This document shows, one piece after another, positions 1 through 64,000 of a DNA stretch of 64,000 nucleotides. The notes under the pieces are model-generated. The model was not told the DNA's origin. It saw only the letters and a list, made by a program, of their open reading frames with translations, and did no database searches. The number at the start of each line of letters is the position of its first letter. Position 1 is the first letter of the stretch. The translations under genes were made by a program, and so were the position numbers. The stretch covers positions 3,164,001 to 3,228,000 of the forward strand of contig NZ_CP038439.1 in the NCBI RefSeq assembly GCF_004683865.2, in the 5' to 3' direction. The stretch is from Paracoccus liaowanqingii. GTDB taxonomy: Bacteria > Pseudomonadota > Alphaproteobacteria > Rhodobacterales > Rhodobacteraceae.

Positions 1-12
1 ATTGCTGTTCGG

Positions 13-390
13 ATGATAAACGTCATGGGTTTCGATGGCTCGGTGACGCTCCGGTCCGTGCTGGATATCCGTTTGGGGACGCTGCTTCAATCAGGCTTTG
101 TCATGAGGGTATGCGAAGGCCCTGGTTCCGTGCTTCTGACCGCGTCAGGCGGCTCGATTGCAGAAATGAGCCATGATGGATCAGCTGCAGCAACATCAGA
201 CGTCATCCTATTTGACCTGAACGGAGGCTTTTCTCTCGATGTTCAGCACGGCTGGTTCGACACGTATGCTGACAGCTACTCACTCGTCGCCGAGGAAGGC
301 ACCAAAGCCCTGAGGGTTGCCGACGGCTCCTCGATTAGCAGGAGCGCTCAAATCTTCAAGACATTAGTATTCTTGATCCTTCCGATCTAG
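13..390 (+). CDS. Hypothetical protein, possibly 5'-partial
   Basis: A 125-residue frame that I do not recognise. The frame is open from base 1, so the true start may lie before the window. The last ~15 residues (SAQIFKTLVFLILPI) are hydrophobic and unlike the rest. They fall just before an IS5-type fragment, so the native C-terminus may have been replaced at an insertion junction. No signal peptide or motif is clear. The coding call rests only on frame length and ordinary composition. Confidence 0.35.
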   Translation: MINVMGFDGSVTLRSVLDIRLGTLLQSGFVMRVCEGPGSVLLTASGGSIAEMSHDGSAAATSDVILFDLNGGFSLDVQHGWFDTYADSYSLVAEEGTKALRVADGSSISRSAQIFKTLVFLILPI

Positions 391-451
391 GTCGTGTTAA
401 CAAATACGGATTCTCATCGCTGTGGAGGCATGATTCAAGCTGGTATTTGCG

Positions 452-562
452 ATGGAGACTAGCTTGGCACGAGTCTTGATGTCGGACAAGGAGTGGGCCT
501 TCTTTGAGCGGTTCATTACCCTTCAAGAGAAAGCACTTAATGGAGCGGAGGACTTTCTTTGA
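452..562 (+). pseudogene. IS5-family transposase, N-terminal fragment
   Basis: An ATG-initiated 37-codon frame contains MSDKEWAFFERFI, which resembles the start of IS5-family transposases (typically MSDxEWAFFEPF). It stops after ALNGAEDFL. Only the first ~25 residues match the family, so this is a scar of an otherwise lost element. The upstream bases (gattcaagctggtatttgcgat) also look like the leader of such an element. The fragment runs into the TTG start of the next frame and may supply its ribosome-binding site. Confidence 0.5.
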
Positions 563-888
563 CTACTAAAACAGAAAAGGGCGCGACGATGATCGCTACC
601 CAAAGATCAAAGCCCGATTTTGAGGTTAACAATGGGCCAATGTCCGTAGCCGTTCATCCTAACGGTGATCTGGTCCTATCGGGCTTAACAGGCGGTGAGC
701 GCGGCTTGAGAATCAAGGCATCTGTCAGTCTGGATGAGGTTCTTGCGTGGCTTCCCGAAATGATCGCGAAGGCTCGCAATCATACAGGAGGAAAAGCAAA
801 ACAGGAACTGACAGAAGCACTTCGGCAGGAGGGCTACATCGTCACAACTTCGCCGCGGGTTAAAATTAGCCCACTTCGTGGCGCATAA
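559..888 (+). CDS. Hypothetical protein, 109 aa
   Basis: A small soluble protein of unknown function with no signal peptide or membrane segment. The stretch PMSVAVHPNGDLVLSGLTGGERGLRIKA reads like a short beta-rich domain, followed by a helical part with QELTEALRQEGYIV. The start is uncertain. TTG at 559 has a good GCGGAGGA site 8 bases upstream, while ATG at 589 (MIATQRSK) is the first conventional start. The TTG and its binding site derive from the upstream IS5 fragment, so expression may have been rewired by the insertion. Confidence 0.45.
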   Translation: MTTKTEKGATMIATQRSKPDFEVNNGPMSVAVHPNGDLVLSGLTGGERGLRIKASVSLDEVLAWLPEMIAKARNHTGGKAKQELTEALRQEGYIVTTSPRVKISPLRGA

Positions 889-1025
889 CACCGCTCCTCA
901 AAAGTGAGGCAGGCCGGGGGTTCCCCATCAAACCGCCCGGAAAGTGAACGATGTTACGGTTCAGCGTCCAGAAGAGCGTTTTTCAGCAGCGTGCTTGGGG
1001 CGGCGTAACGACCGTCCGCTTCGGG

Positions 1026-1326
1026 CTCTTCGCGTCGATGCGACCAGGTTGCCGAGAGGCTGCTTTTCAGAAATATGGTGATCGCGGGCACCGCGATCGC
1101 TGATCCAGCGGACAGCCGCGCCTCCGCTTCGCTCTGGCACCGCTGACAATCTTGCATTTCGTTTTTCCGCCTGCCATCCGGCCGGCGATCCGAACACGGG
1201 CTCTGGTGCCGCTGCGCGTCAGCCTCCACGGAGAAATCCTTTTCCTCCCACGCGCAAGCGCGCGGGCCCCTCCCAATTTCACCGCTCCGGCCCCGTGTGT
1301 CAGATCACCGTCCGGCCGCAGGTCGG
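1026..1326 (+). repeat. Dispersed ~330-bp repeat, copy A
   Basis: This copy shares long near-identical blocks with copies at about 17320-17640 and 27794-28140. Shared blocks include a gcgatcgc-rich core (gatcgcgggcaccgcgatcg), cagcctccacggagaaatcc and the tail ccccgtgtgtcagatcacc. It ends abruptly at about 1326, where an IS3-family transposase fragment begins, so its 3' end is missing. A frame reading LRVSLHGEI..FLP is kept in part between copies but has stops in copy C, so coding is doubtful. I do not recognise the element. Confidence 0.75.
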
Positions 1327-1460
1327 CACCCGGATCTCGATGGATGGCAAGGGCCGGTGCATCGACAACATCTTCATCGAACGCCTCTGGCGGTCCCTGA
1401 AGTATGAATGCGTCTACGGGGCGCATTCCGAGACCTGCAGGCATCGCTATATTCAACTAG
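1327..1460 (+). pseudogene. IS3-family transposase (orfB), internal fragment
   Basis: The translated stretch ISMDGKGRCIDNIFIERLWRSL, followed by KYECVY, is the conserved D-N-x-x-x-E region near the C-terminus of IS3/IS2-type transposases. The similarity stops after about 40 residues and the frame then runs into unrelated sequence. No start and no N-terminal catalytic core are present, so this is a dead fragment. It abuts repeat copy A directly, so one of the two truncated the other. Confidence 0.7.
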
Positions 1461-1589
1461 CCTTTTACACAGAGCGAGGTATTCCAGACCGAACGACCAC
1501 GGGCTGTTTCTCGCGTTACGAAATGATTTCGACTGTCTGCCCGATAGAGGAAGTTCGATCTTGGCACACGTCCTAGCTACTGTCTCTGC

Positions 1590-2627
1590 ATGAACATTCT
1601 CGGCATTGATTTCACAAGCAGCCCCTCTCGGCGCAAGCCTATCACTTGTCTTTGGTGCACACTGGAGGGAGATCATCTGCTCACGCGGTCCCTTGAGGAG
1701 TGGTCCGACTTTGGCGCGTTCGACGCAGCATTGGCGCAGCCCGGGCCGTGGATTGCGGGAATTGATTTTCCCTTCGGTCAGGCCCGCCGCTTTGTCGAGA
1801 CTGCTGGCTGGCCATCGACCTGGGAGGGATATGTTCGACACGCGGGACAGCTTGGTCGCGACGGCTTTCGCGAAGCCCTGGAAGTGTACAAGGAAACCCG
1901 GGCTGCGGGTGACAAAGAGCATCGTCGTGAAACCGACAAGCAGGCGAGCTCGATTAGTCCACAGAAGCTTTATGGGGTGCCTGTCGGTCTGATGTTCTTC
2001 GAGGGTGCTCCCCGTCTTCTTGCTTCAGGCGTGACCATCCCCCACCTCCATGCCGGTGATGCGCAGCGTATCGTGGTTGAGGCCTATCCTGGCGTTCTGG
2101 CCCGTCAATTCATCGGTCTCCGTAGCTACAAGAACGATACGCGCAGCAAGCAAACTGCCGATCAGCGGCAGGCTCGCCATAGCTTGCTTCATGCCCTTCG
2201 TAACGCGGCGCTAGCCCGATACGGCTTCGGCATCATCGCCCCCGATAACCTCTGCGACGATCCCGGCGCTGACCATCTCGACGCTCTCCTCTGCGCCGTT
2301 CAGGCTGCGTGGGCTTGGCGGCAGCGTGATGCGAGGTTTGGCGCGCCGGATGTCGTAGACCCATTGGAAGGATGGATCGCCGATCCGCACATTTCCGATT
2401 GTCCTCCTGCGCATCAGTACCCTCAGCCTGCTGTTGCGGTGGCTCATCATCCAGACAGTCACGAACTGAATGATTGGGCGACCTACGGCCCCAAGAACGC
2501 CGAGATCAACCAGCTCGTCAGTCGCCTCGCTCTGGAACATGGACTGCGGCTGCACGAAATAGAAAATCTGATCCTGCAGGCGCTGATGGACCGGCTTGCC
2601 TCGGAGGAGACGGGGTCAAAGCCGTAA
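1590..2627 (+). CDS. DUF429 domain protein (predicted RNase H-fold nuclease)
   Basis: A 345-residue protein opening with MNILGIDFTSSPSRRKPITC, the G-I-D beta strand typical of DUF429, a family predicted to have an RNase H-like nuclease fold. A second acidic motif is GIDFPFG at about residues 57-63. The late D-A-L-L-C-A-V-Q-A-A-W motif (about residues 230-241) is also characteristic. The C-terminal ~70 residues extend past the usual domain. It lies 77 bases upstream of a tyrosine recombinase on the same strand, in an IS-rich stretch, consistent with cargo of an integrative element. Substrate and role are unknown for the family; a nuclease is an inference from the fold. Confidence 0.75.
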   Translation: MNILGIDFTSSPSRRKPITCLWCTLEGDHLLTRSLEEWSDFGAFDAALAQPGPWIAGIDFPFGQARRFVETAGWPSTWEGYVRHAGQLGRDGFREALEVYKETRAAGDKEHRRETDKQASSISPQKLYGVPVGLMFFEGAPRLLASGVTIPHLHAGDAQRIVVEAYPGVLARQFIGLRSYKNDTRSKQTADQRQARHSLLHALRNAALARYGFGIIAPDNLCDDPGADHLDALLCAVQAAWAWRQRDARFGAPDVVDPLEGWIADPHISDCPPAHQYPQPAVAVAHHPDSHELNDWATYGPKNAEINQLVSRLALEHGLRLHEIENLILQALMDRLASEETGSKP

Positions 2628-2649
2628 CGAGGCACTCTTTACACAATGA

Positions 2650-2744
2650 GCGTTTCGTCAAGAGTGGGAAAACACGCAGACAGCATTTGTAGGGGGAGGA
2701 TTGCATGGCCGAGCCCCGCGCCAACCGGCGTTTCGTCAAGAGTG
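2650..2744 (+). repeat. 17-bp direct repeat around the recombinase start
   Basis: GCGTTTCGTCAAGAGTG occurs at 2650-2666 and again at 2728-2744, 78 bases apart in the same orientation. The first copy is in the spacer after the DUF429 gene; the second lies inside the first codons of the tyrosine recombinase. The duplication could be a trace of a past recombination event or a site used by the recombinase. The sequence alone does not decide. Confidence 0.6.
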
Positions 2745-3304
2745 ACGGGATCGCGCACGTCGATGCCCATCAGCGCCACCGTGATTATCTGACGCCGGAG
2801 GAGATGACGCGTCTGCTGGCCGCGTCCCGATCCGGGCGGCATGGCCCGCGCGATCATGCCATGCTGCTCCTCATGTATCGACATGGACTACGAGTCAGCG
2901 AGCTGATCGCCCTGCGCCGCACCGACCTTGATCTGCAATCCGGCCATCTCTGGGTCCATCGTCTGAAACGCGGTCTCTCCACCAATCACCCCCTCGCCGG
3001 CGATGAGTTGCGCGCGGTCCGGCGCCTCCTCACGAAGCGGCAGGACAGCCTGTCCTGGCTGTTCCTGTCCGAGCGCGGTCAGCCAATGACGCGGCAGGCC
3101 GTCAATTATCTCTTGACGGTCATCGCGACACGGGCCGGCGTCGACGCTGTCCATCCCCATATGCTGCGACATTCCTGCGGTCATGCTTTGGCCCATGCAG
3201 GACGAGACCTGCGTCTGATCCAGGATTATCTGGGTCATCGCGATCCCCGGCATACAGCGCGCTATACGAGAACGGCTGCGACGCGGTTCGAAGGGCTTTG
3301 GTAG
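2705..3304 (+). CDS. Short tyrosine recombinase (FimB/FimE-like size)
   Basis: A 199-residue tyrosine recombinase made almost entirely of the catalytic domain. All six expected residues are visible: R63 in YRHGLRVSE, K88 in HRLKRG, H152 and R155 in HPHMLRHSCGH, H178 in YLGHRD and the nucleophile Y187 in TARYTR. There is no separate SAM-like arm- or core-binding domain, as in FimB/FimE and several plasmid or transposon resolvases. ATG 2705 has a strong GGGGGAGGA site just upstream. It sits between the DUF429 gene and the SNIPE-like nuclease, and may mobilise or invert nearby DNA. Target sites are not proven. Confidence 0.9.
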   Translation: MAEPRANRRFVKSDGIAHVDAHQRHRDYLTPEEMTRLLAASRSGRHGPRDHAMLLLMYRHGLRVSELIALRRTDLDLQSGHLWVHRLKRGLSTNHPLAGDELRAVRRLLTKRQDSLSWLFLSERGQPMTRQAVNYLLTVIATRAGVDAVHPHMLRHSCGHALAHAGRDLRLIQDYLGHRDPRHTARYTRTAATRFEGLW

Positions 3305-3421
3305 CAGCTCTATGCGGCATCGAGGACACTGTCGCTCCCACTTTCGGCAGCCGTGGGTGATATGGCTTGTCCAGAAACAACCAGCGAGAGAACATCGAAA
3401 AAAGAGGCAAACGGTGGACCG

Positions 3422-4771
3422 ATGGACGCATTTGTTTGGATCCTGCTTGCCCTGATGCTGGCAAGCCCTTTTTTTCTCGTTCTCTGGCTCCGGACACGAA
3501 AGAAGCTTGGGAGAGCCCGGCACGAAAACGACGCTTTTCGGAGCCGGCTCAAGCCCATCCTCTCCATCGAAGCTCAGGCAGAAACCCTCCGTGGCGAGCG
3601 CTCGGCGCTTGAAGCGCAGATCGATGAAATACGTGCTGCATATAAGGAGAAGCGGGCCCTGCTGGACAGGCTCAGTGAGCAAGTCGCGGTTTACGATGAG
3701 CGCTTGGCCTTTGCCGAGCTTGGTGTCTATGAGCCCCATTTCGATTTCACGGATAGCGAAGCCTACAAGGACGCGATCAAGGACTGCCGCGAAAAGCAAA
3801 AGCGGATGGTCTCGGCGAAAACGGCAGTCTCTGCGAATAACAACTGGACGGTCGACGGAAGCAAGGCCAAGGGCCAGACCATGATCAACCGGCAGACCCG
3901 CCTGACAATGCGGGCGTTCAACAACGAGGCCGAAGCAGCGATTGCCAACGTCCGTTGGAACAATGTGAATGCGATGGAGAAGCGCGTCCATGCCGCGGTC
4001 AAATCTATCGACGACTCGAACGCATCCATGCAGATCGAGCTGTCCGAGGCGTATGTCGCCTTGAAGATCAAAGAAATCCGGCTGACGCACGAGTATCGGG
4101 AAAAGCTGAAGGCAGAGAAAGACGAACGGGCTGAGGCCGCCAGGCTTTCGCGTGAAGAGGCAAAGTTGCTTCGAGACGCTGAGGCTGCCGAGCGCGAGGA
4201 GGCCAAGTATGAGGCCCTGCTGGACAAGGCCAGGAAGGAAGCCGAGGCAGCGGTCGGAAACGAAGCACTTTCGGAGAAGGTGGCCCTGCTTGAGGCTGAG
4301 CTTGCCACGGCGCATGCCGCGACAGAGCGGGCGCGGGCAATGGCCGAAATGACCAGAACAGGCTATGTCTACATCATCTCCAACATCGGGTCGTTTGGCG
4401 AGGATGTCGTCAAGATCGGCCTCACGCGCCGCCTCGATCCTGATGACCGCGTGCGCGAGCTGGGCGATGCGAGTGTACCGTTTTTGTTTGACACGCACGC
4501 CATGATCTACTCCGAGAATGCACCCGCGCTCGAGGCCGCCCTGCACACTGAATTTGCGGCGCAGAGAATCAACCTGCAAAATATGCGGAAGGAGTTTTTC
4601 CGTGTCGGCATTGACGCCGTCGAGGAGGCGGTGACACGGCTTGCACCGGATGCCGCCTTCTTTAAGGACAGGGAGGCACAGGAATGGCATGAGACGATGG
4701 CGAGGCGGAATGCGAGCCTCGCCGCGCTACAGCCGCTGGCAGGGAATGAGGTGCTGCCGACAGAGATCTGA
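3422..4771 (+). CDS. Membrane-anchored DUF4041 + GIY-YIG nuclease (SNIPE-like anti-phage protein)
   Basis: I start at ATG 3422 (449 aa) because it opens with a clear membrane segment (about residues 2-22, FVWILLALMLASPFFLVLWL) followed by basic RTRKK. A coiled coil follows (about 30-95), then a DUF4041-type region (about 95-245, including YEPHFDF and MINRQTRLTMRAFNNEAEAA), a second charged coiled coil, and a C-terminal Mug113-type GIY-YIG domain (about 314-400). That last domain has GYVYIIS, VKIGLTRRLDPDDRV and a later HTEFAAQR. This order matches SNIPE, an E. coli membrane nuclease described as cutting phage DNA during entry. ATG 3353 would add 23 polar residues before the anchor and is less likely. 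The neighbouring recombinase supports a mobile defence island. Activity is inferred, not shown. Confidence 0.8.
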   Translation: MDAFVWILLALMLASPFFLVLWLRTRKKLGRARHENDAFRSRLKPILSIEAQAETLRGERSALEAQIDEIRAAYKEKRALLDRLSEQVAVYDERLAFAELGVYEPHFDFTDSEAYKDAIKDCREKQKRMVSAKTAVSANNNWTVDGSKAKGQTMINRQTRLTMRAFNNEAEAAIANVRWNNVNAMEKRVHAAVKSIDDSNASMQIELSEAYVALKIKEIRLTHEYREKLKAEKDERAEAARLSREEAKLLRDAEAAEREEAKYEALLDKARKEAEAAVGNEALSEKVALLEAELATAHAATERARAMAEMTRTGYVYIISNIGSFGEDVVKIGLTRRLDPDDRVRELGDASVPFLFDTHAMIYSENAPALEAALHTEFAAQRINLQNMRKEFFRVGIDAVEEAVTRLAPDAAFFKDREAQEWHETMARRNASLAALQPLAGNEVLPTEI

Positions 4772-4906
4772 TGACGAAATTACTTAATCCAGATGTGAGC
4801 GTCCTCAAACGGTGCAGCTACCTCGTGCGCATAGGAAGCGGACGTTCAGCGGTCGGAAAAGCATCGTCGCGAAGAGCCCAAAGCTGCCTTTCGTGAGGAT
4901 GGAGTC

Positions 4907-5860
4907 CTATAGGGCTTTGGGCCAGATCAGGTCTTCAAGATCCTCTAGCTTTCTGACGGAAGCCTGCCAGTCGCAGATGGCGATGCCGCGCATGTCACTC
5001 GCCCCGTGGAGCATCATCAGCGTCGTCAAGCGTCGGCGCATTGCATTGTTATAGTCCTCTGCGGGCACACCATAGCCTTCAAGGAATGCCCGGAGGCGGT
5101 CGGGGACGCCTGCGCACATGAAGGTACTTGGGCCCAAGAGATCGTATTCGCGCCAGCCCGTCATCACGTCACCGAAGTCGATGACCGCCGCCAACTGCCA
5201 GCCATCGGACGTTTCTGTCAGTAGCAAATTTTCTGGAATCCATTCCCCGGTCAGGATAACAGGCTGCACTTCCGCGGGCAGCACTGAGGGCGCCGCGTGT
5301 AGAAGGGCTGGCAGATCGGCTAACAGGGACTCCTCTAAGCCCTGACGTCTATGCCGCTCGATGCAGCCTTCGGTCTGACGCTTGATGAAGTCTGGCCAGG
5401 CCGGCTGCATCTCAAGCAACTCTCCGGGATCGACGGCCTGGACCTCTGCAATCGTGCGCCCAATTTCGCCTAGAATGGCGAGGCGTTCTTGCTCAGATAA
5501 TACCGGCCAGACCTCGGACCCTACTGTCCCGGGCAGCTTGGTGATGATCAGCCATGACCATCCGCTGTCCTCCCCTTCTGCCAGTATCCGAGGGATTGGG
5601 ACGGACAAACGGCCATCGAGTTGGCGCAGGGCAAGTCGTTCGACTGCGAACTGTGCAGCGTAGATCGGCGGGAAAATCTTTAAGATGGCGCTGCCATTCA
5701 AATCGACGACGAGGTTGGTTCCGGTTTTAAACGAGGTAGGCGAGATGGCATCCATATTTGCCCTTCGCGCAATCTCGATGACGAGGGGCAACCAGCGGTG
5801 GGAGCCGGACCGCCATCGCTCGAAGTCTTCTTCATCCGAGATGTCCGGCCAAAGTTTCAC
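4907..5860 (-). CDS. Aminoglycoside phosphotransferase-family kinase
   Basis: A 317-residue protein with the APH/choline-kinase fold. It has a nucleotide-lobe lysine in NGSAILKIFPP (K61), a hinge-like WSWLIITKLPG, and the metal-binding AVIDFGD (D228). The catalytic-loop motif usually reads H-x-D-x-x-x-x-N but here is TGEWIPEN: T204 replaces His and E206 replaces Asp, while N211 is kept. Such LTGE variants occur in an uncharacterised branch of the family, so aminoglycoside resistance cannot be assumed. The start is GTG at 5860 with GGTAGGA upstream. It stands alone, convergent with the SNIPE-like gene. Confidence 0.8.
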   Translation of the reverse strand: MKLWPDISDEEDFERWRSGSHRWLPLVIEIARRANMDAISPTSFKTGTNLVVDLNGSAILKIFPPIYAAQFAVERLALRQLDGRLSVPIPRILAEGEDSGWSWLIITKLPGTVGSEVWPVLSEQERLAILGEIGRTIAEVQAVDPGELLEMQPAWPDFIKRQTEGCIERHRRQGLEESLLADLPALLHAAPSVLPAEVQPVILTGEWIPENLLLTETSDGWQLAAVIDFGDVMTGWREYDLLGPSTFMCAGVPDRLRAFLEGYGVPAEDYNNAMRRRLTTLMMLHGASDMRGIAICDWQASVRKLEDLEDLIWPKAL

Positions 5861-5973
5861 AGTCCTACCCCCCTGTCATGCGGAGATAAGACGCCAAGCG
5901 TGAGAAAGATTCAACGGTAGCTCCGTCCCTCATAGCTACCGCCCGTGCATCAGGCAGGCATCGACGGGGCGAG

Positions 5974-5989
5974 CGTTTAATTATAAACG
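5974..5989. promoter_or_regulatory. AT-rich inverted repeat in intergenic region
   Basis: CGTTTA-ATTA-TAAACG is a symmetric 16-base dyad in the 264-base space between the divergent kinase and VOC genes. Its position suits an operator or promoter element. No regulator gene lies next to it, so the assignment is tentative. I see no gene in the rest of 5861-6124. Confidence 0.25.
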
Positions 5990-6124
5990 GCGCGCTATGC
6001 CTAAATCGTTGAGTTTTCGTAAAATCGCGCGCCAATTTCTGGAAGCCGTGCAGTATTCTGTCCTATGGATCGCAGATGAAACTCGGCATAATCGCCTATC
6101 ATCCTCTGACAATGGACCTGTCGT

Positions 6125-6541
6125 ATGATCAGCTATATCACCGTTGGTGCCGATGACATCCCGCGCGCGAAGCGATTTTACTCTGCATTCCTGCCTGCCC
6201 TCGGCTACGAACTGGTAGAAGGCCAGGAAGGTCTGAGCTACGAGCTCCCCGAGCTTCATGATGAGCCTGCCGTCTTGCCCGCATTTTACGTCAAACCCCC
6301 ATTTGACGGACGTCCGGCATCGGTCGGCAATGGCGCGATGGTCGCGTTCCATGCACGGAGCCAACAAGAAGTCCGTGAACTTCATTCGGCAGCGCTCGCT
6401 GCTAACGGCCGGGACGAAGGGCAACCCGGCTTCCGCGATGCGTATGGCCCTCATTTCTACGTTGGCTATCTCCGGGACCCTCAGGGAAACAAGATCGCGC
6501 TTTATTCCAACAATCCAGACGAGCCCGGACGAGACGGTTAG
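6125..6541 (+). CDS. VOC-family (glyoxalase/bleomycin-resistance fold) protein
   Basis: A 138-residue single-domain VOC protein. It begins MISYITVGADDIPRAKRFYSAF, the beta-alpha opening of the fold, and ends with HFYVGYLRDPQGNKIALYS, the canonical last strand pair with D-P-x-G-N-K. Such proteins bind a metal or small molecule, and the family includes isomerases, dioxygenases and drug-sequestering proteins. The substrate cannot be read here. The region from 6542 to the IS21 left end at 6693 holds no gene I recognise. Confidence 0.8.
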   Translation: MISYITVGADDIPRAKRFYSAFLPALGYELVEGQEGLSYELPELHDEPAVLPAFYVKPPFDGRPASVGNGAMVAFHARSQQEVRELHSAALAANGRDEGQPGFRDAYGPHFYVGYLRDPQGNKIALYSNNPDEPGRDG

Positions 6542-6692
6542 GCCGCCATTTGCCCAAGTCCGATAAAAGCCCGCTTCGTCCATGTCCCGCAAAGCGGCCA
6601 AGGACGCGGCGCAGGGTCATCGACGTGAAGAGCCTTTAACCGCCCTTGGACGCAGGTTCTCCGCATGCAACAAAACTAGGGAGCGCTCTACC

Positions 6693-6744
6693 TGTCAATC
6701 GGCGCCCAATATTGACCCCCTTTCGGCGTGCAATTTTGACCCCT
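6693..6744 (+). repeat. IS21 left-end terminal repeats
   Basis: Two related repeats lie in tandem: one with CGGCGCCCAATATTGACCCC (within 6693-6720) and one with CGGCGTGCAATTTTGACCCC (within 6723-6743). They are inverted relative to the right-end repeats and are the likely transposase-binding sites. Confidence 0.75.
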
Positions 6745-6812
6745 TAGCTGTGTGGTGATCAGGGTCTGTCCCGACGCAGCTGATCATGTTGCGGAGGCGG
6801 GACAGACCCTGA

Positions 6813-7541
6813 TCAGGCGCGGTTCTTGAAGCGCCAGGACTCGTTGCCGGTTTCGAGGATCTCGCAGTGATGCGTGAGGCGGTCGAGCAGGGCCGTTGTC
6901 ATCTTGGCATCGCCGAAGACGGCCGGCCATTCGCCGAAGGCAAGGTTCGTCGTGACGATGATGGACGTGCGCTCGTAGAGCTTGCTGATCAGGTGGAACA
7001 GCAACTGGCCGCCTGCCTGAGCGAATGGAAGATATCCCAGTTCGTCGAGTACGATGAAGTCGAGACGGGTCAGGTATTCGGCCGTGCGCCCCTGTTTACC
7101 GCTGCGGCTCTCGGTATCGAGCCTGTTCACCAGATCGACCACGTTGAAGAAGCGGCCTCGGGTGCCGTTCCGTATCAAGGCGCGAGCGATCGCGATGGCG
7201 AGATGTGACTTTCCCGTGCCAGTGCCACCGATCAGCACGACATTGCGCTGGTCGGCCACGAATGTGCCAGTCGCAAGATCGCGCACCAGGCCCTCGTTGA
7301 CCGGTGTGTCGGCAAAGTCGAAGTCTTCGATATCCTTCGCGAGCGGCAGCTTTGCCACGGTGAGCTGATACTTGATCGATCGGGCCTGCTTCTCGGCGAT
7401 CTCTGACTGCAACAGATCACCGACAATACGGGGCGGTTCGAACTGGCGCTTGATACTGGTGGCCATGATCTCGTCATAGGCGCTGCGCATCCCGTAGAGC
7501 TTGAGAGTGGCCATCAATTCCAGAACCTGGGTGCGTTCCAT
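6813..7541 (-). CDS. istB: IS21 transposition helper ATPase IstB
   Basis: A 242-residue AAA+ ATPase with Walker [16 protein letters not shown] (about residues 104-118) and Walker [14 protein letters not shown]. It starts [18 protein letters not shown], the typical IstB N-terminal helix pair. IstB assembles on target DNA and recruits the IstA transposase. Full length with no interruption. Its start overlaps the istA 3' end by 68 bases, the usual IS21 coupling. Confidence 0.93.
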
Positions 7542-9094
7542 CGTAGTTTGTCCTCCTGAGGCTGTCGTAGCGTGCGCAATCAGCCACGGGCTCGTGGGTC
7601 AGCCGCAACGCGGTGGGGGTGAGAAGCAATGGAGGTGGTGCCGGGTCCCGGCTGCGCGCGAGGATGTTGATGATGACCGGCGCCGAAAAGACGCCCTGTG
7701 CGAGGGCCTCCTGGCACGCGGCTTCCACAGCAAGGAGGCCATCGGTCGCGACGCAGCCGAGGATTGCCACCATCTGTCGGTCGCCGTCATTCATGCTCTT
7801 GAGCTTGCGGCGCACCGTCGCTATCGCGGTCGGCAGCACCCAGTTCTGGAACGGGGCACCATTCCGTAAGGCGCCGGGTTTGCGTGCCAGAACAGGCACA
7901 TAGTGCCAGGGATCGTAGACCGTCTCGTTCCTGCCAAAGCAGCGGGAATGTTCTGCCACGATGACCCCGTCCTGCCGGATGACGATCTTCTCGGCATAAG
8001 CGTGGACTTCGACGGGCCGTCCGACAGCCGTCGAGATCACGGAATACCTGTTGTTGTCGAACCGGACGAGGCAGGTCTTGGAGACGGAGGCCGGAACGGA
8101 ATGGAAGCCGTCAAACGAGCCGACATAGGGGACGAGGGTCGCGCGCTCTGTCTCGAACATCTGCCAGATCATCTGATCGCTGCGCTCAGGGTGCTTGTGC
8201 GCCTTCGCATAGGCGATGCATTTGTCGAGCAGCCAGACGTTCAGCTCGTCCAGGCTCCTGACCCGAAGCCTTGGGGTGAAGAACCGTTCGCGCACAAGGC
8301 CAACCTGGTTCTCGACCTGGCCTTTCTCCCAGCCCGACGCAGGCGTGCAGGCAACCGGCTGAACCAGATAGTGGCTGCACATCTGCAAAAAGCGCCGATT
8401 GTAGAGCCGCTCCTTGCCGATAAAGACCGCCTCGACCGCCGTCTTCATGTTGTCGTAGATCCCGCGCGTGCAAGTGCCCTTGAAGAAGGCGAAGGCCCGG
8501 TCATGCGCGTCGAACATCGAAGCCACCGCGGCGCCATCGGTTTGAGCCCGATGGCTGAGGCTCCTGGCTCTCGCGCATATACGCCCGGGCGAACATCATG
8601 CGGCTGTGGCAGAGCCTGACATGCGCGACCTTGACCGTCGTCGTCACGCCGTTGATCAGCACGACCTCATGGCTCCAGTCGAATTGGTAGGCCTCGCCGG
8701 GCGCATAGTAGAGCGGCACGTAGGCTTCGGCAGCCGCTGATCCGCGCGCCTTCGACCAAGTCTTGGCGTAACGCCGGATTGCATCGTAACTGCCCTCGTA
8801 GCCGAGTGACCGGACCTCCTCGTAGATCCGGATCAGGGTCAGCCGTTCTCGCGACGCCTTGCCTTCATTGGCAACTAGGAACCGATCCACCTCCGACTGC
8901 CAGGGCCCAACCCGCGGCATCGGCTGATGGTCACGCTCGTAGGTGAAGTCCGTCTCGTCTGACCGCAGGATCTTGCGCACCGTGTTGCGCGACACATGCA
9001 GGTCCCGGACGATGCGCTTCATCGACCAGCCCTGCACATGAAACGCCCGACGCACCCGCGCTATCGTATCCACTCGCTTCAACTCCCCCTCCAT
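7474..9094 (-). pseudogene. istA: IS21 transposase IstA, frameshifted
   Basis: The N-terminal part (9094 to about 8540) has the helix-turn-helix HVQGWSMKRIVRDLHVSRNTVRKIL and the start of the integrase core, ending FARAYMRESQE. The C-terminal part begins MFDAHDRAFAFFKGTCTRG in another frame and continues to the normal end. Between QE and FDAHD lie about 43 bases that do not fit the family alignment I remember and shift the frame by one. The gene would therefore be inactive unless the ribosome shifts frame. A sequencing error is the main alternative. Confidence 0.8.
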
Positions 9095-9130
9095 CCGCTG
9101 CCTCGCAACGGATGGTCAGATGAAACCCGA

Positions 9131-9193
9131 GGGGGGTCAAAATTGGACGCCGATTACCCCGCCAAGGGGGTCAGTTTTGCACGCCGAAACACA
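9131..9193 (-). repeat. IS21 right-end terminal repeats
   Basis: GGGGTCAAAATTGGACGCCG (within 9131-9152) and GGGGTCAGTTTTGCACGCCG (within 9166-9186) are tandem and inverted relative to the left-end pair. The outer one defines the element boundary at about 9193. Confidence 0.75.
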
Positions 9194-9277
9194 ACCAGGG
9201 GCGAAGTCGCCAAGAGGGTCAATAGACCAGCCAATCAAGCCAACGCCGCGTGTGCGTCACAATCGGTGGAAATTTGA
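9194..9277 (+). pseudogene. tniA: tniA 3' remnant (last ~27 codons)
   Basis: The plus-strand frame directly after the IS21 right end reads TTRGEVAKRVNRPANQANA and stops at TGA 9275-9277. The TGA overlaps the ATG of tniB as TGATG, the coupling expected in a tniA-tniB-tniQ operon. The sequence is basic and low in complexity, like the disordered C-terminal tail of Tn5053-type transposases that contacts TniB. Identity is inferred from position and character; 27 residues are too few for a firm family match. Confidence 0.55.
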
Positions 9278-10230
9278 TGATGACAAATGATCGAATTGTC
9301 GAAACGGCTCGGAAGATTTCCGCGCTAAAGAATCATTTCATCATGCATGAGAGGTTTGGGCCGCTGGAGGCCCGCTTCACTATGCTCACCGAAAAGCGCC
9401 TGGCCGACATTGCCATGAAGCGAGGGACTGAGGCCCACGGACTAGCCTTGTCCGGGGCATCCGGAACCGGGAAAAGCGCGGCGATGTCCCATCTTCTTAG
9501 TCGGGCTCGAGAGCGCCTCGATCAGGCCAATCACGCTGATCTGACCATTGTCAGCCTCCGAGTCCCATCGCCTGCCACGTTAAAGCTGGTGGGGCTGTCT
9601 TTGCTCCGCGCCCTCGGTTTTCAGATCAGCTCTGAGCGACAAGCTTGGTACATCTGGGACTTGGTGCGACATCATCTCAGAGAACGAAAGGTCATCTTTG
9701 TTCACCTGGACGAAGCACAGGACCTGGCATCACGCGGCACCAAGCACGAGCTGAACGCCGTCTCCGCGATGCTCAAGACCCTCATGACCGATGCTGACTG
9801 GCCAGTTAGCATCATTCTCTCTGGCACCATAGAATTGGAAGATATCCTAAACCACGACCCGCAGCTCGCCAGAAGGATGAAGACCGTCTATTTTGGGCCC
9901 CTGTCTGGCATCGGTCATGCCGATGACGTTCTCGACCTGTTGGAGCACTACTGCGAGCGGGGATGCCTGACGATCGACGACGATACCGCCACGGCAGAGC
10001 TGGCAGAACGTCTCATACATGGCGCCGCAAATCAGTTTGGACTCGTTATCGAGCTCACCCTTGCTGCGATCGAGCAAGCCTATCTCAAAAACGAGTCCAC
10101 CCTATTCTTGAGGCATTTCGCGGAGGCCTACGCTCAGCGATCCGGGTCCGATGATGCATTCAACCCCTTTATTATTCCAGACTATCATCGGGTCGATGCG
10201 CGCCAGGTGTACGCCAGGGAGCATCGCTGA
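9277..10230 (+). CDS. tniB: TniB-family AAA+ transposition ATPase
   Basis: A 317-residue P-loop ATPase with Walker A GASGTGKSAAM and Walker B KVIFVHLDEAQDL, followed by the sensor-like SIILSGTIELEDIL. This is the TniB/TnsC branch of AAA+ target-selection ATPases of Tn5053/Tn7-like transposons. The N-terminal IVETARKISALKNHFIMHERF is typical of TniB. The start ATG at 9277 overlaps the tniA stop (TGATG), and its stop overlaps the tniQ start in the same way. With no transposase left beside it, the gene is orphaned but intact. Confidence 0.88.
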   Translation: MMTNDRIVETARKISALKNHFIMHERFGPLEARFTMLTEKRLADIAMKRGTEAHGLALSGASGTGKSAAMSHLLSRARERLDQANHADLTIVSLRVPSPATLKLVGLSLLRALGFQISSERQAWYIWDLVRHHLRERKVIFVHLDEAQDLASRGTKHELNAVSAMLKTLMTDADWPVSIILSGTIELEDILNHDPQLARRMKTVYFGPLSGIGHADDVLDLLEHYCERGCLTIDDDTATAELAERLIHGAANQFGLVIELTLAAIEQAYLKNESTLFLRHFAEAYAQRSGSDDAFNPFIIPDYHRVDARQVYAREHR

Positions 10231-12023
10231 TGTTTACCGCAACAAAGCCACTACCGCTGACGGTACCCTCACGGGAAGGAGAGACAGCCACTTCGTTTGC
10301 ATCACGCTTGGCACGCCGCAACGGCGTGCCACGGCTAATTACCTTCTGCTCAGACTTGGGCATCGACTACTTTGCCCTTGTGAACGGCGCGTCACTCGAG
10401 ATCCAGAGACTCGCAGCCCTAGGCGGTTGTGATCCGGTCACGCTGCAGGCAGCGACTCCATCTCTTATCGAGCCAGGATGGTTTCAGCTTGGAAAAGAAA
10501 GGATCAAATTCACCGCCTTCATTCGTACAACGCTCCGGATCTGCCCAGTGTGCCTCAAAGAGGCACCGGATCGGACTGGGCTTATTCATCAGGGCATCTG
10601 GCAGCTGGCATCAATTCGCACATGTGAGCAGCATGGATGTTATCTTGTCGCTGTTCCGAAGCCTCGGAACGCAAATGATTGCTTTGATCACATCCCAATG
10701 GTTGACCACCACCTGCCTGAAGGCATCAAGGCGGTCAGACCCGAGGATCTGGAACTAGAGCAGTATTTGCTTAATCGGATCCGAAACGGGCCGACAAAGC
10801 TCTGGCTAGACCGATCGTCATTTCATGTTGCAGCACAGGCCTGCGAAATGCTTGGGGCATTGTTAACGCTCGGCCCCGACGCCAGACGATCGCAACTGAC
10901 AGTCGATCAGTGGACCGTCGCAGGAACGGCAGGCCTGCGAACTCTTCGGAAGGGATCGAAAGGGCTGCGGGGGAAGCTCAAAGAGATCCGAGATTCACAC
11001 CCAGTAGAAGAAAAGCTCCATCGGGCTCACTATCGAGTGTTCTTCGAATGGTTGCGTTATCGTGATGACGACACCGACTTTGACATCTTTCGCAATATCG
11101 TCCGCGATTTTATTTTCAAGAACTTTCCAATTCAGAAAGGATCTATCGTGTTTGGAAAGCCCTGTCCGGAGCAGCGGCTTCATACATTGACAACCGCTCA
11201 TAAGATGTTTCGAATTCCACATATTAGACTTGGCCGAAAGTTAGCCACTATGGGGATTGCAAAACTCGAGGCTGGAGGTAGGTTCTACACCCTACAAAGG
11301 TACATACCTACAGAAGTTCTCAATGATATACGTTCCGAGGTTGTTTCCTTGGTTGGCGCCAAGGAAGCCGCAAAAAGCATTGGAATAAGATATGTTTTGT
11401 TTGAGCGCTTGGCGGAACAAGGCCTCGTTAAGCGGTATTACGAAGACGGCCAGGTGACTTCCTACTATCATAGGAGGGACGTTGAAGATTTCATGGAAAA
11501 TTTGACGAGGTTGGCGCACCGTCCTACGGTGGGCTTAAAGTGCGTGGACATTGGCGCTGCTGCTCGCCTCCGGGGCGTTATGATAGCGCCCCTAACAGAG
11601 ATCATCCTGAAACGAAAAATTAATCTTTATACTGATGAAGTTCGTCCCAAAAGCTTTCGTGAATTTCGGGTATGCCTCAAAGATCTAACGCACCTTAGCG
11701 GCCGGCAGAGGGAGAAAATCGTTTCCTCTTTAGAAGTAGCGAATATCCTGAAAGTTAGCCGTCAAACCGTATACTGGCTCCGCCAAGAGGGCTACTTGAA
11801 GTTAGCTACAGAGCGAAAAGGCAAATGGGTCAGTCGCGGACATTACTCCACCAGATCGTCTGTAAATGGGTTTAAAGCACAAAATATATCATTAGATGAG
11901 CTGGCAGATATATCAGGAAGGACAACTGGCGCAGAGCTTGAGTATCAAATGGGTCTTGGAGCAATTCCGCTTTTGATGGGGGAACGTTGCAGTACGATTT
12001 TTCGTCGATGTGATATAGCCTAG
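10230..12023 (+). CDS. tniQ: TniQ-family target-selection protein, long form
   Basis: A 597-residue TniQ. The N-terminal domain begins PLPLTVPSREGETATSFASRLARRNG. It is followed by a zinc-finger pattern with C105 and C108 (ICPVCLK) and C132, H135 and C137 (TCEQHGC). The rest is longer than the ~400 residues common in Tn5053 TniQ. It contains at least two helix-turn-helix-like segments, VGAKEAAKSIGIRYVLFERLAEQG and SSLEVANILKVSRQTVYWLRQEG, suggesting site-specific DNA recognition. Base composition is clearly more AT-rich than the flanking operons, consistent with transfer. TniQ in known systems links TniB/TnsC to a target site. Confidence 0.85.
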   Translation: MFTATKPLPLTVPSREGETATSFASRLARRNGVPRLITFCSDLGIDYFALVNGASLEIQRLAALGGCDPVTLQAATPSLIEPGWFQLGKERIKFTAFIRTTLRICPVCLKEAPDRTGLIHQGIWQLASIRTCEQHGCYLVAVPKPRNANDCFDHIPMVDHHLPEGIKAVRPEDLELEQYLLNRIRNGPTKLWLDRSSFHVAAQACEMLGALLTLGPDARRSQLTVDQWTVAGTAGLRTLRKGSKGLRGKLKEIRDSHPVEEKLHRAHYRVFFEWLRYRDDDTDFDIFRNIVRDFIFKNFPIQKGSIVFGKPCPEQRLHTLTTAHKMFRIPHIRLGRKLATMGIAKLEAGGRFYTLQRYIPTEVLNDIRSEVVSLVGAKEAAKSIGIRYVLFERLAEQGLVKRYYEDGQVTSYYHRRDVEDFMENLTRLAHRPTVGLKCVDIGAAARLRGVMIAPLTEIILKRKINLYTDEVRPKSFREFRVCLKDLTHLSGRQREKIVSSLEVANILKVSRQTVYWLRQEGYLKLATERKGKWVSRGHYSTRSSVNGFKAQNISLDELADISGRTTGAELEYQMGLGAIPLLMGERCSTIFRRCDIA

Positions 12024-12050
12024 CTTAGCCTACTATTTGATAAGGGATCG

Positions 12051-12075
12051 AGCCGACATGTAGTCGGCTTTTTTT
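12051..12075 (+). terminator. Rho-independent terminator after tniQ
   Basis: AGCCGAC-ATGTA-GTCGGCT forms a 7-bp stem with a 5-base loop, followed by seven T residues, 28 bases after the tniQ stop. It is a textbook intrinsic terminator. Confidence 0.9.
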
Positions 12076-12150
12076 CTCTCTATGGGAAGCAAAACTATGT
12101 GATATCAAAAGCAATGTGTTCATGGCGATTAAAATAGCCCGTCGCTATGA

Positions 12151-12405
12151 TCACGTTGAAAAACTCCTCTGGCGGTCTAAGGTTCGGGAGCAACGCACAA
12201 ACGCTCGCCAAGGACTGATAGTCGCAGCTCCACAGACATCATCGACTGCAAATATCCACAGGCCCAGGACGTGGATCACCTCCTGCATGGCGACAACAGC
12301 TGTACCAGCCACGACGCCGATAAGTGCAGCGAGAATGGTATAGGCAATCTCGCTCCGTCGGATCAGTCTTCGCAAGCGTAGCGGAGTCCGGAGTCGGCGC
12401 AGCAA
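12151..12405 (-). pseudogene. ClC-type chloride channel, 5' fragment
   Basis: From a TTG start at 12405, with an ideal GGAGGTGA upstream, the frame reads RLRRLIRRSEIAYTILAALI and then GVVAGTAVVAMQEVIHVL. This is the N-terminus and first helix of ClC chloride/proton antiporters. Similarity ends near ISPWRAF, and the remaining ~20 residues are foreign, so the gene is cut at about 12170-12200. It lies 40 bases downstream of the aminotransferase on the same strand and was probably the operon's last gene. The tniBQ element on the other side is the likely disruptor. Confidence 0.6.
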
Positions 12406-12445
12406 ATGTCACCTCCGGGAGGAACGCAAGGGTGAGACCATTTGT

Positions 12446-13360
12446 TTAGCCGGCAATATAGGCTTGGTAGATATCGTTGATGCGGCTCGTCCTTGCGCCA
12501 GGCTTGCCGCCTCCAATCGCGCGCCCGTCAATTGAAGCCACCGGTGTTACGCCCCCAAGGGTTCCGGTCACGAACGCTTCATCAGCATTGTATACCTCGG
12601 AAAGAGTAAAAGGCTTTTCATGAACAATCATTCCGGCATCATGCCACAATTTGATCACCTTCTTGCGCGTAATGCCGTTGAAGCAGGTTAGGCCGTCGGA
12701 CGTCCATAGCTCGTCACCTCTGAAGATAAAGAAGTTCGTAGAATTGCATGACGCGACGAAGCCGCGACTGTCCAGCATAAGGGCTTCGTCAGCGCCCATG
12801 TTGATCGCCTGAAGCAATGCTTGGATGAAATTAAGACGCGAATGAGAGTTCAAACGAAGATCGAAAACGTCTGGTGTCGAGCACCGTATGGTGGATGTCA
12901 TCAGCTTCATGCCCGTTTCCTTCAGGGCCGGGTTCGGCTGCTTCCATTCCGACACGACGACAAGGGTCGCGCCACCGACAATGAAGCGTGGATCTTGATT
13001 TGGTGTCGATTTGCGACCACGCGAGATCATCATCCGGATATGGACACCGTCGTGCATGTCGTTGTGGCGAAGGCACTTCCAGATTTCCTCGACCAGCTCT
13101 GACTTGCTGTAACCGATATCGAGCTGGATGGAGTTTGCACCTTCATAAAGACGGTCGATATGTTCATCGATCGCAAGGAGCTTTCCCTTGATCAGGCGGA
13201 TGCCTTCCCAAACGCCGTCCCCAAGAACAAAACCAGCATCAAAAATGGAGACTTTTGCCTCGTCACGTTTAAAGAATTCACCGTTGACGTAGACGTCCAC
13301 GTCGTCGTTCCTGGGGTCTTTCACATAGCTTTGCGATGAAGAACTGCTGAGGGGGGTCAT
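12446..13360 (-). CDS. Class IV aminotransferase-like protein lacking the expected lysine
   Basis: A 304-residue fold-type IV protein (branched-chain/D-amino-acid aminotransferase superfamily). It has VYVNGEFFKRDEAKVSIFDAGF near the N-terminus, EALMLDSRGFVASCNSTNFFIF, and a late EAFVTGTLGGVTPV. In relatives the PLP-binding lysine falls in the segment that here reads DLRLNSHSRLN. Residues 169 and 175 are Arg, codons CGT and CGC, where I would expect Lys. Activity as a transaminase is therefore doubtful or uses another residue. It ends a GntR-ABC operon, suggesting a role with the imported amino acid. Confidence 0.75.
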   Translation of the reverse strand: MTPLSSSSSQSYVKDPRNDDVDVYVNGEFFKRDEAKVSIFDAGFVLGDGVWEGIRLIKGKLLAIDEHIDRLYEGANSIQLDIGYSKSELVEEIWKCLRHNDMHDGVHIRMMISRGRKSTPNQDPRFIVGGATLVVVSEWKQPNPALKETGMKLMTSTIRCSTPDVFDLRLNSHSRLNFIQALLQAINMGADEALMLDSRGFVASCNSTNFFIFRGDELWTSDGLTCFNGITRKKVIKLWHDAGMIVHEKPFTLSEVYNADEAFVTGTLGGVTPVASIDGRAIGGGKPGARTSRINDIYQAYIAG

Positions 13361-13386
13361 GATATTACCTTATTCTACTAGCTTGG

Positions 13387-14160
13387 TCAGAAGGCGAATT
13401 CGCCGAAGCGCCGCAGGAACTTCTGTGTCCGCGCCTTCTGAGGGTTTTTGAGAACCTGATCGGGCGTGCCGACCTCATGGAAAACGCCCTCAGCAAGGAA
13501 GATCACCTTCGTCGCAAAGTGGTAGGCAAAGCCCAACTCGTGCGTGACCAGAATCATGGTTCGACCTTCGCTTGCCAGCTTGTTGATGACCCGCAGGACT
13601 TCCCCGACAAGCTCTGGATCCAGCGAGGACGTTGGCTCGTCAAAGAGCAGGATCTCCGGTTCCATGGAGAGCGCCCGCGCAATGGCCACACGCTGCTGCT
13701 GTCCACCAGACAGGCGCCCCGGCCACGCGTCATGCTTTTCCGCAAGACCAACCTTGGACAGTTCCCGGACCGCAATTTCCCGGGCCTGATGCTTGGAGAG
13801 GCGCTTCACCGTTAGGAGCCCCTCCATAACATTCTGAAGAACCGTCATGTGAGGAAACAGGTTGAACTGCTGAAACACCATGCCGAGCCGCTCACGGACC
13901 ATGCAGAGCTGTTTCTCCGGATAGGTGACGCGGCCTTTGCTCTCGGTCCCAATGCGCTTACCGTCGAGCCAGATCTGCCCTTCACTGGGCATCTCCATGA
14001 AGTTCATGCAACGCAGAAATGTTGACTTTCCTGAGCCGGAACCGCCGATGATGGCCACACGCTCGCCCGGCTCAACCTGGAAGTTGATTCCCCTAAGAAC
14101 GTGATGATCACCAAACCGCTTGTGGAGCCCTTTGACTTCCAGAATGGACTTGCTTGTCAT
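13387..14160 (-). CDS. Polar amino-acid ABC transporter, ATP-binding protein
   Basis: A 257-residue ATPase of the GlnQ/HisP type: Walker A GGSGSGKST (about residues 38-46), Q-loop VFQQFNLFPHMTVLQNV, signature LSGGQQQR, Walker B ILLFDEPTS, and H-loop VTHELGFA. It powers the inner-membrane importer formed by the two permeases just upstream in the operon. It is separated by 18 bases from the second permease and 26 from the aminotransferase. The length is standard for the family. Confidence 0.95.
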   Translation of the reverse strand: MTSKSILEVKGLHKRFGDHHVLRGINFQVEPGERVAIIGGSGSGKSTFLRCMNFMEMPSEGQIWLDGKRIGTESKGRVTYPEKQLCMVRERLGMVFQQFNLFPHMTVLQNVMEGLLTVKRLSKHQAREIAVRELSKVGLAEKHDAWPGRLSGGQQQRVAIARALSMEPEILLFDEPTSSLDPELVGEVLRVINKLASEGRTMILVTHELGFAYHFATKVIFLAEGVFHEVGTPDQVLKNPQKARTQKFLRRFGEFAF

Positions 14161-14178
14161 AGTGAATCCTTTCGGGCG

Positions 14179-14844
14179 TCAGTTCGACCGCGCTAGACGT
14201 TTTTCAAGGCGGCCTGCAAGGAAGGTGCCGGGGTAAATCAGGACGAAGTAGATGAAGGCCACTGCGGTCAGGATCTCGAACGGGCGGTAATAGGTCGAGG
14301 ACAGTAACCTGCCCTGATACATCAGTTCATGAACCGAGATCACCGACGCGAGCGAAGACATCTTCGCGACCTCGATCACGCGATTGGTGAAGGCGGGCAG
14401 CATTCGCTTGATTACCTGAGGCAGGATGACCCGCCGCATTGCCTGCCCTTCTGTCATGCCGATTGCTTTGGCTCCTTCCATCTGGCCCCGATGGATGGAC
14501 CTGATGCCGCCGCGAAAGATCTCTGACGCATAGGCGGTGGTGTTAAGCGTCAGCCCCAGAAGAGCAGCGGAAAAGGGGCTGAGCTGAACACCTATCAAGA
14601 TCGGAAAGGCATAGAAGAACCAGATCAGTTGGATCAGGACTGGGGTGTCGCGAAACAACTCGACATACACAAGGCTTAGTCCGGAGAGCCACTTGCGCCT
14701 CGAAAGCCGCGCTTGTGCTATGATAAATCCACCAATCAATCCGAGAACGATCGATGGGATCCAGATCTGTATCGTCACCAAAAGGCCGCGCATCAAGACA
14801 ATCCAGTTGTCCGTCACGATACTGAAGTCGGGGATGTAGTTCAT
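14179..14844 (-). CDS. Polar amino-acid ABC transporter permease (HisM-like)
   Basis: A 221-residue permease with about five membrane segments. The coupling motif is EIFRGGIRSIHRGQMEGAKAIG (EAA loop with G-x-x-x-E-A-x-x-x-x-x-G). I choose ATG 14844 (MNYIPDFSIVTDNW) rather than a start at 14895, which would overlap the preceding permease by 41 bases. It pairs with the next gene as the membrane channel. Confidence 0.92.
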   Translation of the reverse strand: MNYIPDFSIVTDNWIVLMRGLLVTIQIWIPSIVLGLIGGFIIAQARLSRRKWLSGLSLVYVELFRDTPVLIQLIWFFYAFPILIGVQLSPFSAALLGLTLNTTAYASEIFRGGIRSIHRGQMEGAKAIGMTEGQAMRRVILPQVIKRMLPAFTNRVIEVAKMSSLASVISVHELMYQGRLLSSTYYRPFEILTAVAFIYFVLIYPGTFLAGRLEKRLARSN

Positions 14845-14854
14845 TATCCGGACC

Positions 14855-15520
14855 TCATTGATAGGCTGTAAGCCGGTTTTCAGCGAGACGAGCAAGCTGA
14901 CTGGCTGTAATGAGAAGCACGAGATACATGGCAGCGATCGTCGTGTAGACCTCGAGCGGTCGAAACGTTTCCGAGTTCACCATCATCGCCTGGTAGAGCA
15001 GATCAGCGTAGGCCAGCGTGGATGCGAGGGCCGTTGTCTTCAAAAGCTCAAAACTGCGTTCAATGAACGGCGGCACCATGCGCGATACTGCCTGGGGAAC
15101 GATGATGCGACGCATTTGGGCCTGATGGCTCATGCCAAGAGCTTTGGCTCCCTCCCACTGACCGCGTTCAATGGAGACAATGCCACCGCGGAATACTTCC
15201 GCGTAGAATGCGCCCGATTGCGTAGAGAGAGCGAGGACAGCTGCGACGTAAGGGCTCAGGCTTACGGAAAGCATGACTGGCAAGGCATAGAAGAACCAGA
15301 AGAAGTGGACGATCGGAGGCGTGTTGCGGTAAAATTCAATGAAGATTGCAGCAGGCCATCTCAGCGCTTTCTTGGATGACAAGCGCATCACTGCGAGGAT
15401 CATCCCCACCAGAACGCCTAGAACGATGGACACGGCTGCAATCTTCACGGTGTTGAGGAGGCCCAGTGCGAGCATGTCAAAACGCTCGAATACCGGGCCA
15501 AAGTCCCAGGAGTATTCCAT
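14855..15520 (-). CDS. Polar amino-acid ABC transporter permease (HisQ-like)
   Basis: A 221-residue membrane protein starting MEYSWDFGPVFERFDMLALGLL. The EAA loop is EVFRGGIVSIERGQWEGAKALG and the gating-helix segment FYRNTPPIVHFFWFFYALP is typical of the His/Glu/Gln permease group. It is the first permease after the binding-protein gene, with a 78-base gap that holds no clear hairpin. Confidence 0.92.
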   Translation of the reverse strand: MEYSWDFGPVFERFDMLALGLLNTVKIAAVSIVLGVLVGMILAVMRLSSKKALRWPAAIFIEFYRNTPPIVHFFWFFYALPVMLSVSLSPYVAAVLALSTQSGAFYAEVFRGGIVSIERGQWEGAKALGMSHQAQMRRIIVPQAVSRMVPPFIERSFELLKTTALASTLAYADLLYQAMMVNSETFRPLEVYTTIAAMYLVLLITASQLARLAENRLTAYQ

Positions 15521-15598
15521 TCGGCGACTTTCGCTTCAGTCATCAGAAAGAGTAGAGACCCGAGGCTTGAGGCAAGCCAACAGGTCTCAAGCCAGTGC

Positions 15599-16423
15599 TT
15601 ACCAAGACTCTTTCACAAGCCCCGGAACACCTTCAGAACTGATGTTCTTGCTGGACAGATAGGCCTCGAACAACTCGTTAGGAACGCCGCTCTCGTAAAG
15701 GGTCCCAAGGGTCGTGTTCACCCAATCCCTGAAATCGCTGCTTTCTTCCTTGCGCAGACCAACAGAGGTTTCCACGGGTTCAACAGGCGTTGGGAGCAAC
15801 ACCTTGCCCATCTTCAGCCGCGAATACTGAACGATGAGAGCAGGGTGAAACTGCACAACGGTGTCGACCCGGCCTGCCGCAAAGGCAGCAACGGCCTCAT
15901 CATTGGAGGAGAAGCGATTGATCTGGGCCTCTGTCATCATCTCGGTGATATTCTGGTCAAGCGAGGTTCCCATCGTCACCCCGATGCGCATCTCCGGGTT
16001 ATCAAGCTCCTCCCATGTGGTGACCGCGCTATCTTCCGCGACCAGTGCCCCCATTGCGTAGTAGAAAAGCGGGTTTTCAGGGAAGTCGATGGCCTGCTTG
16101 CGCTCTTCTGTCGGGTCAAGGACGAACATTAGGTCAAACTGGTTGGCTTGAAGACCCGCAACAGCGTTGGCCCAGGAAGTCTCGACCGGCTCCATTTCGA
16201 CACCGAGGTCCTCGGCCATACGCTCACCCATGGAGACGCCAACGCCGGTCCACTCTTCAGACATTGGGTCTTTATAGAACCAAGGTTCGGCTGACGTGAC
16301 GCCGATGCGCAGCTTGCCGGTTTCTTGGACCTGAGCAAGTGTGCCTGTTTCCGCAGACAATGCAGGCATGGCCGCACCGAAGCTGACTGCCGCGGCGGCG
16401 ATGAGAAGGGTCCGTCTTTTCAT
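15599..16423 (-). CDS. Periplasmic amino-acid-binding protein of the ABC importer
   Basis: A 274-residue family 3 solute-binding protein. A signal peptide MKRRTLLIAAAAVSFGAAMP ending ALSA precedes ETGTLAQVQETGKLRIGVTSAEPWFYKD, the classic opening of this family. Later motifs DLMFVLDPTEERKQAIDFP and RIGVTMGTSLDQN match the lobe-hinge regions. Its ATG overlaps the GntR stop as ATGA, so regulator and transporter are cotranscribed. The ligand is probably a polar or branched amino acid, but binding residues cannot be assigned. Confidence 0.93.
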   Translation of the reverse strand: MKRRTLLIAAAAVSFGAAMPALSAETGTLAQVQETGKLRIGVTSAEPWFYKDPMSEEWTGVGVSMGERMAEDLGVEMEPVETSWANAVAGLQANQFDLMFVLDPTEERKQAIDFPENPLFYYAMGALVAEDSAVTTWEELDNPEMRIGVTMGTSLDQNITEMMTEAQINRFSSNDEAVAAFAAGRVDTVVQFHPALIVQYSRLKMGKVLLPTPVEPVETSVGLRKEESSDFRDWVNTTLGTLYESGVPNELFEAYLSSKNISSEGVPGLVKESW

Positions 16424-17085
16424 TTTTTGCTCCTGCTGGGATTTGCCCTTGTCGTTTCCAAGGTGTCCACAAAGGCTTTTGTTGTTTCGAGGCCGCGCCG
16501 CATATGCGTTTGGATCTCGGCTTTCATAGTCTCAAGATCATCGGAAAGCGCGAGGCGGATATATTCATCGTGGCTGTCGCGTTTGGGACCAGAAATTCCG
16601 TGGGCGCGGTGATGAGCAGCCCAATAGACTTGGAGGCGACCGCGAACACTCGACCAACTTGAGGCCAAGATACTGTTGCCGCTCCATTCATAAGAAAGGC
16701 CATGCAGATCCAGTTCGGCATCGATAGCCCGAACGTCGTCTTGAGCGTCGATGGCGTTCAAAAGCCTCTCGTGTCTGGCCCGCAGCTCCTTTTCAAAGCG
16801 TAAAGTCCGTCGATCCCAAATTTGCTCAAAAGCAAAAACTTCCAAGCATATGCGCATTGAGTAGATATCGTTGATGTCCTTTACAGAAAGATCAACGATG
16901 CGGGTGCCGGTATAGGGTACCGATACGACTAGGCCTTGATCGATTAGTTGACGCAAGGCTTCCCGCATGGGGGCGCGGCTAGCCCCAAATCTGACGGCAA
17001 GTGCAGTTTCAGTAACCGTTTCACCTGGCGCGAATTCACCTGCCAGAATAGCCGCACGCATCATCTCACAGATCTGCGCCGCCAT
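16420..17085 (-). CDS. GntR-family (FCD) transcriptional regulator
   Basis: A 221-residue FadR/FCD-type regulator. Its winged helix reads MRAAILAGEFAPGETVTETA followed by VRFGASRAPMREALRQLIDQGL. The C-terminal FCD helices include RMCILEVFAFEQIW-like sequence with acidic/His ligands (DLHGLSYE). I take ATG 17085 because a longer frame to 17226 would run through a TTGTATACGA-type operator at 17146. It heads the ABC/aminotransferase operon and probably responds to an imported amino acid or its keto acid. Confidence 0.88.
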   Translation of the reverse strand: MAAQICEMMRAAILAGEFAPGETVTETALAVRFGASRAPMREALRQLIDQGLVVSVPYTGTRIVDLSVKDINDIYSMRICLEVFAFEQIWDRRTLRFEKELRARHERLLNAIDAQDDVRAIDAELDLHGLSYEWSGNSILASSWSSVRGRLQVYWAAHHRAHGISGPKRDSHDEYIRLALSDDLETMKAEIQTHMRRGLETTKAFVDTLETTRANPSRSKK

Positions 17086-17145
17086 TGTCTCACGCTTCAC
17101 CACTGTCACAATCGTCAACCTGTGCACCCTTTCTCTAATTGTAGA

Positions 17146-17155
17146 TTGTATACGA
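17146..17155. promoter_or_regulatory. Candidate GntR operator
   Basis: TTGTATACGA, a near-palindrome centred on GTATAC, lies about 60 bases upstream of the GntR start. FCD-group GntR proteins commonly bind TTGTATACAA-like sites, so this is a candidate autoregulatory operator for the operon. Confidence 0.5.
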
Positions 17156-17319
17156 CATGAGTTGTGGGACCAATGTCTTTGTAGGTTGACAATGAGCTTA
17201 GCTAGATCTGCCTTAAAGTTTGGCATTTTCCGGTCTCGGCCAACGTTTGTTGAAGGCGGTCACGGTGCCAACTGATACGCGCTATCCGATGTGAACCCCT
17301 CTCACTTGATGCCGCCCGG

Positions 17320-17640
17320 CGGACGAGGGGCCGGTTTTTCGAGAAGCACGTGATCGAGGGCACCGCGATCGCTGATTCGGAGAACAGCCGCGCCTCCGCT
17401 TCGCTTTGGCTGACGATTTTTTATTTCGTTTGTCCGTTTGCCATCAGACTTGCGATCTGAACACGGCTTTGGTGTCGCTGCGCATCAGCCTCCACGGAGA
17501 AATCCGGTTCCTTCCACGCAAAGGCGGGCGGGTAACGTGTAATTTTACCGCTCCGGCCCCGTGTGTCAGATCACCGCCCGGCCGCAAGTCGGGCTACGCC
17601 CGCCCTGCTTTGCCCTTCGGATGACATGGGGTCATCCAAA
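17320..17640 (+). repeat. Dispersed ~330-bp repeat, copy B
   Basis: Second copy of the repeat described at 1026-1326, same orientation. It keeps the accgcgatcgctga core, cagcctccacggagaaatcc and the ccccgtgtgtcagatcacc tail, and extends further than copy A through tgctttgcccttcggatgac. The first ~80 bases are more diverged than in A and C. It marks the left edge of the TRAP block. Bases 17641-17841 hold no gene I can support. Confidence 0.75.
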
Positions 17641-17841
17641 GGTCTCATCTCTGTCATCTCCAGTGCCAGGCACTCGTCCGGTCTACCGCAGGCGGAGGTC
17701 ATGGATGAAATCTGAAGGAGGGAATGGGGGTCATTGCTGGCCTGTCGCGGATCGACTGGCAGGTGCTGCCTATCAGTTCTACCTCGCCCGTAGGCGGTTA
17801 TGCCCCGGGGGGCGGTCACATCGTCTACGACCATCCACGGC

Positions 17842-18354
17842 CTAAAGAACGTCGCCCGCCCCGGTCAGCTTATCGTCGGGCCGCGCGCCGCGCAGCAGGA
17901 TCAGCAGGAACTGCAAGCCCAGTACGCCAAAGCCCAAGGGGATGAAGCCATAGGGGATCCACATAGGCGTGCCGAAGGTGCTGGACACACGCTCTCCGTA
18001 GGCGTGAGCGTCATAGGCCATCAGAACGCCGCGATAGGTCAGCGCCGCGCAGAAGGTCACGCCCACTAGTCCAATCACGATCCGAAACAGGCGGCGCAGG
18101 GCCGGTCCTGACTGGTCCGCAATAAAGCCGATGCCGATTTGCTCGCCCCGACGCAGCGTTTCGGACGCGGGAACAAGGGCAATATAGACAAGCAGGAAGG
18201 CGTTGATCTCGAGGCTCCAACTGGTGGCTTGCGCAAAGAAATGACGCATCAGCGCGTCATAGCCGATGGTCAGCATGATGAAGCCAAGGGCAAGGGCGCC
18301 GCCAGCATGCAGGAGCCCGGACACCCAGCCTACGACACGATCTACGGCGCCCAT
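17842..18354 (-). CDS. dctQ: TRAP transporter small permease DctQ (system 1)
   Basis: A 170-residue protein with four membrane helices. TSWSLEINAFLLVYIALVPASETLRRGEQIGI is the conserved helix-2/3 region of DctQ (WxxE and G-x-x-I). I start at ATG 18354 (MGAVDRVVGW), five bases after the dctP stop, rather than at 18411 inside dctP. It forms the membrane part of a TRAP importer with the DctM gene upstream in the operon. Confidence 0.88.
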   Translation of the reverse strand: MGAVDRVVGWVSGLLHAGGALALGFIMLTIGYDALMRHFFAQATSWSLEINAFLLVYIALVPASETLRRGEQIGIGFIADQSGPALRRLFRIVIGLVGVTFCAALTYRGVLMAYDAHAYGERVSSTFGTPMWIPYGFIPLGFGVLGLQFLLILLRGARPDDKLTGAGDVL

Positions 18355-18358
18355 CCCC

Positions 18359-19390
18359 TCAGGCCCCCGTGCCCATGGCCAAATCAATGGCCTGTTGACC
18401 CACTTCGGCACCGACCTCGTCTAGCCAGACCTGCCGAACATCGGCATTGATGGCATCAAATTCGGCAAGTTCGTCCTCTGTTGGGTCGATTACCTCGAGG
18501 CCGCCCTCTTGGAAGGCAGGCCAGTACTGGTCGCGAAAATAGTCCTCGTTCGCCGCACGCGCACTGTCTTGGTCGAACCATTCGGCAGCTTCAGTCATCA
18601 CCTGACGCGCGTCGTCGGGCAGCGACTCCCACCGACGGGTGGTCATGAAAGCGCCGATCGCAAAGCCCGTGACCGGCAAGCGATAGGCAAAGTTCACCTG
18701 TTCCTGAATGGACCGACCGTTAATGGTCGAGATATTGGCCACCGCCGCATCGACCGTGCCGCGCTCCAAGGCGATGTACAACTCGGACGAGGGCACGCGT
18801 ACCGGGGCGGCACCGAAATGTTCCAGTGAAGCCGAGGCTTCAAACGACACGAGGCGGATCTTTTTTCCCTGGATTTCGGCGAGTGAGGTAATCGGGGCAC
18901 TCTCGATGCTCCAGACGTATTCTGGTTCCATGATGCCGCCACCAAGCGATAGGCAGGTTAGGCCCTGCTTTTGCAGTTCCGCCTCGATCAGCGCGAACAG
19001 GGGCGATCCGCGCTTGATGCGGTCGGGGTTTTCATACAGCGAGCCCACCACGCCGGGCAGACCCAGAATCCCAAGAATGGGCAGGGAGCGGGTAACATAG
19101 GATGTGGTGTGGAACATGAAATCCACCGTCCCCGACCGCAGGGCAGGTAGCTGTTCGTCAGCAGAAACCAGCCGTGCGCTGTCATGGTAATCGAACGAGA
19201 CAACGCCGTTGCCCGCCTCGTTTACGCGATCGACGAAGCCCTGCGATCCATATGCCAGGTCGGCATAGGATGGCGGCAGATAGCTGACGGCGGTCAGCAT
19301 TTCGGCCGCGTGGGCCGCGCGGGGCAGGCCCGCGGCGGCAAGGCCGCCAAGGGCTGCGCCAGTGGTCAGGAAAGTGCGTCGCGTGGTCAT
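18359..19390 (-). CDS. dctP: TRAP transporter periplasmic binding protein DctP (system 1)
   Basis: A 343-residue binding protein with a Tat-like signal peptide, MTTRRTFLTTGAALGGLAAAG...AHA, unusual against Sec-type DctP proteins and suggesting export in folded form. Motifs of the DctP family are visible: IQGKKIRLVSFEASASLEHFGAAPV, VPSSELYIALERGTVDAAVANI and TRRWESLPDDARQVM. It delivers an organic acid to the DctQM permease. It follows dctM after 36 bases and precedes dctQ by four. Confidence 0.92.
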   Translation of the reverse strand: MTTRRTFLTTGAALGGLAAAGLPRAAHAAEMLTAVSYLPPSYADLAYGSQGFVDRVNEAGNGVVSFDYHDSARLVSADEQLPALRSGTVDFMFHTTSYVTRSLPILGILGLPGVVGSLYENPDRIKRGSPLFALIEAELQKQGLTCLSLGGGIMEPEYVWSIESAPITSLAEIQGKKIRLVSFEASASLEHFGAAPVRVPSSELYIALERGTVDAAVANISTINGRSIQEQVNFAYRLPVTGFAIGAFMTTRRWESLPDDARQVMTEAAEWFDQDSARAANEDYFRDQYWPAFQEGGLEVIDPTEDELAEFDAINADVRQVWLDEVGAEVGQQAIDLAMGTGA

Positions 19391-19426
19391 GTCGTCTCCT
19401 CCCAGATTGACAGAAAAAGGTTCAGG

Positions 19427-20725
19427 TCAGGGCATCAGCCCCGGCAGCCATAACGCCAGTTCGGGGATCAGCACGAACAGCGTCAGGACCAGAAACTGCA
19501 GGATCACAAAGGGCACGACGCTGCGGATGATCGTTTCGATTGGCAGGACCGGGGCCACCGCCTTCAGCGTATACAGGTTCAGGCCCACAGGCGGCGTGAT
19601 CACCGCCATTTCTAGGTTCATCACCAGAATGATGCCGAACCACAGCGGATCATAACCAAGTGTCACAATCAGCGGCAACAGGATCGGGGTCGTCACCACG
19701 ATCAGCGACACTGCATCGACCAGCATGCCCAAAATCAGCAGTGCCACCATTACCATCATCAGGATGGCGAAGGGCGGCAGCCCGGTCTGGGTCAGCGCCT
19801 GCGACACCGCATCGGGTAGCCGGATCAGGTTCAGGTAATCGCCGAAGATCCGCGCGCAGCCCATGATCAACAGGATCGCCCCCGAGATCCGCGCGCTGGA
19901 GGCAAGGATCTGCCATAGCCGCGCCATCGTCAGGGTGCGAAAGACCAGTCCAGCCAGCGCCATCGCACCGATGGCCCCGAACGCCCCCGCCTCGCTTGGG
20001 GTGGCGACGCCGGTATAGATGACGCCCAGCACGACACCGACCAGCGCCGCCGCATGCCACAGACCGGCCAATGATCCAAAGCGCGCACGCCAGTCGGGAG
20101 GGCCCGAATGTTCCAACGGTGCCTCGGAAGGGTTCAGCGTTGCGCGGATCCAAATATACATTGCCAGCGTCATGGCCAGGGCCAGCCCTGGCACGATGCC
20201 TCCGATAAACAGATCTGACACCGACACACCCGAGACCGAGCCATAGATGATCAGTGGCACGCTTGGCGGGATCAGCATCGCCAGCGCGCCCGAACTGACC
20301 ACCGATCCCGCCGCCAGCCGCTGGCTGTAGCCGCGGGCCAGCATCTGCGGCACTGCGATTGACCCAATGGCCGCAACCCCTGCGATGGACACGCCTGACA
20401 CCGCTCCAAACATGGTCGAAGCGCCGACCGTCGCCACCGCCAGGCCGCCCCGGATGCGGCTGAACCACAGGGCCGCGGCGCGATACAAATTTTCGCCTAC
20501 CGGGGTCGCGGACAGGAAATTGCCCATCAGCACAAACAGGGGTAGGGCCAGCAACTCGAAGCTGTTCAACTGCGCGAACAGTGAGGTTGGGCCGAAGAAC
20601 AGGGCCATCGCGCCCCGCGCCATGTACAGGCCCAGCATGCCCGCCGCGCCAAGCGCTAGAAAGATCGGCGCCCCGATCCCGATCAGACCGAGCAGGACGA
20701 CGAGAACGATGATGGGTTCAATCAT
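19427..20725 (-). CDS. dctM: TRAP transporter large permease DctM (system 1)
   Basis: A 432-residue, about 12-helix permease. Family hallmarks are GASTMFGAVSGVSIAGVAAIGSIAVPQM, SGALAMLIPPSVPLIIYGSVSGVSVSDLFIGG and GVATPSEAGAFGA, plus the C-terminal MNLEMAVITPPVGLNLYTLK. The start overlaps the lyase stop (ATGA), which ties transport to the catabolic enzymes. The gene order M-P-Q is less common than P-Q-M. Confidence 0.93.
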   Translation of the reverse strand: MIEPIIVLVVLLGLIGIGAPIFLALGAAGMLGLYMARGAMALFFGPTSLFAQLNSFELLALPLFVLMGNFLSATPVGENLYRAAALWFSRIRGGLAVATVGASTMFGAVSGVSIAGVAAIGSIAVPQMLARGYSQRLAAGSVVSSGALAMLIPPSVPLIIYGSVSGVSVSDLFIGGIVPGLALAMTLAMYIWIRATLNPSEAPLEHSGPPDWRARFGSLAGLWHAAALVGVVLGVIYTGVATPSEAGAFGAIGAMALAGLVFRTLTMARLWQILASSARISGAILLIMGCARIFGDYLNLIRLPDAVSQALTQTGLPPFAILMMVMVALLILGMLVDAVSLIVVTTPILLPLIVTLGYDPLWFGIILVMNLEMAVITPPVGLNLYTLKAVAPVLPIETIIRSVVPFVILQFLVLTLFVLIPELALWLPGLMP

Positions 20726-21627
20726 GGGGCAATATCCTCGGGTTCACCAAACCAGCCGGCGCGGGCCAGTTGCCCGGTGATCTTGTCGGCCACGCGTTCG
20801 GTCAGCCAATCCACCAGCCCGGCCATCCGGTCATGGGACAGGCCAGTGGCCATCCCTTCTCGAGTTAGCAGGTAATGCGCATCCTCCGTCGCGATGTTAC
20901 CGGTCGCACGCGGTGCAAAGGGGCAGCCGCCTAAGCCGCCGATGGAGGTGTCGATGACCCCCGCCCCTAGATCGATCGCAGCCAGCATGTTGGCGTACCC
21001 GGTGTTGCGGGTGTTGTGCAGATGAACGCCCCACGGCACGTCGCCCAAGGCTGGTGCCACGGCGCGATGCACGCGCCGGATATCACAGGGTGCAGCGACG
21101 CCGATCGTGTCGGCCAGAATGACTTGATCCGCACCCGCTGCGATCACCGCGCGCGTCATGTCGGCTACCTGCTGCGGGTCGATCTCGCCCTCGAACGGGC
21201 AGCCATAGGCGGTGGCGATCACTGCCACGCAGCCGCGCCCCGCATCCTGCGCCAGACGGGCGGCGCGGGCAAATTCGGCCACGCTGTCATCCCGGCTCAT
21301 GCCCTGATTGCGGCGCGCGAACGTGTCCGATGCGACGACCGCAAAGCGCAGCCCGTCCACCCGCGTGGCCAGCGCGCGTTCGGCGCCGCGCAGGTTCAAG
21401 ACTAGCGCCCAAAGGTGCAGTCCCGGCAAAGGCGGCAGACCGGCCAGCACCTCTTCGGCGCCCGCCATCTGGGGGACGCGGGTGGGGTGGACCATGCTGA
21501 CCGCCTCGATCTGCGCGACGCCCGCCTGTGCAAGGGCGGTGATCATGTGGATGCGTTCCTCGACGGAGAAGTTGCGGGGCAAATTTTGCAGCCCGTCGCG
21601 CGGGCCGACCTCGCAGATCGTGACCAT
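20722..21627 (-). CDS. Hydroxymethylglutaryl-CoA lyase family enzyme
   Basis: A 301-residue DRE-TIM lyase. It starts TICEVGPRDGLQNLPRNFSVEERI with the conserved R-D-G-L-Q, has ADTIGVAAP, HLHNTRNTGYANML (metal-binding H-x-H) and SIGGLGGCPFAPRATGN, the HMG-CoA-lyase active-site loop with its cysteine. The family cleaves 3-hydroxy-3-methyl-acyl-CoA thioesters, for example HMG-CoA to acetyl-CoA and acetoacetate. It is coupled to a CoA-transferase gene upstream and dctM downstream by ATGA overlaps. The exact substrate is inferred. Confidence 0.88.
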   Translation of the reverse strand: MVTICEVGPRDGLQNLPRNFSVEERIHMITALAQAGVAQIEAVSMVHPTRVPQMAGAEEVLAGLPPLPGLHLWALVLNLRGAERALATRVDGLRFAVVASDTFARRNQGMSRDDSVAEFARAARLAQDAGRGCVAVIATAYGCPFEGEIDPQQVADMTRAVIAAGADQVILADTIGVAAPCDIRRVHRAVAPALGDVPWGVHLHNTRNTGYANMLAAIDLGAGVIDTSIGGLGGCPFAPRATGNIATEDAHYLLTREGMATGLSHDRMAGLVDWLTERVADKITGQLARAGWFGEPEDIAP

Positions 21628-22844
21628 CAGATGACCCCTTCGGCACGCAATTGCGCCAGCTCATCGGCGGCCAGCCCAATGTCACCGTAAACGTCATCGT
21701 TGCTGGCGCCGATTTCCTGAGGGCCAAGCCACGCCACGCCACCGGGCGTGTCGGACAGGACCGGAAAGACGCCCGGAATGGTGATCGTGCCGAAATCCGG
21801 GTCCTCGAATTCGCGCACCATGCCGCGTGCACGGAAATGCGGATCGGTGACAACCTCGGCGATGGTGTTGATCGGGCCGAACACCACGTCGAACTTTTCC
21901 AACCGTGCGGTTAGATCGGCCATCGTCAGCCCGGAGGACCATTCGGCGATGATGCCGTCCAGCAGATCGGCATGCTCGCCGCGCGCGATGTGGCTGACGA
22001 AACGCGGATCGGAGGCCAGATCGGGCCGGTCCATCGCCTGCGTCAGGCGGCGGAACATCGCATCGACGTTGGCGGCGATCACGACATAGGTCCCTTCCGC
22101 CGACGGATAGATGTTCGACGGCGCGATCTTGGCCAGCCCCGACCCCGAGGGCTGGCGGACATAGCCGGTCTTGGAATATTCAGTCACGCAACTTTCCAGC
22201 ATCGCGAAACAGCTTTCGGTGATCGCCGCATCGACCACTTGCCCCCGCCCTCCATTCCGGTCACGGCGGTGCAGCGCCATCAGCATCCCCTCGAATGCGA
22301 ACAACGCGGTCAGCGTATCCCCGATCGATATTCCATAGCGCGGCGGCGGCGTGTCAGGATAGCCGTTGATATGGCGCATCCCAGACATCGCCTCGCCGAC
22401 CGAGGCGAAGCCCGGCCGTCCGGCATAGGGGCCGGTCTGCCCGAACCCGGACACCCGAACGATGACCAGACCGGGATTAGCGGCCTGAAGGGTTTCGGGG
22501 CTCATGCCCCATTTCTCCAGCGTGCCGGGCTTGAAATTCTCGATGAGCACATCGGCATCGGCCAGAAGACGACGGACTAGATCCTGCCCACGCGGGTCGC
22601 GCAGATTGGCCGAGACCGACCGCTTGTTGCGGGCCATGATCGGCCACCACAATGTGCGCCCCTCATGCTGGTTCTGTCCCCAGTTGCGGATCGGATCACC
22701 GGTGCCGGGGGCTTCGATCTTGATGACCTCGGCACCGAAATCGGCGCAGCGCGTGCCGACAAAGGGACCGGCAAGCAGCTGTCCCATTTCGATCACGCGC
22801 AGGCCTTGCAACGGTCCAAAGGCCGATGCCTTGGGTTCTGTCAT
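21627..22844 (-). CDS. Family III CoA-transferase (CaiB/BaiF type)
   Basis: A 405-residue protein starting at ATG 22844 (MTEPKASAFGPLQGLRVIEM) with a GGAGGAG-type site upstream. Family motifs are GAEVIKIEAPGTGD, RNKRSVSANLRDPRGQDLVRRL, LIENFKPGTLEKWG and GDTLTALFAFEGML, whose Asp matches the catalytic aspartate. It probably transfers CoA to the acid brought in by the TRAP system, making the lyase substrate. It is first in the minus-strand operon. Confidence 0.9.
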   Translation of the reverse strand: MTEPKASAFGPLQGLRVIEMGQLLAGPFVGTRCADFGAEVIKIEAPGTGDPIRNWGQNQHEGRTLWWPIMARNKRSVSANLRDPRGQDLVRRLLADADVLIENFKPGTLEKWGMSPETLQAANPGLVIVRVSGFGQTGPYAGRPGFASVGEAMSGMRHINGYPDTPPPRYGISIGDTLTALFAFEGMLMALHRRDRNGGRGQVVDAAITESCFAMLESCVTEYSKTGYVRQPSGSGLAKIAPSNIYPSAEGTYVVIAANVDAMFRRLTQAMDRPDLASDPRFVSHIARGEHADLLDGIIAEWSSGLTMADLTARLEKFDVVFGPINTIAEVVTDPHFRARGMVREFEDPDFGTITIPGVFPVLSDTPGGVAWLGPQEIGASNDDVYGDIGLAADELAQLRAEGVI

Positions 22845-22881
22845 CTCCGGTTCTCCTCCCCGAGGGCGCAGGCGCCCCGTC

Positions 22882-22891
22882 TTGGATACAT
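22882..22891. promoter_or_regulatory. Candidate GntR operator, left site
   Basis: TTGGATACAT in the divergent promoter region, 37 bases upstream of the CoA-transferase start. It is the reverse complement of the right-hand site at 22955-22964 apart from one base. Confidence 0.5.
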
Positions 22892-22954
22892 TCGTTGGCC
22901 AGAACAGCGCGTGTAGCAAATAAAAACTTTCTTTTAGTACATTTTCAGATATTT

Positions 22955-22964
22955 TTGTATCCAA
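22955..22964. promoter_or_regulatory. Candidate GntR operator, right site
   Basis: TTGTATCCAA, 15 bases upstream of the GntR start, fits the TTGTATACAA pattern of FCD regulators. With the site at 22882 it could let one dimer control both divergent transcripts. Confidence 0.5.
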
Positions 22965-22979
22965 TGAGGAAGAGTACTG

Positions 22980-23657
22980 ATGTCAGCGAAGACGGAAAAT
23001 TCTGCCGACCGCGCCTACCGTGAATTGCGCGATGCACTGATGGCGGGGCGCCTGCCTACCGACCACAAGGTGACCGAGGTGGGGCTGGCGCAGATGCTCG
23101 GCCTGTCTCGGACTCCAGTGCGCGCCGCCGTAAGCCGTCTGCTGATCGAAGGGTTCCTGCAACGCCGGTCGGGCAGCGGCCTGTGGTGCGTGGTCCCCAA
23201 TCGAGACGAGATGCAGGCCATCTTCGATATCCGGGTTCGGTTGGAGTCTTACGCGGCATCCCGGGCCGCCATGCGCGCCAGTCCAGCGCAATGCGCACAA
23301 CTAACCGCCTCGGCGCGACGGATGTCCGACCTCGTCGCGCATCTTCAGGCCGGTCGAGACCCAGACATTATCGCCCGCATTGAGGCCGAGAATGCGCTGT
23401 TCCATGCGACCATCCTTGAGGCATCGGGGGCCCTGCGGCTGTCGCTTGTGTTGAAAAGCACGGTGGATGTGGCCTTCGTCAGTTTGACGCTGCAACGCTA
23501 CAGCCTGCGTCAGCGCCTACGATCCGCAGGTCACCATCACGAGATCGCCGAAGCCATCGCCGCCGGTATGGCTGATTGGGCCGGACGCGCCATGGAGGTC
23601 CATATCCTATCCGCCGCTGCCACATTTCTTGGTCAATCTGGCGATGCATCGGATTAG
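22980..23657 (+). CDS. GntR-family (FCD) regulator of the TRAP/lyase operon
   Basis: A 225-residue FCD-type GntR protein. The winged helix is LRDALMAGRLPTDHKVTEVGL followed by AQMLGLSRTPVRAAVSRLLIEGFL, with typical FCD metal-binding context (ENALFHATILEASG). GAGGAAGAG lies just upstream of ATG 22980. It is divergent from the CoA-transferase-lyase-TRAP operon, with two matching operator-like sites between, so it most likely represses that operon. Confidence 0.9.
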   Translation: MSAKTENSADRAYRELRDALMAGRLPTDHKVTEVGLAQMLGLSRTPVRAAVSRLLIEGFLQRRSGSGLWCVVPNRDEMQAIFDIRVRLESYAASRAAMRASPAQCAQLTASARRMSDLVAHLQAGRDPDIIARIEAENALFHATILEASGALRLSLVLKSTVDVAFVSLTLQRYSLRQRLRSAGHHHEIAEAIAAGMADWAGRAMEVHILSAAATFLGQSGDASD

Positions 23658-24498
23658 CCGCAACCGCGCTGCAGCGTCGATATTTCCCATGGGCGTTGTT
23701 TCAAACTCAGCGTTGACTTCCCTTTTCTTCGCGGACCTCACACCGCGCGTTTGATCTCGACGGTGCCGTGCATTGAAGCGGTTCATGAGGGCGACGCGGA
23801 TGTGGATCGCCGCATCAAGGCATAATTGTAAGACCTCAAACTCGTTGTGCAGTAGAGCGTAGCTTCGAGCTTGCTCATGCCGAGGCGCTTGCCTTACCAG
23901 CTCGGCCGCATGAATCCTTTGGTAGGTGTAGTTCTGAAACAATGCCGCTCAAATGAATACAGAACTGCTGAGCATGGTAAAGCTGTTTAAATTCAAAATG
24001 AATGACATCGCAATCCTGGCTCGCTGACGATCACGCATGGATATTTGGCTCTTACCGCATCGGCCTTTCCCCCGCCAAAACCTATGCATTGTCGTCGTAA
24101 ATCCTCACAATACGTCGATCAAGTGGCGGATCGGAGGGGGTGGCGATCGCATTCATGTATGACCAGAAATTGCTTTTTGGTCAGCGCGTCGATGATCGGG
24201 CCCGCGCGCGCGTCGGGCCCGCGCGCGCGAGTGACAAATCGCGATTGCCGATCATACAGGGCATCACGTCGAACGCTGGAGGCAGCCTGTGGGGGTCCAT
24301 GTTGGAGGACATGCTCCGTGTCGTGCGGCCTGCTTTTGTGATGATGCGCGTGACACCGGTCTTTGCCCACGGCGGAAGATCTCGACAATGCGCATAAGGC
24401 TGCCGCAAAGCGGGCATGGCTCGCGCAGGGTGATTGGGATGACCTCCGCCTCGATCATGGTGCTACGGGTTACTAAGGGAACAGGCCAGATCTAAAAT
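23658..24498. other. Intergenic region with degraded mobile sequence
   Basis: More than 800 bases without a supportable gene apart from the transposase scrap listed separately. At 24197-24231 two near-identical GC-rich 17-mers (gggcccgcgcgcgcg plus two bases) lie in tandem. A minus-strand frame at 23607-23942 has no recognisable homology and is not called. Confidence 0.4.
24264..24458 (-). pseudogene. Possible IS91-type transposase C-terminal remnant
   Basis: The minus-strand frame contains PCPLCGSLMRIVEIFRRGQR, resembling the zinc-ribbon-like C-terminus of IS91-group transposases (PCPCCGGRMxxxExFxRG). Nothing of the catalytic HUH domain is present and the following residues are frame-shifted. 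The match is short, so the family assignment is moderate. Confidence 0.45.
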
Positions 24499-24602
24499 TG
24501 TATGCAGCTACGCCCATAAATAATCTGCTAGGTAAGAAATATGTTCGTCATCAGGCAAAATAGGGAAGAGCACTCTGCTTTACAGAGACTTTTCTGTATG
24601 CA
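24499..24602. promoter_or_regulatory. Paired TGTATGCA motifs upstream of the second TRAP operon
   Basis: TGTATGCA occurs at 24499-24506 and 24595-24602. Both resemble the half-sites of the TTGTATCCAA operators next to the GntR gene. They could bring the plus-strand TRAP operon under the same regulator, but the match is only partial. Confidence 0.3.
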
Positions 24603-24676
24603 TTATGGCAAATGGGTCGGCTTGCGGAGGGGCGTTTGCTCGGGGTTCGACCGCCGAAAATCAGGGAGGATAAACT

Positions 24677-25672
24677 ATGAAATATGCGACAGCGGCTGCG
24701 CTGATGTGCGGTGCACTGTATCTGGGCGTGAACGAAGCTGCCGCAGAGCGGGTTTTGCGGATGACCGTGCAGGTCGGCGCGAACCATCCGGTAGGCGCGA
24801 ACACACATTATTTCGCCGAACAGTTGAACGAGATTTCCGGCGGTGAGATGACCGTGCGCGTCTTTGACAGTGCCCAGCTGTTTAAAGGTCAGGAAGTGCC
24901 TCAGGCCATTTCAAGCGGGGCAATCGATCTTGGGATCGTGCTGGCCGATGAATACGCCGGCTCAGTCCCCGCGGCGGGCATCTTTTCGGTCGCGTTCCTT
25001 TTCCCCGACTATGAAATCTTGGCCAGCGCAGCCGATCGCGAGGGCGAATTCCGCCAGACCTTCGACCAATTGCTGCTCGAGGCGGGCTCGAAGGTGCTGT
25101 GGTGGCAGGATTACGGCCCTGTCCAGATGCTGTCCAAGGGCGCTCCGGTCGTCTCGCCCGAGGATATGCGCGGCAAGATGGTTCGCGCAACGGGCAAGCC
25201 GACAGGCGATCTGATCGAGGCCGCCGGCGGCTCAGCCGTGGTTGTGGGCGGCGCCGAGCAATTCGTCGCCTATCAGCGCGGCCTGGTGGATATCGGGATG
25301 AGCGGGACGACTGCCGTCAAGTCGCGTGCGCTTTACGAGGTGATGGATCACGTCACGATGACCAGCCACGGCCTTGCCGAGTTCATCGCGGTGATCAACC
25401 CCGCGCTGTGGGACAGCCTTTCCGAGCAGGAGCAGGCTTGGATGACCGAAGCCGCAATTCGTGCAGAGGACCAGATGCGCGCCGGGACCGAGGCCGAAAA
25501 TGTCGAGGCTGCCGAATGGCTGGCCGAGAACGGACATGCGACCGTGACCGAGTTGACGCCCGAGCAGATCGCCGTCTGGCAGGAGGCCACACGCCCTGCA
25601 GTCGAACAATTTCGCGAAGAGGCGGGCGAGGCCGGTGACCGGCTTTTGACCGCGCTGGACGCCTTGCGCTGA
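24677..25672 (+). CDS. dctP: TRAP transporter periplasmic binding protein DctP (system 2)
   Basis: A 331-residue binding protein with a Sec signal peptide (MKYATAAALMCGALYLGVNEAAA). DctP motifs include RVFDSAQLFKGQEVPQAISSGAIDLGIV, MRGKMVRATGKPTGDLIEAAGGSAVVV and EQFVAYQRGLVDIGMSGTTAV. GGGAGGA lies seven bases before ATG 24677. It begins a canonical P-Q-M operon and is only distantly similar to the system 1 binding protein, so the two TRAP sets are not a recent duplication. Confidence 0.92.
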   Translation: MKYATAAALMCGALYLGVNEAAAERVLRMTVQVGANHPVGANTHYFAEQLNEISGGEMTVRVFDSAQLFKGQEVPQAISSGAIDLGIVLADEYAGSVPAAGIFSVAFLFPDYEILASAADREGEFRQTFDQLLLEAGSKVLWWQDYGPVQMLSKGAPVVSPEDMRGKMVRATGKPTGDLIEAAGGSAVVVGGAEQFVAYQRGLVDIGMSGTTAVKSRALYEVMDHVTMTSHGLAEFIAVINPALWDSLSEQEQAWMTEAAIRAEDQMRAGTEAENVEAAEWLAENGHATVTELTPEQIAVWQEATRPAVEQFREEAGEAGDRLLTALDALR

Positions 25673-25682
25673 GAGAACGGGC

Positions 25683-26237
25683 ATGACCGCACCCCGTGGC
25701 GCGCTGCGCCTTGCGGACGGGCTGTCGCTGATTGCGGCACGCCTGTCCGAGCTGGGCATCGTCGCCATGACGGTGTTGCTCACCTATGAGGTGGTGGCGC
25801 GCTATGTCTTTCGCGCCCCCACGCACTGGACCTCGGATGTTGCCACCACGGTGATGATCTGGCTGACGTTCCTCGCCATGGGCTATTGCCTGCGCGAGGG
25901 ACACATGATCCGCATTACCGCCGTCATCGGGCAGTTGCCCCCGACAGGCCGCAAGGCTGCGGAGGCGCTGAGCCTGATCGCCATCCTGCTGTTTTCGGTC
26001 TTCGTGCTGTGGGTGACCAGCCGAGCGATGATGGATTCCATCGCCTTCGGGCGCAGGCAACCGTCGATGTTGCGGATGCCAACCTGGATCGCCGAGCTGC
26101 CGATCATTCTGGGCTTTGCCATTCTTGCGTTGCAGGCGCTGGCCGAACTGATCCGCCTGCCGGGCCGCCCCGCGCCCGAATTTTCCAGCTCGGCCGAGCA
26201 GGAGCTGCCCCCTACGGACATGGAGGTGCGGCAATGA
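25683..26237 (+). CDS. dctQ: TRAP transporter small permease DctQ (system 2)
   Basis: A 184-residue four-helix protein with THWTSDVATTVMIWLTFLAMGYCLREGHMIRI, the conserved middle of DctQ. It starts 10 bases after dctP, and its stop overlaps the dctM start as ATGA. Confidence 0.9.
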   Translation: MTAPRGALRLADGLSLIAARLSELGIVAMTVLLTYEVVARYVFRAPTHWTSDVATTVMIWLTFLAMGYCLREGHMIRITAVIGQLPPTGRKAAEALSLIAILLFSVFVLWVTSRAMMDSIAFGRRQPSMLRMPTWIAELPIILGFAILALQALAELIRLPGRPAPEFSSSAEQELPPTDMEVRQ

Positions 26238-27502
26238 CCCCCTTTCTGATATTCGGCGCGCTGCTGGCACTTTTGCTGACTGGCATCCCGGTCGCGTTTA
26301 CGCTTGGCATACTTGGAGCAGGGCTGCTGGCGATCGACGGACTGCCTTTGTCGATGGTCGCCAGCACGCTGTTCGGCGGCATCAACGATTTTGTCCTGCT
26401 GGCCATTCCATTGTTTTTGCTGATGTCGAACCTGCTGTTGCGCGGCGGCATTGGGCGCGACCTGTTCGTGGCGATGCAAAGCTGGGTCGGGCACTGGCCG
26501 GGGGGCTTGGGCATCGCCGCCCTTTTGTCCTGCGGCGTCTTCTCAGCCATCTCGGGCAGTTCGATCACAACCGCTGCGACGGTCGGCACCGTTGCCATTC
26601 CCGAAATGATCAAGCGTGGGTATTCGCGCAGCCTGACACTGGGCCTGATGGCTGCAGGCGGCACGCTAGGGATCATCATCCCGCCCTCGGTCCCGCTGAT
26701 CATCTATGGTGCGATCACCGAACAGAGCATCGGCCAGCTATTTCTCGCGGGAGTCGGCCCCGGCATCCTACTGATCGTGCTGTTCGGGATCTACGTGGTG
26801 ATCGCCTCGGCTATCCAGGGCACGCATCAGGCGATGCCGCGAGCCACTTGGCCCGAGCGACTTCAAGCCACCCGCCGCGCCTTGCCGACGCTGCTGTTGG
26901 CGGGCACAATCCTTGGAGGGATCTATGGCGGGATCTTCACGCCGACCGAAGCCTCAGGCATTGGAGCAGCGGTCGCAATGCTGATCCTAGCCGTCAGCGC
27001 AAGGCTGAGCCGGACGGTCTTTCTAGGTGCGGTGCGGGACACGGTCAAGACGACGACGGTGATCTTTCTCATCGTGATTGGCGCCAAGATATTTGGGCAG
27101 GCAATCACCCTATATCAGCTACCTGCGCAGCTGGCTTGGCTGTTCGAGGATTACTTCAACACCGCAACGCTGGCGCTTCTGCTGATCGCAGCGATGTTGA
27201 TCTTTATTGGCTTTTTCTTGGAAAGCATGTCGATGCTGCTGATCATGGTCCCCGTGCTTATGCCCACTGTCCTAGCTCTTGGAATTGATCCGATCTGGTT
27301 CGGCATCTTCTTCGTGTTGCTGATCGAAATCGCACTGATCACGCCGCCCGTCGGGTTGAACCTGTTCGTCATCCAGTCGCTCGACCGGGCGCCGCTTGGC
27401 GTGGTGGCACGGGGCGCGTTGCCCTTTGTCGCAATCATGCTGGGATCGGTCATTCTGATCGCAGTGTTTCCACAAATCGTTCTGGCGATACCGGGGCTTT
27501 AG
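26234..27502 (+). CDS. dctM: TRAP transporter large permease DctM (system 2)
   Basis: A 422-residue permease from ATG 26234 (MTPFLIFGALLALLLTG). Hallmarks are CGVFSAISGSSITTAATVGTVAIPEM, AAGGTLGIIIPPSVPLIIYGAITEQSIGQLFLAG, GGIFTPTEASGIGA and the C-terminal IEIALITPPVGLNLFVIQ. The open frame extends upstream into dctQ, but ATG 26234 has the ATGA overlap and gives the family length. Confidence 0.93.
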   Translation: MTPFLIFGALLALLLTGIPVAFTLGILGAGLLAIDGLPLSMVASTLFGGINDFVLLAIPLFLLMSNLLLRGGIGRDLFVAMQSWVGHWPGGLGIAALLSCGVFSAISGSSITTAATVGTVAIPEMIKRGYSRSLTLGLMAAGGTLGIIIPPSVPLIIYGAITEQSIGQLFLAGVGPGILLIVLFGIYVVIASAIQGTHQAMPRATWPERLQATRRALPTLLLAGTILGGIYGGIFTPTEASGIGAAVAMLILAVSARLSRTVFLGAVRDTVKTTTVIFLIVIGAKIFGQAITLYQLPAQLAWLFEDYFNTATLALLLIAAMLIFIGFFLESMSMLLIMVPVLMPTVLALGIDPIWFGIFFVLLIEIALITPPVGLNLFVIQSLDRAPLGVVARGALPFVAIMLGSVILIAVFPQIVLAIPGL

Positions 27503-27504
27503 CG

Positions 27505-27536
27505 ACTGACGCCCGGCCACGTGGCCGGGCGTCAGT
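27505..27536. terminator. Perfect 32-nt palindrome, likely bidirectional terminator
   Basis: ACTGACGCCCGGCCAC is followed immediately by its exact reverse complement, then TAAAAA. The 16-bp stem needs a small internal loop to fold. It sits three bases after the dctM stop and 14 before the convergent lyase remnant, so it probably ends transcription from both sides. Confidence 0.75.
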
Positions 27537-27550
27537 AAAAACAAGACAGC

Positions 27551-27740
27551 TCAGGCGCCGAACCAGCCTGCGCGGGCTAGTTGGCCTGTGATCTTGTCAG
27601 GAACGCGCTTGGACAGCCACTCGACCAGCACTGCTGGTCGGTCATGGTCAAGGCCCGTGACAATGCCCTCGCGCTTCAAGAGGTAGTTAACGTCCTCGGT
27701 TGCGATGTCACCGGTTGCGCGCGGGGCAAAGGGGCTGATC
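27551..27740 (-). pseudogene. HMG-CoA-lyase-like gene, 3' remnant
   Basis: Read on the minus strand, about 62 codons give PFAPRATGDIATEDVNYLL, then DKITGQLARAGWFGA and a stop. This parallels the C-terminus of the intact lyase at 20722-21627 (PFAPRATGNIATEDAHYLL...DKITGQLARAGWFGE). It differs at many positions, so it is a diverged paralogue and not a recent copy. Homology begins at the active-site loop at about 27740; everything upstream is lost. The break lies about 50 bases from repeat copy C. Confidence 0.8.
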
Positions 27741-27793
27741 CCCCGTCGCCATGTCCAAGTCTAAAACCGAGTACATTTTTCACACAGTCTCGC

Positions 27794-28140
27794 CTCTTCG
27801 CGTCGATGCTGCCCGGCAATCGAGAGGCTGCTTTTCAAGAGATATGGCGATCGCGGGCACCGCGATCGCTTATCGAGAGGACAGCCACGCCTCCGCTGCG
27901 TTTCGTCACGGGTGACGACTCTTCATTTCGTTTGTCCGTCTGCCATCCGGCCGGCGATCTGAACACGGGCTCTGGTGCCGCTGCGCGTCAGCCTCCACGG
28001 AGAAATCCGGTTCCTCCCACAAGCAAGCGCGCGGGTCCCTCCTAATTTCAACGCTCCGGCCCCGTGTGTCAGATCACCGTCCGGCCGCAGGTCGGGCTGC
28101 GTCCACCTTGCTTTGCCCTTCGGATGACATGAGGTAATGC
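27794..28140 (+). repeat. Dispersed ~330-bp repeat, copy C
   Basis: Third and longest copy. It matches copy A from ctcttcgcgtcgatg at its start, keeps the gatcgcgggcaccgcgatcg core and the gtcagatcaccgtccggc block, and continues like copy B through tttgcccttcggatgacatg. It has the same orientation as A and B. It bounds the TRAP block on the right. Bases 28141-28334 show no gene. Confidence 0.75.
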
Positions 28141-28334
28141 AAAGTGAAAAGCAGGGATGGCTTCGCTACTGGCGGAAGTAGGAAGGAGCGCCACGACATG
28201 TCGAACTGGATCAAAACACAGGGCAGAGATTGGGCTGTGGCCCATCAGAGGCGAACCTTTGTGACAGGAAAGGCAATCCCGCCGTCGCAGCGGCAATAGA
28301 CCCCACTGTTTTCAAGCAATTTTTTCCCCTGCTG

Positions 28335-28391
28335 AAGGCAGAACTATCTGACGCCTGCCACCCGGTGTTTAGCAACAGATAGTTCTGCCTT
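28335..28391. repeat. 16-bp inverted repeat with 25-base loop
   Basis: AAGGCAGAACTATCTG at 28335-28350 and its exact reverse complement at 28376-28391, followed by TTT. It could be a terminator for a transcript running right, or the terminal inverted repeats of a lost small element. Its closeness to the IS5 remnant favours mobile origin. Confidence 0.6.
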
Positions 28392-28430
28392 TTCTGTCAG
28401 GAGGCCTGACTTCTGGCGTAAAGTATTTCT

Positions 28431-28725
28431 TCAGCACTGCTTTGGAGCGGTCCGATCTTTGGGCCGGACTCCGACGCTCGGCGGCCAAGCCCACCATGAT
28501 CCGGGTGACGCCCCGTTGTCGCTCCAGCGCTTCCTATGATGGTAGAGCGTCTTGGCGGGCCCGTCTTCCTTCGGCGCGTCGAACCAAGGTGAGCCATTGC
28601 GATCAATGACGATGAGGCCGCTCAGGACCCTCAAATCATCGATACGCGGGCGGCCATGGCTCCTGGGAAAGAGAGCGCGAAGGCGCGCCATCTGCGCGTT
28701 CCGTCAGCCGGAACAGATTGTTCAT
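28431..28725 (-). pseudogene. IS5-family (IS427-like) transposase remnant
   Basis: From ATG 28725 the frame reads MNNLFRLTER, then a single extra G shifts it. In the next frame MARLRALFPRSHGRPRIDD, VLSGLIVIDRNG and WFDAPKEDGPAKTLYHHRKRW match the N-terminal third of IS427-type transposases. Further frame breaks follow and the DDE core is absent. It is a decayed fragment. Confidence 0.8.
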
Positions 28726-29291
28726 CAACCAGGTCCTTCTGCAGAGCCTGAATCACCAAAAATGCGTGAAATCGATGGGTCCGGGCCCTGACAGACACCG
28801 GTGTCCTTGCGAGTCGCAGGATCGAGAGCGGCCGGATGGGGGCCTGTTTGCAGTGATAAGGCTCCGGCATCATGTTCTTTTTGGCAAGCAGCCTGCAGCC
28901 GCCCTTGTGCTACTGTCCCAGAACCAAGAGGGACAGACGGGAGTTGGCCCCCGGGAGGGTATCCGGGGGCCAGCGCCAGATCATCGGCCAACCCGCCCAT
29001 CATAGGCCGCGTGAAAGCCATCGTGCTCCGCAGCCATTTGACGGCGCGTTCGTCCTGCCTCGTTCCGCCGACTTGCCGGGACTGCTGCCCCGCTGTCGCG
29101 GTTATCGTTGTGTGTCACTAACCTAGAAGAGGAACTTCGCAGTCGTCCACACTTTTTGCATGTGGTGCAGATAAACATATGTTGCGAAGCCGGCAGGCCC
29201 GCCTGTGCAAATCCGATCGTTGCCCTGGTCTTTCTCCGCTGCCGTCGCGCACGGATGGGCAAGGGCTGCACCTTGGTACTCACATCATCCT
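28726..29291. other. Intergenic region without a recognisable gene
   Basis: About 560 bases with no convincing coding sequence on either strand. A hairpin formed by gcccccgg (28946-28953) and ccgggggcc (28965-28973) is present. Short frames here overlap each other in several phases without homology I can name. Confidence 0.4.
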
Positions 29292-30044
29292 TCAGGTCAC
29301 ACCTCCCTGGGCCTCCTGAAAGATCGAGGCGATGTCCTCGTTCGTCAGCAGCTTCCACTGACCTGGCGCCATGCCATCGGGCAAGGACAGCCCCCCCACG
29401 CGTTCACGCTTCAGTTCCTCGACATGGTTGCCGACGGCGGCGAACATCCGACGCACCTGGTGGTACCGGCCCTCGGTGACGCTCAGCAGGGCTTCTCTCT
29501 CGGAGATCACCGTCATCTCGGCAGGCGCCAGTCGCGTGTTCTCGCCCCGCAGCGTCAAGCACCCCGAGGCGAACAGGTTGCCCTCGGTCCCATCCAGAGG
29601 ACGCGCCAGGATGGCGCGATAAGTCTTCCTCACGTGGCGCTTGGGGCTGATGATGCGATGCAGCAGAGCCCCGTCATCGGTCAGCAGAAGAAGCCCCGAC
29701 GTCTGCTTGTCCAACCGGCCGATGGTCGAGATCGCGGGATCACGCCGTTTCCAGCGCTCGGGGAGGATGTCGTAGACAAGCGGTCCGTGATCCTTGTGCG
29801 AACAGGTCATCCCCAACGGCTTGTTCAACAGGATGACCATGCCCGCGACGGGATCGAGCGGCTTCCCGTCGACCGTCATCCGCGCGGGCAAATCCTCGGT
29901 GACCGGGATGCGCCTGGTGACATCCACGACGTCGACAGCGTCCAGGGTGATGCTGCCGGTCCTGGCCATTCGCGCGATGTCGTTGCGCGAGCCGTAGCCC
30001 ATCGAGGACAGAAGCTTGTCGATCCGGAGGGATGGAGTTTTCGT
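29292..30044 (-). CDS. RsuA/RluF-type pseudouridine synthase
   Basis: A 250-residue protein if started at TTG 30044 (LTKTPSLRIDKLL), the length usual for RsuA-like enzymes; a frame to 30155 would add 37 unlikely residues. An S4 domain (RIDKLLSSMGYGSRNDIARM) precedes the catalytic core with GRLDKQTSGLLLLTDDG, where D is the nucleophile, then KTYRAIL and EGRYHQVRRMFAAVGNHVEEL. It isomerises a specific uridine in rRNA. It is a core-type gene in an accessory setting, so it may be a second copy. Confidence 0.88.
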   Translation of the reverse strand, partial: TKTPSLRIDKLLSSMGYGSRNDIARMARTGSITLDAVDVVDVTRRIPVTEDLPARMTVDGKPLDPVAGMVILLNKPLGMTCSHKDHGPLVYDILPERWKRRDPAISTIGRLDKQTSGLLLLTDDGALLHRIISPKRHVRKTYRAILARPLDGTEGNLFASGCLTLRGENTRLAPAEMTVISEREALLSVTEGRYHQVRRMFAAVGNHVEELKRERVGGLSLPDGMAPGQWKLLTNEDIASIFQEAQGGVT

Positions 30045-30211
30045 CAATGGTTGCGATGCCTTACGTTGGCCCGGTGAGATCTTTAATTGATTCAATGCGT
30101 GCGGACGATGAAGGGTTCTGCTTTGCCGAGGCTGCCTTCGAGCGGTCTGATGCAATGCCGCCGATGGGCTGACTCGGGAAGGCCAAGATCGATCAGATGG
30201 GTTTCAATCGG

Positions 30212-30634
30212 TCACGGGCAATGCCTGACTGGCGTCGTCGTCACGATGCCGGGCGTCCGGCCTGCATTGTGGCCCATCTGCTCGCCCTTGTTCCCGGACG
30301 CAGATCGCTCCGCGATGGCCTCCAGTTCGGCCGAATGATGGGTTCCCCACGCGCAAAGCTGGGCAAGCGCTTGGGAAAGACTGCTTCCGAAGGGCGTGAG
30401 CGAATATTCGACATGGGGCGGGATCTGCCCGAAGTCACGGCGCGCCACGATCCCGTCCGCGACCAGGTCCTTCAGCTGCTGCGCGAGAACCTTGTCGCTG
30501 ACCTTGCCGACCGAGCGCCGCAGCTCGCCGTAGCGCAGGGTTCGGTGGGCGAGGTGATAGACGATGAGCGGCTTCCATTTGCCACCCATGACGAACAGGA
30601 CCGCATCGAGACCGCAGGTGAAGGTGTGTGTCAT
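30212..30634 (-). CDS. HxlR-family transcriptional regulator
   Basis: A 140-residue winged-helix protein starting at ATG 30634 (MTHTFTCGLDAVLFVMGGKWKPLIV). The HxlR core GGKWKPLIVYHLAHRTLRYGELRRSVGKVSDKVLAQQLKDL is clear, and a cysteine at C7 could be redox-sensing as in some HxlR proteins. It is divergent from the SDR gene at 30736 with an inverted-repeat operator candidate between, so it probably controls it. Confidence 0.9.
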   Translation of the reverse strand: MTHTFTCGLDAVLFVMGGKWKPLIVYHLAHRTLRYGELRRSVGKVSDKVLAQQLKDLVADGIVARRDFGQIPPHVEYSLTPFGSSLSQALAQLCAWGTHHSAELEAIAERSASGNKGEQMGHNAGRTPGIVTTTPVRHCP

Positions 30635-30661
30635 CCGTCGACCGCTCACTTTCGGGGCACT

Positions 30662-30673
30662 TACCAAAAGGTA
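30662..30673. promoter_or_regulatory. Candidate HxlR operator
   Basis: TACC-AAAA-GGTA is a perfect 12-base dyad midway between the divergent HxlR and SDR starts. HxlR proteins bind short dyads of this kind. Confidence 0.45.
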
Positions 30674-30735
30674 CATACTGGAAGATCGGAAGCCAAGCCG
30701 CCAGTTTCTCTGGACCAACGCAGATGAGGGACATC

Positions 30736-31482
30736 ATGGGTAGACTTGAAGGCAAGATCGCCGTCATCACGGGCGCCAACAGCGGGATCGGACTGGCGGC
30801 AGCCAAGCGCTTCGCGGCCGAGGGCGCCCACGTGTACATCACCGGCAGGCGGCGGGAAGAGCTGGAGCAGGCCACGGCGGAACTGGGTCCCGATGTGACC
30901 GCCGTTCAGGGGGACGTGACGAAGGCCGCCGATCTGGATCACCTGTTCGAAACGGTCCGCACGCGGCATGGCCGGATCGACATCCTTTTCGCCAATGCCG
31001 GGACGGGCGCCCTCGAACCGCTCGGCCGGATCACCGAGGCCGGTTTCGACCAGACCTTCGGGCTCAACGTCAGGGGCACCGTCTTCACGGTCCAGAAGGC
31101 CTTGCCGCTGATGCAGGAGGGTGGCTCGATCATCCTTACCGGTTCCACCACCGGCGTGATGGGAACCCCGGCCTTCAGCATCTACAGCGCCACCAAGGCG
31201 GCGGTGCGCAACCTGGCGCGAAGCTGGGCCTTGGACCTGAAGGGGACCGGCATCCGCGTGAACGTCCTGTCTCCGGGCGCCACGAGAACACCCGGACTGC
31301 AGAACGTCGCGGACGCCGCCGGCGCCGGCACGATGTATGAGGCGCTGCTCGCCCAGACTCCGGCAGGGCGGATCGCCGAACCGGAGGATGTCGCCGCGGT
31401 CGCCCTCTTCCTTGCGTCGGACGACAGCCGCGTCATGACCGGCAGCGAGATCTTTGCCGATGGCGGTATGGCCCAGGTCTGA
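30736..31482 (+). CDS. Short-chain dehydrogenase/reductase
   Basis: A 248-residue classical SDR. It starts MGRLEGKIAVITGANSGIGLAAAKRF (T-G-x-x-x-G-I-G cofactor motif), with LFANAGTG, catalytic ITGST...YSATK (Y-x-x-x-K) and SPGATRTPG. ATG 30736 is preferred, with GAGGGA upstream; a frame back to 30628 would cover the operator. Acidic/basic residues after the second strand (GRRREE) suggest NADP preference. Substrate unknown. Confidence 0.9.
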   Translation: MGRLEGKIAVITGANSGIGLAAAKRFAAEGAHVYITGRRREELEQATAELGPDVTAVQGDVTKAADLDHLFETVRTRHGRIDILFANAGTGALEPLGRITEAGFDQTFGLNVRGTVFTVQKALPLMQEGGSIILTGSTTGVMGTPAFSIYSATKAAVRNLARSWALDLKGTGIRVNVLSPGATRTPGLQNVADAAGAGTMYEALLAQTPAGRIAEPEDVAAVALFLASDDSRVMTGSEIFADGGMAQV

Positions 31483-31625
31483 ACGCTGCCTCCCCAGGCT
31501 GGTATACTGAGCGCGTTCAGCGCCAGGACGCTCACAGCGCGGGACCTGCCCGAGTGATGCGCCTGTCGACCGTCCAGCACGGGATCGACGGCGTCATACG
31601 CGCCGGATGGTGCGCCAGCGTCCGA

Positions 31626-32036
31626 TCAGAGTTGTGCGCCCTTGGCGGCCCATGCGGCCATTTCGCCGTCGGCGATGGTGAGGGACACGCGCCAGCGGTC
31701 GCTGCGGCGCAGGATATAGACATGGTCCCACTCGGCGATAAGTTCGTCGCCCTTGCCGAACATGCGATAGGCCATGCGGGCCTGCGCGACATTCGGAAAG
31801 AGTTCGGTCGCGGACAGCAGCTCTCCCTCGGGGCGCACGATGCCCTGACGGCGGTAGAAGTCCATGAGTGTCACGCAGTGATCGCGAAACGCCGGCCGCT
31901 CCATGGCAAAGTTGCCGGTCGGCGAGGGGAACAGTCCGACCTCATCCCAGAGTCCGCTGAGCGTCTCGGCGTCGTCGCGGGCGAACGCATCGACGTATTC
32001 CTCAAAAAACCCTGCAATCTCGTCGCGAAATGCCAT
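31626..32036 (-). CDS. NTF2/SnoaL-like small protein
   Basis: A 136-residue protein, MAFRDEIAGFFEEYVDAFARDDAETLSGLW, the alpha-helical opening of the cone-shaped NTF2/SnoaL fold. It ends AEWDHVYILRRSDRWRVSLTIADGEMAAW. Such proteins act as isomerases, cyclases or ligand-binding subunits. It follows the LysR gene by 173 bases on the same strand and converges with the SDR gene. The open frame continues upstream to 32834 but that part is the shadow of the LysR gene. Confidence 0.75.
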   Translation of the reverse strand: MAFRDEIAGFFEEYVDAFARDDAETLSGLWDEVGLFPSPTGNFAMERPAFRDHCVTLMDFYRRQGIVRPEGELLSATELFPNVAQARMAYRMFGKGDELIAEWDHVYILRRSDRWRVSLTIADGEMAAWAAKGAQL

Positions 32037-32209
32037 GCTCGTCCTGCCCGATAGCTGAATGAAGGTACCGCCTGTATCCCGCCTTGCCGGGCTGAACTCA
32101 AGAGTGTGCAGGGCCCTCGATCGATCGCCCTGGCGAACTGCTTCTTCGGCAGCAGCAGAGCGCAAACCATGGTCGAACAGGCACGAGCCCCCAGAGACAG
32201 GCCGCGACA

Positions 32210-33094
32210 TCATCTTGATCCCCGAACATGCGCCACAAGCGCGCGAAGCTTGGGGGCCATGTTCCGGCGCTGCGGAAAATAGAGATAGAACCCCGGGAAG
32301 GACGGCAGGAACTCCTCCAGCAGCGAGACCAGCTCGCCGCTGTCGAGATGGGGTTGCAACGTCTGGAGGGGGGCGAAGGTGATCCCTCCGCCATTCAGTG
32401 CCGTGCGCATCATCAGGCGCAGGTCGTTGGTGCAGATCTGCGGATCGACGGCCACGTCGAAGGGACGGCCGTCTTCGGCGAACTCCCACCGGTAGGGCGC
32501 GGTGTTGGGCGCCGGGCGCCAGCCGATGCAGCGGTGATGGACAAGATCGCGGGGGTGGTCCGGGACGCCCTGCGCGGCAAGATAGGCGGGCGAGGCCACC
32601 ACGGCCTCGCGCTGAGGACCTCCGACCGGGACGGCGATCATGTCCTGCTCGATCACCTCTCCCAAGCGCACGCCGGCATCGAAGCCGGCGGCGACGATGT
32701 CGAATTCGGCGTCGGTCACCGTGATGTCCAGGGTGATCCGGGGATGGGCCTCGGCAAAGCGGGCGATCAGCGGACCCGACAGGAAGGGCTCGGCGATCGA
32801 GGTCGCGGCGATCCGCAAGAGCCCTCGAGGGCAATCCTCGGCGCCGAGGCTGTCCAGCGTGCCGAGGATCTCCGTCAGCGGCCGGGCCAGCGCTGCCTGC
32901 AGCTCCACGCCCGCCTCGGTCAATCTGACAGAGCGTGTGGTGCGCAGGAGCAGCGCCACGCCGAGGCTGTCTTCCAACCGCCGGATCCCCTGGCTGACCG
33001 CCGAGCGGGTGACCCCCAACCGGTCCGCCGCCGCACGGAAGTTCGCCTCCTCGGCCACGGCGCGGAAGAGAAGAAGAAGGTTGAGGTCGATCAT
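32210..33094 (-). CDS. LysR-family transcriptional regulator
   Basis: A 294-residue LTTR from ATG 33094 (MIDLNLLLLFRAVAEEANFRAAADRLGVTRSAVSQGIRRLEDSLG). The N-terminal HTH and the type 2 periplasmic-binding effector domain are complete. LRIAATSIAEPFLSGPLIARFAEAHPRITLDI is typical of the AaeR/PecT branch that often controls SDR or NAD(P)H oxidoreductase genes. It is divergent from the SDR at 33192 and probably its regulator. Confidence 0.92.
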   Translation of the reverse strand: MIDLNLLLLFRAVAEEANFRAAADRLGVTRSAVSQGIRRLEDSLGVALLLRTTRSVRLTEAGVELQAALARPLTEILGTLDSLGAEDCPRGLLRIAATSIAEPFLSGPLIARFAEAHPRITLDITVTDAEFDIVAAGFDAGVRLGEVIEQDMIAVPVGGPQREAVVASPAYLAAQGVPDHPRDLVHHRCIGWRPAPNTAPYRWEFAEDGRPFDVAVDPQICTNDLRLMMRTALNGGGITFAPLQTLQPHLDSGELVSLLEEFLPSFPGFYLYFPQRRNMAPKLRALVAHVRGSR

Positions 33095-33191
33095 TGTCCA
33101 GCCTTGCTTACCATCCAGTGCAGTTCTGCGGCAATACCGGCGACAGCCGTTCCGGTCCATCCTTCAGATCATCCCAGATAAGGAGCATCTG

Positions 33192-33914
33192 ATGGACAAG
33201 GTCATTCTGATCACCGGCGCCTCGGGCGGCATCGGCGAGGGCATCGCGCACGAGCTTGCGGCGGCCGGGGCAAGGGTCCTGCTGGGCGCGCGTCGGCTGG
33301 ACCGGCTGGAGGCCGTGGTCGACACGATCCGCGCGGCCGGCGGTGTGGCCGAGGCGCGGCGGCTGGACGTCACCGACCGGCAGGCGGTCGCGGGCTTTGC
33401 GCAGACGGCGCTGGACCTCTGGGGCCGGATCGACGTGCTGATCAACAATGCCGGCATCATGCCGCTGTCGCCCCTGTCGGCAGGCAAGCTGGACGAATGG
33501 GAGCGGATGGTGGACGTCAACATCAAGGGCGTCCTGTGGGGCATCGGCGCAGTGCTGCCGGTCATGGACCGGCAGGGATCGGGACAGATCATCAACATCG
33601 GCTCGATCGGGGCGTTGCAGGTGGTGCCCACGGCGGCGGTCTATTGCGCGACCAAGTTCGCGGTGCGCGCGATCTCGGACGGGCTGCGGCAGGAAAGCGG
33701 CCGGATCCGCGTCACCTGCGTCAATCCCGGGGTGGTGGACAGCGATCTGGCGGCGACCATCACGCATGAGGAGACGCTGGCGGTGATGGACGCCTATCGC
33801 GCCATCGCGCTGCAGCCGGGCGATATCGCCCGTGCGGTGCGGCAGGTGATCGAGGCGCCCGAGGGTGTGGACACGACCGAAATCACCATCCGCCCGACGG
33901 CCTCGGCGAATTGA
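33192..33914 (+). CDS. Short-chain dehydrogenase/reductase
   Basis: A 240-residue SDR, MDKVILITGASGGIGEGIAHEL, with NNAGIMP, NIGSIGA, YCATKFAVRAISDGLRQE and NPGVVDSDL. The cofactor site has ARRLDRLE after strand 2, suggesting NADP(H). AAGGAGCATCTG precedes ATG 33192. It resembles the YdfG/clavaldehyde dehydrogenase-like group of unknown physiological substrate. Confidence 0.92.
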   Translation: MDKVILITGASGGIGEGIAHELAAAGARVLLGARRLDRLEAVVDTIRAAGGVAEARRLDVTDRQAVAGFAQTALDLWGRIDVLINNAGIMPLSPLSAGKLDEWERMVDVNIKGVLWGIGAVLPVMDRQGSGQIINIGSIGALQVVPTAAVYCATKFAVRAISDGLRQESGRIRVTCVNPGVVDSDLAATITHEETLAVMDAYRAIALQPGDIARAVRQVIEAPEGVDTTEITIRPTASAN

Positions 33915-34046
33915 GGCCGGTGAGGCAACCCGCACAGCCCTGGACGCCAGCCGACGATGGCACAGGAACATCCCGCCCACGCAGCGCGGGCGGGATGGGT
34001 GATTTGTCCGAGCGTTCACATCTGTCCCAGTGCCGGTGGCCATCGG

Positions 34047-34781
34047 CTACATCTCAAGGCTTCCCCCATAGGCCTTCGGGACCAGGTCGTCCTGGCGTTC
34101 CCCGCTGCGGATCAGGTCCAGGATCGTCTCGGCCACGCGGTCGGGGGCATGTGCCGCCGGGCCGACGGTCCTGATCTCGGCAGCGGCCGCGTCCTGCCCC
34201 TCGGACACCGCAGCGTAGAACTCGGTGTCGGTGACGAACGGATAGATCGTCGAGACGGATATGCCCGCCTCGGCCAGTTCCAGCCGGGCCACGTCCGACA
34301 GCATGTTCAGCGCCAATTTCGAACTGGTATAGGCCCCCGCGCCGGGCAGGATCCCGAAGGTGGCGCCGGAGCTGACATTCACGATGGCCCCCATGCCCTG
34401 ACGGCGCATCTGCGGGATCACCGCCTGCATCATGGCCAGGGGGGCCACGGTGTTCAGGTCCAGAACCGCGCGATAGGCCGCGATGTCGATCCTGTCGACG
34501 GGCGCGTAGAGACCCCGGCCGGCATTGTTCACCAGCGCATCGAGGCGTCCGAATCTCCGGAGGACCGCCGCGATGCTGGCCTCGATCTGCGCGCCCATGG
34601 TCACGTCGCAGGGAAGCACCAGCGCATCTGGACCAAGGCGATCCGCCAAGGCGCGCAGCCGGTCCTCGCGGCGGGCCAGCACGGCGACGCGGGCGCCGGC
34701 CTGTGCGGCGGCGATGGCGGTGGCCATGCCGATCCCGGATGAGGCCCCGGTGATCAGGATGACGGAATCTTCGATCTTCAT
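34047..34781 (-). CDS. Short-chain dehydrogenase/reductase
   Basis: A 244-residue SDR, MKIEDSVILITGASSGIGMATAIAAAQ, with LARREDRLRAL, VNNAGRGLY, NVSSGA and YTSSKLALNMLSDVARLEL. All catalytic positions (N, S, Y, K) are visible. It is divergent from the AraC-type regulator at 34960. The region 33915-34046 between this gene and the convergent SDR holds no gene. Confidence 0.92.
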   Translation of the reverse strand: MKIEDSVILITGASSGIGMATAIAAAQAGARVAVLARREDRLRALADRLGPDALVLPCDVTMGAQIEASIAAVLRRFGRLDALVNNAGRGLYAPVDRIDIAAYRAVLDLNTVAPLAMMQAVIPQMRRQGMGAIVNVSSGATFGILPGAGAYTSSKLALNMLSDVARLELAEAGISVSTIYPFVTDTEFYAAVSEGQDAAAAEIRTVGPAAHAPDRVAETILDLIRSGERQDDLVPKAYGGSLEM

Positions 34782-34959
34782 GCGCAGCGCTTTCCTTCAT
34801 GACCAAGGTCCTGCACGGGCCCGCAGGAGGGTCGGGTCCCGTGCCGATGCCTGATCAGGATGTGGGGATGCGGCGCGCATCACCCATGCCCGAAGCGATC
34901 CGGATCTTGCCCGATCCTCTCACGACGGTGTATCTTCAGGTCATGGACCGATCCCCGCG

Positions 34960-35865
34960 ATGACCGACCCCTTTCCCGACCTCGCATCCCGGCTGGCGGA
35001 TACGCTTCCGGAGGGCGTGACGCGCACGACCCTTCCAGGGGTGGAGCTTCTCAAGATCACCAGCCCGGGCGAGCTGACCCCCGAGGTCCACAAGCCGATG
35101 GTCAGCCTGATCCTCCAGGGACAGAAACGCCTTCTGATCGGCGCCGAGGTCTTGCACTATCACGGCGGGGACACCTACGTGGCGGCCGTCGATCTGCCGA
35201 TGCGGGTCGAGATCCTCGGCTGCACCCGCGCGCGTCCCTATCTGGCGGTGAAGCTTGGCCCCGATCCTGCCCTGATCGCCGATCTGGTCGGGCGATCAGG
35301 AACCACGGCAGAGCCCTCCGCAGGCCGCGCCTTTGCCGTGCATCCGGCGGATGCGGAGCTGCGAGATGCCTATCGCCGCCTCCTGCAGCTGCGCGATCGG
35401 CCGGAGGAGATCGCGGTCCTCGGCCCGCTGATCCAGCGCGAGATCCTGTTCCGCCTGCTGCGCGGTCCCCAGGGCCCGATTTTGCGCAAGATCGCGGGCG
35501 GCATCGGGCATGGCACCGGCATCGGACCGGCCATCTCGCTGATCCGGGCGGGATATGCCGGGCAGATCCGCGTGTCGGACCTGGCGCGGGCCTCGGGGAT
35601 GAGCGTCGCGACCCTCCACCGTCGTTTCAAGGCAGAGACGGGCATGTCGCCTTTGCAGTACCGCACCCTCATCCGTCTCTACGAGGCCCGCAGCAGGCTG
35701 ATCACCTCGCCCGGCAATGTGGCCGGGGTGGCCTTCGGCCTGGGCTATGAAAGCGCCTCGCAATTCTCGCGCGACTACGCCCGGGCCTTCGGCGCCCCGC
35801 CCCTGCGCGATGCCCGGCGCATCCGCGCGGGTCTGGTGGACGAGAGGGCCGAAAGCCCGGTCTGA
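34960..35865 (+). CDS. AraC/XylS-family regulator
   Basis: A 301-residue regulator with an AraC_N-type cupin region (residues ~25-180, PMVSLILQGQKRLLIGAEVLHYHGGDTYVAAVDLP) and a C-terminal double HTH (IRVSDLARASGMSVATLHRRFKAETGMSPLQY and VAGVAFGLGYESASQFSRDYARAFG). The group often controls divergent SDR or reductase genes responding to aromatics. Here the neighbour is the SDR at 34047-34781. Confidence 0.92.
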   Translation: MTDPFPDLASRLADTLPEGVTRTTLPGVELLKITSPGELTPEVHKPMVSLILQGQKRLLIGAEVLHYHGGDTYVAAVDLPMRVEILGCTRARPYLAVKLGPDPALIADLVGRSGTTAEPSAGRAFAVHPADAELRDAYRRLLQLRDRPEEIAVLGPLIQREILFRLLRGPQGPILRKIAGGIGHGTGIGPAISLIRAGYAGQIRVSDLARASGMSVATLHRRFKAETGMSPLQYRTLIRLYEARSRLITSPGNVAGVAFGLGYESASQFSRDYARAFGAPPLRDARRIRAGLVDERAESPV

Positions 35866-36005
35866 TCCGGCAGGCGCCAGCCCGATGTCGATTGCCCGGA
35901 TGGGAGGGGACAGGGGGTCGGATCTTTTGCTCGGCCCAGCCCGGCTCTCGCATCGCATGGCGCGATTTCAATGCTGTGACCCACGCAATGCCGGAAAAGG
36001 CACCG

Positions 36006-36998
36006 TCAGGTCTGGTCGATCGTGATCGTCGCACCAGCCTGTTCCAGTGCGCCCAGGAACCCATCGGGCTCCATGAGCTGTTCGGGAAAATAGAGCCCGG
36101 CCGGAAACGCCGGGCGCCCCGCCAGCCCGAGTGTCGCAGACAGGGAGAGAGTGGCGCTCAGGCCGGTCAAGGACGCCTGTCCGCGCGTGAACTCCAGGGT
36201 CGAGCGCCGCATGATCTTCCGGCCATCACGTTCCCCGGCAATGTCCAGGATCACCTCTGTCCCGACGGTTCCGCCCCGCAGACGGCTCGAGGAGATGCCG
36301 CTGGCCAGATCGAAGCGAATGTCGGCCGCGCCCGATGCGGCCTGAAGACTGACGATGTCATAGGGCGCAAACGCCGCGGCCGAGAGCGTGCGGCCATCGA
36401 TCGCCGTGATGTCCCGCGTGGCATCCGCCCCGGTCAGCCAGACCCGGCGACCCTCGCGGAAGGCCAGCGCCCCGGCGCCGCCCAGATCCATGTCCTCCAG
36501 TGCGGCCGGTCCGGTCGGATCGAGGTCGTCCACGATCGCGGACACATGGATCGAGTGGACGGCATCGAGACCCGTCATCGACGCCAGGGCCAGGAAGACC
36601 GTGGGTCCGGCGTGCCAGTGGCTGGACAGCACCACCGGCGAGGCGCTTGGGCGGCGAATGACATGCGCCATCTCCCCACCGACCTCGACCAGCCAGTTGC
36701 CGATGCTGAGATAGGGATGTCCAAGATCAAGAGCGTATCGGAGGCCCTGCAGGCCGGCGTCTTGGACGACCATCACCACGGCACCGACATCCGCGTCACG
36801 ACCCAGCCCAAGCCGGGGCTGCGCCGTGTCGACCTGAACCGCTTCGGCCAGGCCCACGTCGCGGGCAAGGGCCGCGGCCTTGTCGATGTTTTGTCCTCCG
36901 ATGAGAAGGGGGATATCCGGATGTCGGTCACGGAAGTGACGCACCATCTGTTCGCCGACGACACCCGTGCCGCCGACAAAGAGGATCTTTCCAGTCAT
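36006..36998 (-). CDS. Saccharopine dehydrogenase-like NAD(P)-binding protein
   Basis: A 330-residue protein from ATG 36998 (MTGKILFVGGTGVVGEQMVRHFRDRHPDIPLLIGG). The Rossmann G-G-T-G-V-V-G motif is followed by VVMVVQDAGLQGLRYALDLGHPYLSIGNW, typical of saccharopine-dehydrogenase-like reductases. The C-terminal half has a substrate domain of no clear type. It is 72 bases upstream, on the same strand, of the broken alpha/beta hydrolase's 3' end; function unknown. Confidence 0.75.
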   Translation of the reverse strand: MTGKILFVGGTGVVGEQMVRHFRDRHPDIPLLIGGQNIDKAAALARDVGLAEAVQVDTAQPRLGLGRDADVGAVVMVVQDAGLQGLRYALDLGHPYLSIGNWLVEVGGEMAHVIRRPSASPVVLSSHWHAGPTVFLALASMTGLDAVHSIHVSAIVDDLDPTGPAALEDMDLGGAGALAFREGRRVWLTGADATRDITAIDGRTLSAAAFAPYDIVSLQAASGAADIRFDLASGISSSRLRGGTVGTEVILDIAGERDGRKIMRRSTLEFTRGQASLTGLSATLSLSATLGLAGRPAFPAGLYFPEQLMEPDGFLGALEQAGATITIDQT

Positions 36999-37070
36999 TC
37001 GAATTCTCCAGTCATGACAGACAGACATGAGGGCGCTGAGGCGTCGGGCCGGTCGCCGCAGCCAAGGGCG

Positions 37071-38186
37071 TCAGCGAGGGAACGTCCTGTCCAGCCAGTC
37101 GAGAACGATCCGGTTGGCCTCTTCGGGCTTTTCCTCGGGCGTCCAGTGCCAGGTGTCGACGATGACGTGCCTTTCCAGATCCGGGACGAGGGCATCCATG
37201 CCGTCGGTCATGCTTGGACGCAGGACCACGTCATTTTCCGCCGAGATCATCAGCGAGGGGACGCGGACCATCTGGTCGACCTCCAGCCCCGCCTGCCAGT
37301 TGCGCGAGATGTTGCGATACCAGTTGATGGCCGGCGTGAAGCCGGTGCGCGCGTACTGGCTGACGTAGAAGTCCAGTTCCCCGGCGCTCAGCACATCCTG
37401 TCCAGGGAATTGCGCGGGCGCTGGCTGACCGTAATATTCCATGTTCTTCAACTCGGCCGGCATCTGATCCCAGTCCTCAGGGGTCCCGAGGTCCTTTCGC
37501 AGGGCCCCGCGCAGCGTTCCCTCCGGGTCGCTGTTCATGGCGATGTCGGCCAGGTCGCCGTCCTAGAACATCAGCACATACATGCCGGGGCGATAGACCT
37601 CGCGCATCTGGGCGATCGGATCGCGGCCCGGATCGGCGGTGAAGTCGTCGCCGTCACCCAGCACGGGCGCGACAAGATCGGGGTGCAGCCAAAGGCCCCA
37701 ATGGGGGATATGCGGCGTGTTGAACGAGACGACGCCCGTGGTCCGCTCTTCATGGAACAGGGCCATCTGCCAGGCGAGCAACCCGCCCCAGTCATGCCCC
37801 ACGAAAACGGCTTCATCGACGTCGAGGCCGTCGAGCATGCCCGCAATGTCACCGGTCAAATCGGCAATGTCATAGTCCTCGACATTCTCCGGGGCGTCGC
37901 TCAGCCCATAGCCGCGCAGGTCGGGGACGATGACCCGATAGCCGGCATCGACAAGGGCCGGGATCTGATGGCGCCACGTATAGGCCAGACCCGGAAATCC
38001 GTGCAGAAGCACGACCGCCGGCCCGGATCCGGCCTCGTAGACGGCAAGCTCGATGCCGTTCGTGCCGACCATCTCGACGGGCGGCATGGTCGGAGCGATG
38101 CCTGGCAGGTCGGCAAGGGCGGGGACGGCCATCAGGACCGTGGCGGCGGCAAAGCCCGCGAGGGCCGTTCTGCGTGTCAAATTCAT
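37071..38186 (-). pseudogene. Exported alpha/beta hydrolase (epoxide-hydrolase-like) with in-frame amber codon
   Basis: Start ATG 38186 gives a Tat-like signal (MNLTRRTALAGFAAATVLMAVPALA), then the hydrolase core: VVLLHGFPGLAYTWRHQIP, oxyanion HGFPG, nucleophile elbow GHDWGG, and later SAENDVVLRPSM and a final histidine in VDTWHWTPEEKPEEAN. At 37563-37565 a TAG follows GMYVLMF and the same frame continues DGDLADIAMNSDPEGTLR to the end. One C-to-T change (CAG to TAG) would explain it. Nucleophile and later acid/His are on opposite sides of the stop, so the truncated product should be inactive. A TetR gene with operator lies divergent. Confidence 0.85.
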
Positions 38187-38293
38187 CGGGGTGAAGACCT
38201 TCGGGCTTTGGGGGACGCCCCGCGATGCGGCTGCCGGTCTGGCAGCCGGGGGCGCCGGAATGCGGTGGATGTCACGACCGCTGCGTGCTACAC

Positions 38294-38308
38294 TAAGTAA
38301 GTTACTTA
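38294..38308. promoter_or_regulatory. TetR operator candidate
   Basis: TAAGTAA-G-TTACTTA, a perfect 7+1+7 palindrome, lies 27 bases before the TetR ATG 38335 and about 107 bases upstream of the hydrolase start. Its symmetry and position fit a TetR operator controlling both genes. Confidence 0.7.
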
Positions 38309-38334
38309 TGGTAATATTGCGGCTCAGGTCGCCA

Positions 38335-38928
38335 ATGTCAAGCAGGGAGACAGGTTTGTCCGGAAAGATGCCCAAAGCGGATCGTCGCGCGCAGCTGCTG
38401 GACGTGGCCCATCGGATCGTGCGGCAGCAGGGAACGGATGCCCTGACGCTCGGGACGCTGGCCGACCAGGCCGGCGTGAGCAAGCCGATCACCTACAATC
38501 ATTTCGAGACACGGTCCGGTCTGCTGGTCGCTCTCTACGGCGAGATCATGGACAGGCAGACCAGGGCACTGGCCGATGCGATCAAGGACACCGGGCAGGC
38601 GCTCGATCAGGTCTCCCGCGTTCTCGCCGAGGCCTACATGGACTGCCACGCGTCCATCGGACCGGAATGGCACGCCATCGGCGCGGCGCTCAGGGGCAGC
38701 GCGGAGATGGATGGCTATCAGCGCCGGATGATCGAGGGGCATGTCGCCTTCTTCGGACGCGTTCTGTCGCCGCTGACCGAGTTGCCGGACGAGACCGTCC
38801 ACCGTCGCTGCGTCGGGATCATCGGCGCGGCCGAAGCCCTCTCGGACGCGATGGTCCGCGGCCAGACGAGCCGAGACCACGCCGTCTCCGACCTTGACGC
38901 CCTGATCGTCGGTTGGCTGCGACGATAG
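38335..38928 (+). CDS. TetR-family regulator
   Basis: A 197-residue regulator if ATG 38335 is used, or 186 residues from ATG 38368 (MPKADRRAQLLDVAHRIVRQQGTDALTLGTLADQAGVSKPITYNHFETRSGLL). The N-terminal HTH is canonical, and the C-terminal ligand domain is helical with ALRGSAEMDGYQRRM. The operator upstream favours either start over longer frames. It likely represses the divergent hydrolase. Confidence 0.88.
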   Translation: MSSRETGLSGKMPKADRRAQLLDVAHRIVRQQGTDALTLGTLADQAGVSKPITYNHFETRSGLLVALYGEIMDRQTRALADAIKDTGQALDQVSRVLAEAYMDCHASIGPEWHAIGAALRGSAEMDGYQRRMIEGHVAFFGRVLSPLTELPDETVHRRCVGIIGAAEALSDAMVRGQTSRDHAVSDLDALIVGWLRR

Positions 38929-39467
38929 GGAAAACCTTGCCCGGAGGCGCCGCGACAAGGGGATGACGGGCCGATGTGAGTCGACGCCTTCCTGCCTCTC
39001 GCGGGCCGAACCTCGGGCAGGCTGGATCCGGCCAAGGCCGGCACCGATCGGACGCGCGTGACGCAGATGCTACCGGGCTTTCGGAAGGAACTTCTGTTCT
39101 TGATCCCGGACGCGCGCAGTGTTTTGCCGATGTAGACAAAGCTCCTGCGGGAGAGGGACAACGTGATGTTGCGCGCGCATTTTTTTTACTTTTTCAAAGG
39201 GCTGATCATAAGGTCCGGAACATGGTCCCTGCAGTTCCCCTTGGTGGTTCGCCTCCCTGATTGTGGTTTTTGGCAAAAAACGTCCTCTGTCGGCGCTGCG
39301 ACCTCGTCTGCCCAGGAAGTGGATGCTCAGAATGCGTGGCAGCATCGACACGAAGACCCCAAAGCTGCCGCACGACTGCAGGGCAACATCAACGCCAGGA
39401 GCCTCTACTGAGGTTTGACGTCTCCACATAAGCCCACCGACATGTTGACGATGACAGCACGCTGTCG
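38929..39467. other. Intergenic region without a recognisable gene
   Basis: About 540 bases between the TetR and MarR genes. Frames on both strands lack ribosome sites and homology I can name. The part around 39170-39260 is AT-richer and may be foreign. Nothing supportable as a gene. Confidence 0.4.
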
Positions 39468-39489
39468 TAATGACAATACAACGTCATAA
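39468..39489. promoter_or_regulatory. MarR operator candidate
   Basis: TAATGAC and GTCATAA face each other with an 8-base spacer, 16 bases before the MarR ATG. Six of seven positions are symmetric. It is a plausible autoregulatory site. Confidence 0.45.
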
Positions 39490-39504
39490 TTAACGGTGTG
39501 GGAT

Positions 39505-39999
39505 ATGCCCGTCGAACCCCCGTCTTCCAGCCCTGAAGAAATCGAGCTTCGCAGTGCGTTGACCGATCTCATCGTGGAGATCTTCAGATTGAACGGCGAC
39601 CTCCTCCAATCGGGTGACGCACTGGTCGGCGACCTGGGCTTGACGAGTGCGCGCTGGCAGGTGCTTGGGGCCATGTCCCGCTCTCCTGTTTCGTTGCCGG
39701 TCGCGCATCTCGCGCGCGACATGGGACTGACGCGTCAAGCCGTGCAGCGGGTGGTGGACGACATGCAGGCGGGTGGTTTGGTCAGGCTGGACCCGAACCC
39801 GCACCACAGCAGAGCAAAGCTCGTTGCGATGACCGGGCAGGGGCTGGGCGCGTATGAACAGGCAATGGCGCGTCAGCAGGCTTGGGCAGACAATCTTGCC
39901 GCTGACCTGCAGGTTTCGACGATCATCGGTGCCGTCGATCTTCTGCAAATCCTGAGACGGCGTCTTGCCGGCGACAACACCACCACCACTCTGAAATAG
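39505..39999 (+). CDS. MarR-family regulator
   Basis: A 164-residue winged-helix protein from ATG 39505 (MPVEPPSSSPEEIELRSALTDLIVEIFRLNG); GTG 39496 would add three residues. The wHTH reads LTSARWQVLGAMSRSPVSLPVAHLARDMGLTRQAVQRVVDDMQAGGLV, with the wing PNPHHSRAKLVAMT. It precedes the VOC gene by nine bases and probably controls it. Confidence 0.88.
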   Translation: MPVEPPSSSPEEIELRSALTDLIVEIFRLNGDLLQSGDALVGDLGLTSARWQVLGAMSRSPVSLPVAHLARDMGLTRQAVQRVVDDMQAGGLVRLDPNPHHSRAKLVAMTGQGLGAYEQAMARQQAWADNLAADLQVSTIIGAVDLLQILRRRLAGDNTTTTLK

Positions 40000-40008
40000 G
40001 AATTTATC

Positions 40009-40467
40009 ATGCCAAACACAGCAACAGGACCCATCCGGGCCTCCGCGCTCTCGAAGGCGCGTGTCGCACACGTTGCCCTACGTATCAGGGATCGCGAATC
40101 TGGCATCGCCTGGTATCGGGACAAACTGGGGATGCAGGTGGTTCGTGCCTTTGATCTGAATGGCATGACATTCACAGAAATGGCGATGGAGAGCGGCGAA
40201 GCGTTTCGACTGGAATTGGTTTCGGGCGATGGTGCCGTCGAACGACCCGGTGACGGCGAGCTATCCGACAGCTTTCTGCTGAACGGATGGCATCACTTGG
40301 GGATCTGGGTCGACGACGTCGATCTGGCGGTGGACGAACTCAGGGGCCGGGACGTCCGCATCACCCTCGATCCCACCGACAATCACGAATGGATGGTGCG
40401 TGTCGCGTTCATTGCGGATCCTTGGGGAAACGTGATCGAGCTGCTTCAACCTCTTCAAGCTGGATGA
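40009..40467 (+). CDS. VOC-family protein
   Basis: A 152-residue VOC protein. VAHVALRIRDRESGIAWYRDKLGMQVVRAF opens the fold, HHLGIWVDDVDLAVDEL the second half, and VAFIADPWGNVIELLQP closes it (D-P-x-G-N-x-I-E). The two H and two E positions suit a metal site. It is cotranscribed with the MarR gene. Substrate unknown. Bases 40468-40747 hold no supportable gene. Confidence 0.85.
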   Translation: MPNTATGPIRASALSKARVAHVALRIRDRESGIAWYRDKLGMQVVRAFDLNGMTFTEMAMESGEAFRLELVSGDGAVERPGDGELSDSFLLNGWHHLGIWVDDVDLAVDELRGRDVRITLDPTDNHEWMVRVAFIADPWGNVIELLQPLQAG

Positions 40468-40747
40468 CACCAGCCGCCGCCCTGCCGCGAGGGCGGCGAC
40501 AACCATTGCACTGAACATCACCGCTGTTCCGCGGAAAACGAAGAACAGGGGTGTTTCGAACGCGTTCGAAACATGCCTCGCGGGAACGGGCAGAACGCTC
40601 ATCGCACCCCAGCCAGTGGTCTGGGTCAAGGCCAGACTGAACAGACCAAATGACGGTGCTGCTCAGTGCGATTTGGTCGGCTGGCATGAAGTCGCCGTGA
40701 CAGAAGCGAACGGCAGGAACGTCGGATCGCGGTCCAAAGCGACCCTC

Positions 40748-41383
40748 TCAACCAGTTTCGGGACCTTCCGCGTCAGAGTTTGCAGCCATGCCGTAACGCA
40801 GTCCGTCGATCAGCAGTCTTACCAAGCGTCGGACAACCTCGGGATCGGAATGGCCGGAGGGCGTGCACAGGCCCGCAACCGCGCGCAACAGATCCCGGGG
40901 TTCGACATCCGCGCGCAGTTCACCGGCATCTGCCGCCGCGTGAAGGAGAGACGTCAGAGCCGGCTCGAGGCGCGCGTCGAAATAGGCGGGCAAAGTCGCA
41001 TAGGCCGGCCCCCCGGAATGAAGGGATGAGGCAAGGCCGCGTTTGGCCAGGATGAAGTCCACATATCGCTGCATCCACAGATCGACAGCGTCCGCAGGCG
41101 CATGATCCTGCGCGAGGGAAAGAGCGGCATCGGCACAGGCGTCGACCTCGCGCCGGAACACCGCCGCGATCAGATCCGCGCGTTGAGGAAAGCGGCGGTA
41201 GATCGTGCCCACCCCCATGCCCGCCTCATCGGCGATCTCGCGCATCGGCGCGTCGACCCCGGTCCTCGCAAAGACGATCCGTGCGGCCTCGATGAGCTTG
41301 CCTTCGTTGCGCCTGGCGTCCGCCCGCATCGGGGCTGCACCGGTATCGTCCGGCCGGAGCTTGGGGTTTTTCAGCTGTGACAC
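40748..41383 (-). CDS. TetR-family regulator
   Basis: A 211-residue TetR protein. I start at GTG 41383 (VSQLKNPKLRPDD) because AGGAGG lies 4-9 bases upstream and the operator-like dyad lies just beyond. The HTH is KLIEAARIVFARTGVDAPMREIADEAGMGVGTIYRRFPQRADLI, and the C-terminal part fits the TetR_C SlmA/YcdC-like helical domain. It is divergent from the SDR at 41494 and likely represses it. Confidence 0.9.
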   Translation of the reverse strand: MSQLKNPKLRPDDTGAAPMRADARRNEGKLIEAARIVFARTGVDAPMREIADEAGMGVGTIYRRFPQRADLIAAVFRREVDACADAALSLAQDHAPADAVDLWMQRYVDFILAKRGLASSLHSGGPAYATLPAYFDARLEPALTSLLHAAADAGELRADVEPRDLLRAVAGLCTPSGHSDPEVVRRLVRLLIDGLRYGMAANSDAEGPETG

Positions 41384-41399
41384 AGCACCTCCTCTTGCT

Positions 41400-41441
41400 A
41401 AGCGGAACGTTGTTCCGTATACACGGAAGAGTGTTCCGCTT
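41400..41441. promoter_or_regulatory. TetR operator, 42-bp dyad
   Basis: The outer arms AAGCGGAAC (41400-41408) and GTTCCGCTT (41433-41441) are exact reverse complements. Within them CGGAAC-GTT-GTTCCG (41403-41417) and CGGAA-GAGTG-TTCCG (41424-41438) are further dyads flanking GTATAC. Two dimer sites in one symmetric block lie between the divergent TetR and SDR genes. Confidence 0.75.
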
Positions 41442-41493
41442 ACTATGTATCTTGTGCGGAAGCCGCTGACCATATCCTAAAGGGAATTCCGCC

Positions 41494-42240
41494 ATGACCG
41501 ACAACCGCGTCGCCCTTGTCACCGGGGCAAATCAGGGGATCGGCTTTCAGATCGCCCGGGACCTGGCCGCACAGGGCCTGACCGTGCTGGTTGGGGCGCG
41601 CGATCTGGCCAAGGGCGAGGCCGCCGCAAATCAGATCGGGGATCGCGCGCATGCCATCCGGATCAACGTGACCGATCAGGCCTCGATTGATGCCGCGGCA
41701 GAGCGTATCCGCCGCGAATTCGGCCGGCTTGATGTCTTGATGAACAATGCCGGCATTTCGCGCGCGCAGCCGGACCAGCCCTTCGGCGTTGCTGTCAGGA
41801 CCAGCCTGCTGACCGAAGCCCCGATCGCGGATGTCCGGCGGGTGTTCGAGACCAACGTGTTCGGCGTGATCGCCGTGACGCAGGCGATGCTGCCGCTTCT
41901 GCGCGAGGCGCCTGCGGGCCGCATCGTGATCACCGGCAGCTCGGGCGCATCCCTGAGCCTGAACTCGGATCCGACCAACGATCACCGCAGGATGTTCGGC
42001 ACCTACTCCGTGTCCAAGACCGCCGTCCATGCCGTGATGCTGGCCTTTGCGCTGGCGCTTGAGGACACGCGGATCAAGGTCAATGCCGCCTGTCCCGGTT
42101 TCACCTCCACAGCACTCAACAACTTCAACGGGACGCGAAGCCTGCAGGAGGGTGCCCGCGAACCGGTGCGACTGGCACTGATCGGCGACGCTGGCCCGAC
42201 GGGCAGCTTTTCCGACGAGGACGGCCCGGTCGCATGGTGA
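41494..42240 (+). CDS. Short-chain dehydrogenase/reductase
   Basis: A 248-residue SDR, MTDNRVALVTGANQGIGFQIARDLAAQGL, with VLVGARDLAKGEAAA, MNNAGIS, ITGSSGAS and YSVSKTAVHAVMLAFALAL. GGGAATTCCGCC precedes the ATG. The group resembles carbonyl-reductase-like SDRs. Regulation by the divergent TetR protein is likely from the shared operator. Confidence 0.92.
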   Translation: MTDNRVALVTGANQGIGFQIARDLAAQGLTVLVGARDLAKGEAAANQIGDRAHAIRINVTDQASIDAAAERIRREFGRLDVLMNNAGISRAQPDQPFGVAVRTSLLTEAPIADVRRVFETNVFGVIAVTQAMLPLLREAPAGRIVITGSSGASLSLNSDPTNDHRRMFGTYSVSKTAVHAVMLAFALALEDTRIKVNAACPGFTSTALNNFNGTRSLQEGAREPVRLALIGDAGPTGSFSDEDGPVAW

Positions 42241-42284
42241 TGCTGACCAGTCTTGGCATCCCGCTTTTGAAGAAAGGACGACGC

Positions 42285-42400
42285 CAGAATACAAACTTGC
42301 GTCACTGGGGCAACTGGCTTCGTCGGCTCTGCCACCGTTTCTGAGTTTCTCGGCGCCGGGCAGCGCGTCATTGGACTTGCCCGAACAGCCATCTCGGCAG
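42285..42400 (+). pseudogene. NAD-dependent epimerase/dehydratase, 5' fragment
   Basis: The plus strand reads CVTGATGFVGSATVSEFLGA then GQRVIGLART, the Rossmann start of an extended SDR (T-G-x-x-G-x-x-G). It is lost after about 40 residues, and no intact start codon is evident. A gene scrap between the SDR and the azl/lrp remnants. Confidence 0.6.
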
Positions 42401-42559
42401 GTCGAGTTCCAGCTTGGTTCGTCCCGCATCGCAGACCTCAAGACGCCGTCGCCGATCGGCCGCCATGCGGGCCCAAGCTTTCGTTCACGAAATCTGCACG
42501 TGCCGCCACTGGGAAAATGATAAAGACCAGGCATACTCCGGACCTGAGCTGCAATGTCG

Positions 42560-43091
42560 TCAGATCGGCAGCTCCGACGTGGCCTTCTCCGTCGAGACCA
42601 CGATGGACGATCGAAACTTCCGGACGTTCTTGTCGGCGAAGAAGAAACGGTGGGTGAACGCCTCGTAGTCCCCAATATCCTGCGCCATCACGATGAGGAT
42701 GAAGTCGGCATCCCCGGCAATGCAATAGAAGTGAGTGACCTGCCGGATCCTCCCGTGCCTTGCGCTTGAAGGCGTCGATCTGGTCGACACGATCCCGCTC
42801 AAGTTCGACCGCAACGGTGGCAGTGATGCCCAATCCCACCGCCATGGTCGCGATAACGTGGTTCGTCATGACGGCGGCACCAAGCGCCAACCCGGCGGCA
42901 ATCCGGGTGGAGGATGATTGTCCACCCAGTGAGGATGCGACCAAGCTGACCCCGATCAGCCCGGGCAGGTCATCCAGCATCCAGGTCTGTCGTGATGCCC
43001 GAATGCGGCCCCCTGCAACAGGTCCTGCGACACGGATGGAGAATGCCGTGACGGTCAACAGAACGATCACGGCCCGAGACGTTACGCTCAT
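42560..43091 (-). pseudogene. azlD fused to an Lrp/AsnC ligand-domain remnant, frameshifted
   Basis: From ATG 43091 the frame reads IRVAGPVAGGRI, MLDDLPGLIGVSLVASSLGG and AAVMTNHVIATMAVGLG, matching AzlD-type branched-chain amino-acid exporter subunits. It runs without a stop into VAVELERDRVDQIDAFKRKA, the start of an AsnC ligand-binding domain. A one-base shift near 42755 moves the rest, VTHFYCIAGDADFILIVMAQ to SIVVSTEKATSELPI, into another frame ending at 42560. The HTH of the regulator is absent. A deletion joined the two genes, then frame decay followed. Confidence 0.75.
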
Positions 43092-43325
43092 CCAAGGACT
43101 GCTTTCCTGCGACGCAGAAGGGCGCAGGCTGCCAGCCCCATGAGCGCTCCTGCAATGATCCCATAGGCTTTGGGCAACCCAGAGATACGACAGTCACAGT
43201 GACCCCTGCCGCGATGGCCCATGGCAGGAGTTGCGAGGGCCCTCGCCAAAGCCCCCTCGCCAAAGCGATGAAGGCGGCCGTGAACGCAAAGCTCGGTGGC
43301 GCAAGATCGGCGCACGGACCTTCGA
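43088..43325 (-). pseudogene. azlC: azlC 3' fragment, frameshifted
   Basis: The minus strand gives PPSFAFTAAFIALARGLWRG and PSQLLPWAIAAGVTVTVVSLG in one frame. After a one-base slip near 43180 it reads LPKAYGIIAGALMGLAACALL to the stop at 43088. This is the C-terminal third of AzlC, and its stop overlaps the azlD start as ATGA, the usual azlCD arrangement. The 5' two thirds are missing. Bases 43326-43499 show nothing further. Confidence 0.7.
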
Positions 43326-43499
43326 GGACCTGTTCAGAGCCCTTGGCGACATCTGCAGAATGTCCTCACCCCAGGAGTGCTGGAATGATTTCCACGCGGC
43401 AGGGTATGTGCCAGGTTAAGTCAGAAAGGCTTGAGTGCTCGAAAGGACGTCCGGCGTGCAGCTCATTGGCCTGTGCCGCCCGTGATCGGGACGTCTGCC

Positions 43500-44513
43500 C
43501 TACCCGATCCGTGCGCGCCAATCCTCGAGGACGGTGTTGTTGCCGATGCTGGACGCCGGGCCCATCTGCGGCCAGCTGAGGCCTGTGCGGCCCTCGGCAA
43601 TGGCCCGGCTCGCGGCTTCGGCCTCGAATGCAAAGAGATGCTCCGGATGGCGGAGGTCTTCGACGCGCCGCTGTCCCGCTGTCGTCACCTGGATGCGCGC
43701 GTCCGACGGACCCCCGTCGCGCCCGGGCGTCCAGGGGGTCGGAAGCAGCAGTCTGCCCCGGTCGCCTTCGACATGAACGGTGTTTTCCATTGTCTGACTG
43801 ATCGCGCAGCCGATCTCGGCCGTCATGCCGTCGGCGAACCCCAGCACGCCGTGCGCGACTTCGACGACGCCGCTTCGGCCGATCACGCCGGTTCCGCCGA
43901 TCGTTTCCGGCTCGGCGTATCGACCCTGCGCGGCGCCTGCAAAAAGGCGCGCGGCAGAGACGGGATAACCGCCGACATCCAGGATGGCGCCGCCGCCCAG
44001 CTCTTGCGAGAACAGGCGCGAACCGGGACTGAACGGCGCCTCGAAGCCGAACGTCGCGCGCAGGTGCCGAAGCGTGCCGATCTCGCCCGATCGGAGGATC
44101 TCCACCGCCCGCGCGATCTGCGGATGGCACAGGTACATGTAGGCTTCCATGAAGAAGACCCGGTTCCGCGCCGCTGCCTCGACAAGCGTCCTGACCTCGG
44201 CGGCGGTGATCCCGGCCGGTTTCTCGACCGAGACGTGCTTGCCGGCACGGATTGCCATCAAGGCCTGCTCGGCATGGAAGGGATGCGGGGTCGCGATATG
44301 AATGGCATCCACGTCCGGATCCTTGCACAGGTCCCGGTAGTCGGTGTATCGCTTCGCCTCGTCCAGATTATATCGATCCCCGAACGCGCGCCCGCGCGCC
44401 TCGCTGCGGCTCGACACCGCGATGAGAGCGCCCGAGGCAGCCTGTGCCATGCCGTCCGCGAAGTTCCGGGCGATATTCCCGGGACCGACCAGACCCCACC
44501 GTATCGTCGTCAT
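43500..44513 (-). CDS. Gfo/Idh/MocA-family dehydrogenase
   Basis: A 337-residue sugar oxidoreductase from ATG 44513 (MTTIRWGLVGPGNIARNFADGMAQA) with GGAGAACG upstream. It has G-x-G-x-x-A, HIATPHPFHAEQALMAIRAGKHVSVEKP (the E-K-P active motif) and a C-terminal domain with LGGGAILDVGGYPVSAARL (D-x-x-x-Y/H). It oxidises or epimerises a sugar using NAD(P). Third in the LacI-GH94 operon, 120 bases after the phosphorylase, it likely processes the released sugar. Confidence 0.92.
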   Translation of the reverse strand: MTTIRWGLVGPGNIARNFADGMAQAASGALIAVSSRSEARGRAFGDRYNLDEAKRYTDYRDLCKDPDVDAIHIATPHPFHAEQALMAIRAGKHVSVEKPAGITAAEVRTLVEAAARNRVFFMEAYMYLCHPQIARAVEILRSGEIGTLRHLRATFGFEAPFSPGSRLFSQELGGGAILDVGGYPVSAARLFAGAAQGRYAEPETIGGTGVIGRSGVVEVAHGVLGFADGMTAEIGCAISQTMENTVHVEGDRGRLLLPTPWTPGRDGGPSDARIQVTTAGQRRVEDLRHPEHLFAFEAEAASRAIAEGRTGLSWPQMGPASSIGNNTVLEDWRARIG

Positions 44514-44633
44514 ATGGCGTTCTCCCAACCAGACTGTGCGCATTTTCGCTGACCAAGGCACGATCCAAGCGTGCGGGCACCGTGGTGGCCGTGCCGGGAC
44601 AAGCCGGCATGCGGCCCTGTGCCGGTGATGTGG

Positions 44634-47000
44634 CTAGGCCCGCGCGGGCAGCCGCACCCGGACCTGATAGGTCCTGCCATGCTTGACATGCCTCAGGACG
44701 TTTCCGTCGAGTTGCTCCCCGTCAACGTGGATCTCCCGGTCTGTCAGCCCGCCGACGCGCGCGACGTCGACCTCGAAGAGGGCGCCCCGGAATGTCCTGC
44801 GGAAGCGGCAGCGATCCCAGTCCGAGGGGATCTGGGGCGCGATCACGACCCCGTCGCGCGTGCCCCGAAGGCCGCAAAGCTGCTCGATCACAAGACGGTA
44901 GAACCACGAGGCCGTCCCGGTATTGAACAGGTTGCTGGACCGTCCCGCGGTCCGGGGATGCTGGTGCCACGCCCCGCGATAGTAGTTCGGGATATAGAGC
45001 GGCAGTTGGCCGCGGACGGCAATGTCGCCCGCCTCGGGCTCGGTCAGCATTGCGCGCAGCACGCGGTATGCCCGATCCCCTTCCTCGACATGATAGAGGG
45101 CCGCGGCGTAGAAGGCGGCGGCGTGATTGTAGACCGCGCCGTTCTCGGCGCTGCCGGGCCATTTCTGGGTCAGCCGGCCCACATCCTCGCGCATCCGGGT
45201 GTAGGCGGGGGCGAACATGGCGACGCCGTAGGGCGTATCGAGCTGCTCATCGATGGCGCGCAGCATGCGGGCTTGGCGATCCTCGTCCGCCGCGCCGCAG
45301 AGCATCGCCCAACTTTGGGCGTTGAGGTAGATCCGCCCCTCGTCGTCGGCAGAGACGCCGAAATGCTTCCCGTCGTCGGTGATCCCGCGGGCATACCAGT
45401 CGCCGTCCCACAGATGCGCGTTGATCCTATCGACCATGGCGGCGGCCTCGTGTCGCAGCCAGCCCGCGGTGTCCTCGTCCGCTGCTGCATCGCACACCTC
45501 GGCCCAGAGGGACATGGCATAGCTCGACGCCTCGGCCAGCCACCCCGAGACGCCCTTGCCCTTGTATCCCACCATGTTCATGGGGTCGTTCCAGTCGCCC
45601 TGTGCGATCAGAGGCAGGCCACGCTCGTCCACCTCGCCTGCCAGGAAGCTGAGCGCGCGTGTGACGTGGTCGTAGAGGCTGTCCGTCGTGTCGCTGTCGG
45701 ACCAGCCGACCTGTGCTGCAAGGATGGTGCGGTCGTTCGTTTCGTCCAGATAGGCGCAGGTCGTGATCACCAGCCAGACCGCATGGTCGGTATGGGGGAT
45801 CTGGTTGATGTATTTCAGCGTCGCATCGGGGCGCAGCAGGATGCCATCCGGCACCTTGCCCGAGACGGACTGCTGGCTTGCGGTGCGCAGGATGACCTCG
45901 CGGGTCGTGTCCGGCCGGATGAACACCATGCCAAGCGCGTCCTGCAGGTAGTTCCGCGTCTGCGGGTCGGTCGTCAGGCGGTTGGTATCGCCGTGATAGA
46001 AGACCTGCCGCGGCAACCAGTGGTTGACGAATGCGTCGAACGCGGCGTCGGGCGTCTCGATTTCAAAGCTGCCCAGCCCGTCCGCGATATAGGCGCGGGT
46101 GGCGCCTTGCACCGCCGCCGCGTCGCCGCGCAGGTATTTCCCGATCAGCGTCGCGACTTCGGATGTGTCATGCGCAGGCCCGAAGATCAGGCGAAAGCGC
46201 TCGGATCCGCCTGCGGAAAGCGACAGGTCGTATTGCAGGATGCCCGCCGGGATCTCGTAGGCCGCGTCGCCCCCGGCCAGGTTCCTGCCGCCCTGCAGCG
46301 CGGATGGGTCGGCAAGCCCGCCCTCGCCCTCGAAGGCCTGCTGCGAGACCTCGACATGGTCCGGCAAGCGGTCGGCGGCAAGAAACGTGATATCCTTGAG
46401 ATGGCGGTTCCGGAAGTAATCCTCGACCGCCTGATAGGGGGTGACGCTGGTGCAGATGACGGCGCCGAGGTCGGCGTCGAAATGTCCGCCCATGTTCATC
46501 CATGACATGTAGCCGACCGGGAAATACGGGACGAACGAGACGTCCCGCGTGCCGTCGCCGATGTTTGTGACCGTCGCCGTCCAGATCTCGGCCACGTCAT
46601 CCTCGGGCAGTTCGAGACAGAGGTCGACGCGCAGTCCGTCCTTCTCGACCGTCCAGCGCATGTCAGAAAGGCCCGGCTCGAAGACAAAGCTGTCCGGCCG
46701 CGCCCGCACCGGCTCGTGCGGGGCCGAGAACAGCGCCCCGCTTCGGTTGTCGCGGACATAGAAGAACCGGCCCGGGTGATGGGCGAAATAGCGATGCTCG
46801 GGCTGCATGAAGCTCTGCCCGGCCATCGTCGGCACATGGGCGTATTTCCTAGGCTCGGGGTCCATGTACTGGCTGACGGCGAAGCCCCGGCAGCTCATCT
46901 GGATCATCATCCGCCGGTTCCACAGATAACCGGCCGCGGACGGCGCCAGCATGGGGTCGGTCAGGCGGAAACGGGTTCCGTTGTCGATGAATTCGGGCAT
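44634..47000 (-). CDS. GH94 carbohydrate phosphorylase (cellobionate-phosphorylase-like)
   Basis: A 788-residue glycoside phosphorylase. The N-terminal beta-sandwich includes GYLWNRRMMIQMSCRGFAVSQYMDPEP. The (alpha/alpha)6 barrel carries RNYLQDALGMVF and QGDWNDPMNMVGYKGKGVSGWL, where the Asp of DWND is the expected general acid, then KWPGSAENGAVYNHAAAF for phosphate/substrate binding. WNDPMN followed by KGKGVSGWL recalls cellobionic-acid phosphorylases more than cellobiose phosphorylases (usually WNDGMN), but I cannot settle the acceptor. The enzyme is cytoplasmic (no signal) and would split an imported disaccharide to a sugar 1-phosphate. It follows the LacI gene by 23 bases. Confidence 0.88.
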   Translation of the reverse strand: MPEFIDNGTRFRLTDPMLAPSAAGYLWNRRMMIQMSCRGFAVSQYMDPEPRKYAHVPTMAGQSFMQPEHRYFAHHPGRFFYVRDNRSGALFSAPHEPVRARPDSFVFEPGLSDMRWTVEKDGLRVDLCLELPEDDVAEIWTATVTNIGDGTRDVSFVPYFPVGYMSWMNMGGHFDADLGAVICTSVTPYQAVEDYFRNRHLKDITFLAADRLPDHVEVSQQAFEGEGGLADPSALQGGRNLAGGDAAYEIPAGILQYDLSLSAGGSERFRLIFGPAHDTSEVATLIGKYLRGDAAAVQGATRAYIADGLGSFEIETPDAAFDAFVNHWLPRQVFYHGDTNRLTTDPQTRNYLQDALGMVFIRPDTTREVILRTASQQSVSGKVPDGILLRPDATLKYINQIPHTDHAVWLVITTCAYLDETNDRTILAAQVGWSDSDTTDSLYDHVTRALSFLAGEVDERGLPLIAQGDWNDPMNMVGYKGKGVSGWLAEASSYAMSLWAEVCDAAADEDTAGWLRHEAAAMVDRINAHLWDGDWYARGITDDGKHFGVSADDEGRIYLNAQSWAMLCGAADEDRQARMLRAIDEQLDTPYGVAMFAPAYTRMREDVGRLTQKWPGSAENGAVYNHAAAFYAAALYHVEEGDRAYRVLRAMLTEPEAGDIAVRGQLPLYIPNYYRGAWHQHPRTAGRSSNLFNTGTASWFYRLVIEQLCGLRGTRDGVVIAPQIPSDWDRCRFRRTFRGALFEVDVARVGGLTDREIHVDGEQLDGNVLRHVKHGRTYQVRVRLPARA

Positions 47001-47023
47001 GATCGTCTTTCGATGCTGCGCAA

Positions 47024-48052
47024 TCAGGGGGCGGACGGGGGCGGCGCGGTGGATTTGCGCGCGCAGAGGGTGGGCTCGAACCGCTCCTGGAAGGGCATGT
47101 CGAGACCATAGGTGAGGTTGAGAAGCTGGCGGCAGGCCGACTGCGTCATCTCGACGATGGGTGCGTGGATCGTGCTCAGCGCGGGAACCATGTAGGCGGC
47201 GAAATCGACGTCGTCGTAGCCCAGCACGGACACCTGGTCCGGCACCTTGATGCCGGAGGCCTGGAGGCGGGCCGCGACCACCATGGCCACCTTGTCGTTG
47301 CCGCAGAACACCGCGGTGAATTCGCCTGCCGACTGCATCAGGGTGTCGGCGGCCTGCTCTCCGCCGGCATAGCTGTACGCGCCCTCGATGACACGTTCGG
47401 GCGCCACCGGATTGTTCAGTCGCTCCAACTCGTCGATGAAGCCGTTATGCCGTTGCTTGGCGTCCTGCGCCGAGAGCCGGCCGGTGATGACGGCGATCTT
47501 CCGATGGCCGAGGCCGTGGAGATGCTGGGCGGCAAGGCGCCCGCCGCGGTCATGATTTATCGAAAAGGCCCGGCCGGGCAGCGCCTCGACCTCGCGGTTG
47601 ATGCAGACGAGGTTCGGATATCGATCCGACAGGCTGGCCAGTCTGAAATCGCCAAGCCGCGACCCCGACATGAGGATGCCATCGCAGTCGCGATTGATCA
47701 GGTAGTCGATATGGGCAAGCCGGTCCTCGTCGGACTGTGCATCCTCGGCATTTGCAAGGATCATGTGCTTTCCGTGCTGCCGAAGCTCCAGTTCGATGGC
47801 CCGGATCATCATCTGGTAATAGGGCCCTTCGAGAGACGGCACCCATACCCCCACAAGTTCCGAGCGGCGGGAAGACAGCGACCGGGCGATGCTGTTGGGC
47901 CGGTAGTTGAGCTGACGGATCGCAAGGGCGATCTTTTCGGCGGACTTCTGCGAAATAGAACCGTTTCCAGAAACGAATCTGGAGACGGTCCCGGATCCGA
48001 CTCCGGCAAGCTTTGCCACGTCCTTCAATGTCGCCGTCTTGTGTTCCGCCAT
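47024..48052 (-). CDS. LacI-family regulator of the GH94/ABC locus
   Basis: A 342-residue LacI regulator from ATG 48052: TATLKDVAKLAGVGSGTVSRFVSGNGSISQKSAEKIALAIRQLNYRPNSIARSL (HTH and hinge), then the periplasmic-binding-like core with AVFCGNDKVAMVVAARLQASG and VSVLGYDDVDFAAYMVPALSTI. The longer frame to 48280 would contain the operator. It heads the minus-strand operon and likely controls the divergent transporter as well. Confidence 0.93.
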   Translation of the reverse strand: MAEHKTATLKDVAKLAGVGSGTVSRFVSGNGSISQKSAEKIALAIRQLNYRPNSIARSLSSRRSELVGVWVPSLEGPYYQMMIRAIELELRQHGKHMILANAEDAQSDEDRLAHIDYLINRDCDGILMSGSRLGDFRLASLSDRYPNLVCINREVEALPGRAFSINHDRGGRLAAQHLHGLGHRKIAVITGRLSAQDAKQRHNGFIDELERLNNPVAPERVIEGAYSYAGGEQAADTLMQSAGEFTAVFCGNDKVAMVVAARLQASGIKVPDQVSVLGYDDVDFAAYMVPALSTIHAPIVEMTQSACRQLLNLTYGLDMPFQERFEPTLCARKSTAPPPSAP

Positions 48053-48186
48053 GATGAGTGCCCAAAGTATCCTTATTACTTTACAGGTGTTTGAAGACCA
48101 ACTGTAGGAAGATGCTCCTGCCCGGATGCATTGCCGCACATCAGTTGTCGCAGGAACGATTGACAAGATCAAGTCACCGTGTTTGA

Positions 48187-48204
48187 AATGGAACCGGTTC
48201 CATT
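48187..48204. promoter_or_regulatory. LacI operator, perfect 18-bp palindrome
   Basis: AATGGAACCGGTTCCATT is perfectly symmetric around CCGG, the form used by LacI/GalR-type proteins. It lies 135 bases before the regulator and 75 before the transporter start. A TTGACA box at 48160-48165 is placed so that the operator would cover the -10 region of the transporter promoter. Confidence 0.85.
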
Positions 48205-48278
48205 GGAGGTTCTGGAGCATCTCGCGGCCCTCGAAGTTTCGGGCGGCGAAGATCGATTTGGTGCATTGGGGAGGACAC

Positions 48279-49511
48279 ATGTTTCACAAGACAAGGCTGA
48301 TGGCGCAGACCGCCATCGCTCTGGCCATCGGCGCAACCGCAGGACATGCTCAGGAGGCGGAGGTCATCCACTTCTGGACCTCGGGGGGCGAGTCCGCGGC
48401 GATCTCGGTTCTGGCTGACGCGTTCGAGGAGCGTGGCGGCGAATGGACCGACAACGCCATTGCCGGCGGTTCGGCCGCCCGCAGCGCCGCCATAAACCGG
48501 ATCATCGGCGGCGATCCGTCCACCGCCGCGCTGTTCAACACCTCGCAGCAATATCACGAGATCATCGCCGAGGGCTTGCTGAACGACATCGACGACGTCG
48601 CCACCCGGAACGATTGGGACAACATTCTGCCGGCCCCGATCGTCGACGCGATCAAGGTCGACGGCAGATACTATGCGGCCCCCGTCAACATCCACATGCC
48701 GCTCTGGATCTGGTATTCCTCGGGCGCGCTGGAGCAGGCAGGTATCGAGTCGCCTCCAGAGACGATGGAGGAATTCTTCGCCGCGCTCGACGCCCTGCAG
48801 GCCGCCGATATCACGCCGCTCGCCCTCGGGGGTCAGCGTTGGCAGGAAAACCTGCTCTTCTCCGCGATGATGACCAATGTCGGCGGGCGGGATCTTTGGA
48901 CCGGCATCTATGCCGACAAGGACGAGGAGGCAATCAACTCGCCCGAATTCCGGGAGGTCATCGAGACGTTCGTCCGGCTGAAGCCCTATGTGGACAGTGC
49001 CTCGCCCGGTCGAAACTGGAACGACGCCACGGCGATGCTGATCGGCGACACGGCAGGGTTTCAGGTCATGGGCGATTGGGCCAAGGGCGAATTCACGCAG
49101 GCCGATCAGCAGATCGGCGTCGATTACAACTGCCTGCCGGGTCTGCGAGAGGATGCCCCCTATGTGCTGGGCGGCGACGTGTTCGTCTTTCCGCGGACCG
49201 AGGATCCGGCCCAGATCGAGGCTCAGAACCTGCTGGCCGAGACGATCACCGCTCCGGACGTCCAGGTGGCGTTCAACAACCTCAAGGGTTCGATCCCGAT
49301 CCGGTTCGACGTCGACGTGTCCGCGATGGACGCGTGCGCCGCACTGGGCATGGAGATCATGGGCGACCCGTCGCGCCTGGTGCCGGACGCCTCCCAGATG
49401 ATGAACGAATACGTCTATGGCTCGGTCCAGGACGTCGTCACCGAACTCTGGAACACGGACATGAGCGTCGACGAGGCGGTCGAGCGTTTCGGCAACGCGC
49501 TGCAGAACTGA
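48279..49511 (+). CDS. Sugar ABC transporter substrate-binding protein
   Basis: A 410-residue family 1 binding protein. From ATG 48279 (GGGGAGGACAC upstream) it has a Sec signal, MFHKTRLMAQTAIALAIGATAGHA, then EVIHFWTSGGESAAISVLADAFEERGGEW and PVNIHMPLWIWYSSGALEQAGIE. This resembles glucose/mannose- and oligosaccharide-binding proteins of proteobacteria. It is first in the importer operon, so the sugar it captures is probably the GH94 substrate. Confidence 0.93.
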   Translation: MFHKTRLMAQTAIALAIGATAGHAQEAEVIHFWTSGGESAAISVLADAFEERGGEWTDNAIAGGSAARSAAINRIIGGDPSTAALFNTSQQYHEIIAEGLLNDIDDVATRNDWDNILPAPIVDAIKVDGRYYAAPVNIHMPLWIWYSSGALEQAGIESPPETMEEFFAALDALQAADITPLALGGQRWQENLLFSAMMTNVGGRDLWTGIYADKDEEAINSPEFREVIETFVRLKPYVDSASPGRNWNDATAMLIGDTAGFQVMGDWAKGEFTQADQQIGVDYNCLPGLREDAPYVLGGDVFVFPRTEDPAQIEAQNLLAETITAPDVQVAFNNLKGSIPIRFDVDVSAMDACAALGMEIMGDPSRLVPDASQMMNEYVYGSVQDVVTELWNTDMSVDEAVERFGNALQN

Positions 49512-49538
49512 TCCGGACCTACGGAAAGTCTGGTGACG

Positions 49539-49564
49539 GAGGGAGGGCATCGTCCTTCCCTCCT
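49539..49564 (+). terminator. Intra-operon hairpin after the binding-protein gene
   Basis: GGAGGGA and TCCCTCC pair around a short interrupted loop, 27 bases after the stop. There is no T run. Such hairpins often protect the 3' end of the abundant binding-protein mRNA while letting part of the transcript read through to the permeases. Confidence 0.5.
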
Positions 49565-49583
49565 TCGATAGAGGGAGGATACC

Positions 49584-50483
49584 GTGCAGACCGCTCAACT
49601 CACCCGGCATATGCGACGCAATACGGCAGCATATCTGGCCCTGCTCCCGATGGCCGCCATCGTCGTCTTCGCCTATCTGGGCACCATGGCGTGGTCGGTC
49701 CGCCTGTCTTTCACAAGCTCGCGCATGCTGCCCCGGAACGACTTCGTGGGCTTCGACCAATATGCCCAGCTGTTCGGCACGTCGCGCTGGCTGACCTCGC
49801 TGGAGAACTTCGTCTTCATCGCGATCTTCTTTCTGGCGATCTGCTTTGTCCTGGGAACGCTGCTGGCAATTTTCATCGACCAGAACGTGCGCGCGGAGGG
49901 CCTGTTCCGGACGGCCTTTCTCTATCCCTACGCCATGTCCTTCGTCGTGACCGGCCTGATGTGGCAATGGATCCTCAACCCTGATCTGGGGATCGAGCGG
50001 ACCATGCGCAATCTGGGCTTTTCGGACTTCGTCCTGGACTGGGTGGTCAACAGCGACACCGTCCTCTACGCCGTCGTCCTGGCGACCGTCTGGCACGGCG
50101 CCGGTCTGGTGATGGCCTTGCTGCTCGCCGGCCTGCGGGGCATCGACACGGACCTGTGGAAGGCCACGCGGATCGACGGCATACCGCTCTGGCGCGCCTA
50201 CGCCTTCATCATCCTGCCGATCTTGCGACCGATGATCATCACCTCGCTGGTGCTGCTGTCGATCAGCATCGTCAAGATGTATGACCTGATCATCGCGATG
50301 ACCAATGGCGGGCCCGGAACGGCCAGCGAGGTGCCGGCCAAGTTCATCATGGACAACCTGTTCGAGCGCGCCAATATCGGCCTGGCCACGGCGGCATCGA
50401 CGACCATGCTGGTCACCGTCCTGCTGATCATCGCGCCGGTCCTCTATTCGCAATACCTCGGCAAGAAAGGGACCACGGCATGA
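49584..50483 (+). CDS. Sugar ABC transporter permease (MalF-like)
   Basis: A 299-residue, six-helix permease starting at GTG 49584 with GGGAGGAT six bases upstream. The EAA loop is LWKATRIDGIPLWRAYAFIILPIL and the first helix is AYLALLPMAAIVVFAYLGTMAW. It pairs with the next gene, whose ATG overlaps its stop. Confidence 0.93.
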   Translation: MQTAQLTRHMRRNTAAYLALLPMAAIVVFAYLGTMAWSVRLSFTSSRMLPRNDFVGFDQYAQLFGTSRWLTSLENFVFIAIFFLAICFVLGTLLAIFIDQNVRAEGLFRTAFLYPYAMSFVVTGLMWQWILNPDLGIERTMRNLGFSDFVLDWVVNSDTVLYAVVLATVWHGAGLVMALLLAGLRGIDTDLWKATRIDGIPLWRAYAFIILPILRPMIITSLVLLSISIVKMYDLIIAMTNGGPGTASEVPAKFIMDNLFERANIGLATAASTTMLVTVLLIIAPVLYSQYLGKKGTTA

Positions 50484-51379
50484 GCGTGGCCGAAGCGAAC
50501 GCGCCTGCCCTCCGGCGCCCGGTGACTTCCCAGCAGCGTTGGGGCCGGATCGGCATCTACGCCTTTCTGGGCGTCATGACGGTTTTCTTTCTGCTGCCGC
50601 TCTACGTGATGATCGTCACCTCGCTGAAGACCATGGACGAGATCCGGCTTGGCCAGATCTTCGCGCTGCCCGTGCAGCCGACGTTGGAGGCTTGGGCCAC
50701 GGCATGGTCCAGCGCCTGCACGGGGCTCGACTGCACCGGCCTTCGCATCGGCTTCTGGAACTCGGTCCAGATCCTGATCCCAAGCGTCATCCTGTCGATC
50801 CTTCTGGGCGCCCTCAACGGCTATGCGCTGTCGTTCTGGAAGGTCCGCGGGGCGAACCTGCTCTTTGCCTGCCTGCTGCTGGGCGCCTTCATGCCCTATC
50901 AGGTGTTCATCTATCCGCTGGTACGCTTCTATGCTCAGGCGGGCATCTATGGATCGCTGCCGGGGATCGTCCTCACCCATGTCATCTTCGGGATGCCGGT
51001 GATGACCCTTCTGTTCCGGAACTACTATTCGGGACTGCCGACCGAGCTGTTCAAGGCGGCCCGGGTCGATGGCGCCGGGTTCTGGGCGATCTTCTTCACC
51101 ATCATCCTGCCGATGTCGGTCCCGATCACCATCGTCGCGGTCATCATGCAGGTGACGGCCATCTGGAACGACTTCCTGCTGGGGCTGGTCTTCGCCGGGC
51201 GGGAGAACCTGCCGATGACCGTGCAGCTGAACAACATCGTCAACACCACCACGGGCGAGCGGGCCTACAACGTCAACATGGCCGCGACCATCCTGACGTC
51301 CCTGGTTCCGCTGGCCGTTTATCTTGGGTCCGGCCGCTGGTTTGTCCGCGGCATCGCGTCCGGCGCGGTAAAGGGGTAA
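50480..51379 (+). CDS. Sugar ABC transporter permease (MalG-like)
   Basis: A 299-residue permease, six helices, with the EAA loop ELFKAARVDGAGFWAIFFTIILPMS. ATGA overlap with the preceding permease indicates translational coupling. An insertion with two cysteines (SACTGLDCTG, between helices 1 and 2) faces the periplasm and may form a disulfide. Confidence 0.93.
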   Translation: MSVAEANAPALRRPVTSQQRWGRIGIYAFLGVMTVFFLLPLYVMIVTSLKTMDEIRLGQIFALPVQPTLEAWATAWSSACTGLDCTGLRIGFWNSVQILIPSVILSILLGALNGYALSFWKVRGANLLFACLLLGAFMPYQVFIYPLVRFYAQAGIYGSLPGIVLTHVIFGMPVMTLLFRNYYSGLPTELFKAARVDGAGFWAIFFTIILPMSVPITIVAVIMQVTAIWNDFLLGLVFAGRENLPMTVQLNNIVNTTTGERAYNVNMAATILTSLVPLAVYLGSGRWFVRGIASGAVKG

Positions 51380-51382
51380 GTC

Positions 51383-52462
51383 ATGACTTCCGTTTCCATC
51401 CGAAATCTCGGGATCCGCTACGGCCAGCAGGTCGTCATGGAGGATCTCAACCTGGACATCCGCGACGGCGAATTCCTCGTTCTGCTCGGGCCGTCCGGCT
51501 GCGGCAAATCCACCCTGATGAACGCCGTCGGCGGTCTGACGGACGCGAGCGCGGGCAGCATCCACTTCGACGAAAAGGACGTGACCTGGCTTGATCCGAA
51601 GGACCGCGGCATCGGCATGGTGTTCCAGTCCTATGCGCTCTATCCGACGATGAGCGTGCGGAAGAACATGTCCTATGGCCTGCGCATGGCCAAGGTCGAC
51701 CGGGCAACGATCGAGAAGAAGGTGGCCTGGGCCGCCGATATCCTGCAGATCACGCATCTGCTCGACCGCAAGCCCGCCGCTCTGTCGGGCGGACAGCGCC
51801 AGCGCGTGGCCATCGGTCGCGCCTTGGTGCGCGACGCCGACATCTTCCTGTTTGACGAGCCCCTGTCGAACCTGGACGCCAAGTTGCGCGCAGAGCTGAG
51901 GCTGGAAATCAAGAAGCTGCACAAGTCGATCGGCTCGACCATGATCTACGTGACCCACGACCAGATCGAGGCCCTGACGCTTGCGGACAGGATCGCCGTC
52001 ATGAAGGACGGCATCATCCAGCAGCTCGACACCCCGCTGAACGTCTACAACAAGCCGGCCAATGCGTTCGTCGGCAGCTTCCTCGGCTCGCCTGCCATGA
52101 ACAAGATCGAAGGGCAGTTCGCGACGCGCAACGGCGTCCTCACCTTCGAGGCCGGCAGCTTCGTACTCGATATCGATGCCTATCCCTTCGTCGATCGCGT
52201 CGAGAGCGGTCAGAAGGTGACGCTCGGCCTTCGGCCCGAGCATATCGTCCCGGCTGGCGGCCCATCGGGGCAGTTCGAGGTCCATCTGTCGCTGATCGAA
52301 CCGATGGGCAACGAGATCCTGGCCTGGTCCGATTTCGAGGGGATCAGTCTGGTGCACCGATTGAGTCAGGAAGACGATTTCACGGTGGGAAAGCCCTTCT
52401 TCGTGAATATCGATACCAGGAAGGCGTCCTTCTTTGACCAAGCCACCGGGAAGCGACTTTAG
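51383..52462 (+). CDS. Sugar ABC transporter ATP-binding protein (MsmX/UgpC type)
   Basis: A 359-residue ATPase: Walker A GPSGCGKSTLMN, Q-loop VFQSYALYPTMSV, signature LSGGQRQR, Walker B ADIFLFDEPLSNLDAKLR, H-loop YVTHDQIEAL, and a C-terminal OB-type regulatory domain (LGLRPEHIVPAGG). It completes the importer. A weak hairpin ggcc-tttc-ggcc follows at about 52470. Confidence 0.95.
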   Translation: MTSVSIRNLGIRYGQQVVMEDLNLDIRDGEFLVLLGPSGCGKSTLMNAVGGLTDASAGSIHFDEKDVTWLDPKDRGIGMVFQSYALYPTMSVRKNMSYGLRMAKVDRATIEKKVAWAADILQITHLLDRKPAALSGGQRQRVAIGRALVRDADIFLFDEPLSNLDAKLRAELRLEIKKLHKSIGSTMIYVTHDQIEALTLADRIAVMKDGIIQQLDTPLNVYNKPANAFVGSFLGSPAMNKIEGQFATRNGVLTFEAGSFVLDIDAYPFVDRVESGQKVTLGLRPEHIVPAGGPSGQFEVHLSLIEPMGNEILAWSDFEGISLVHRLSQEDDFTVGKPFFVNIDTRKASFFDQATGKRL

Positions 52463-53005
52463 GAAGTTCGGCCTTTCGGCCTGAGGGTGCAATTCTTTCT
52501 CAGGATGGCAGGACGCATTTCAGGCGGTTTTTGGCGGCCATTTGTCTTCCTTGGCCAATCAAGGCGTCTCTACAGTGCGCAGCTGCCTCGTCTGCAGAGG
52601 AGGCAGACGTTTCGATGGCGTGGACGGGTCGACGCGATGAGCCTCTCAGGGCCCTCGTGGGACCTGCAGTGAATGCGGTCGCAATATCTGTGCAACGGTC
52701 TTGTAGCGGCCACAGGGCGCCTGCCGGGTTGCAGTGCAGATCTGAAAAGCGGCCGCTCGTGTTTCGGCACCGGAGCCCTTCATCCTCACGTGTCCTGTCG
52801 TGCGTTTACAAACCTTGGGCTCGTGACGAAACGTGGCCTGCCAAAATGGCAAATGCTGAGAGACGTGATGCAGGCATGATATGCCCGGCGCTTGAGCGCC
52901 GCCGGGAGGAAGATGCGCAGAAGTTCGGCAGCTTATGTTTATGCATTATCTGCAGGTATCATTCCCCTTACCCTCCCTCCCGATACCCTGATCTCGTCCT
53001 CATTG
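52463..53005. other. Intergenic region, no gene recognised
   Basis: About 540 bases between the sugar importer and the amine oxidoreductase operon. Open frames exist on both strands but have no ribosome site and no homology I can name. The last part should contain the promoter of the FAD gene; TTATGT...TATCAT near 52935-52960 is a weak candidate. Confidence 0.4.
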
Positions 53006-53030
53006 GGCAGGCACCCCAGGGGTGCCTGCC
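53006..53030. promoter_or_regulatory. Perfect 25-bp palindrome in the leader of the FAD gene
   Basis: GGCAGGCACCCC, a single A, then the exact reverse complement. It ends 21 bases before ATG 53052. There is no T run, so it is less likely a terminator than an operator or an RNA hairpin near the ribosome-binding site. Confidence 0.65.
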
Positions 53031-53051
53031 GCAGAGATCAAAGGGATAGGC

Positions 53052-54635
53052 ATGACATTTAACCCACAGGGGATATCGCGGCGCTCGCTGCTGTCGATGA
53101 TCGGGGCCGTGGCAGGCGCAGGTGCGATGTATGGCGCGATGAGCACGATGGGGCTTGCGCAGCCGTCCGGTTTCGCAGGCCGACTGCAACTTCAGGGCAA
53201 TGTGCAGGGCACGAGTGTCCTGATCCTGGGCGCCGGCCTGGCCGGCATGACCGCGGCCTACGAACTGCGCGCCGCCGGCTATCAGGTCAAGGTGCTCGAG
53301 TTCCGCGAGAAGGCCGGCGGCCGCTGCTGGACGCTCCGGGGCGGCGACAGCTATACCGAGCTGGGCGGCGAGACGCAGGACGTGACCTTTGCCGAGGGCA
53401 ATTACCTCAACCCCGGCCCGTGGCGCATCCCCTCGGATCACTACGCGGTGCTGGACTACTGCAAGCGCTTCGGCGTCAAGCTGGAGCCGTTCATCCAGGT
53501 CAACTACAACGCCTATCTGCACAATTCCGACGCCTTCGACGGCCAGCCGCAGCGGTTCAAGGAAATCTCGACCGACTTCCGGGGCCATGTCGCGGAACTG
53601 CTGGCCAAGGTGGTGGACCAGCAGGCGCTGGAGGCCGACGTGACCGAGGGTGACGCGCAGCTGCTGATGGACGCGCTGAAACGCTATGGCGCGCTGAACG
53701 ACGACATGGCCTATGTCACGGGCGAGGAGTCCTCGGCCTTTCGCGGATGGTCCGTGCCCGAGGGCGGCGGCACCACCGGCAAGCCGGAACCCTCCGAGAT
53801 CCATCCCCTGTCGGTCATCCTGCAGTCGAACCTGTGGCGCAACCTGACGGCGGGTGACAACCTGCACATGCAGTCGACGATCTTCCAGCCGGTCGGCGGC
53901 ATGGACCAGATCGCGCAGGCGTTCGAACACGAAACCGGCGACCTGATCACCTTCGACGCCAAGGTGACGCGCATCCGCCACGAAGGCGACACCGTCACCG
54001 CGACCTGGGTGCCCACGGGGGGCGGCGAGGAACGGACCGAGACGGCGGATTACTGCATCTGCACCATCCCCTTCTCGATCCTGGGCCAGATCGACCACGA
54101 TTTCTCGGGGCGCATGTCGGGCATCATCGACGGGATGCATTACGCCTCGTCGTTCAAGTGCGGGTTGGAGTTCAAGCGCCGCTTCTGGGAACAGGACGAG
54201 CATATCTATGGCGGGATCAGCTACACGAACCTGCCGATCTCGCTGATCAGCTACCCGTCGTCGGACTACTTCAGCGACGGCCCGGGGGTGCTGCTGGCGG
54301 CCTATAGCTGGGGGGCATCGTCCTATCAGTTCAACTCGCTGCCTCCCGCCGACCGGATCGAGGCGGTGCTGGACTATGGCAGCCAGATCCACCCGCAATA
54401 CCGCGACGAGTTCCTGTCCGGCGTCTCGGTCGGCTGGCACCGGGTACCCTGGGTCCTGGGCTGCTATGGCATCTGGGCCGACCGCGAGGCCGACTACATG
54501 GACGCGACCGCGATGGATGGTCGGACGCTGATGGCGGGCGAGCATATCTCGTATCTGCCCGCCTGGATGGAAGGGGCGATCCTGTCGGCGCTGGACGCCG
54601 TGGAACGCCTGCACGCCACCGTCACCGAAGCCTGA
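53052..54635 (+). CDS. Tat-exported FAD amine oxidoreductase
   Basis: A 527-residue flavoprotein of the monoamine oxidase/L-amino-acid oxidase superfamily. From ATG 53052 it has a twin-arginine signal, GISRRSLLSMIGAVAGAGAM, then the dinucleotide-binding VLILGAGLAGMTAAYEL, FREKAGGRCWTLRG and the C-terminal FAD site TLMAGEHISYLPAWMEGAILSALDAVERL. The next genes encode a c-type cytochrome and a RidA protein, both exported. By analogy with nicotine oxidoreductase NicA2 and its cytochrome CycN, it may act as a cytochrome-linked dehydrogenase in the periplasm and not as an oxygen-using oxidase. Substrate unknown. Confidence 0.85.
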   Translation: MTFNPQGISRRSLLSMIGAVAGAGAMYGAMSTMGLAQPSGFAGRLQLQGNVQGTSVLILGAGLAGMTAAYELRAAGYQVKVLEFREKAGGRCWTLRGGDSYTELGGETQDVTFAEGNYLNPGPWRIPSDHYAVLDYCKRFGVKLEPFIQVNYNAYLHNSDAFDGQPQRFKEISTDFRGHVAELLAKVVDQQALEADVTEGDAQLLMDALKRYGALNDDMAYVTGEESSAFRGWSVPEGGGTTGKPEPSEIHPLSVILQSNLWRNLTAGDNLHMQSTIFQPVGGMDQIAQAFEHETGDLITFDAKVTRIRHEGDTVTATWVPTGGGEERTETADYCICTIPFSILGQIDHDFSGRMSGIIDGMHYASSFKCGLEFKRRFWEQDEHIYGGISYTNLPISLISYPSSDYFSDGPGVLLAAYSWGASSYQFNSLPPADRIEAVLDYGSQIHPQYRDEFLSGVSVGWHRVPWVLGCYGIWADREADYMDATAMDGRTLMAGEHISYLPAWMEGAILSALDAVERLHATVTEA

Positions 54636-54645
54636 GGAGGCCCTG

Positions 54646-55062
54646 ATGAACCGCATCTTTATGCTGACGGCCGCTTTTGTCGCCCTGACCCTTCCTGCCG
54701 CCGCGCAGGAGGCGGGCGAGGTCTCGATGATCGACCGCGCCGGCTGGTTCGAGGACCCCGCGCGCCTGACCCAGACCGGCGGGCAGCAGGTCTACGAGGC
54801 CATCTGCGCCGCCTGCCACATGCCGGGTGGCGAAGGCGCTGTCGGTGCCGGGGACTATCCGGCGCTGGCCGACAACGAGAACCTGATGACCGCGGACTAT
54901 CCGATCTATCTGATCCTGCAGGGCCAGAAGGCCATGCCCCCCCTGGGCGGCGTTCTGGACGACACGCAGGTGGCCGATGTGGTCAACTATATCCGCACCT
55001 CCTTCGGCAACGACTATGCCGAGGACCCGGCGACGCCCGATCGCGTCGCCGCCGCCCGCTGA
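54646..55062 (+). CDS. Small periplasmic c-type cytochrome
   Basis: A 138-residue class I cytochrome c: Sec signal MNRIFMLTAAFVALTLPAAAQ, haem site CAACH within YEAICAACHMPGGEGAVG, and a distal methionine in GQKAMPPLGGVLDD. It begins 10 bases after the FAD gene with GAGGAGG upstream. Its likely job is to carry electrons from the flavoprotein to the respiratory chain. Confidence 0.92.
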   Translation: MNRIFMLTAAFVALTLPAAAQEAGEVSMIDRAGWFEDPARLTQTGGQQVYEAICAACHMPGGEGAVGAGDYPALADNENLMTADYPIYLILQGQKAMPPLGGVLDDTQVADVVNYIRTSFGNDYAEDPATPDRVAAAR

Positions 55063-55082
55063 CCCCGATGAAAGGACATCAC

Positions 55083-55565
55083 ATGAAGACGACTCTGGCC
55101 GCTTTGGCCCTGACCGCCCTGGCCCTGCCCGCCACCGCGCAGGAGCTGACCCGCCATCCGATCCCCGACTCGGACTTTCCGATCCTGCAGGCGGTCGAGG
55201 TTCCCGCGGGCATGACGACCGTCTATCTCAGCGGCACGGTCCCCGCCGTCATCAATGAAGACGCCGAGCCCGGCAGCCTCGAGGCCTTCGGCACGACCGA
55301 GGAGCAGACCGTCAGCGTCATGACGCGCATCCAGGCGCAGCTGGAGGCGCTGGACATGGAGGTGGGCGACATCATCAAGATGCAGGCCTTCCTGGTCGCG
55401 CCCGAAGGCGAGGCGGTCGATTTCGACGGCTTCATGGCGGGCTATCGCCAGTTCTTCGGGACCGAGGAACAGCCGAACCTGCCCGTCCGCTCTGCCATGG
55501 TGGTCGAGGCGCTGGTCAACCCGGCCTGGCTGGTGGAACTCGAGGTCACGGCGGTCCGTCCCTGA
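55083..55565 (+). CDS. RidA-family protein with export signal
   Basis: A 160-residue Rid protein beginning with a Sec signal, MKTTLAALALTALALPATAQ; most RidA proteins are cytoplasmic. The Rid fold follows: VYLSGTVP, MTRIQAQLEALDMEVGDIIKMQAFLV and PVRSAMVVEALVNPAWLVELEVTAV, with the Arg of PVRS matching the catalytic Arg105 of RidA. RidA hydrolyses reactive imines or enamines. An exported copy beside an amine dehydrogenase would clear the imine product in the periplasm. AAAGGA precedes ATG 55083. Confidence 0.9.
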   Translation: MKTTLAALALTALALPATAQELTRHPIPDSDFPILQAVEVPAGMTTVYLSGTVPAVINEDAEPGSLEAFGTTEEQTVSVMTRIQAQLEALDMEVGDIIKMQAFLVAPEGEAVDFDGFMAGYRQFFGTEEQPNLPVRSAMVVEALVNPAWLVELEVTAVRP

Positions 55566-55574
55566 CAGTTTCTG

Positions 55575-55596
55575 GCCCGGCAGGTCACAGCCGGGC
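55575..55596 (+). terminator. Weak hairpin after the RidA gene
   Basis: GCCCGGC and GCCGGGC pair with an 8-base loop, ten bases after the RidA stop. There is no T run, so termination would be inefficient or Rho-assisted. Confidence 0.35.
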
Positions 55597-55599
55597 GCG

Positions 55600-56060
55600 A
55601 CATAGGGTCAGGACTCGTTCTTGATCACAGCCAGAACATGACGGTTGCGGCAGAAGAGATCGCGGAGAGGTAGGTCTCCGGTCATCTGTCGTATCGTGTG
55701 GCAACGCGTCTTCCCTCTTTGAGGCGGCCGACCATGATCTCGATGCGGTTAGACCTTTTATAACGCTGCTTCTCATATTTGACTGTCTTCCTGCGAGACT
55801 TCCGGCCGGGGATGCAGGCGCTCCTCCTTTTGTCCTCCAACGCTTCTCGCAGCCAGTCGGCCCTTGCCAGCGGGCTCGAACCAATTGCGCCTCGCAGGCT
55901 CGATATCCCCTGTCAGCCAGAAGCTAGTCCCCTTTGGAAGGCTGCCCAACAGTGCTGCCGCACAGGCGTAATCGCTGACCTGCCCTGCCGACATGAAGAA
56001 CCGGGTGGGTCGGCCCTTCGCATCGGTGACGGATGTAGCGTTGTGTTCTGTTCTCGGGCG
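55600..56060 (-). pseudogene. IS5-family transposase, C-terminal half, degraded
   Basis: On the minus strand MSAGQVSDYACAAALLGSLP, then in shifting frames CIPGRKSRRKTVKYEKQRYK, RSNRIEIMVGRLKEGRRVAT and RYDR. These are the central and C-terminal motifs of IS5-type transposases (the E of the DDE triad lies in NRIEIM). Several frame breaks and no N-terminus. It joins the IS3 remnant at about 56060. Confidence 0.8.
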
Positions 56061-56830
56061 AAACTGTCCACTGGACAGTTTCTTTGTCCCTCGACGGATG
56101 CATGACCCGTCGTTCAGCCAGAGCCAACCCTTCTTTGGTTGCTTTTGTGGGACCTTTAGCTTCGTCGGGGAAACGCCCCACAGGGGCCTTTCCTAATCCT
56201 CCTCAGTCCTGCCGCCGTCGAACGCATGCGTTCGACGGCTCGACCCGTTTCACGTTCGCCGCCCAACCGACCTCGCGCAGAAGGGCAGTGATCCGGCGGT
56301 ATCCGTAGCGCCCATATTGCGGGGCGAGCGCGATGATGTCGACCGTCAGGGCGTCTTCATTGACTCGTCCGCTCGGCACTTTCCGCTGTGTCGAGCGATG
56401 CTGCTCAAGCACGCGACAGGCGAGCCGTTCGGAGATCCGGAGCTTCTGCCTAACATGCTCAATGCAAGCACGGCGGCGGGCGGGGCTTAGAAGTTTCCCG
56501 ATGCCGCCTCCCGAAGGATGAGCTTCTCGAGCGTCAGGTCAGAGACAGCCTTCCTGAGCCGCTCATTCTCCTTCTCCAGCTCCTTCAGCCGCTTCACTTG
56601 GTCGGTCTTCAGCCCACCGAACTCCTTGCGCCCACCGATAGTAGGTGAACTGCGTCACGCTGATCAACCGCACGGCTTCGGCCACCGACTGGCCTTGCGA
56701 CACCAACACGTCAACCTGCCGGAGCTTGGCGACGATCTCCTCCGGCTTGTGCTTTTTCTGGGGCATTCCAGCATCCTCCAAATGGCTCAAAAGCCATACA
56801 TCAGGGAGGACCACCTTTCAGGGGGCAGAC
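56061..56830 (-). mobile_element. IS3-family element remnant (orfA and 5' part of orfB)
   Basis: orfA starts at 56814: MPQKKHKPEEIVAKLRQVDV then LVSQGQSVAEAVRLISVTQF, with a frame break after YYRWAQG. orfB survives as LEQHRSTQRKVPSGRVNEDA and IIALAPQYGRYGYRRITALL, then PKKGWLWLNDGSCMRPSRD, and ends at the IS5 junction. The outer end is preserved (CTGAAAGGTGGTCCTCCCTG read on the minus strand) near 56800-56830. It lies 14 bases before the LacI-family start. Confidence 0.8.
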
Positions 56831-56843
56831 CAGACCGCGCCGG

Positions 56844-57878
56844 GTGAACATCAAGGATCTTGCCCAGCATCTTGGACTGTCGATCGGCACCGTGTCGCGC
56901 GCGCTGAACGGCAAGCCCGACGTGAACGCGCAGACGCGCGCGCGGGTGCTGGGGCGCGCGCGGGTGCTGGGGGCGGCGTCGCAGCTGGGCTATCGTCCCA
57001 ATGCCTCGGGGCGCTCGCTCAGGCGGGGATCGACCCAGACCGTGGCCTTCGTGATGGAGACCGGGCGGGCCGACGTGCGCGGCGACAATTTCTTCGTCCG
57101 CATCATCGACGCGATGCAGGACCGGCTGGCGGCCGAGGATCACGACCTGATCGTGCTGCCCTCAAATTCGGCCAATGATCCGACGGGGTTTCTGCGCCGC
57201 ACCATCGCGCGGGGCATCGCGGATGCGATCGTGGTGACCGCGACGCAGGCCCATGACCCGCGCATCGCGCTGCTGCTGGACAGTCGGATGCCGTTCCTGT
57301 CCTTCGGGCGATCGCAGATCGCGGGCAGCTTTGCCTGGATCGACCTCGATTTCGAGGGTTTCCTGCGCGAGGCGATGGCGGGGCTGGCCGCGCTTGGCCA
57401 TCGGCGCATCGCGGTCAGCACGCCGCAGGGTCCCTCCAACATCGGCGTGCTGATGCAGGCCACCTGCCGCGAGGTCTGCGCCCGACTGGGGCTGGACAGC
57501 GATCCAACCCTGATCGTCGCCACCGAAAGTCACGAATATGGCGGCAACCTGGTCACCCGCCAGCTGCTGGACCGGCCCGACCCGCCCACCGCCGTGATTC
57601 TTCATTACGAGATGATGGCCTTTGGCGCCTACAGCGCGCTGCGCGATGCAGGGCTGTCCCCGGGGACCGACATGTCGATCGTCACGATGCGCCGGTCCCG
57701 GCAGTTGCACTTTCTGGATCCGCCCGTATCGGCCTGCGAGATCGACGTGGTGGGTCTGGGCCGCAGGCTGGCCGACGAGACCCTGCGCGTCATCCGCGCC
57801 GACGATCCACCTGCCCAGCTGCTCTGGCCCGCGCGCCCGATCCTGACCGACAGCGTCGCCCCGCCGCGCACGCGCTGA
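56844..57878 (+). CDS. LacI-family regulator with internal duplication, promoter displaced by IS3
   Basis: A 344-residue LacI protein starting at GTG 56844 (VNIKDLAQHLGLSIGTVSRALNGKPDVNAQTRARVLGRARVLG). The 18-bp unit cgcgcgcgggtgctgggg is present twice in tandem, giving RARVLG-RARVLG where relatives have a single ARVLxAA before LGYRPN. This lengthens the helix between HTH and hinge by six residues and may disturb operator binding. The IS3 end lies directly upstream, so the native promoter and perhaps the first codons are lost. The effector domain looks complete. Confidence 0.8.
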   Translation: MNIKDLAQHLGLSIGTVSRALNGKPDVNAQTRARVLGRARVLGAASQLGYRPNASGRSLRRGSTQTVAFVMETGRADVRGDNFFVRIIDAMQDRLAAEDHDLIVLPSNSANDPTGFLRRTIARGIADAIVVTATQAHDPRIALLLDSRMPFLSFGRSQIAGSFAWIDLDFEGFLREAMAGLAALGHRRIAVSTPQGPSNIGVLMQATCREVCARLGLDSDPTLIVATESHEYGGNLVTRQLLDRPDPPTAVILHYEMMAFGAYSALRDAGLSPGTDMSIVTMRRSRQLHFLDPPVSACEIDVVGLGRRLADETLRVIRADDPPAQLLWPARPILTDSVAPPRTR

Positions 57879-58282
57879 GTCGGGGTGCCTATCAGCCCGA
57901 AGCTTTCGGAGTGGTGTCGATCACCCGGCCAGATGACGCCGTGGGCCACCGCGTCTGCCTCCGGCACCGGAGGCCGGGGCAGCCGATGCCGTCCCGCGAC
58001 CTCTTCATCTGGGATGGCAGTTGGCTGTGGTCTGGCGGCGAGTGCCGACGCGATGCTTCGCTGACGGTTGTTCTCTGGCCCGCGATCAGGGTCGCGCGTC
58101 TGAGACTGCCTCCGAAACATCAGCCTGCCCGACGCGTCATCGGCGCGACCTCTCAGGGCGCCCTCCCGCCGTCGTTTCCCGTGCCCTCGCGCGGCCCTGC
58201 GTCCCGCTGCCGCCCGAGACGGCTTGACGCGGGGCGGGGGACCTGAGGTAGGTCTCGACCATCCGACGGAGAGGCGAGGACC
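57879..58282. other. Intergenic region, no gene recognised
   Basis: About 400 bases between the LacI-family gene and the DUF1206 gene. Small frames on both strands are GC-driven and have no homology I can name. Confidence 0.4.
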
Positions 58283-59113
58283 ATGACCAAGAGCAAGCTG
58301 GGCTGGGCGATACCGCTGATGCGGGCGGGATATACGGGCAAGGGGCTGGTCTATCTGGCCGTCGCGGGCATCTCGCTCTATTCGATCTGGAGGGGCGGGC
58401 AGGCGCAGGACACGTCCTCGGCCCTGGGCTGGCTGGAGACGACCTGGGGCGGGGGCAGCATCCTGTTCGTCATCCTGCTGGGCATGGTCGCCTATGCGCT
58501 GTGGCGCGTGCTGGATGCCGCCTACGACCTGGAGGATTACGGGTCCGAGGCGAAGGGGATCGTGGCGCGCCTGGGCATGCTGGTCACGGGCGGCATCCAC
58601 CTGGGCATCGGCGTCGTCATCTTCACGCTGCTGTTCGGAGGCGGGTCCTCGGAGGAGGGGTCCAGCATCCCGCGCTATGTGGGGATGGTGATGGGCTGGC
58701 CCCGGGGGCGCTGGATCATCGGGCTGGCGGCGCTGCTGATCGTCGGGGCCGGGGCGCATTACATGCGGCAGGGCTGGACGAACGAGTATCGCAAGCATCT
58801 TCAAGCCAGCCGGTTCACCACGCGGTGGAACCCGATCCTGAAGGCGGGCCTGATCGCGCATGGCGTCGTCGTGGGCGTGGTGGGCCTTCTGTTCCTGTTC
58901 GCCGCCTGGCGCGCCAATCCCCAGGAGGCGGGCGGCACGGGCGAGGCCTTCTCGTGGCTGTCCGGCCAGGTCTATGGGCAGCTGCTGGTCATCGGCATCT
59001 GCGTGGGATTGCTGGGATTTGCGGTCTTCTGCTTCGTGAACGCCGCCTATCGCATCGTTCCGAAGGTCTCGGGCCCGGACATCCAGACCCTGGCGGCGAA
59101 GCTGACGGGGTAG
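58283..59113 (+). CDS. DUF1206 membrane protein
   Basis: A 276-residue protein with six predicted membrane helices in three repeated units. Each unit opens with a variant of R-x-G-Y-x-x-x-G-x-V-Y (MRAGYTGKGLVYLAVAGISLY; ARLGMLVTGGIHLGIGVVIF; LKAGLIAHGVVVGVVGLLFL), which is the DUF1206 pattern. Function unknown; some relatives are stress-induced. It stands alone, convergent with the tct operon. Confidence 0.88.
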   Translation: MTKSKLGWAIPLMRAGYTGKGLVYLAVAGISLYSIWRGGQAQDTSSALGWLETTWGGGSILFVILLGMVAYALWRVLDAAYDLEDYGSEAKGIVARLGMLVTGGIHLGIGVVIFTLLFGGGSSEEGSSIPRYVGMVMGWPRGRWIIGLAALLIVGAGAHYMRQGWTNEYRKHLQASRFTTRWNPILKAGLIAHGVVVGVVGLLFLFAAWRANPQEAGGTGEAFSWLSGQVYGQLLVIGICVGLLGFAVFCFVNAAYRIVPKVSGPDIQTLAAKLTG

Positions 59114-59131
59114 GATGCCCGTCCCTGGCGA

Positions 59132-59160
59132 ACCGGGCCCGCTGGTTCTGCGGGCCCGGT
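59132..59160. terminator. Bidirectional terminator hairpin
   Basis: ACCGGGCCCGC and GCGGGCCCGGT form an 11-bp perfect stem with a 7-base loop between the convergent DUF1206 and tctA stops. GC-rich with no long T run on either side. Confidence 0.65.
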
Positions 59161-59167
59161 CCTTGTG

Positions 59168-60679
59168 TCAGAGCGACACCGGCTTGCGGCGGCGCGCCAG
59201 GGCCCAGACCCGCGGGCCGAAGATCGACAGGATCGCGATCGCATAAATGAGCAGCGCGATCCACGAGGTGAAGAGGAAGGTCCAGTCCCCCTGGTTGATC
59301 ATCAGGCCGCGGCGCAGCTGCTCCTCGGCCAGTGGGCCCAGGATCGCGCCGACCAGCGCGGGCGCCAGCGGATAGCCGAAGCGCCGCATCACGAAGCCCA
59401 CCAGTCCGAAGCCCAGAAGCAGGATCAGCGCGAAGGCCGAGCCCTGCGCGCCCACGATGCCGAGCGTCGCGAAGGTCAGGATGCCCGCGTAGAGCCAGGG
59501 GCGCGGGATCGCCAGAAGCTTGACCCAGATGCCGATGAACGGGACGTTCAGCACCACCAGCATCAGGTTCGCGATGAACAGACTGCCGACAAGGCCCCAG
59601 ACCAGTTCGGCGCTGTTGGTGAACAGCAGCGGACCGGGCTGCAGCCCGTATTGCTGGAAGCCCGCCAGCATCATCGCCGCCGTGGCCGAGGTCGGCAGGC
59701 CCAACGTCAGCAGCGGGATCAGCGTGCCCGCAGCCGAGGCGTTGTTGGCGGCCTCGGGTCCGGCCACGCCCTCGATGGCGCCGCGGCCCTCGTCGAAGTC
59801 GCGCCGCGCCTCGCCGGTCGCCAGGCGGCGCTCGGTCGTGTAGGAGAGGAAGGTCGGGATCTCGGCGCCGCCGGTCGGCAGCGGGCCGAACAGGAAGCCC
59901 AGGCCCGTGCCGCGCAGGAAGGGCCGGAAGCAGCGCTTCAGGTCATGCATGTTCAGCCAGACCGAGCCCTTCATCTTCTCGGCCTTGGTCAGGTGGTTGA
60001 TGCGCTGCGAGGCCAAAAACATCGTCTCGCCGATGGCGAAGAGGCCCACGGCCACGATGGCGATCGAGATGTTGTCGCTCATCTCGGGGACGCCGAAGGC
60101 CAGGCGCACCTGTCCCGTCAGCTTGTCGGTGCCGACCATGCCGATGGTCAGGCCGATGAACAGCGCCGTCAGGCCACGCACGACCGAGCCGCCGAAGGCC
60201 GCCGAGACGGTCAGGAAGGACAGCACCATCAGCGCGAAGTATTCCGCCGTCCCGAAGGACAGCGCGACCGCGACCATCAGGGGTGCCACCACCGCCAGAC
60301 CAAGCGTCGCGATGGATCCGCCGACGAAGGAGCCGATGGCGGCCGCGCCCAGGGCCTTGCCGCCCGCGCCGCGCTTGGCCATGCGGTTGCCCTCGACCGC
60401 GGTCATGATCGAGGCGGTCTCTCCGGGCGTGTTGAGAAGGATCGACGAGATCGCGCCCCCGTACATGCCGCCGTAGTAGATGCCGGCGAACATGATCATC
60501 GATCCGGTCGCGCCGAAGGACAGGCTGACCGGCAGCAGCAGCGCGACCGTCAGGGCCGGGCCGATGCCGGGCATGACGCCCACGGCGGTGCCCAGCATCA
60601 CGCCGATCAGCGCGAACATCAGGTTCATCGGCTCCATCGCCGTGCCGAGGCCGCCCAGAAGAAGGTAAAATGTGTCCAT
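59168..60679 (-). CDS. tctA: Tripartite tricarboxylate transporter large permease TctA
   Basis: A 503-residue, about 12-helix permease. Hallmarks: [70 protein letters not shown] and [31 protein letters not shown]. It transports citrate-like or other carboxylates with TctB, fed by TctC. It follows tctB by six bases. Length is standard. Confidence 0.95.
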
Positions 60680-60685
60680 GGCGCC

Positions 60686-61255
60686 CTACCGGAAGAGTTG
60701 GTCGATGACCTGTTCCAGCGGACCGTTCGGCAGGGCAAGGCCCAGGCCATAGCGGAACAGCAGGAACAGAAGGGTGGACATGACCGCACCGATGGCCACG
60801 TTCAGAAGATGCGTCGTCTGTCCGAAGGCGCGCGCCGCAAAGGCGAAGAGCACCGTCGAGGCCGGGATGAAGCCCGTACCGGAATAGAGCATGATGATCT
60901 CGATCACGATGGCGGCGACCAGCCAGATCACGCCGCCCCAGTTCAGGGGCTCGCGCGTCTCGAACCCGCCGCGCCAGGCGCTGAGCGCGGTCAGCCCGGC
61001 CAGCACCAGGATGCCGAAGGCCACGATGAACGGCACGATCTCGGGTCCGAACTGCGCGTAGGAGCGGCGCACCGGATAGCCGGAGGCGTCGGAATAAATG
61101 ACGGCGGCCAGCGCGAACAGCGCCAGCGCGATGCCCAGACCGGCCAGATCGCGGCGTCCGCTGGCCTGGCCCACCTCGTCCTCGCCATGCAGGCGGATGT
61201 CGGGTTCGGCGGACAGCCGGGTTTCCCCGGCTGCCTCTGTCCTGTCGACCGACAT
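60686..61255 (-). CDS. tctB: Tripartite tricarboxylate transporter small permease TctB
   Basis: A 189-residue protein from ATG 61255 (MSVDRTEAAGETRLS), which overlaps the tctC stop. It has four membrane helices (GIALALFALAAVIYSDASGYP; GPEIVPFIVAFGILVLAG; GVIWLVAAIVIEIIMLYSGTGFI; VAIGAVMSTLLFLLFRYGLGLALPNG). The ~45-residue acidic N-terminus is longer than usual. Confidence 0.92.
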   Translation of the reverse strand: MSVDRTEAAGETRLSAEPDIRLHGEDEVGQASGRRDLAGLGIALALFALAAVIYSDASGYPVRRSYAQFGPEIVPFIVAFGILVLAGLTALSAWRGGFETREPLNWGGVIWLVAAIVIEIIMLYSGTGFIPASTVLFAFAARAFGQTTHLLNVAIGAVMSTLLFLLFRYGLGLALPNGPLEQVIDQLFR

Positions 61256-62208
61256 CACTCGGTGATCCCGAGCTCGGTCAGGATCGCGGCGGTGGCCTCG
61301 ATCTCGCCGTTCAGATAGTCGGTGAACTCGTCGCCGGCCAGGAAGGTGTCGACCCATCCGCGCGAGGCCAGCACCTCGGCCCAGGCTTCCGATCCGGCCA
61401 TCGTCTCGATGGTGCCGACCAGTTCGGCCTTCTGCTCGTCGGTGATGCCGGGCGCGCCCGCGATCATCCGCCAGTTCTGCACCTCGACGTCATAGCCCTG
61501 CTCGGCGAAGGTCGGCGCGTCCAGATAGTCCTGACGCTCGGGCGCGGTGATGCCGATGACCTTGACCGAGCCGGCCTCGATCTGCGCCGAGAATTCGGAG
61601 AATCCCGACACGCCCACGGTGACCTGGCCGCCCAGGATCGCGGCCAGCGCCTCGCCGCCGCCCGAATAGGGGATGTAGTTGATCGTCGCGGGATCGACAT
61701 CCGCCGCCTGCGCGAAGAGGCCCGCCGCGATGTGGTCGACGCCGCCCGCCGAACCGCCGGCCCAGGTGACCGAGCCCGCATCCTCGGCCAGCGCCGCGGC
61801 CAGATCCTCGGCATTGTTGATCGGGCTGTCGGCCCCGGCCACGACCACGACATATTCGCCGGTCAGGCGGGCCAGGGGCGTCACGTCGGTCAGCGAGACG
61901 GGCGAGTCGTTGGCGATGACCGCGCCGACCATCACGTAGCCGCCGACGATGGTCGCCGCCGGATCGCCGCTGGAGCGGTTGACGAACTGCTGCAGGCCGA
62001 TGGTGCCGCCGGCGCCGGCGACGTTCTCGACCTGGATGTTCGACACCAGGCCCTCGGCCTGCAGGGTCGACTGGATCGAGCGCGCGGTCTGGTCCCATCC
62101 GCCGCCGGGGCCCGCCGGCGCCATGATGCGCAGCTCGGACAGTTCGGCCATGGCCGCAGGGGCCATCAGCGTGGCCGACAGGACAGCGGCGATTCCAAGT
62201 TTCTTCAT
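61255..62208 (-). CDS. tctC: Tripartite tricarboxylate transporter binding protein TctC
   Basis: A 317-residue Bug-type binding protein. From ATG 62208 (GGAGGGAACC upstream): signal MKKLGIAAVLSATLMAPAAMA, then LRIMAPAGPGGGWDQTARSIQ, the family's ligand loop, VENVAGAGGTIGLQQFVN and TWAGGSAGGVDHIAAGLFAQA. PGGGWDQTAR is typical of citrate/tricarballylate-type TctC. First gene of the tctCBA operon. Confidence 0.95.
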   Translation of the reverse strand: MKKLGIAAVLSATLMAPAAMAELSELRIMAPAGPGGGWDQTARSIQSTLQAEGLVSNIQVENVAGAGGTIGLQQFVNRSSGDPAATIVGGYVMVGAVIANDSPVSLTDVTPLARLTGEYVVVVAGADSPINNAEDLAAALAEDAGSVTWAGGSAGGVDHIAAGLFAQAADVDPATINYIPYSGGGEALAAILGGQVTVGVSGFSEFSAQIEAGSVKVIGITAPERQDYLDAPTFAEQGYDVEVQNWRMIAGAPGITDEQKAELVGTIETMAGSEAWAEVLASRGWVDTFLAGDEFTDYLNGEIEATAAILTELGITE

Positions 62209-62388
62209 GGTTCCCTCCCAGGATGTTCGATGGCCCTCGGGGCCGTGACATGGGCGGAAGGGGATCGGACCGGGACAGCACCGAAGGGTGCGGCAGGCCC
62301 GCCTTGCGGCGGGCGTGATGCGCGGCCTCCTCGCCTGCACCGGGACCGGACACCTCCCATGCCCAGATGAGGAAACCTTAGCGATGTT

Positions 62389-62410
62389 TCCTGTCATCGT
62401 CCTGTCATCG
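62389..62410 (-). promoter_or_regulatory. Tandem 11-bp direct repeat upstream of tctC
   Basis: TCCTGTCATCG occurs twice with no spacer (62389-62399, 62400-62410), about 180 bases upstream of tctC. Head-to-tail repeats with 11-bp periodicity are the usual binding pattern of OmpR/PhoB-type response regulators such as TctD. Confidence 0.55.
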
Positions 62411-62473
62411 GGAAAAATCGCCCGAGGGCAGCGTGCGTCAGGGTCGGAGGGCGTCAGGGTAAGAGGGGGGGCG

Positions 62474-64000
62474 TCAGGGCACGCCGGGGGCCACGATCTC
62501 CTGCCAGGTGGTCAGGAAGCGGCTGCGCCGCTGCGGGTCCAGCCCCACCAGCAGCACCGGGCGCAGCGCGATGGGCTGGACCGAGCCCCGGCCCATCGCG
62601 GCGATGCGTTCCTGCGTCCATGGCCCTGTGGCGCCCGGCCTGACCGACCCCAGGGCCGCGCGCCCTGCCGCGATCGACTGGCCGGCGGGCGACAGGGTGA
62701 AGTCGACGAAGGCGCGGGCCAGGTCGGGCGCGGGCGCGTCATGCGGGATCAGCATCGTGCGGGTCAGCGCCAGCACGTAGTCGTCGGGCACGATCACCCC
62801 GATGGGCGCCCCCTGGGCCTGGCGGGCCAGCGCATAGGATCCGAGCACGTTGTAGGCCAGCGCCAGCTCGCCCGAGGCGACCGCGTCAATGATCTGGGGG
62901 CTCGAATCGCTCAGCTGCGCATCGACCCGCCCGAAGGCCGAGGCCAGCCGCCAGAACTGCGACGAGATCTGCTGGTCCTGCGTGGCCAGCAGATGCCCCA
63001 CGCCGCTGCGCGCGATGTCATAGGTGGCGACCCGGCCCCGGAACCGCTCGGGCTGCTGTTCCAGCAGGCTGGCCAGCTCGGTATGGCTGCGGGGCTGCGT
63101 GCCCGGCGCGACCAGGCGGGGGTTGTAGACGATGACCGCGGGCTCGAAGGTGAAGCCGAAGATCTCGTCGCGCCAATGCGCCCAATCGGGCAGCCCCTCG
63201 GTCCAGGGCGAGGCATGGGCCTGCGCATGGCCGTCATTGGCCAGCTTGAACTGCAGGTCCGAGGCCGAGCTGATCAGCAGGTCGGGCGGCTCGGGCAGGG
63301 TGCCCGCCAGATAGCCGCGATAGAGGGCGTTGCTGTCGGTCTCGGCATAGCTGACCGCGACGCCGGGGTTCTGGGCTTGGAAGGCGTCGATGAAGTCCAC
63401 GAACAGCTGCGTGTCGGTGGTGCCCGCGATCCGCAGCAGCCGCTCGGGCGTCTCGTCGCCCATGGGCAGGGGGCGGGCAGGGTAGAGCACGGGCTGGGCC
63501 GACAGCGGCGACGCGCCGAGGGTCAGCGCCAGCAGCGCCGCCACCAGCATCCCGGCGGACAGGGTCCCGCGCGGGGCCGGGTCCGGGGGGGCCTGCGGCT
63601 CGTCATCGGCCAGCGGCAGGTCCAGGACCGCCGCCAGCCCGCCGCCCTCGCGGTCGCGCAGGATCAGCGTGCCGCCATGGGCCGCGGCCACGCGGCGGGC
63701 GATGTCCAGCCCCAGCCCCGATCCGACATGGCCCGCCCCCGCCGCGCCCCGCGCAAAGCGCTGCATCAGGCGCGGCTTGTCGGCGTCCGGAATGCCCGGG
63801 CCGCGATCCAGCACCGACAGCGCGATGCGGCGGGGTCCCGCCGGGGCCACCTCGACGCTGACCGGCCCCTCGCCATAGGTCAGGGCATTGTCGATCAGGT
63901 TGCGCAGCGCCTCGCGCAGGGCGATGCGGTCGCCGCGCAGCACGGCGGCGCGGGCGGCCGGGTCGATGCGGCCGCTGACGCGCGGCGCCAGGTCGGGGTC
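62474..64000 (-). CDS. Histidine-kinase ATPase domain joined to a periplasmic binding protein, 5'-partial
   Basis: The frame is open from the window edge to 62474 (about 508 residues seen). The N-terminal part is a histidine-kinase ATPase: N box LREALRNLIDNALTYGEG, G1 LDRGPGIPDADKPRLMQRF, G2 GSGLGLDIARRVAAAHGG. After a short Pro-rich linker comes a hydrophobic segment, MLVAALLALTLGASPLSA, then a ~330-residue iron/sulfate-type extracellular binding protein (DLLISSASDLQFKLANDGHAQAH; EIFGFTFEPAVIVYNPRLV; SGELALAYNVLGSYALARQAQG). There is no stop between the parts. It lies upstream of tctCBA and is probably a TctE-like sensor. Two formerly separate genes fused by stop loss is an alternative. Confidence 0.8.
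   Translation of the reverse strand, partial: DPDLAPRVSGRIDPAARAAVLRGDRIALREALRNLIDNALTYGEGPVSVEVAPAGPRRIALSVLDRGPGIPDADKPRLMQRFARGAAGAGHVGSGLGLDIARRVAAAHGGTLILRDREGGGLAAVLDLPLADDEPQAPPDPAPRGTLSAGMLVAALLALTLGASPLSAQPVLYPARPLPMGDETPERLLRIAGTTDTQLFVDFIDAFQAQNPGVAVSYAETDSNALYRGYLAGTLPEPPDLLISSASDLQFKLANDGHAQAHASPWTEGLPDWAHWRDEIFGFTFEPAVIVYNPRLVAPGTQPRSHTELASLLEQQPERFRGRVATYDIARSGVGHLLATQDQQISSQFWRLASAFGRVDAQLSDSSPQIIDAVASGELALAYNVLGSYALARQAQGAPIGVIVPDDYVLALTRTMLIPHDAPAPDLARAFVDFTLSPAGQSIAAGRAALGSVRPGATGPWTQERIAAMGRGSVQPIALRPVLLVGLDPQRRSRFLTTWQEIVAPGVP

Follow-up and report, generated by a model that had tools for sequence, protein, structure and literature searches.

A SNIPE relative associated with a Tn7-like remnant or fusion at tRNA-Pro in Paracoccus liaowanqingii

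The stretch of DNA analysed here (the window: 64,000 nucleotides, positions 3,164,001 to 3,228,000 of contig NZ_CP038439.1 of Paracoccus liaowanqingii) begins 395 bp past the end of a tRNA-Pro(CGG) gene and carries near its left edge a gene for a close relative of SNIPE (PD-Lambda-1), an E. coli membrane nuclease that cuts the DNA of a phage on its entry into the cell, together with the features collected in Table 1. The gene is read from an ATG, and a GTG at 3353 opens the same frame as well. Upstream of it, across a gap of 117 bp, lies a gene for a tyrosine recombinase, itself preceded by a gene for a DUF429 protein; the original prediction had named both neighbours, and Pfam shows both to be real. 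NCBIfam invertase models match the recombinase below their cut-off. Further upstream there is a transposase-like remnant, presumably of IS3 type by its motif, and the stretch 1321-1417 recurs across many genomes of the genus. Downstream of the SNIPE gene follow an APH-family phosphotransferase gene, whose product is matched by four NCBIfam APH models that all stay below cut-off, a gene for a glyoxalase-superfamily protein, and an IS21-type insertion in which istA may be broken, since it is read in two overlapping frames. A tniB/tnsC-like and a tniQ/tnsD-like gene come next, and the remaining 15-16 kb or so to the right end of the element described below (12446-27502) hold putative transport and metabolic ORFs, judged by reading (aminotransferase, amino-acid ABC transporter, TRAP-type transporter and CoA-transferase-like).

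Table 1. Features of the locus and of compared loci. Positions are those of the window (first base 1, the base before it 0) unless another locus or contig is named.
Feature	Position	Strand	Basis or remark
Left end of element, start	G000:C1:3163615 = window -385		outside the window, upstream
Transposase-like remnant	1295..1576	+	ORF
DUF429 protein	1590..2627	+	PF04250 38.7 bits
Tyrosine recombinase, 199 aa, Fim-type invertase-like	2705..3304	+	PF00589 153 bits
SNIPE (PD-Lambda-1) relative, 449 aa	3422..4771	+	ORF, Pfam, PADLOC, alignment to E. coli SNIPE
Predicted membrane anchor, residues 3-21	3428..3484	+	Kyte-Doolittle mean 2.53
DUF4041 core, residues 161-215	3902..4066	+	PF13250 60.3 bits, cut-off 27
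GIY-YIG (T5orf172/MUG113) domain, residues 314-407	4361..4642	+	T5orf172 (PF10544) 65.7 bits at 314-407; MUG113 (PF13455) 57.9 bits at 330-406; Foldseek
Codon of E371 (= SNIPE E414)	4532..4534	+	alignment, position mapping
APH-family phosphotransferase	4907..5860	-	PF01636 108 bits
Glyoxalase-superfamily protein	6125..6541	+	PF00903 22.9 bits, cut-off 20.6
IS21-type insertion	6697..9189	-	PF01695, PF22483; inverted repeats I4, I7-I9
istB	6813-7541	-	within IS21-type insertion
istA	7474-8526 and 8501-9094	-	two overlapping frames, within IS21-type insertion
tniB/tnsC-like ATPase	9250..10230	+	PF05621 66.7 bits; homology starts at 9202
tniQ/tnsD-like target selector	10230..12023	+	PF06527 68.7 bits
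Right end of element	28337..28360	-	inverted partner; 18 of first 24 bases as in left end
5-bp target duplication CCCGG	28361..28365	.	other copy precedes left end
Second, tandem left end	28366..28389	+	directly after CCCGG
Neighbour of related recombinase, OLD + UvrD (Gabija-like)	L066 6466-10307
Neighbour of related recombinase, SIR2-STAND	L069 3130-5589
Neighbour of related recombinase, McrB-like AAA	L060 3614-5497
Convergent gene, about 300 aa, facing recombinase 3' end	L043 8947-9846 (G453); L059 5608-6519 (G504)

The DUF4041, T5orf172 and MUG113 matches of the SNIPE relative each exceed the Pfam curated cut-off, and the PADLOC PD-Lambda-1 model PDLC03976 covers residues 42-433 of the protein with its profile positions 80-477 of 491 (524 bits, E 9.7e-158), the second of the two PADLOC PD-Lambda-1 models giving 522 bits. 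These Pfam and PADLOC scores exceed chance by far; among the NCBIfam models none scored above its cut-off. The DUF4041-like region had been predicted and was looked for within residues 95-245, where the PF13250 match indeed falls, and the predicted C-terminal GIY-YIG domain is borne out by the other two matches. The catalytic Tyr/Arg/Glu set of that fold, looked for as a possible weakness of the assignment, is present as Y317, R336 and E371. At the other end of the protein the hydrophobic residues 3-21 agree with the N-terminal anchor that had been proposed, so that hydropathy and helix prediction together give the protein a predicted membrane segment. Since an Arg and a Lys come after it, an N-outside, C-inside orientation is suggested. 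A terminator-like hairpin with a T run is found at 3445-3466, within the start of the gene; such sites number 3 against 1.6 in shuffled sequences, which is near the shuffled expectation.

Structure models are in keeping with this arrangement. The second of two AlphaFold2 models, which the first resembles, has a single helix over residues 3-100 and a long helix over 209-276; the DUF4041 core is modelled confidently (block pLDDT 89-95 over residues 111-230) and the C-terminal GIY-YIG part with low confidence (block pLDDT 50-64, residues 311-360). Foldseek found six predicted viral proteins at E <= 0.001, two of them named T5 Orf172, the best match (1.4e-18) being a 372-residue siphovirus protein labelled 'Helicase'. 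Against the PDB no chain reached E <= 0.001, and a sequence search for solved relatives gave none at E 0.1.

The protein is 44% identical in alignment to the PD-lambda-1 protein of Escherichia phage PhiR26_1. The latter has the wild-type residues named by Saxton et al. (2026, PMC13190303) at all nine positions checked (223, 250, 253, 257, 264, 305, 308, 319 and 414), and its numbering can therefore be taken as that of SNIPE. E371 thus corresponds to E414, the change of which to Ala abolished SNIPE defence according to the available text of that paper. All 40 aligned rows have Glu at the equivalent position; they comprise the window protein, 36 of the 120 homologues among the matches listed, and three proteins taken from records of phages or plasmids. 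Y317, K331, G333, R336, N384 and N387 are likewise invariant in these rows, the window protein included. Position 257, Trp in SNIPE, is Arg220 in the Paracoccus protein, and the column holds Arg in 21 and His in 11 of the 40 rows. In the same available text, every change in DUF4041 that was found, W257R included, increased Bas14 defence; W257R is described there as common among homologues. A hydrophobic N-terminal segment starting within the first 60 residues is seen in 39 of the 40 rows (the exception is P0069), and Saxton et al. give a predicted membrane segment for 66% of SNIPE homologues (one in 59%, two in 7%), so that the segment is usual for SNIPE and not strictly defining. The Paracoccus protein shares with E. 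coli SNIPE the order of membrane segment, DUF4041 and C-terminal GIY-YIG, the catalytic Glu, and a match to the PADLOC profile along most of the sequence, but differs in being 44% identical in alignment, in an unlike N-terminal region, in the Arg at position 257 and in belonging to a genus without a detected ManZ-type protein. The curated profiles, the alignment and the matching catalytic Glu uphold the original identification, and on these sequence comparisons the protein is a well-supported, ordinary member of the SNIPE family.

Relatives are numerous. A protein search gave 7519 proteins at E <= 0.001 among 7999 candidates scored, all three Pfam domains were present in 120 of 120 homologues among the matches listed, and proteins with the same domains at 83-91% identity exist elsewhere. 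Within the family, 15 of 394 genomes, this one included, contain a protein matching SNIPE at E <= 1e-20; in the same-genus genome G486 the relative lies at a contig end. The DUF4041 proteins of Paracoccus rhizosphaerae and P. gahaiensis are 66-67% identical and have the same three Pfam domains, but in the flanking DNA examined their loci (L114, L118) have no recombinase, DUF429 or Tns homologue. Homology to SNIPE does not assure activity, since of two PD-Lambda-1 homologues of S. thermophilus with 98.5% identity one is protective and the other inactive, as stated in the accessible part of PMC12322248.

The gene lies between two ends of the kind found in Tn7-like elements. The left end starts at the tenth base past the CCA of the tRNA-Pro(CGG), with the sequence TGTTTAGGGGCAGATAGTTCTGCC, and the element runs over 28,746 bp to its inverted right end, with CCCGG on both sides; a 5-bp duplication is typical of Tn7. 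With up to 3 mismatches allowed, a 20-nt core of the end motif is present twice in the window, against 0.00 expected from shuffled sequences. Directly after the CCCGG repeat comes a second, tandem left end, and a search of the next 75 kb for its partner gave no close right end, only two weak minus-strand matches at 54852 and 91691, in which at most 5 of 19 bases differ. The tniB/tnsC-like ATPase is 66-67% identical to homologues in three genomes of the genus (G504, G453 and G490). A tblastn search of the window, 20 kb before it and 40 kb after it, made with two queries each for TnsA and TnsB, found neither protein, nor was TnsB matched genome-wide by one query in a search run without a control. 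For this reason the element is a Tn7-like remnant or a fusion, and its present mobility is doubtful.

Seven of 125 genomes of the genus have the pattern of tRNA plus end, the reversed control pattern having 0 matches; a looser comparison by eye after the tRNA saw the end in 7 of 11 genomes, with G438 in place of the G399 given by the pattern search. The G504 element of the same kind has its own repeat pair, CCCGA, on both sides and contains genes for an HsdR-like protein, DUF429, the recombinase, a protein with an HNH-like motif, a TnsA-like protein, TnsB, TniB and TniQ. It is the more complete version, its TnsA and TnsB being Pfam matches below the curated cut-offs and its TnsB reaching 47 bits with PADLOC TnsB. 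These features support the view that the SNIPE gene is carried at tRNA-Pro by one Tn7-like element, or by two that fused, which has ends of its own and is flanked by 5-bp duplications. Of the mobile unit in the original prediction, then, the carriage itself has held (ends, CCCGG repeats, tniB and tniQ), and its equation with the recombinase-DUF429 pair has not. In the available text of Benler et al. (2021, PMC8649781), the cargo of Tn7-like transposons includes defence genes, tyrosine recombinases are found inside, and insertion occurs downstream of tRNA genes. The present element is similar in having tniB and tniQ, paired ends, a 5-bp duplication, an insertion site immediately after a tRNA gene in the downstream direction, and a tyrosine recombinase with a defence gene inside, but differs in that neither TnsA nor TnsB was found. 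Tn7-like target selectors, with tRNA sites among them, are covered by Faure et al. (2023, PMC10293859), as far as the accessible text goes. DUF4041 is absent from the main text of Benler et al. as available, and among the matches listed by a literature search, outside which most subscription papers fall, no paper joins DUF4041 or PD-lambda-1 with Tn7-like elements.

Two other sets of boundaries were considered and rejected. The first took a 34-nt inverted repeat (1008-1041 and 4861-4894, 82% complementary) for the termini of a 3.9-kb unit, but this repeat proved to be part of dispersed repeats of the genus: the region of the left arm has several copies in the genome, and that of the right arm is matched at 73% in another part of the genome and also occurs after tRNA-Pro in G493 and G465. 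A copy of the tRNA 3' end as an integrase att site fails likewise, the 35-nt end having no match and the 17-nt end a single match with 3 mismatches, which is at chance level (28 of 100 shuffles reach as many).

Recombinases of the same type (E <= 1e-60) are found at 15 places in 12 of the 125 genus genomes, this genome included, and by hand comparison of positions lie less than 20 kb from tRNA-Pro in ten of the twelve; the exceptions are G461, at 56 kb, and G490, on another contig. Around 10 of the 14 other places there is at least one Tns-type match (TnsA only at L066, TniB and TniQ only at L062), and around four (L043, L065, L067 and L070) there is none in the flanking DNA examined. Homology breaks off at the recombinase stop codon in 13 ends listed, G453 and G504 excepted, which have a downstream gene in common; by this comparison of flanks the SNIPE gene occupies a slot that holds other genes in relatives. 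A survey by Pfam of 19 chosen neighbouring proteins, 10 of them also by PADLOC, found type I restriction R-like, McrB-like, OLD with UvrD (Gabija-like) and SIR2-STAND proteins, the others being transposases or unmatched. The gene shared by G453 and G504, which is convergent with the recombinase gene and has what we take to be an HNH-like motif, matched nothing in Pfam or PADLOC; it may encode a defence nuclease not yet described that fills this slot.

The pair of recombinase and full DUF429 gene recurs in these same two genomes without SNIPE beside it. Conversely, neither gene is near any of the 14 other SNIPE loci of the family (some partial, with flanks of up to 1.5 kb), and in the set of 80 named SNIPE loci a recombinase match, weak at 30-33% identity, occurs at just two (L129 and L130) and Tns matches at just one (L166). 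The recombinase thus belongs to the tRNA-Pro hotspot and not to SNIPE, and a single mobile cassette of recombinase, DUF429 and SNIPE is rejected, as the pair recurs without SNIPE and the examined SNIPE loci lack the pair. The idea that the invertase-like recombinase phase-switches SNIPE was also rejected, because none of the 25 inverted repeats listed (of 49) brackets the promoter region alone; a promoter scan gave no site on the plus strand.

With regard to the host partner, a profile search for ManZ-type proteins (PF03613) gave no match in any of the 125 genus genomes, while in a control set of 14 genomes it matched E. coli, B. subtilis and L. lactis. This makes ManYZ an unlikely partner, and the ManYZ route of SNIPE to lambda is probably unavailable in the Paracoccus host. 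According to Saxton et al. (2026, PMC13190303), SNIPE leans on ManYZ for defence against lambda and not against other siphoviruses. A ManYZ partner thus matters for robust lambda defence and is no defining trait of SNIPE. Taken with the missing ManZ-type protein, the lesser role of ManYZ outside lambda makes the tape-measure route the likelier one for the relative described here.

Our preferred reading, to which we assign a probability of roughly three in four, is that the SNIPE relative is an inner-membrane nuclease that cuts phage DNA at injection and sits inside a Tn7-like remnant beside tRNA-Pro. The N-terminal helix would anchor the protein and leave the remainder in the cytoplasm; DUF4041 would bind DNA as well as the tape-measure protein of an infecting siphovirus, and the GIY-YIG domain would then cut the phage DNA on entry, the anchor keeping the nuclease away from the chromosome. 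The gene most likely arrived as cargo of an element homing to tRNA-Pro, the transposase genes of which would have been lost later.

What the carrier was can also be seen differently, in a way compatible with the preferred reading as it concerns the carrier only: the 28.7-kb stretch may be two or more tandem Tn7-like elements at tRNA-Pro, fused by deletion and the IS21 insertion, with SNIPE coming from the tRNA-proximal one. The second left end at 28366, tniB directly after the IS21 copy and not preceded by any match to tnsA or tnsB, and the 16 kb of putative transport and metabolic ORFs between tniQ and the right end would all fit such a history, and a fusion of two tandem elements would likewise give identical CCCGG repeats. 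The simplest reading is nevertheless a single pair of ends flanked by identical 5-bp repeats, and we put the fusion a little short of an even chance.

The function of the protein allows other views as well. It may no longer defend, the frame being intact from a recent transfer into a host without an active partner or a suitable phage; the inactive S. thermophilus homologue (PMC12322248, in the part available), the lack of a ManZ-type partner in the genus and the element's lack of a detectable transposase are in line with this. However, the frame is intact, the catalytic and DUF4041 positions are conserved, and same-domain proteins at the high identities given above exist elsewhere, so that we consider the loss of defence improbable. 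Still more remote, and very improbable in our view, is a service to the mobile element, in which the GIY-YIG protein would exclude other elements or act in recombination with the neighbouring tyrosine recombinase. The short distance from the recombinase gene and the occurrence of T5orf172 proteins in many viruses speak for such a role, but it is at odds with the 14 family loci where recombinase and DUF429 are missing from the flanks and with the low identity of the two recombinase matches among the 80 named loci, and the combination of DUF4041 with a membrane segment fits SNIPE.

On the preferred reading, and judging from sequence likeness, the Paracoccus copy probably protects its host as SNIPE does, and it is for this reason a further example of a known defence and not a new kind. 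The modest news lies in the transposon setting at tRNA-Pro; that setting and the missing ManZ partner are worth specialist attention. It is a tentative idea, possible more than probable, that a tRNA-Pro-homing Tn7-like family shuttles swappable anti-phage genes in Paracoccus, and that the SNIPE beside the resident recombinase needs no ManYZ for protection, capturing nothing but phage tape-measure proteins at the membrane. Since the work that explained SNIPE was done in E. coli, where ManYZ is one partner, a closely related protein from a genus in which no ManZ-type protein was found would allow a natural test of whether binding to the tape-measure protein is enough by itself. The ends of the transposon beside tRNA-Pro show one route by which genes of the SNIPE type can spread between chromosomes, and the tRNA-Pro site in Paracoccus is a place to look for other defence genes.
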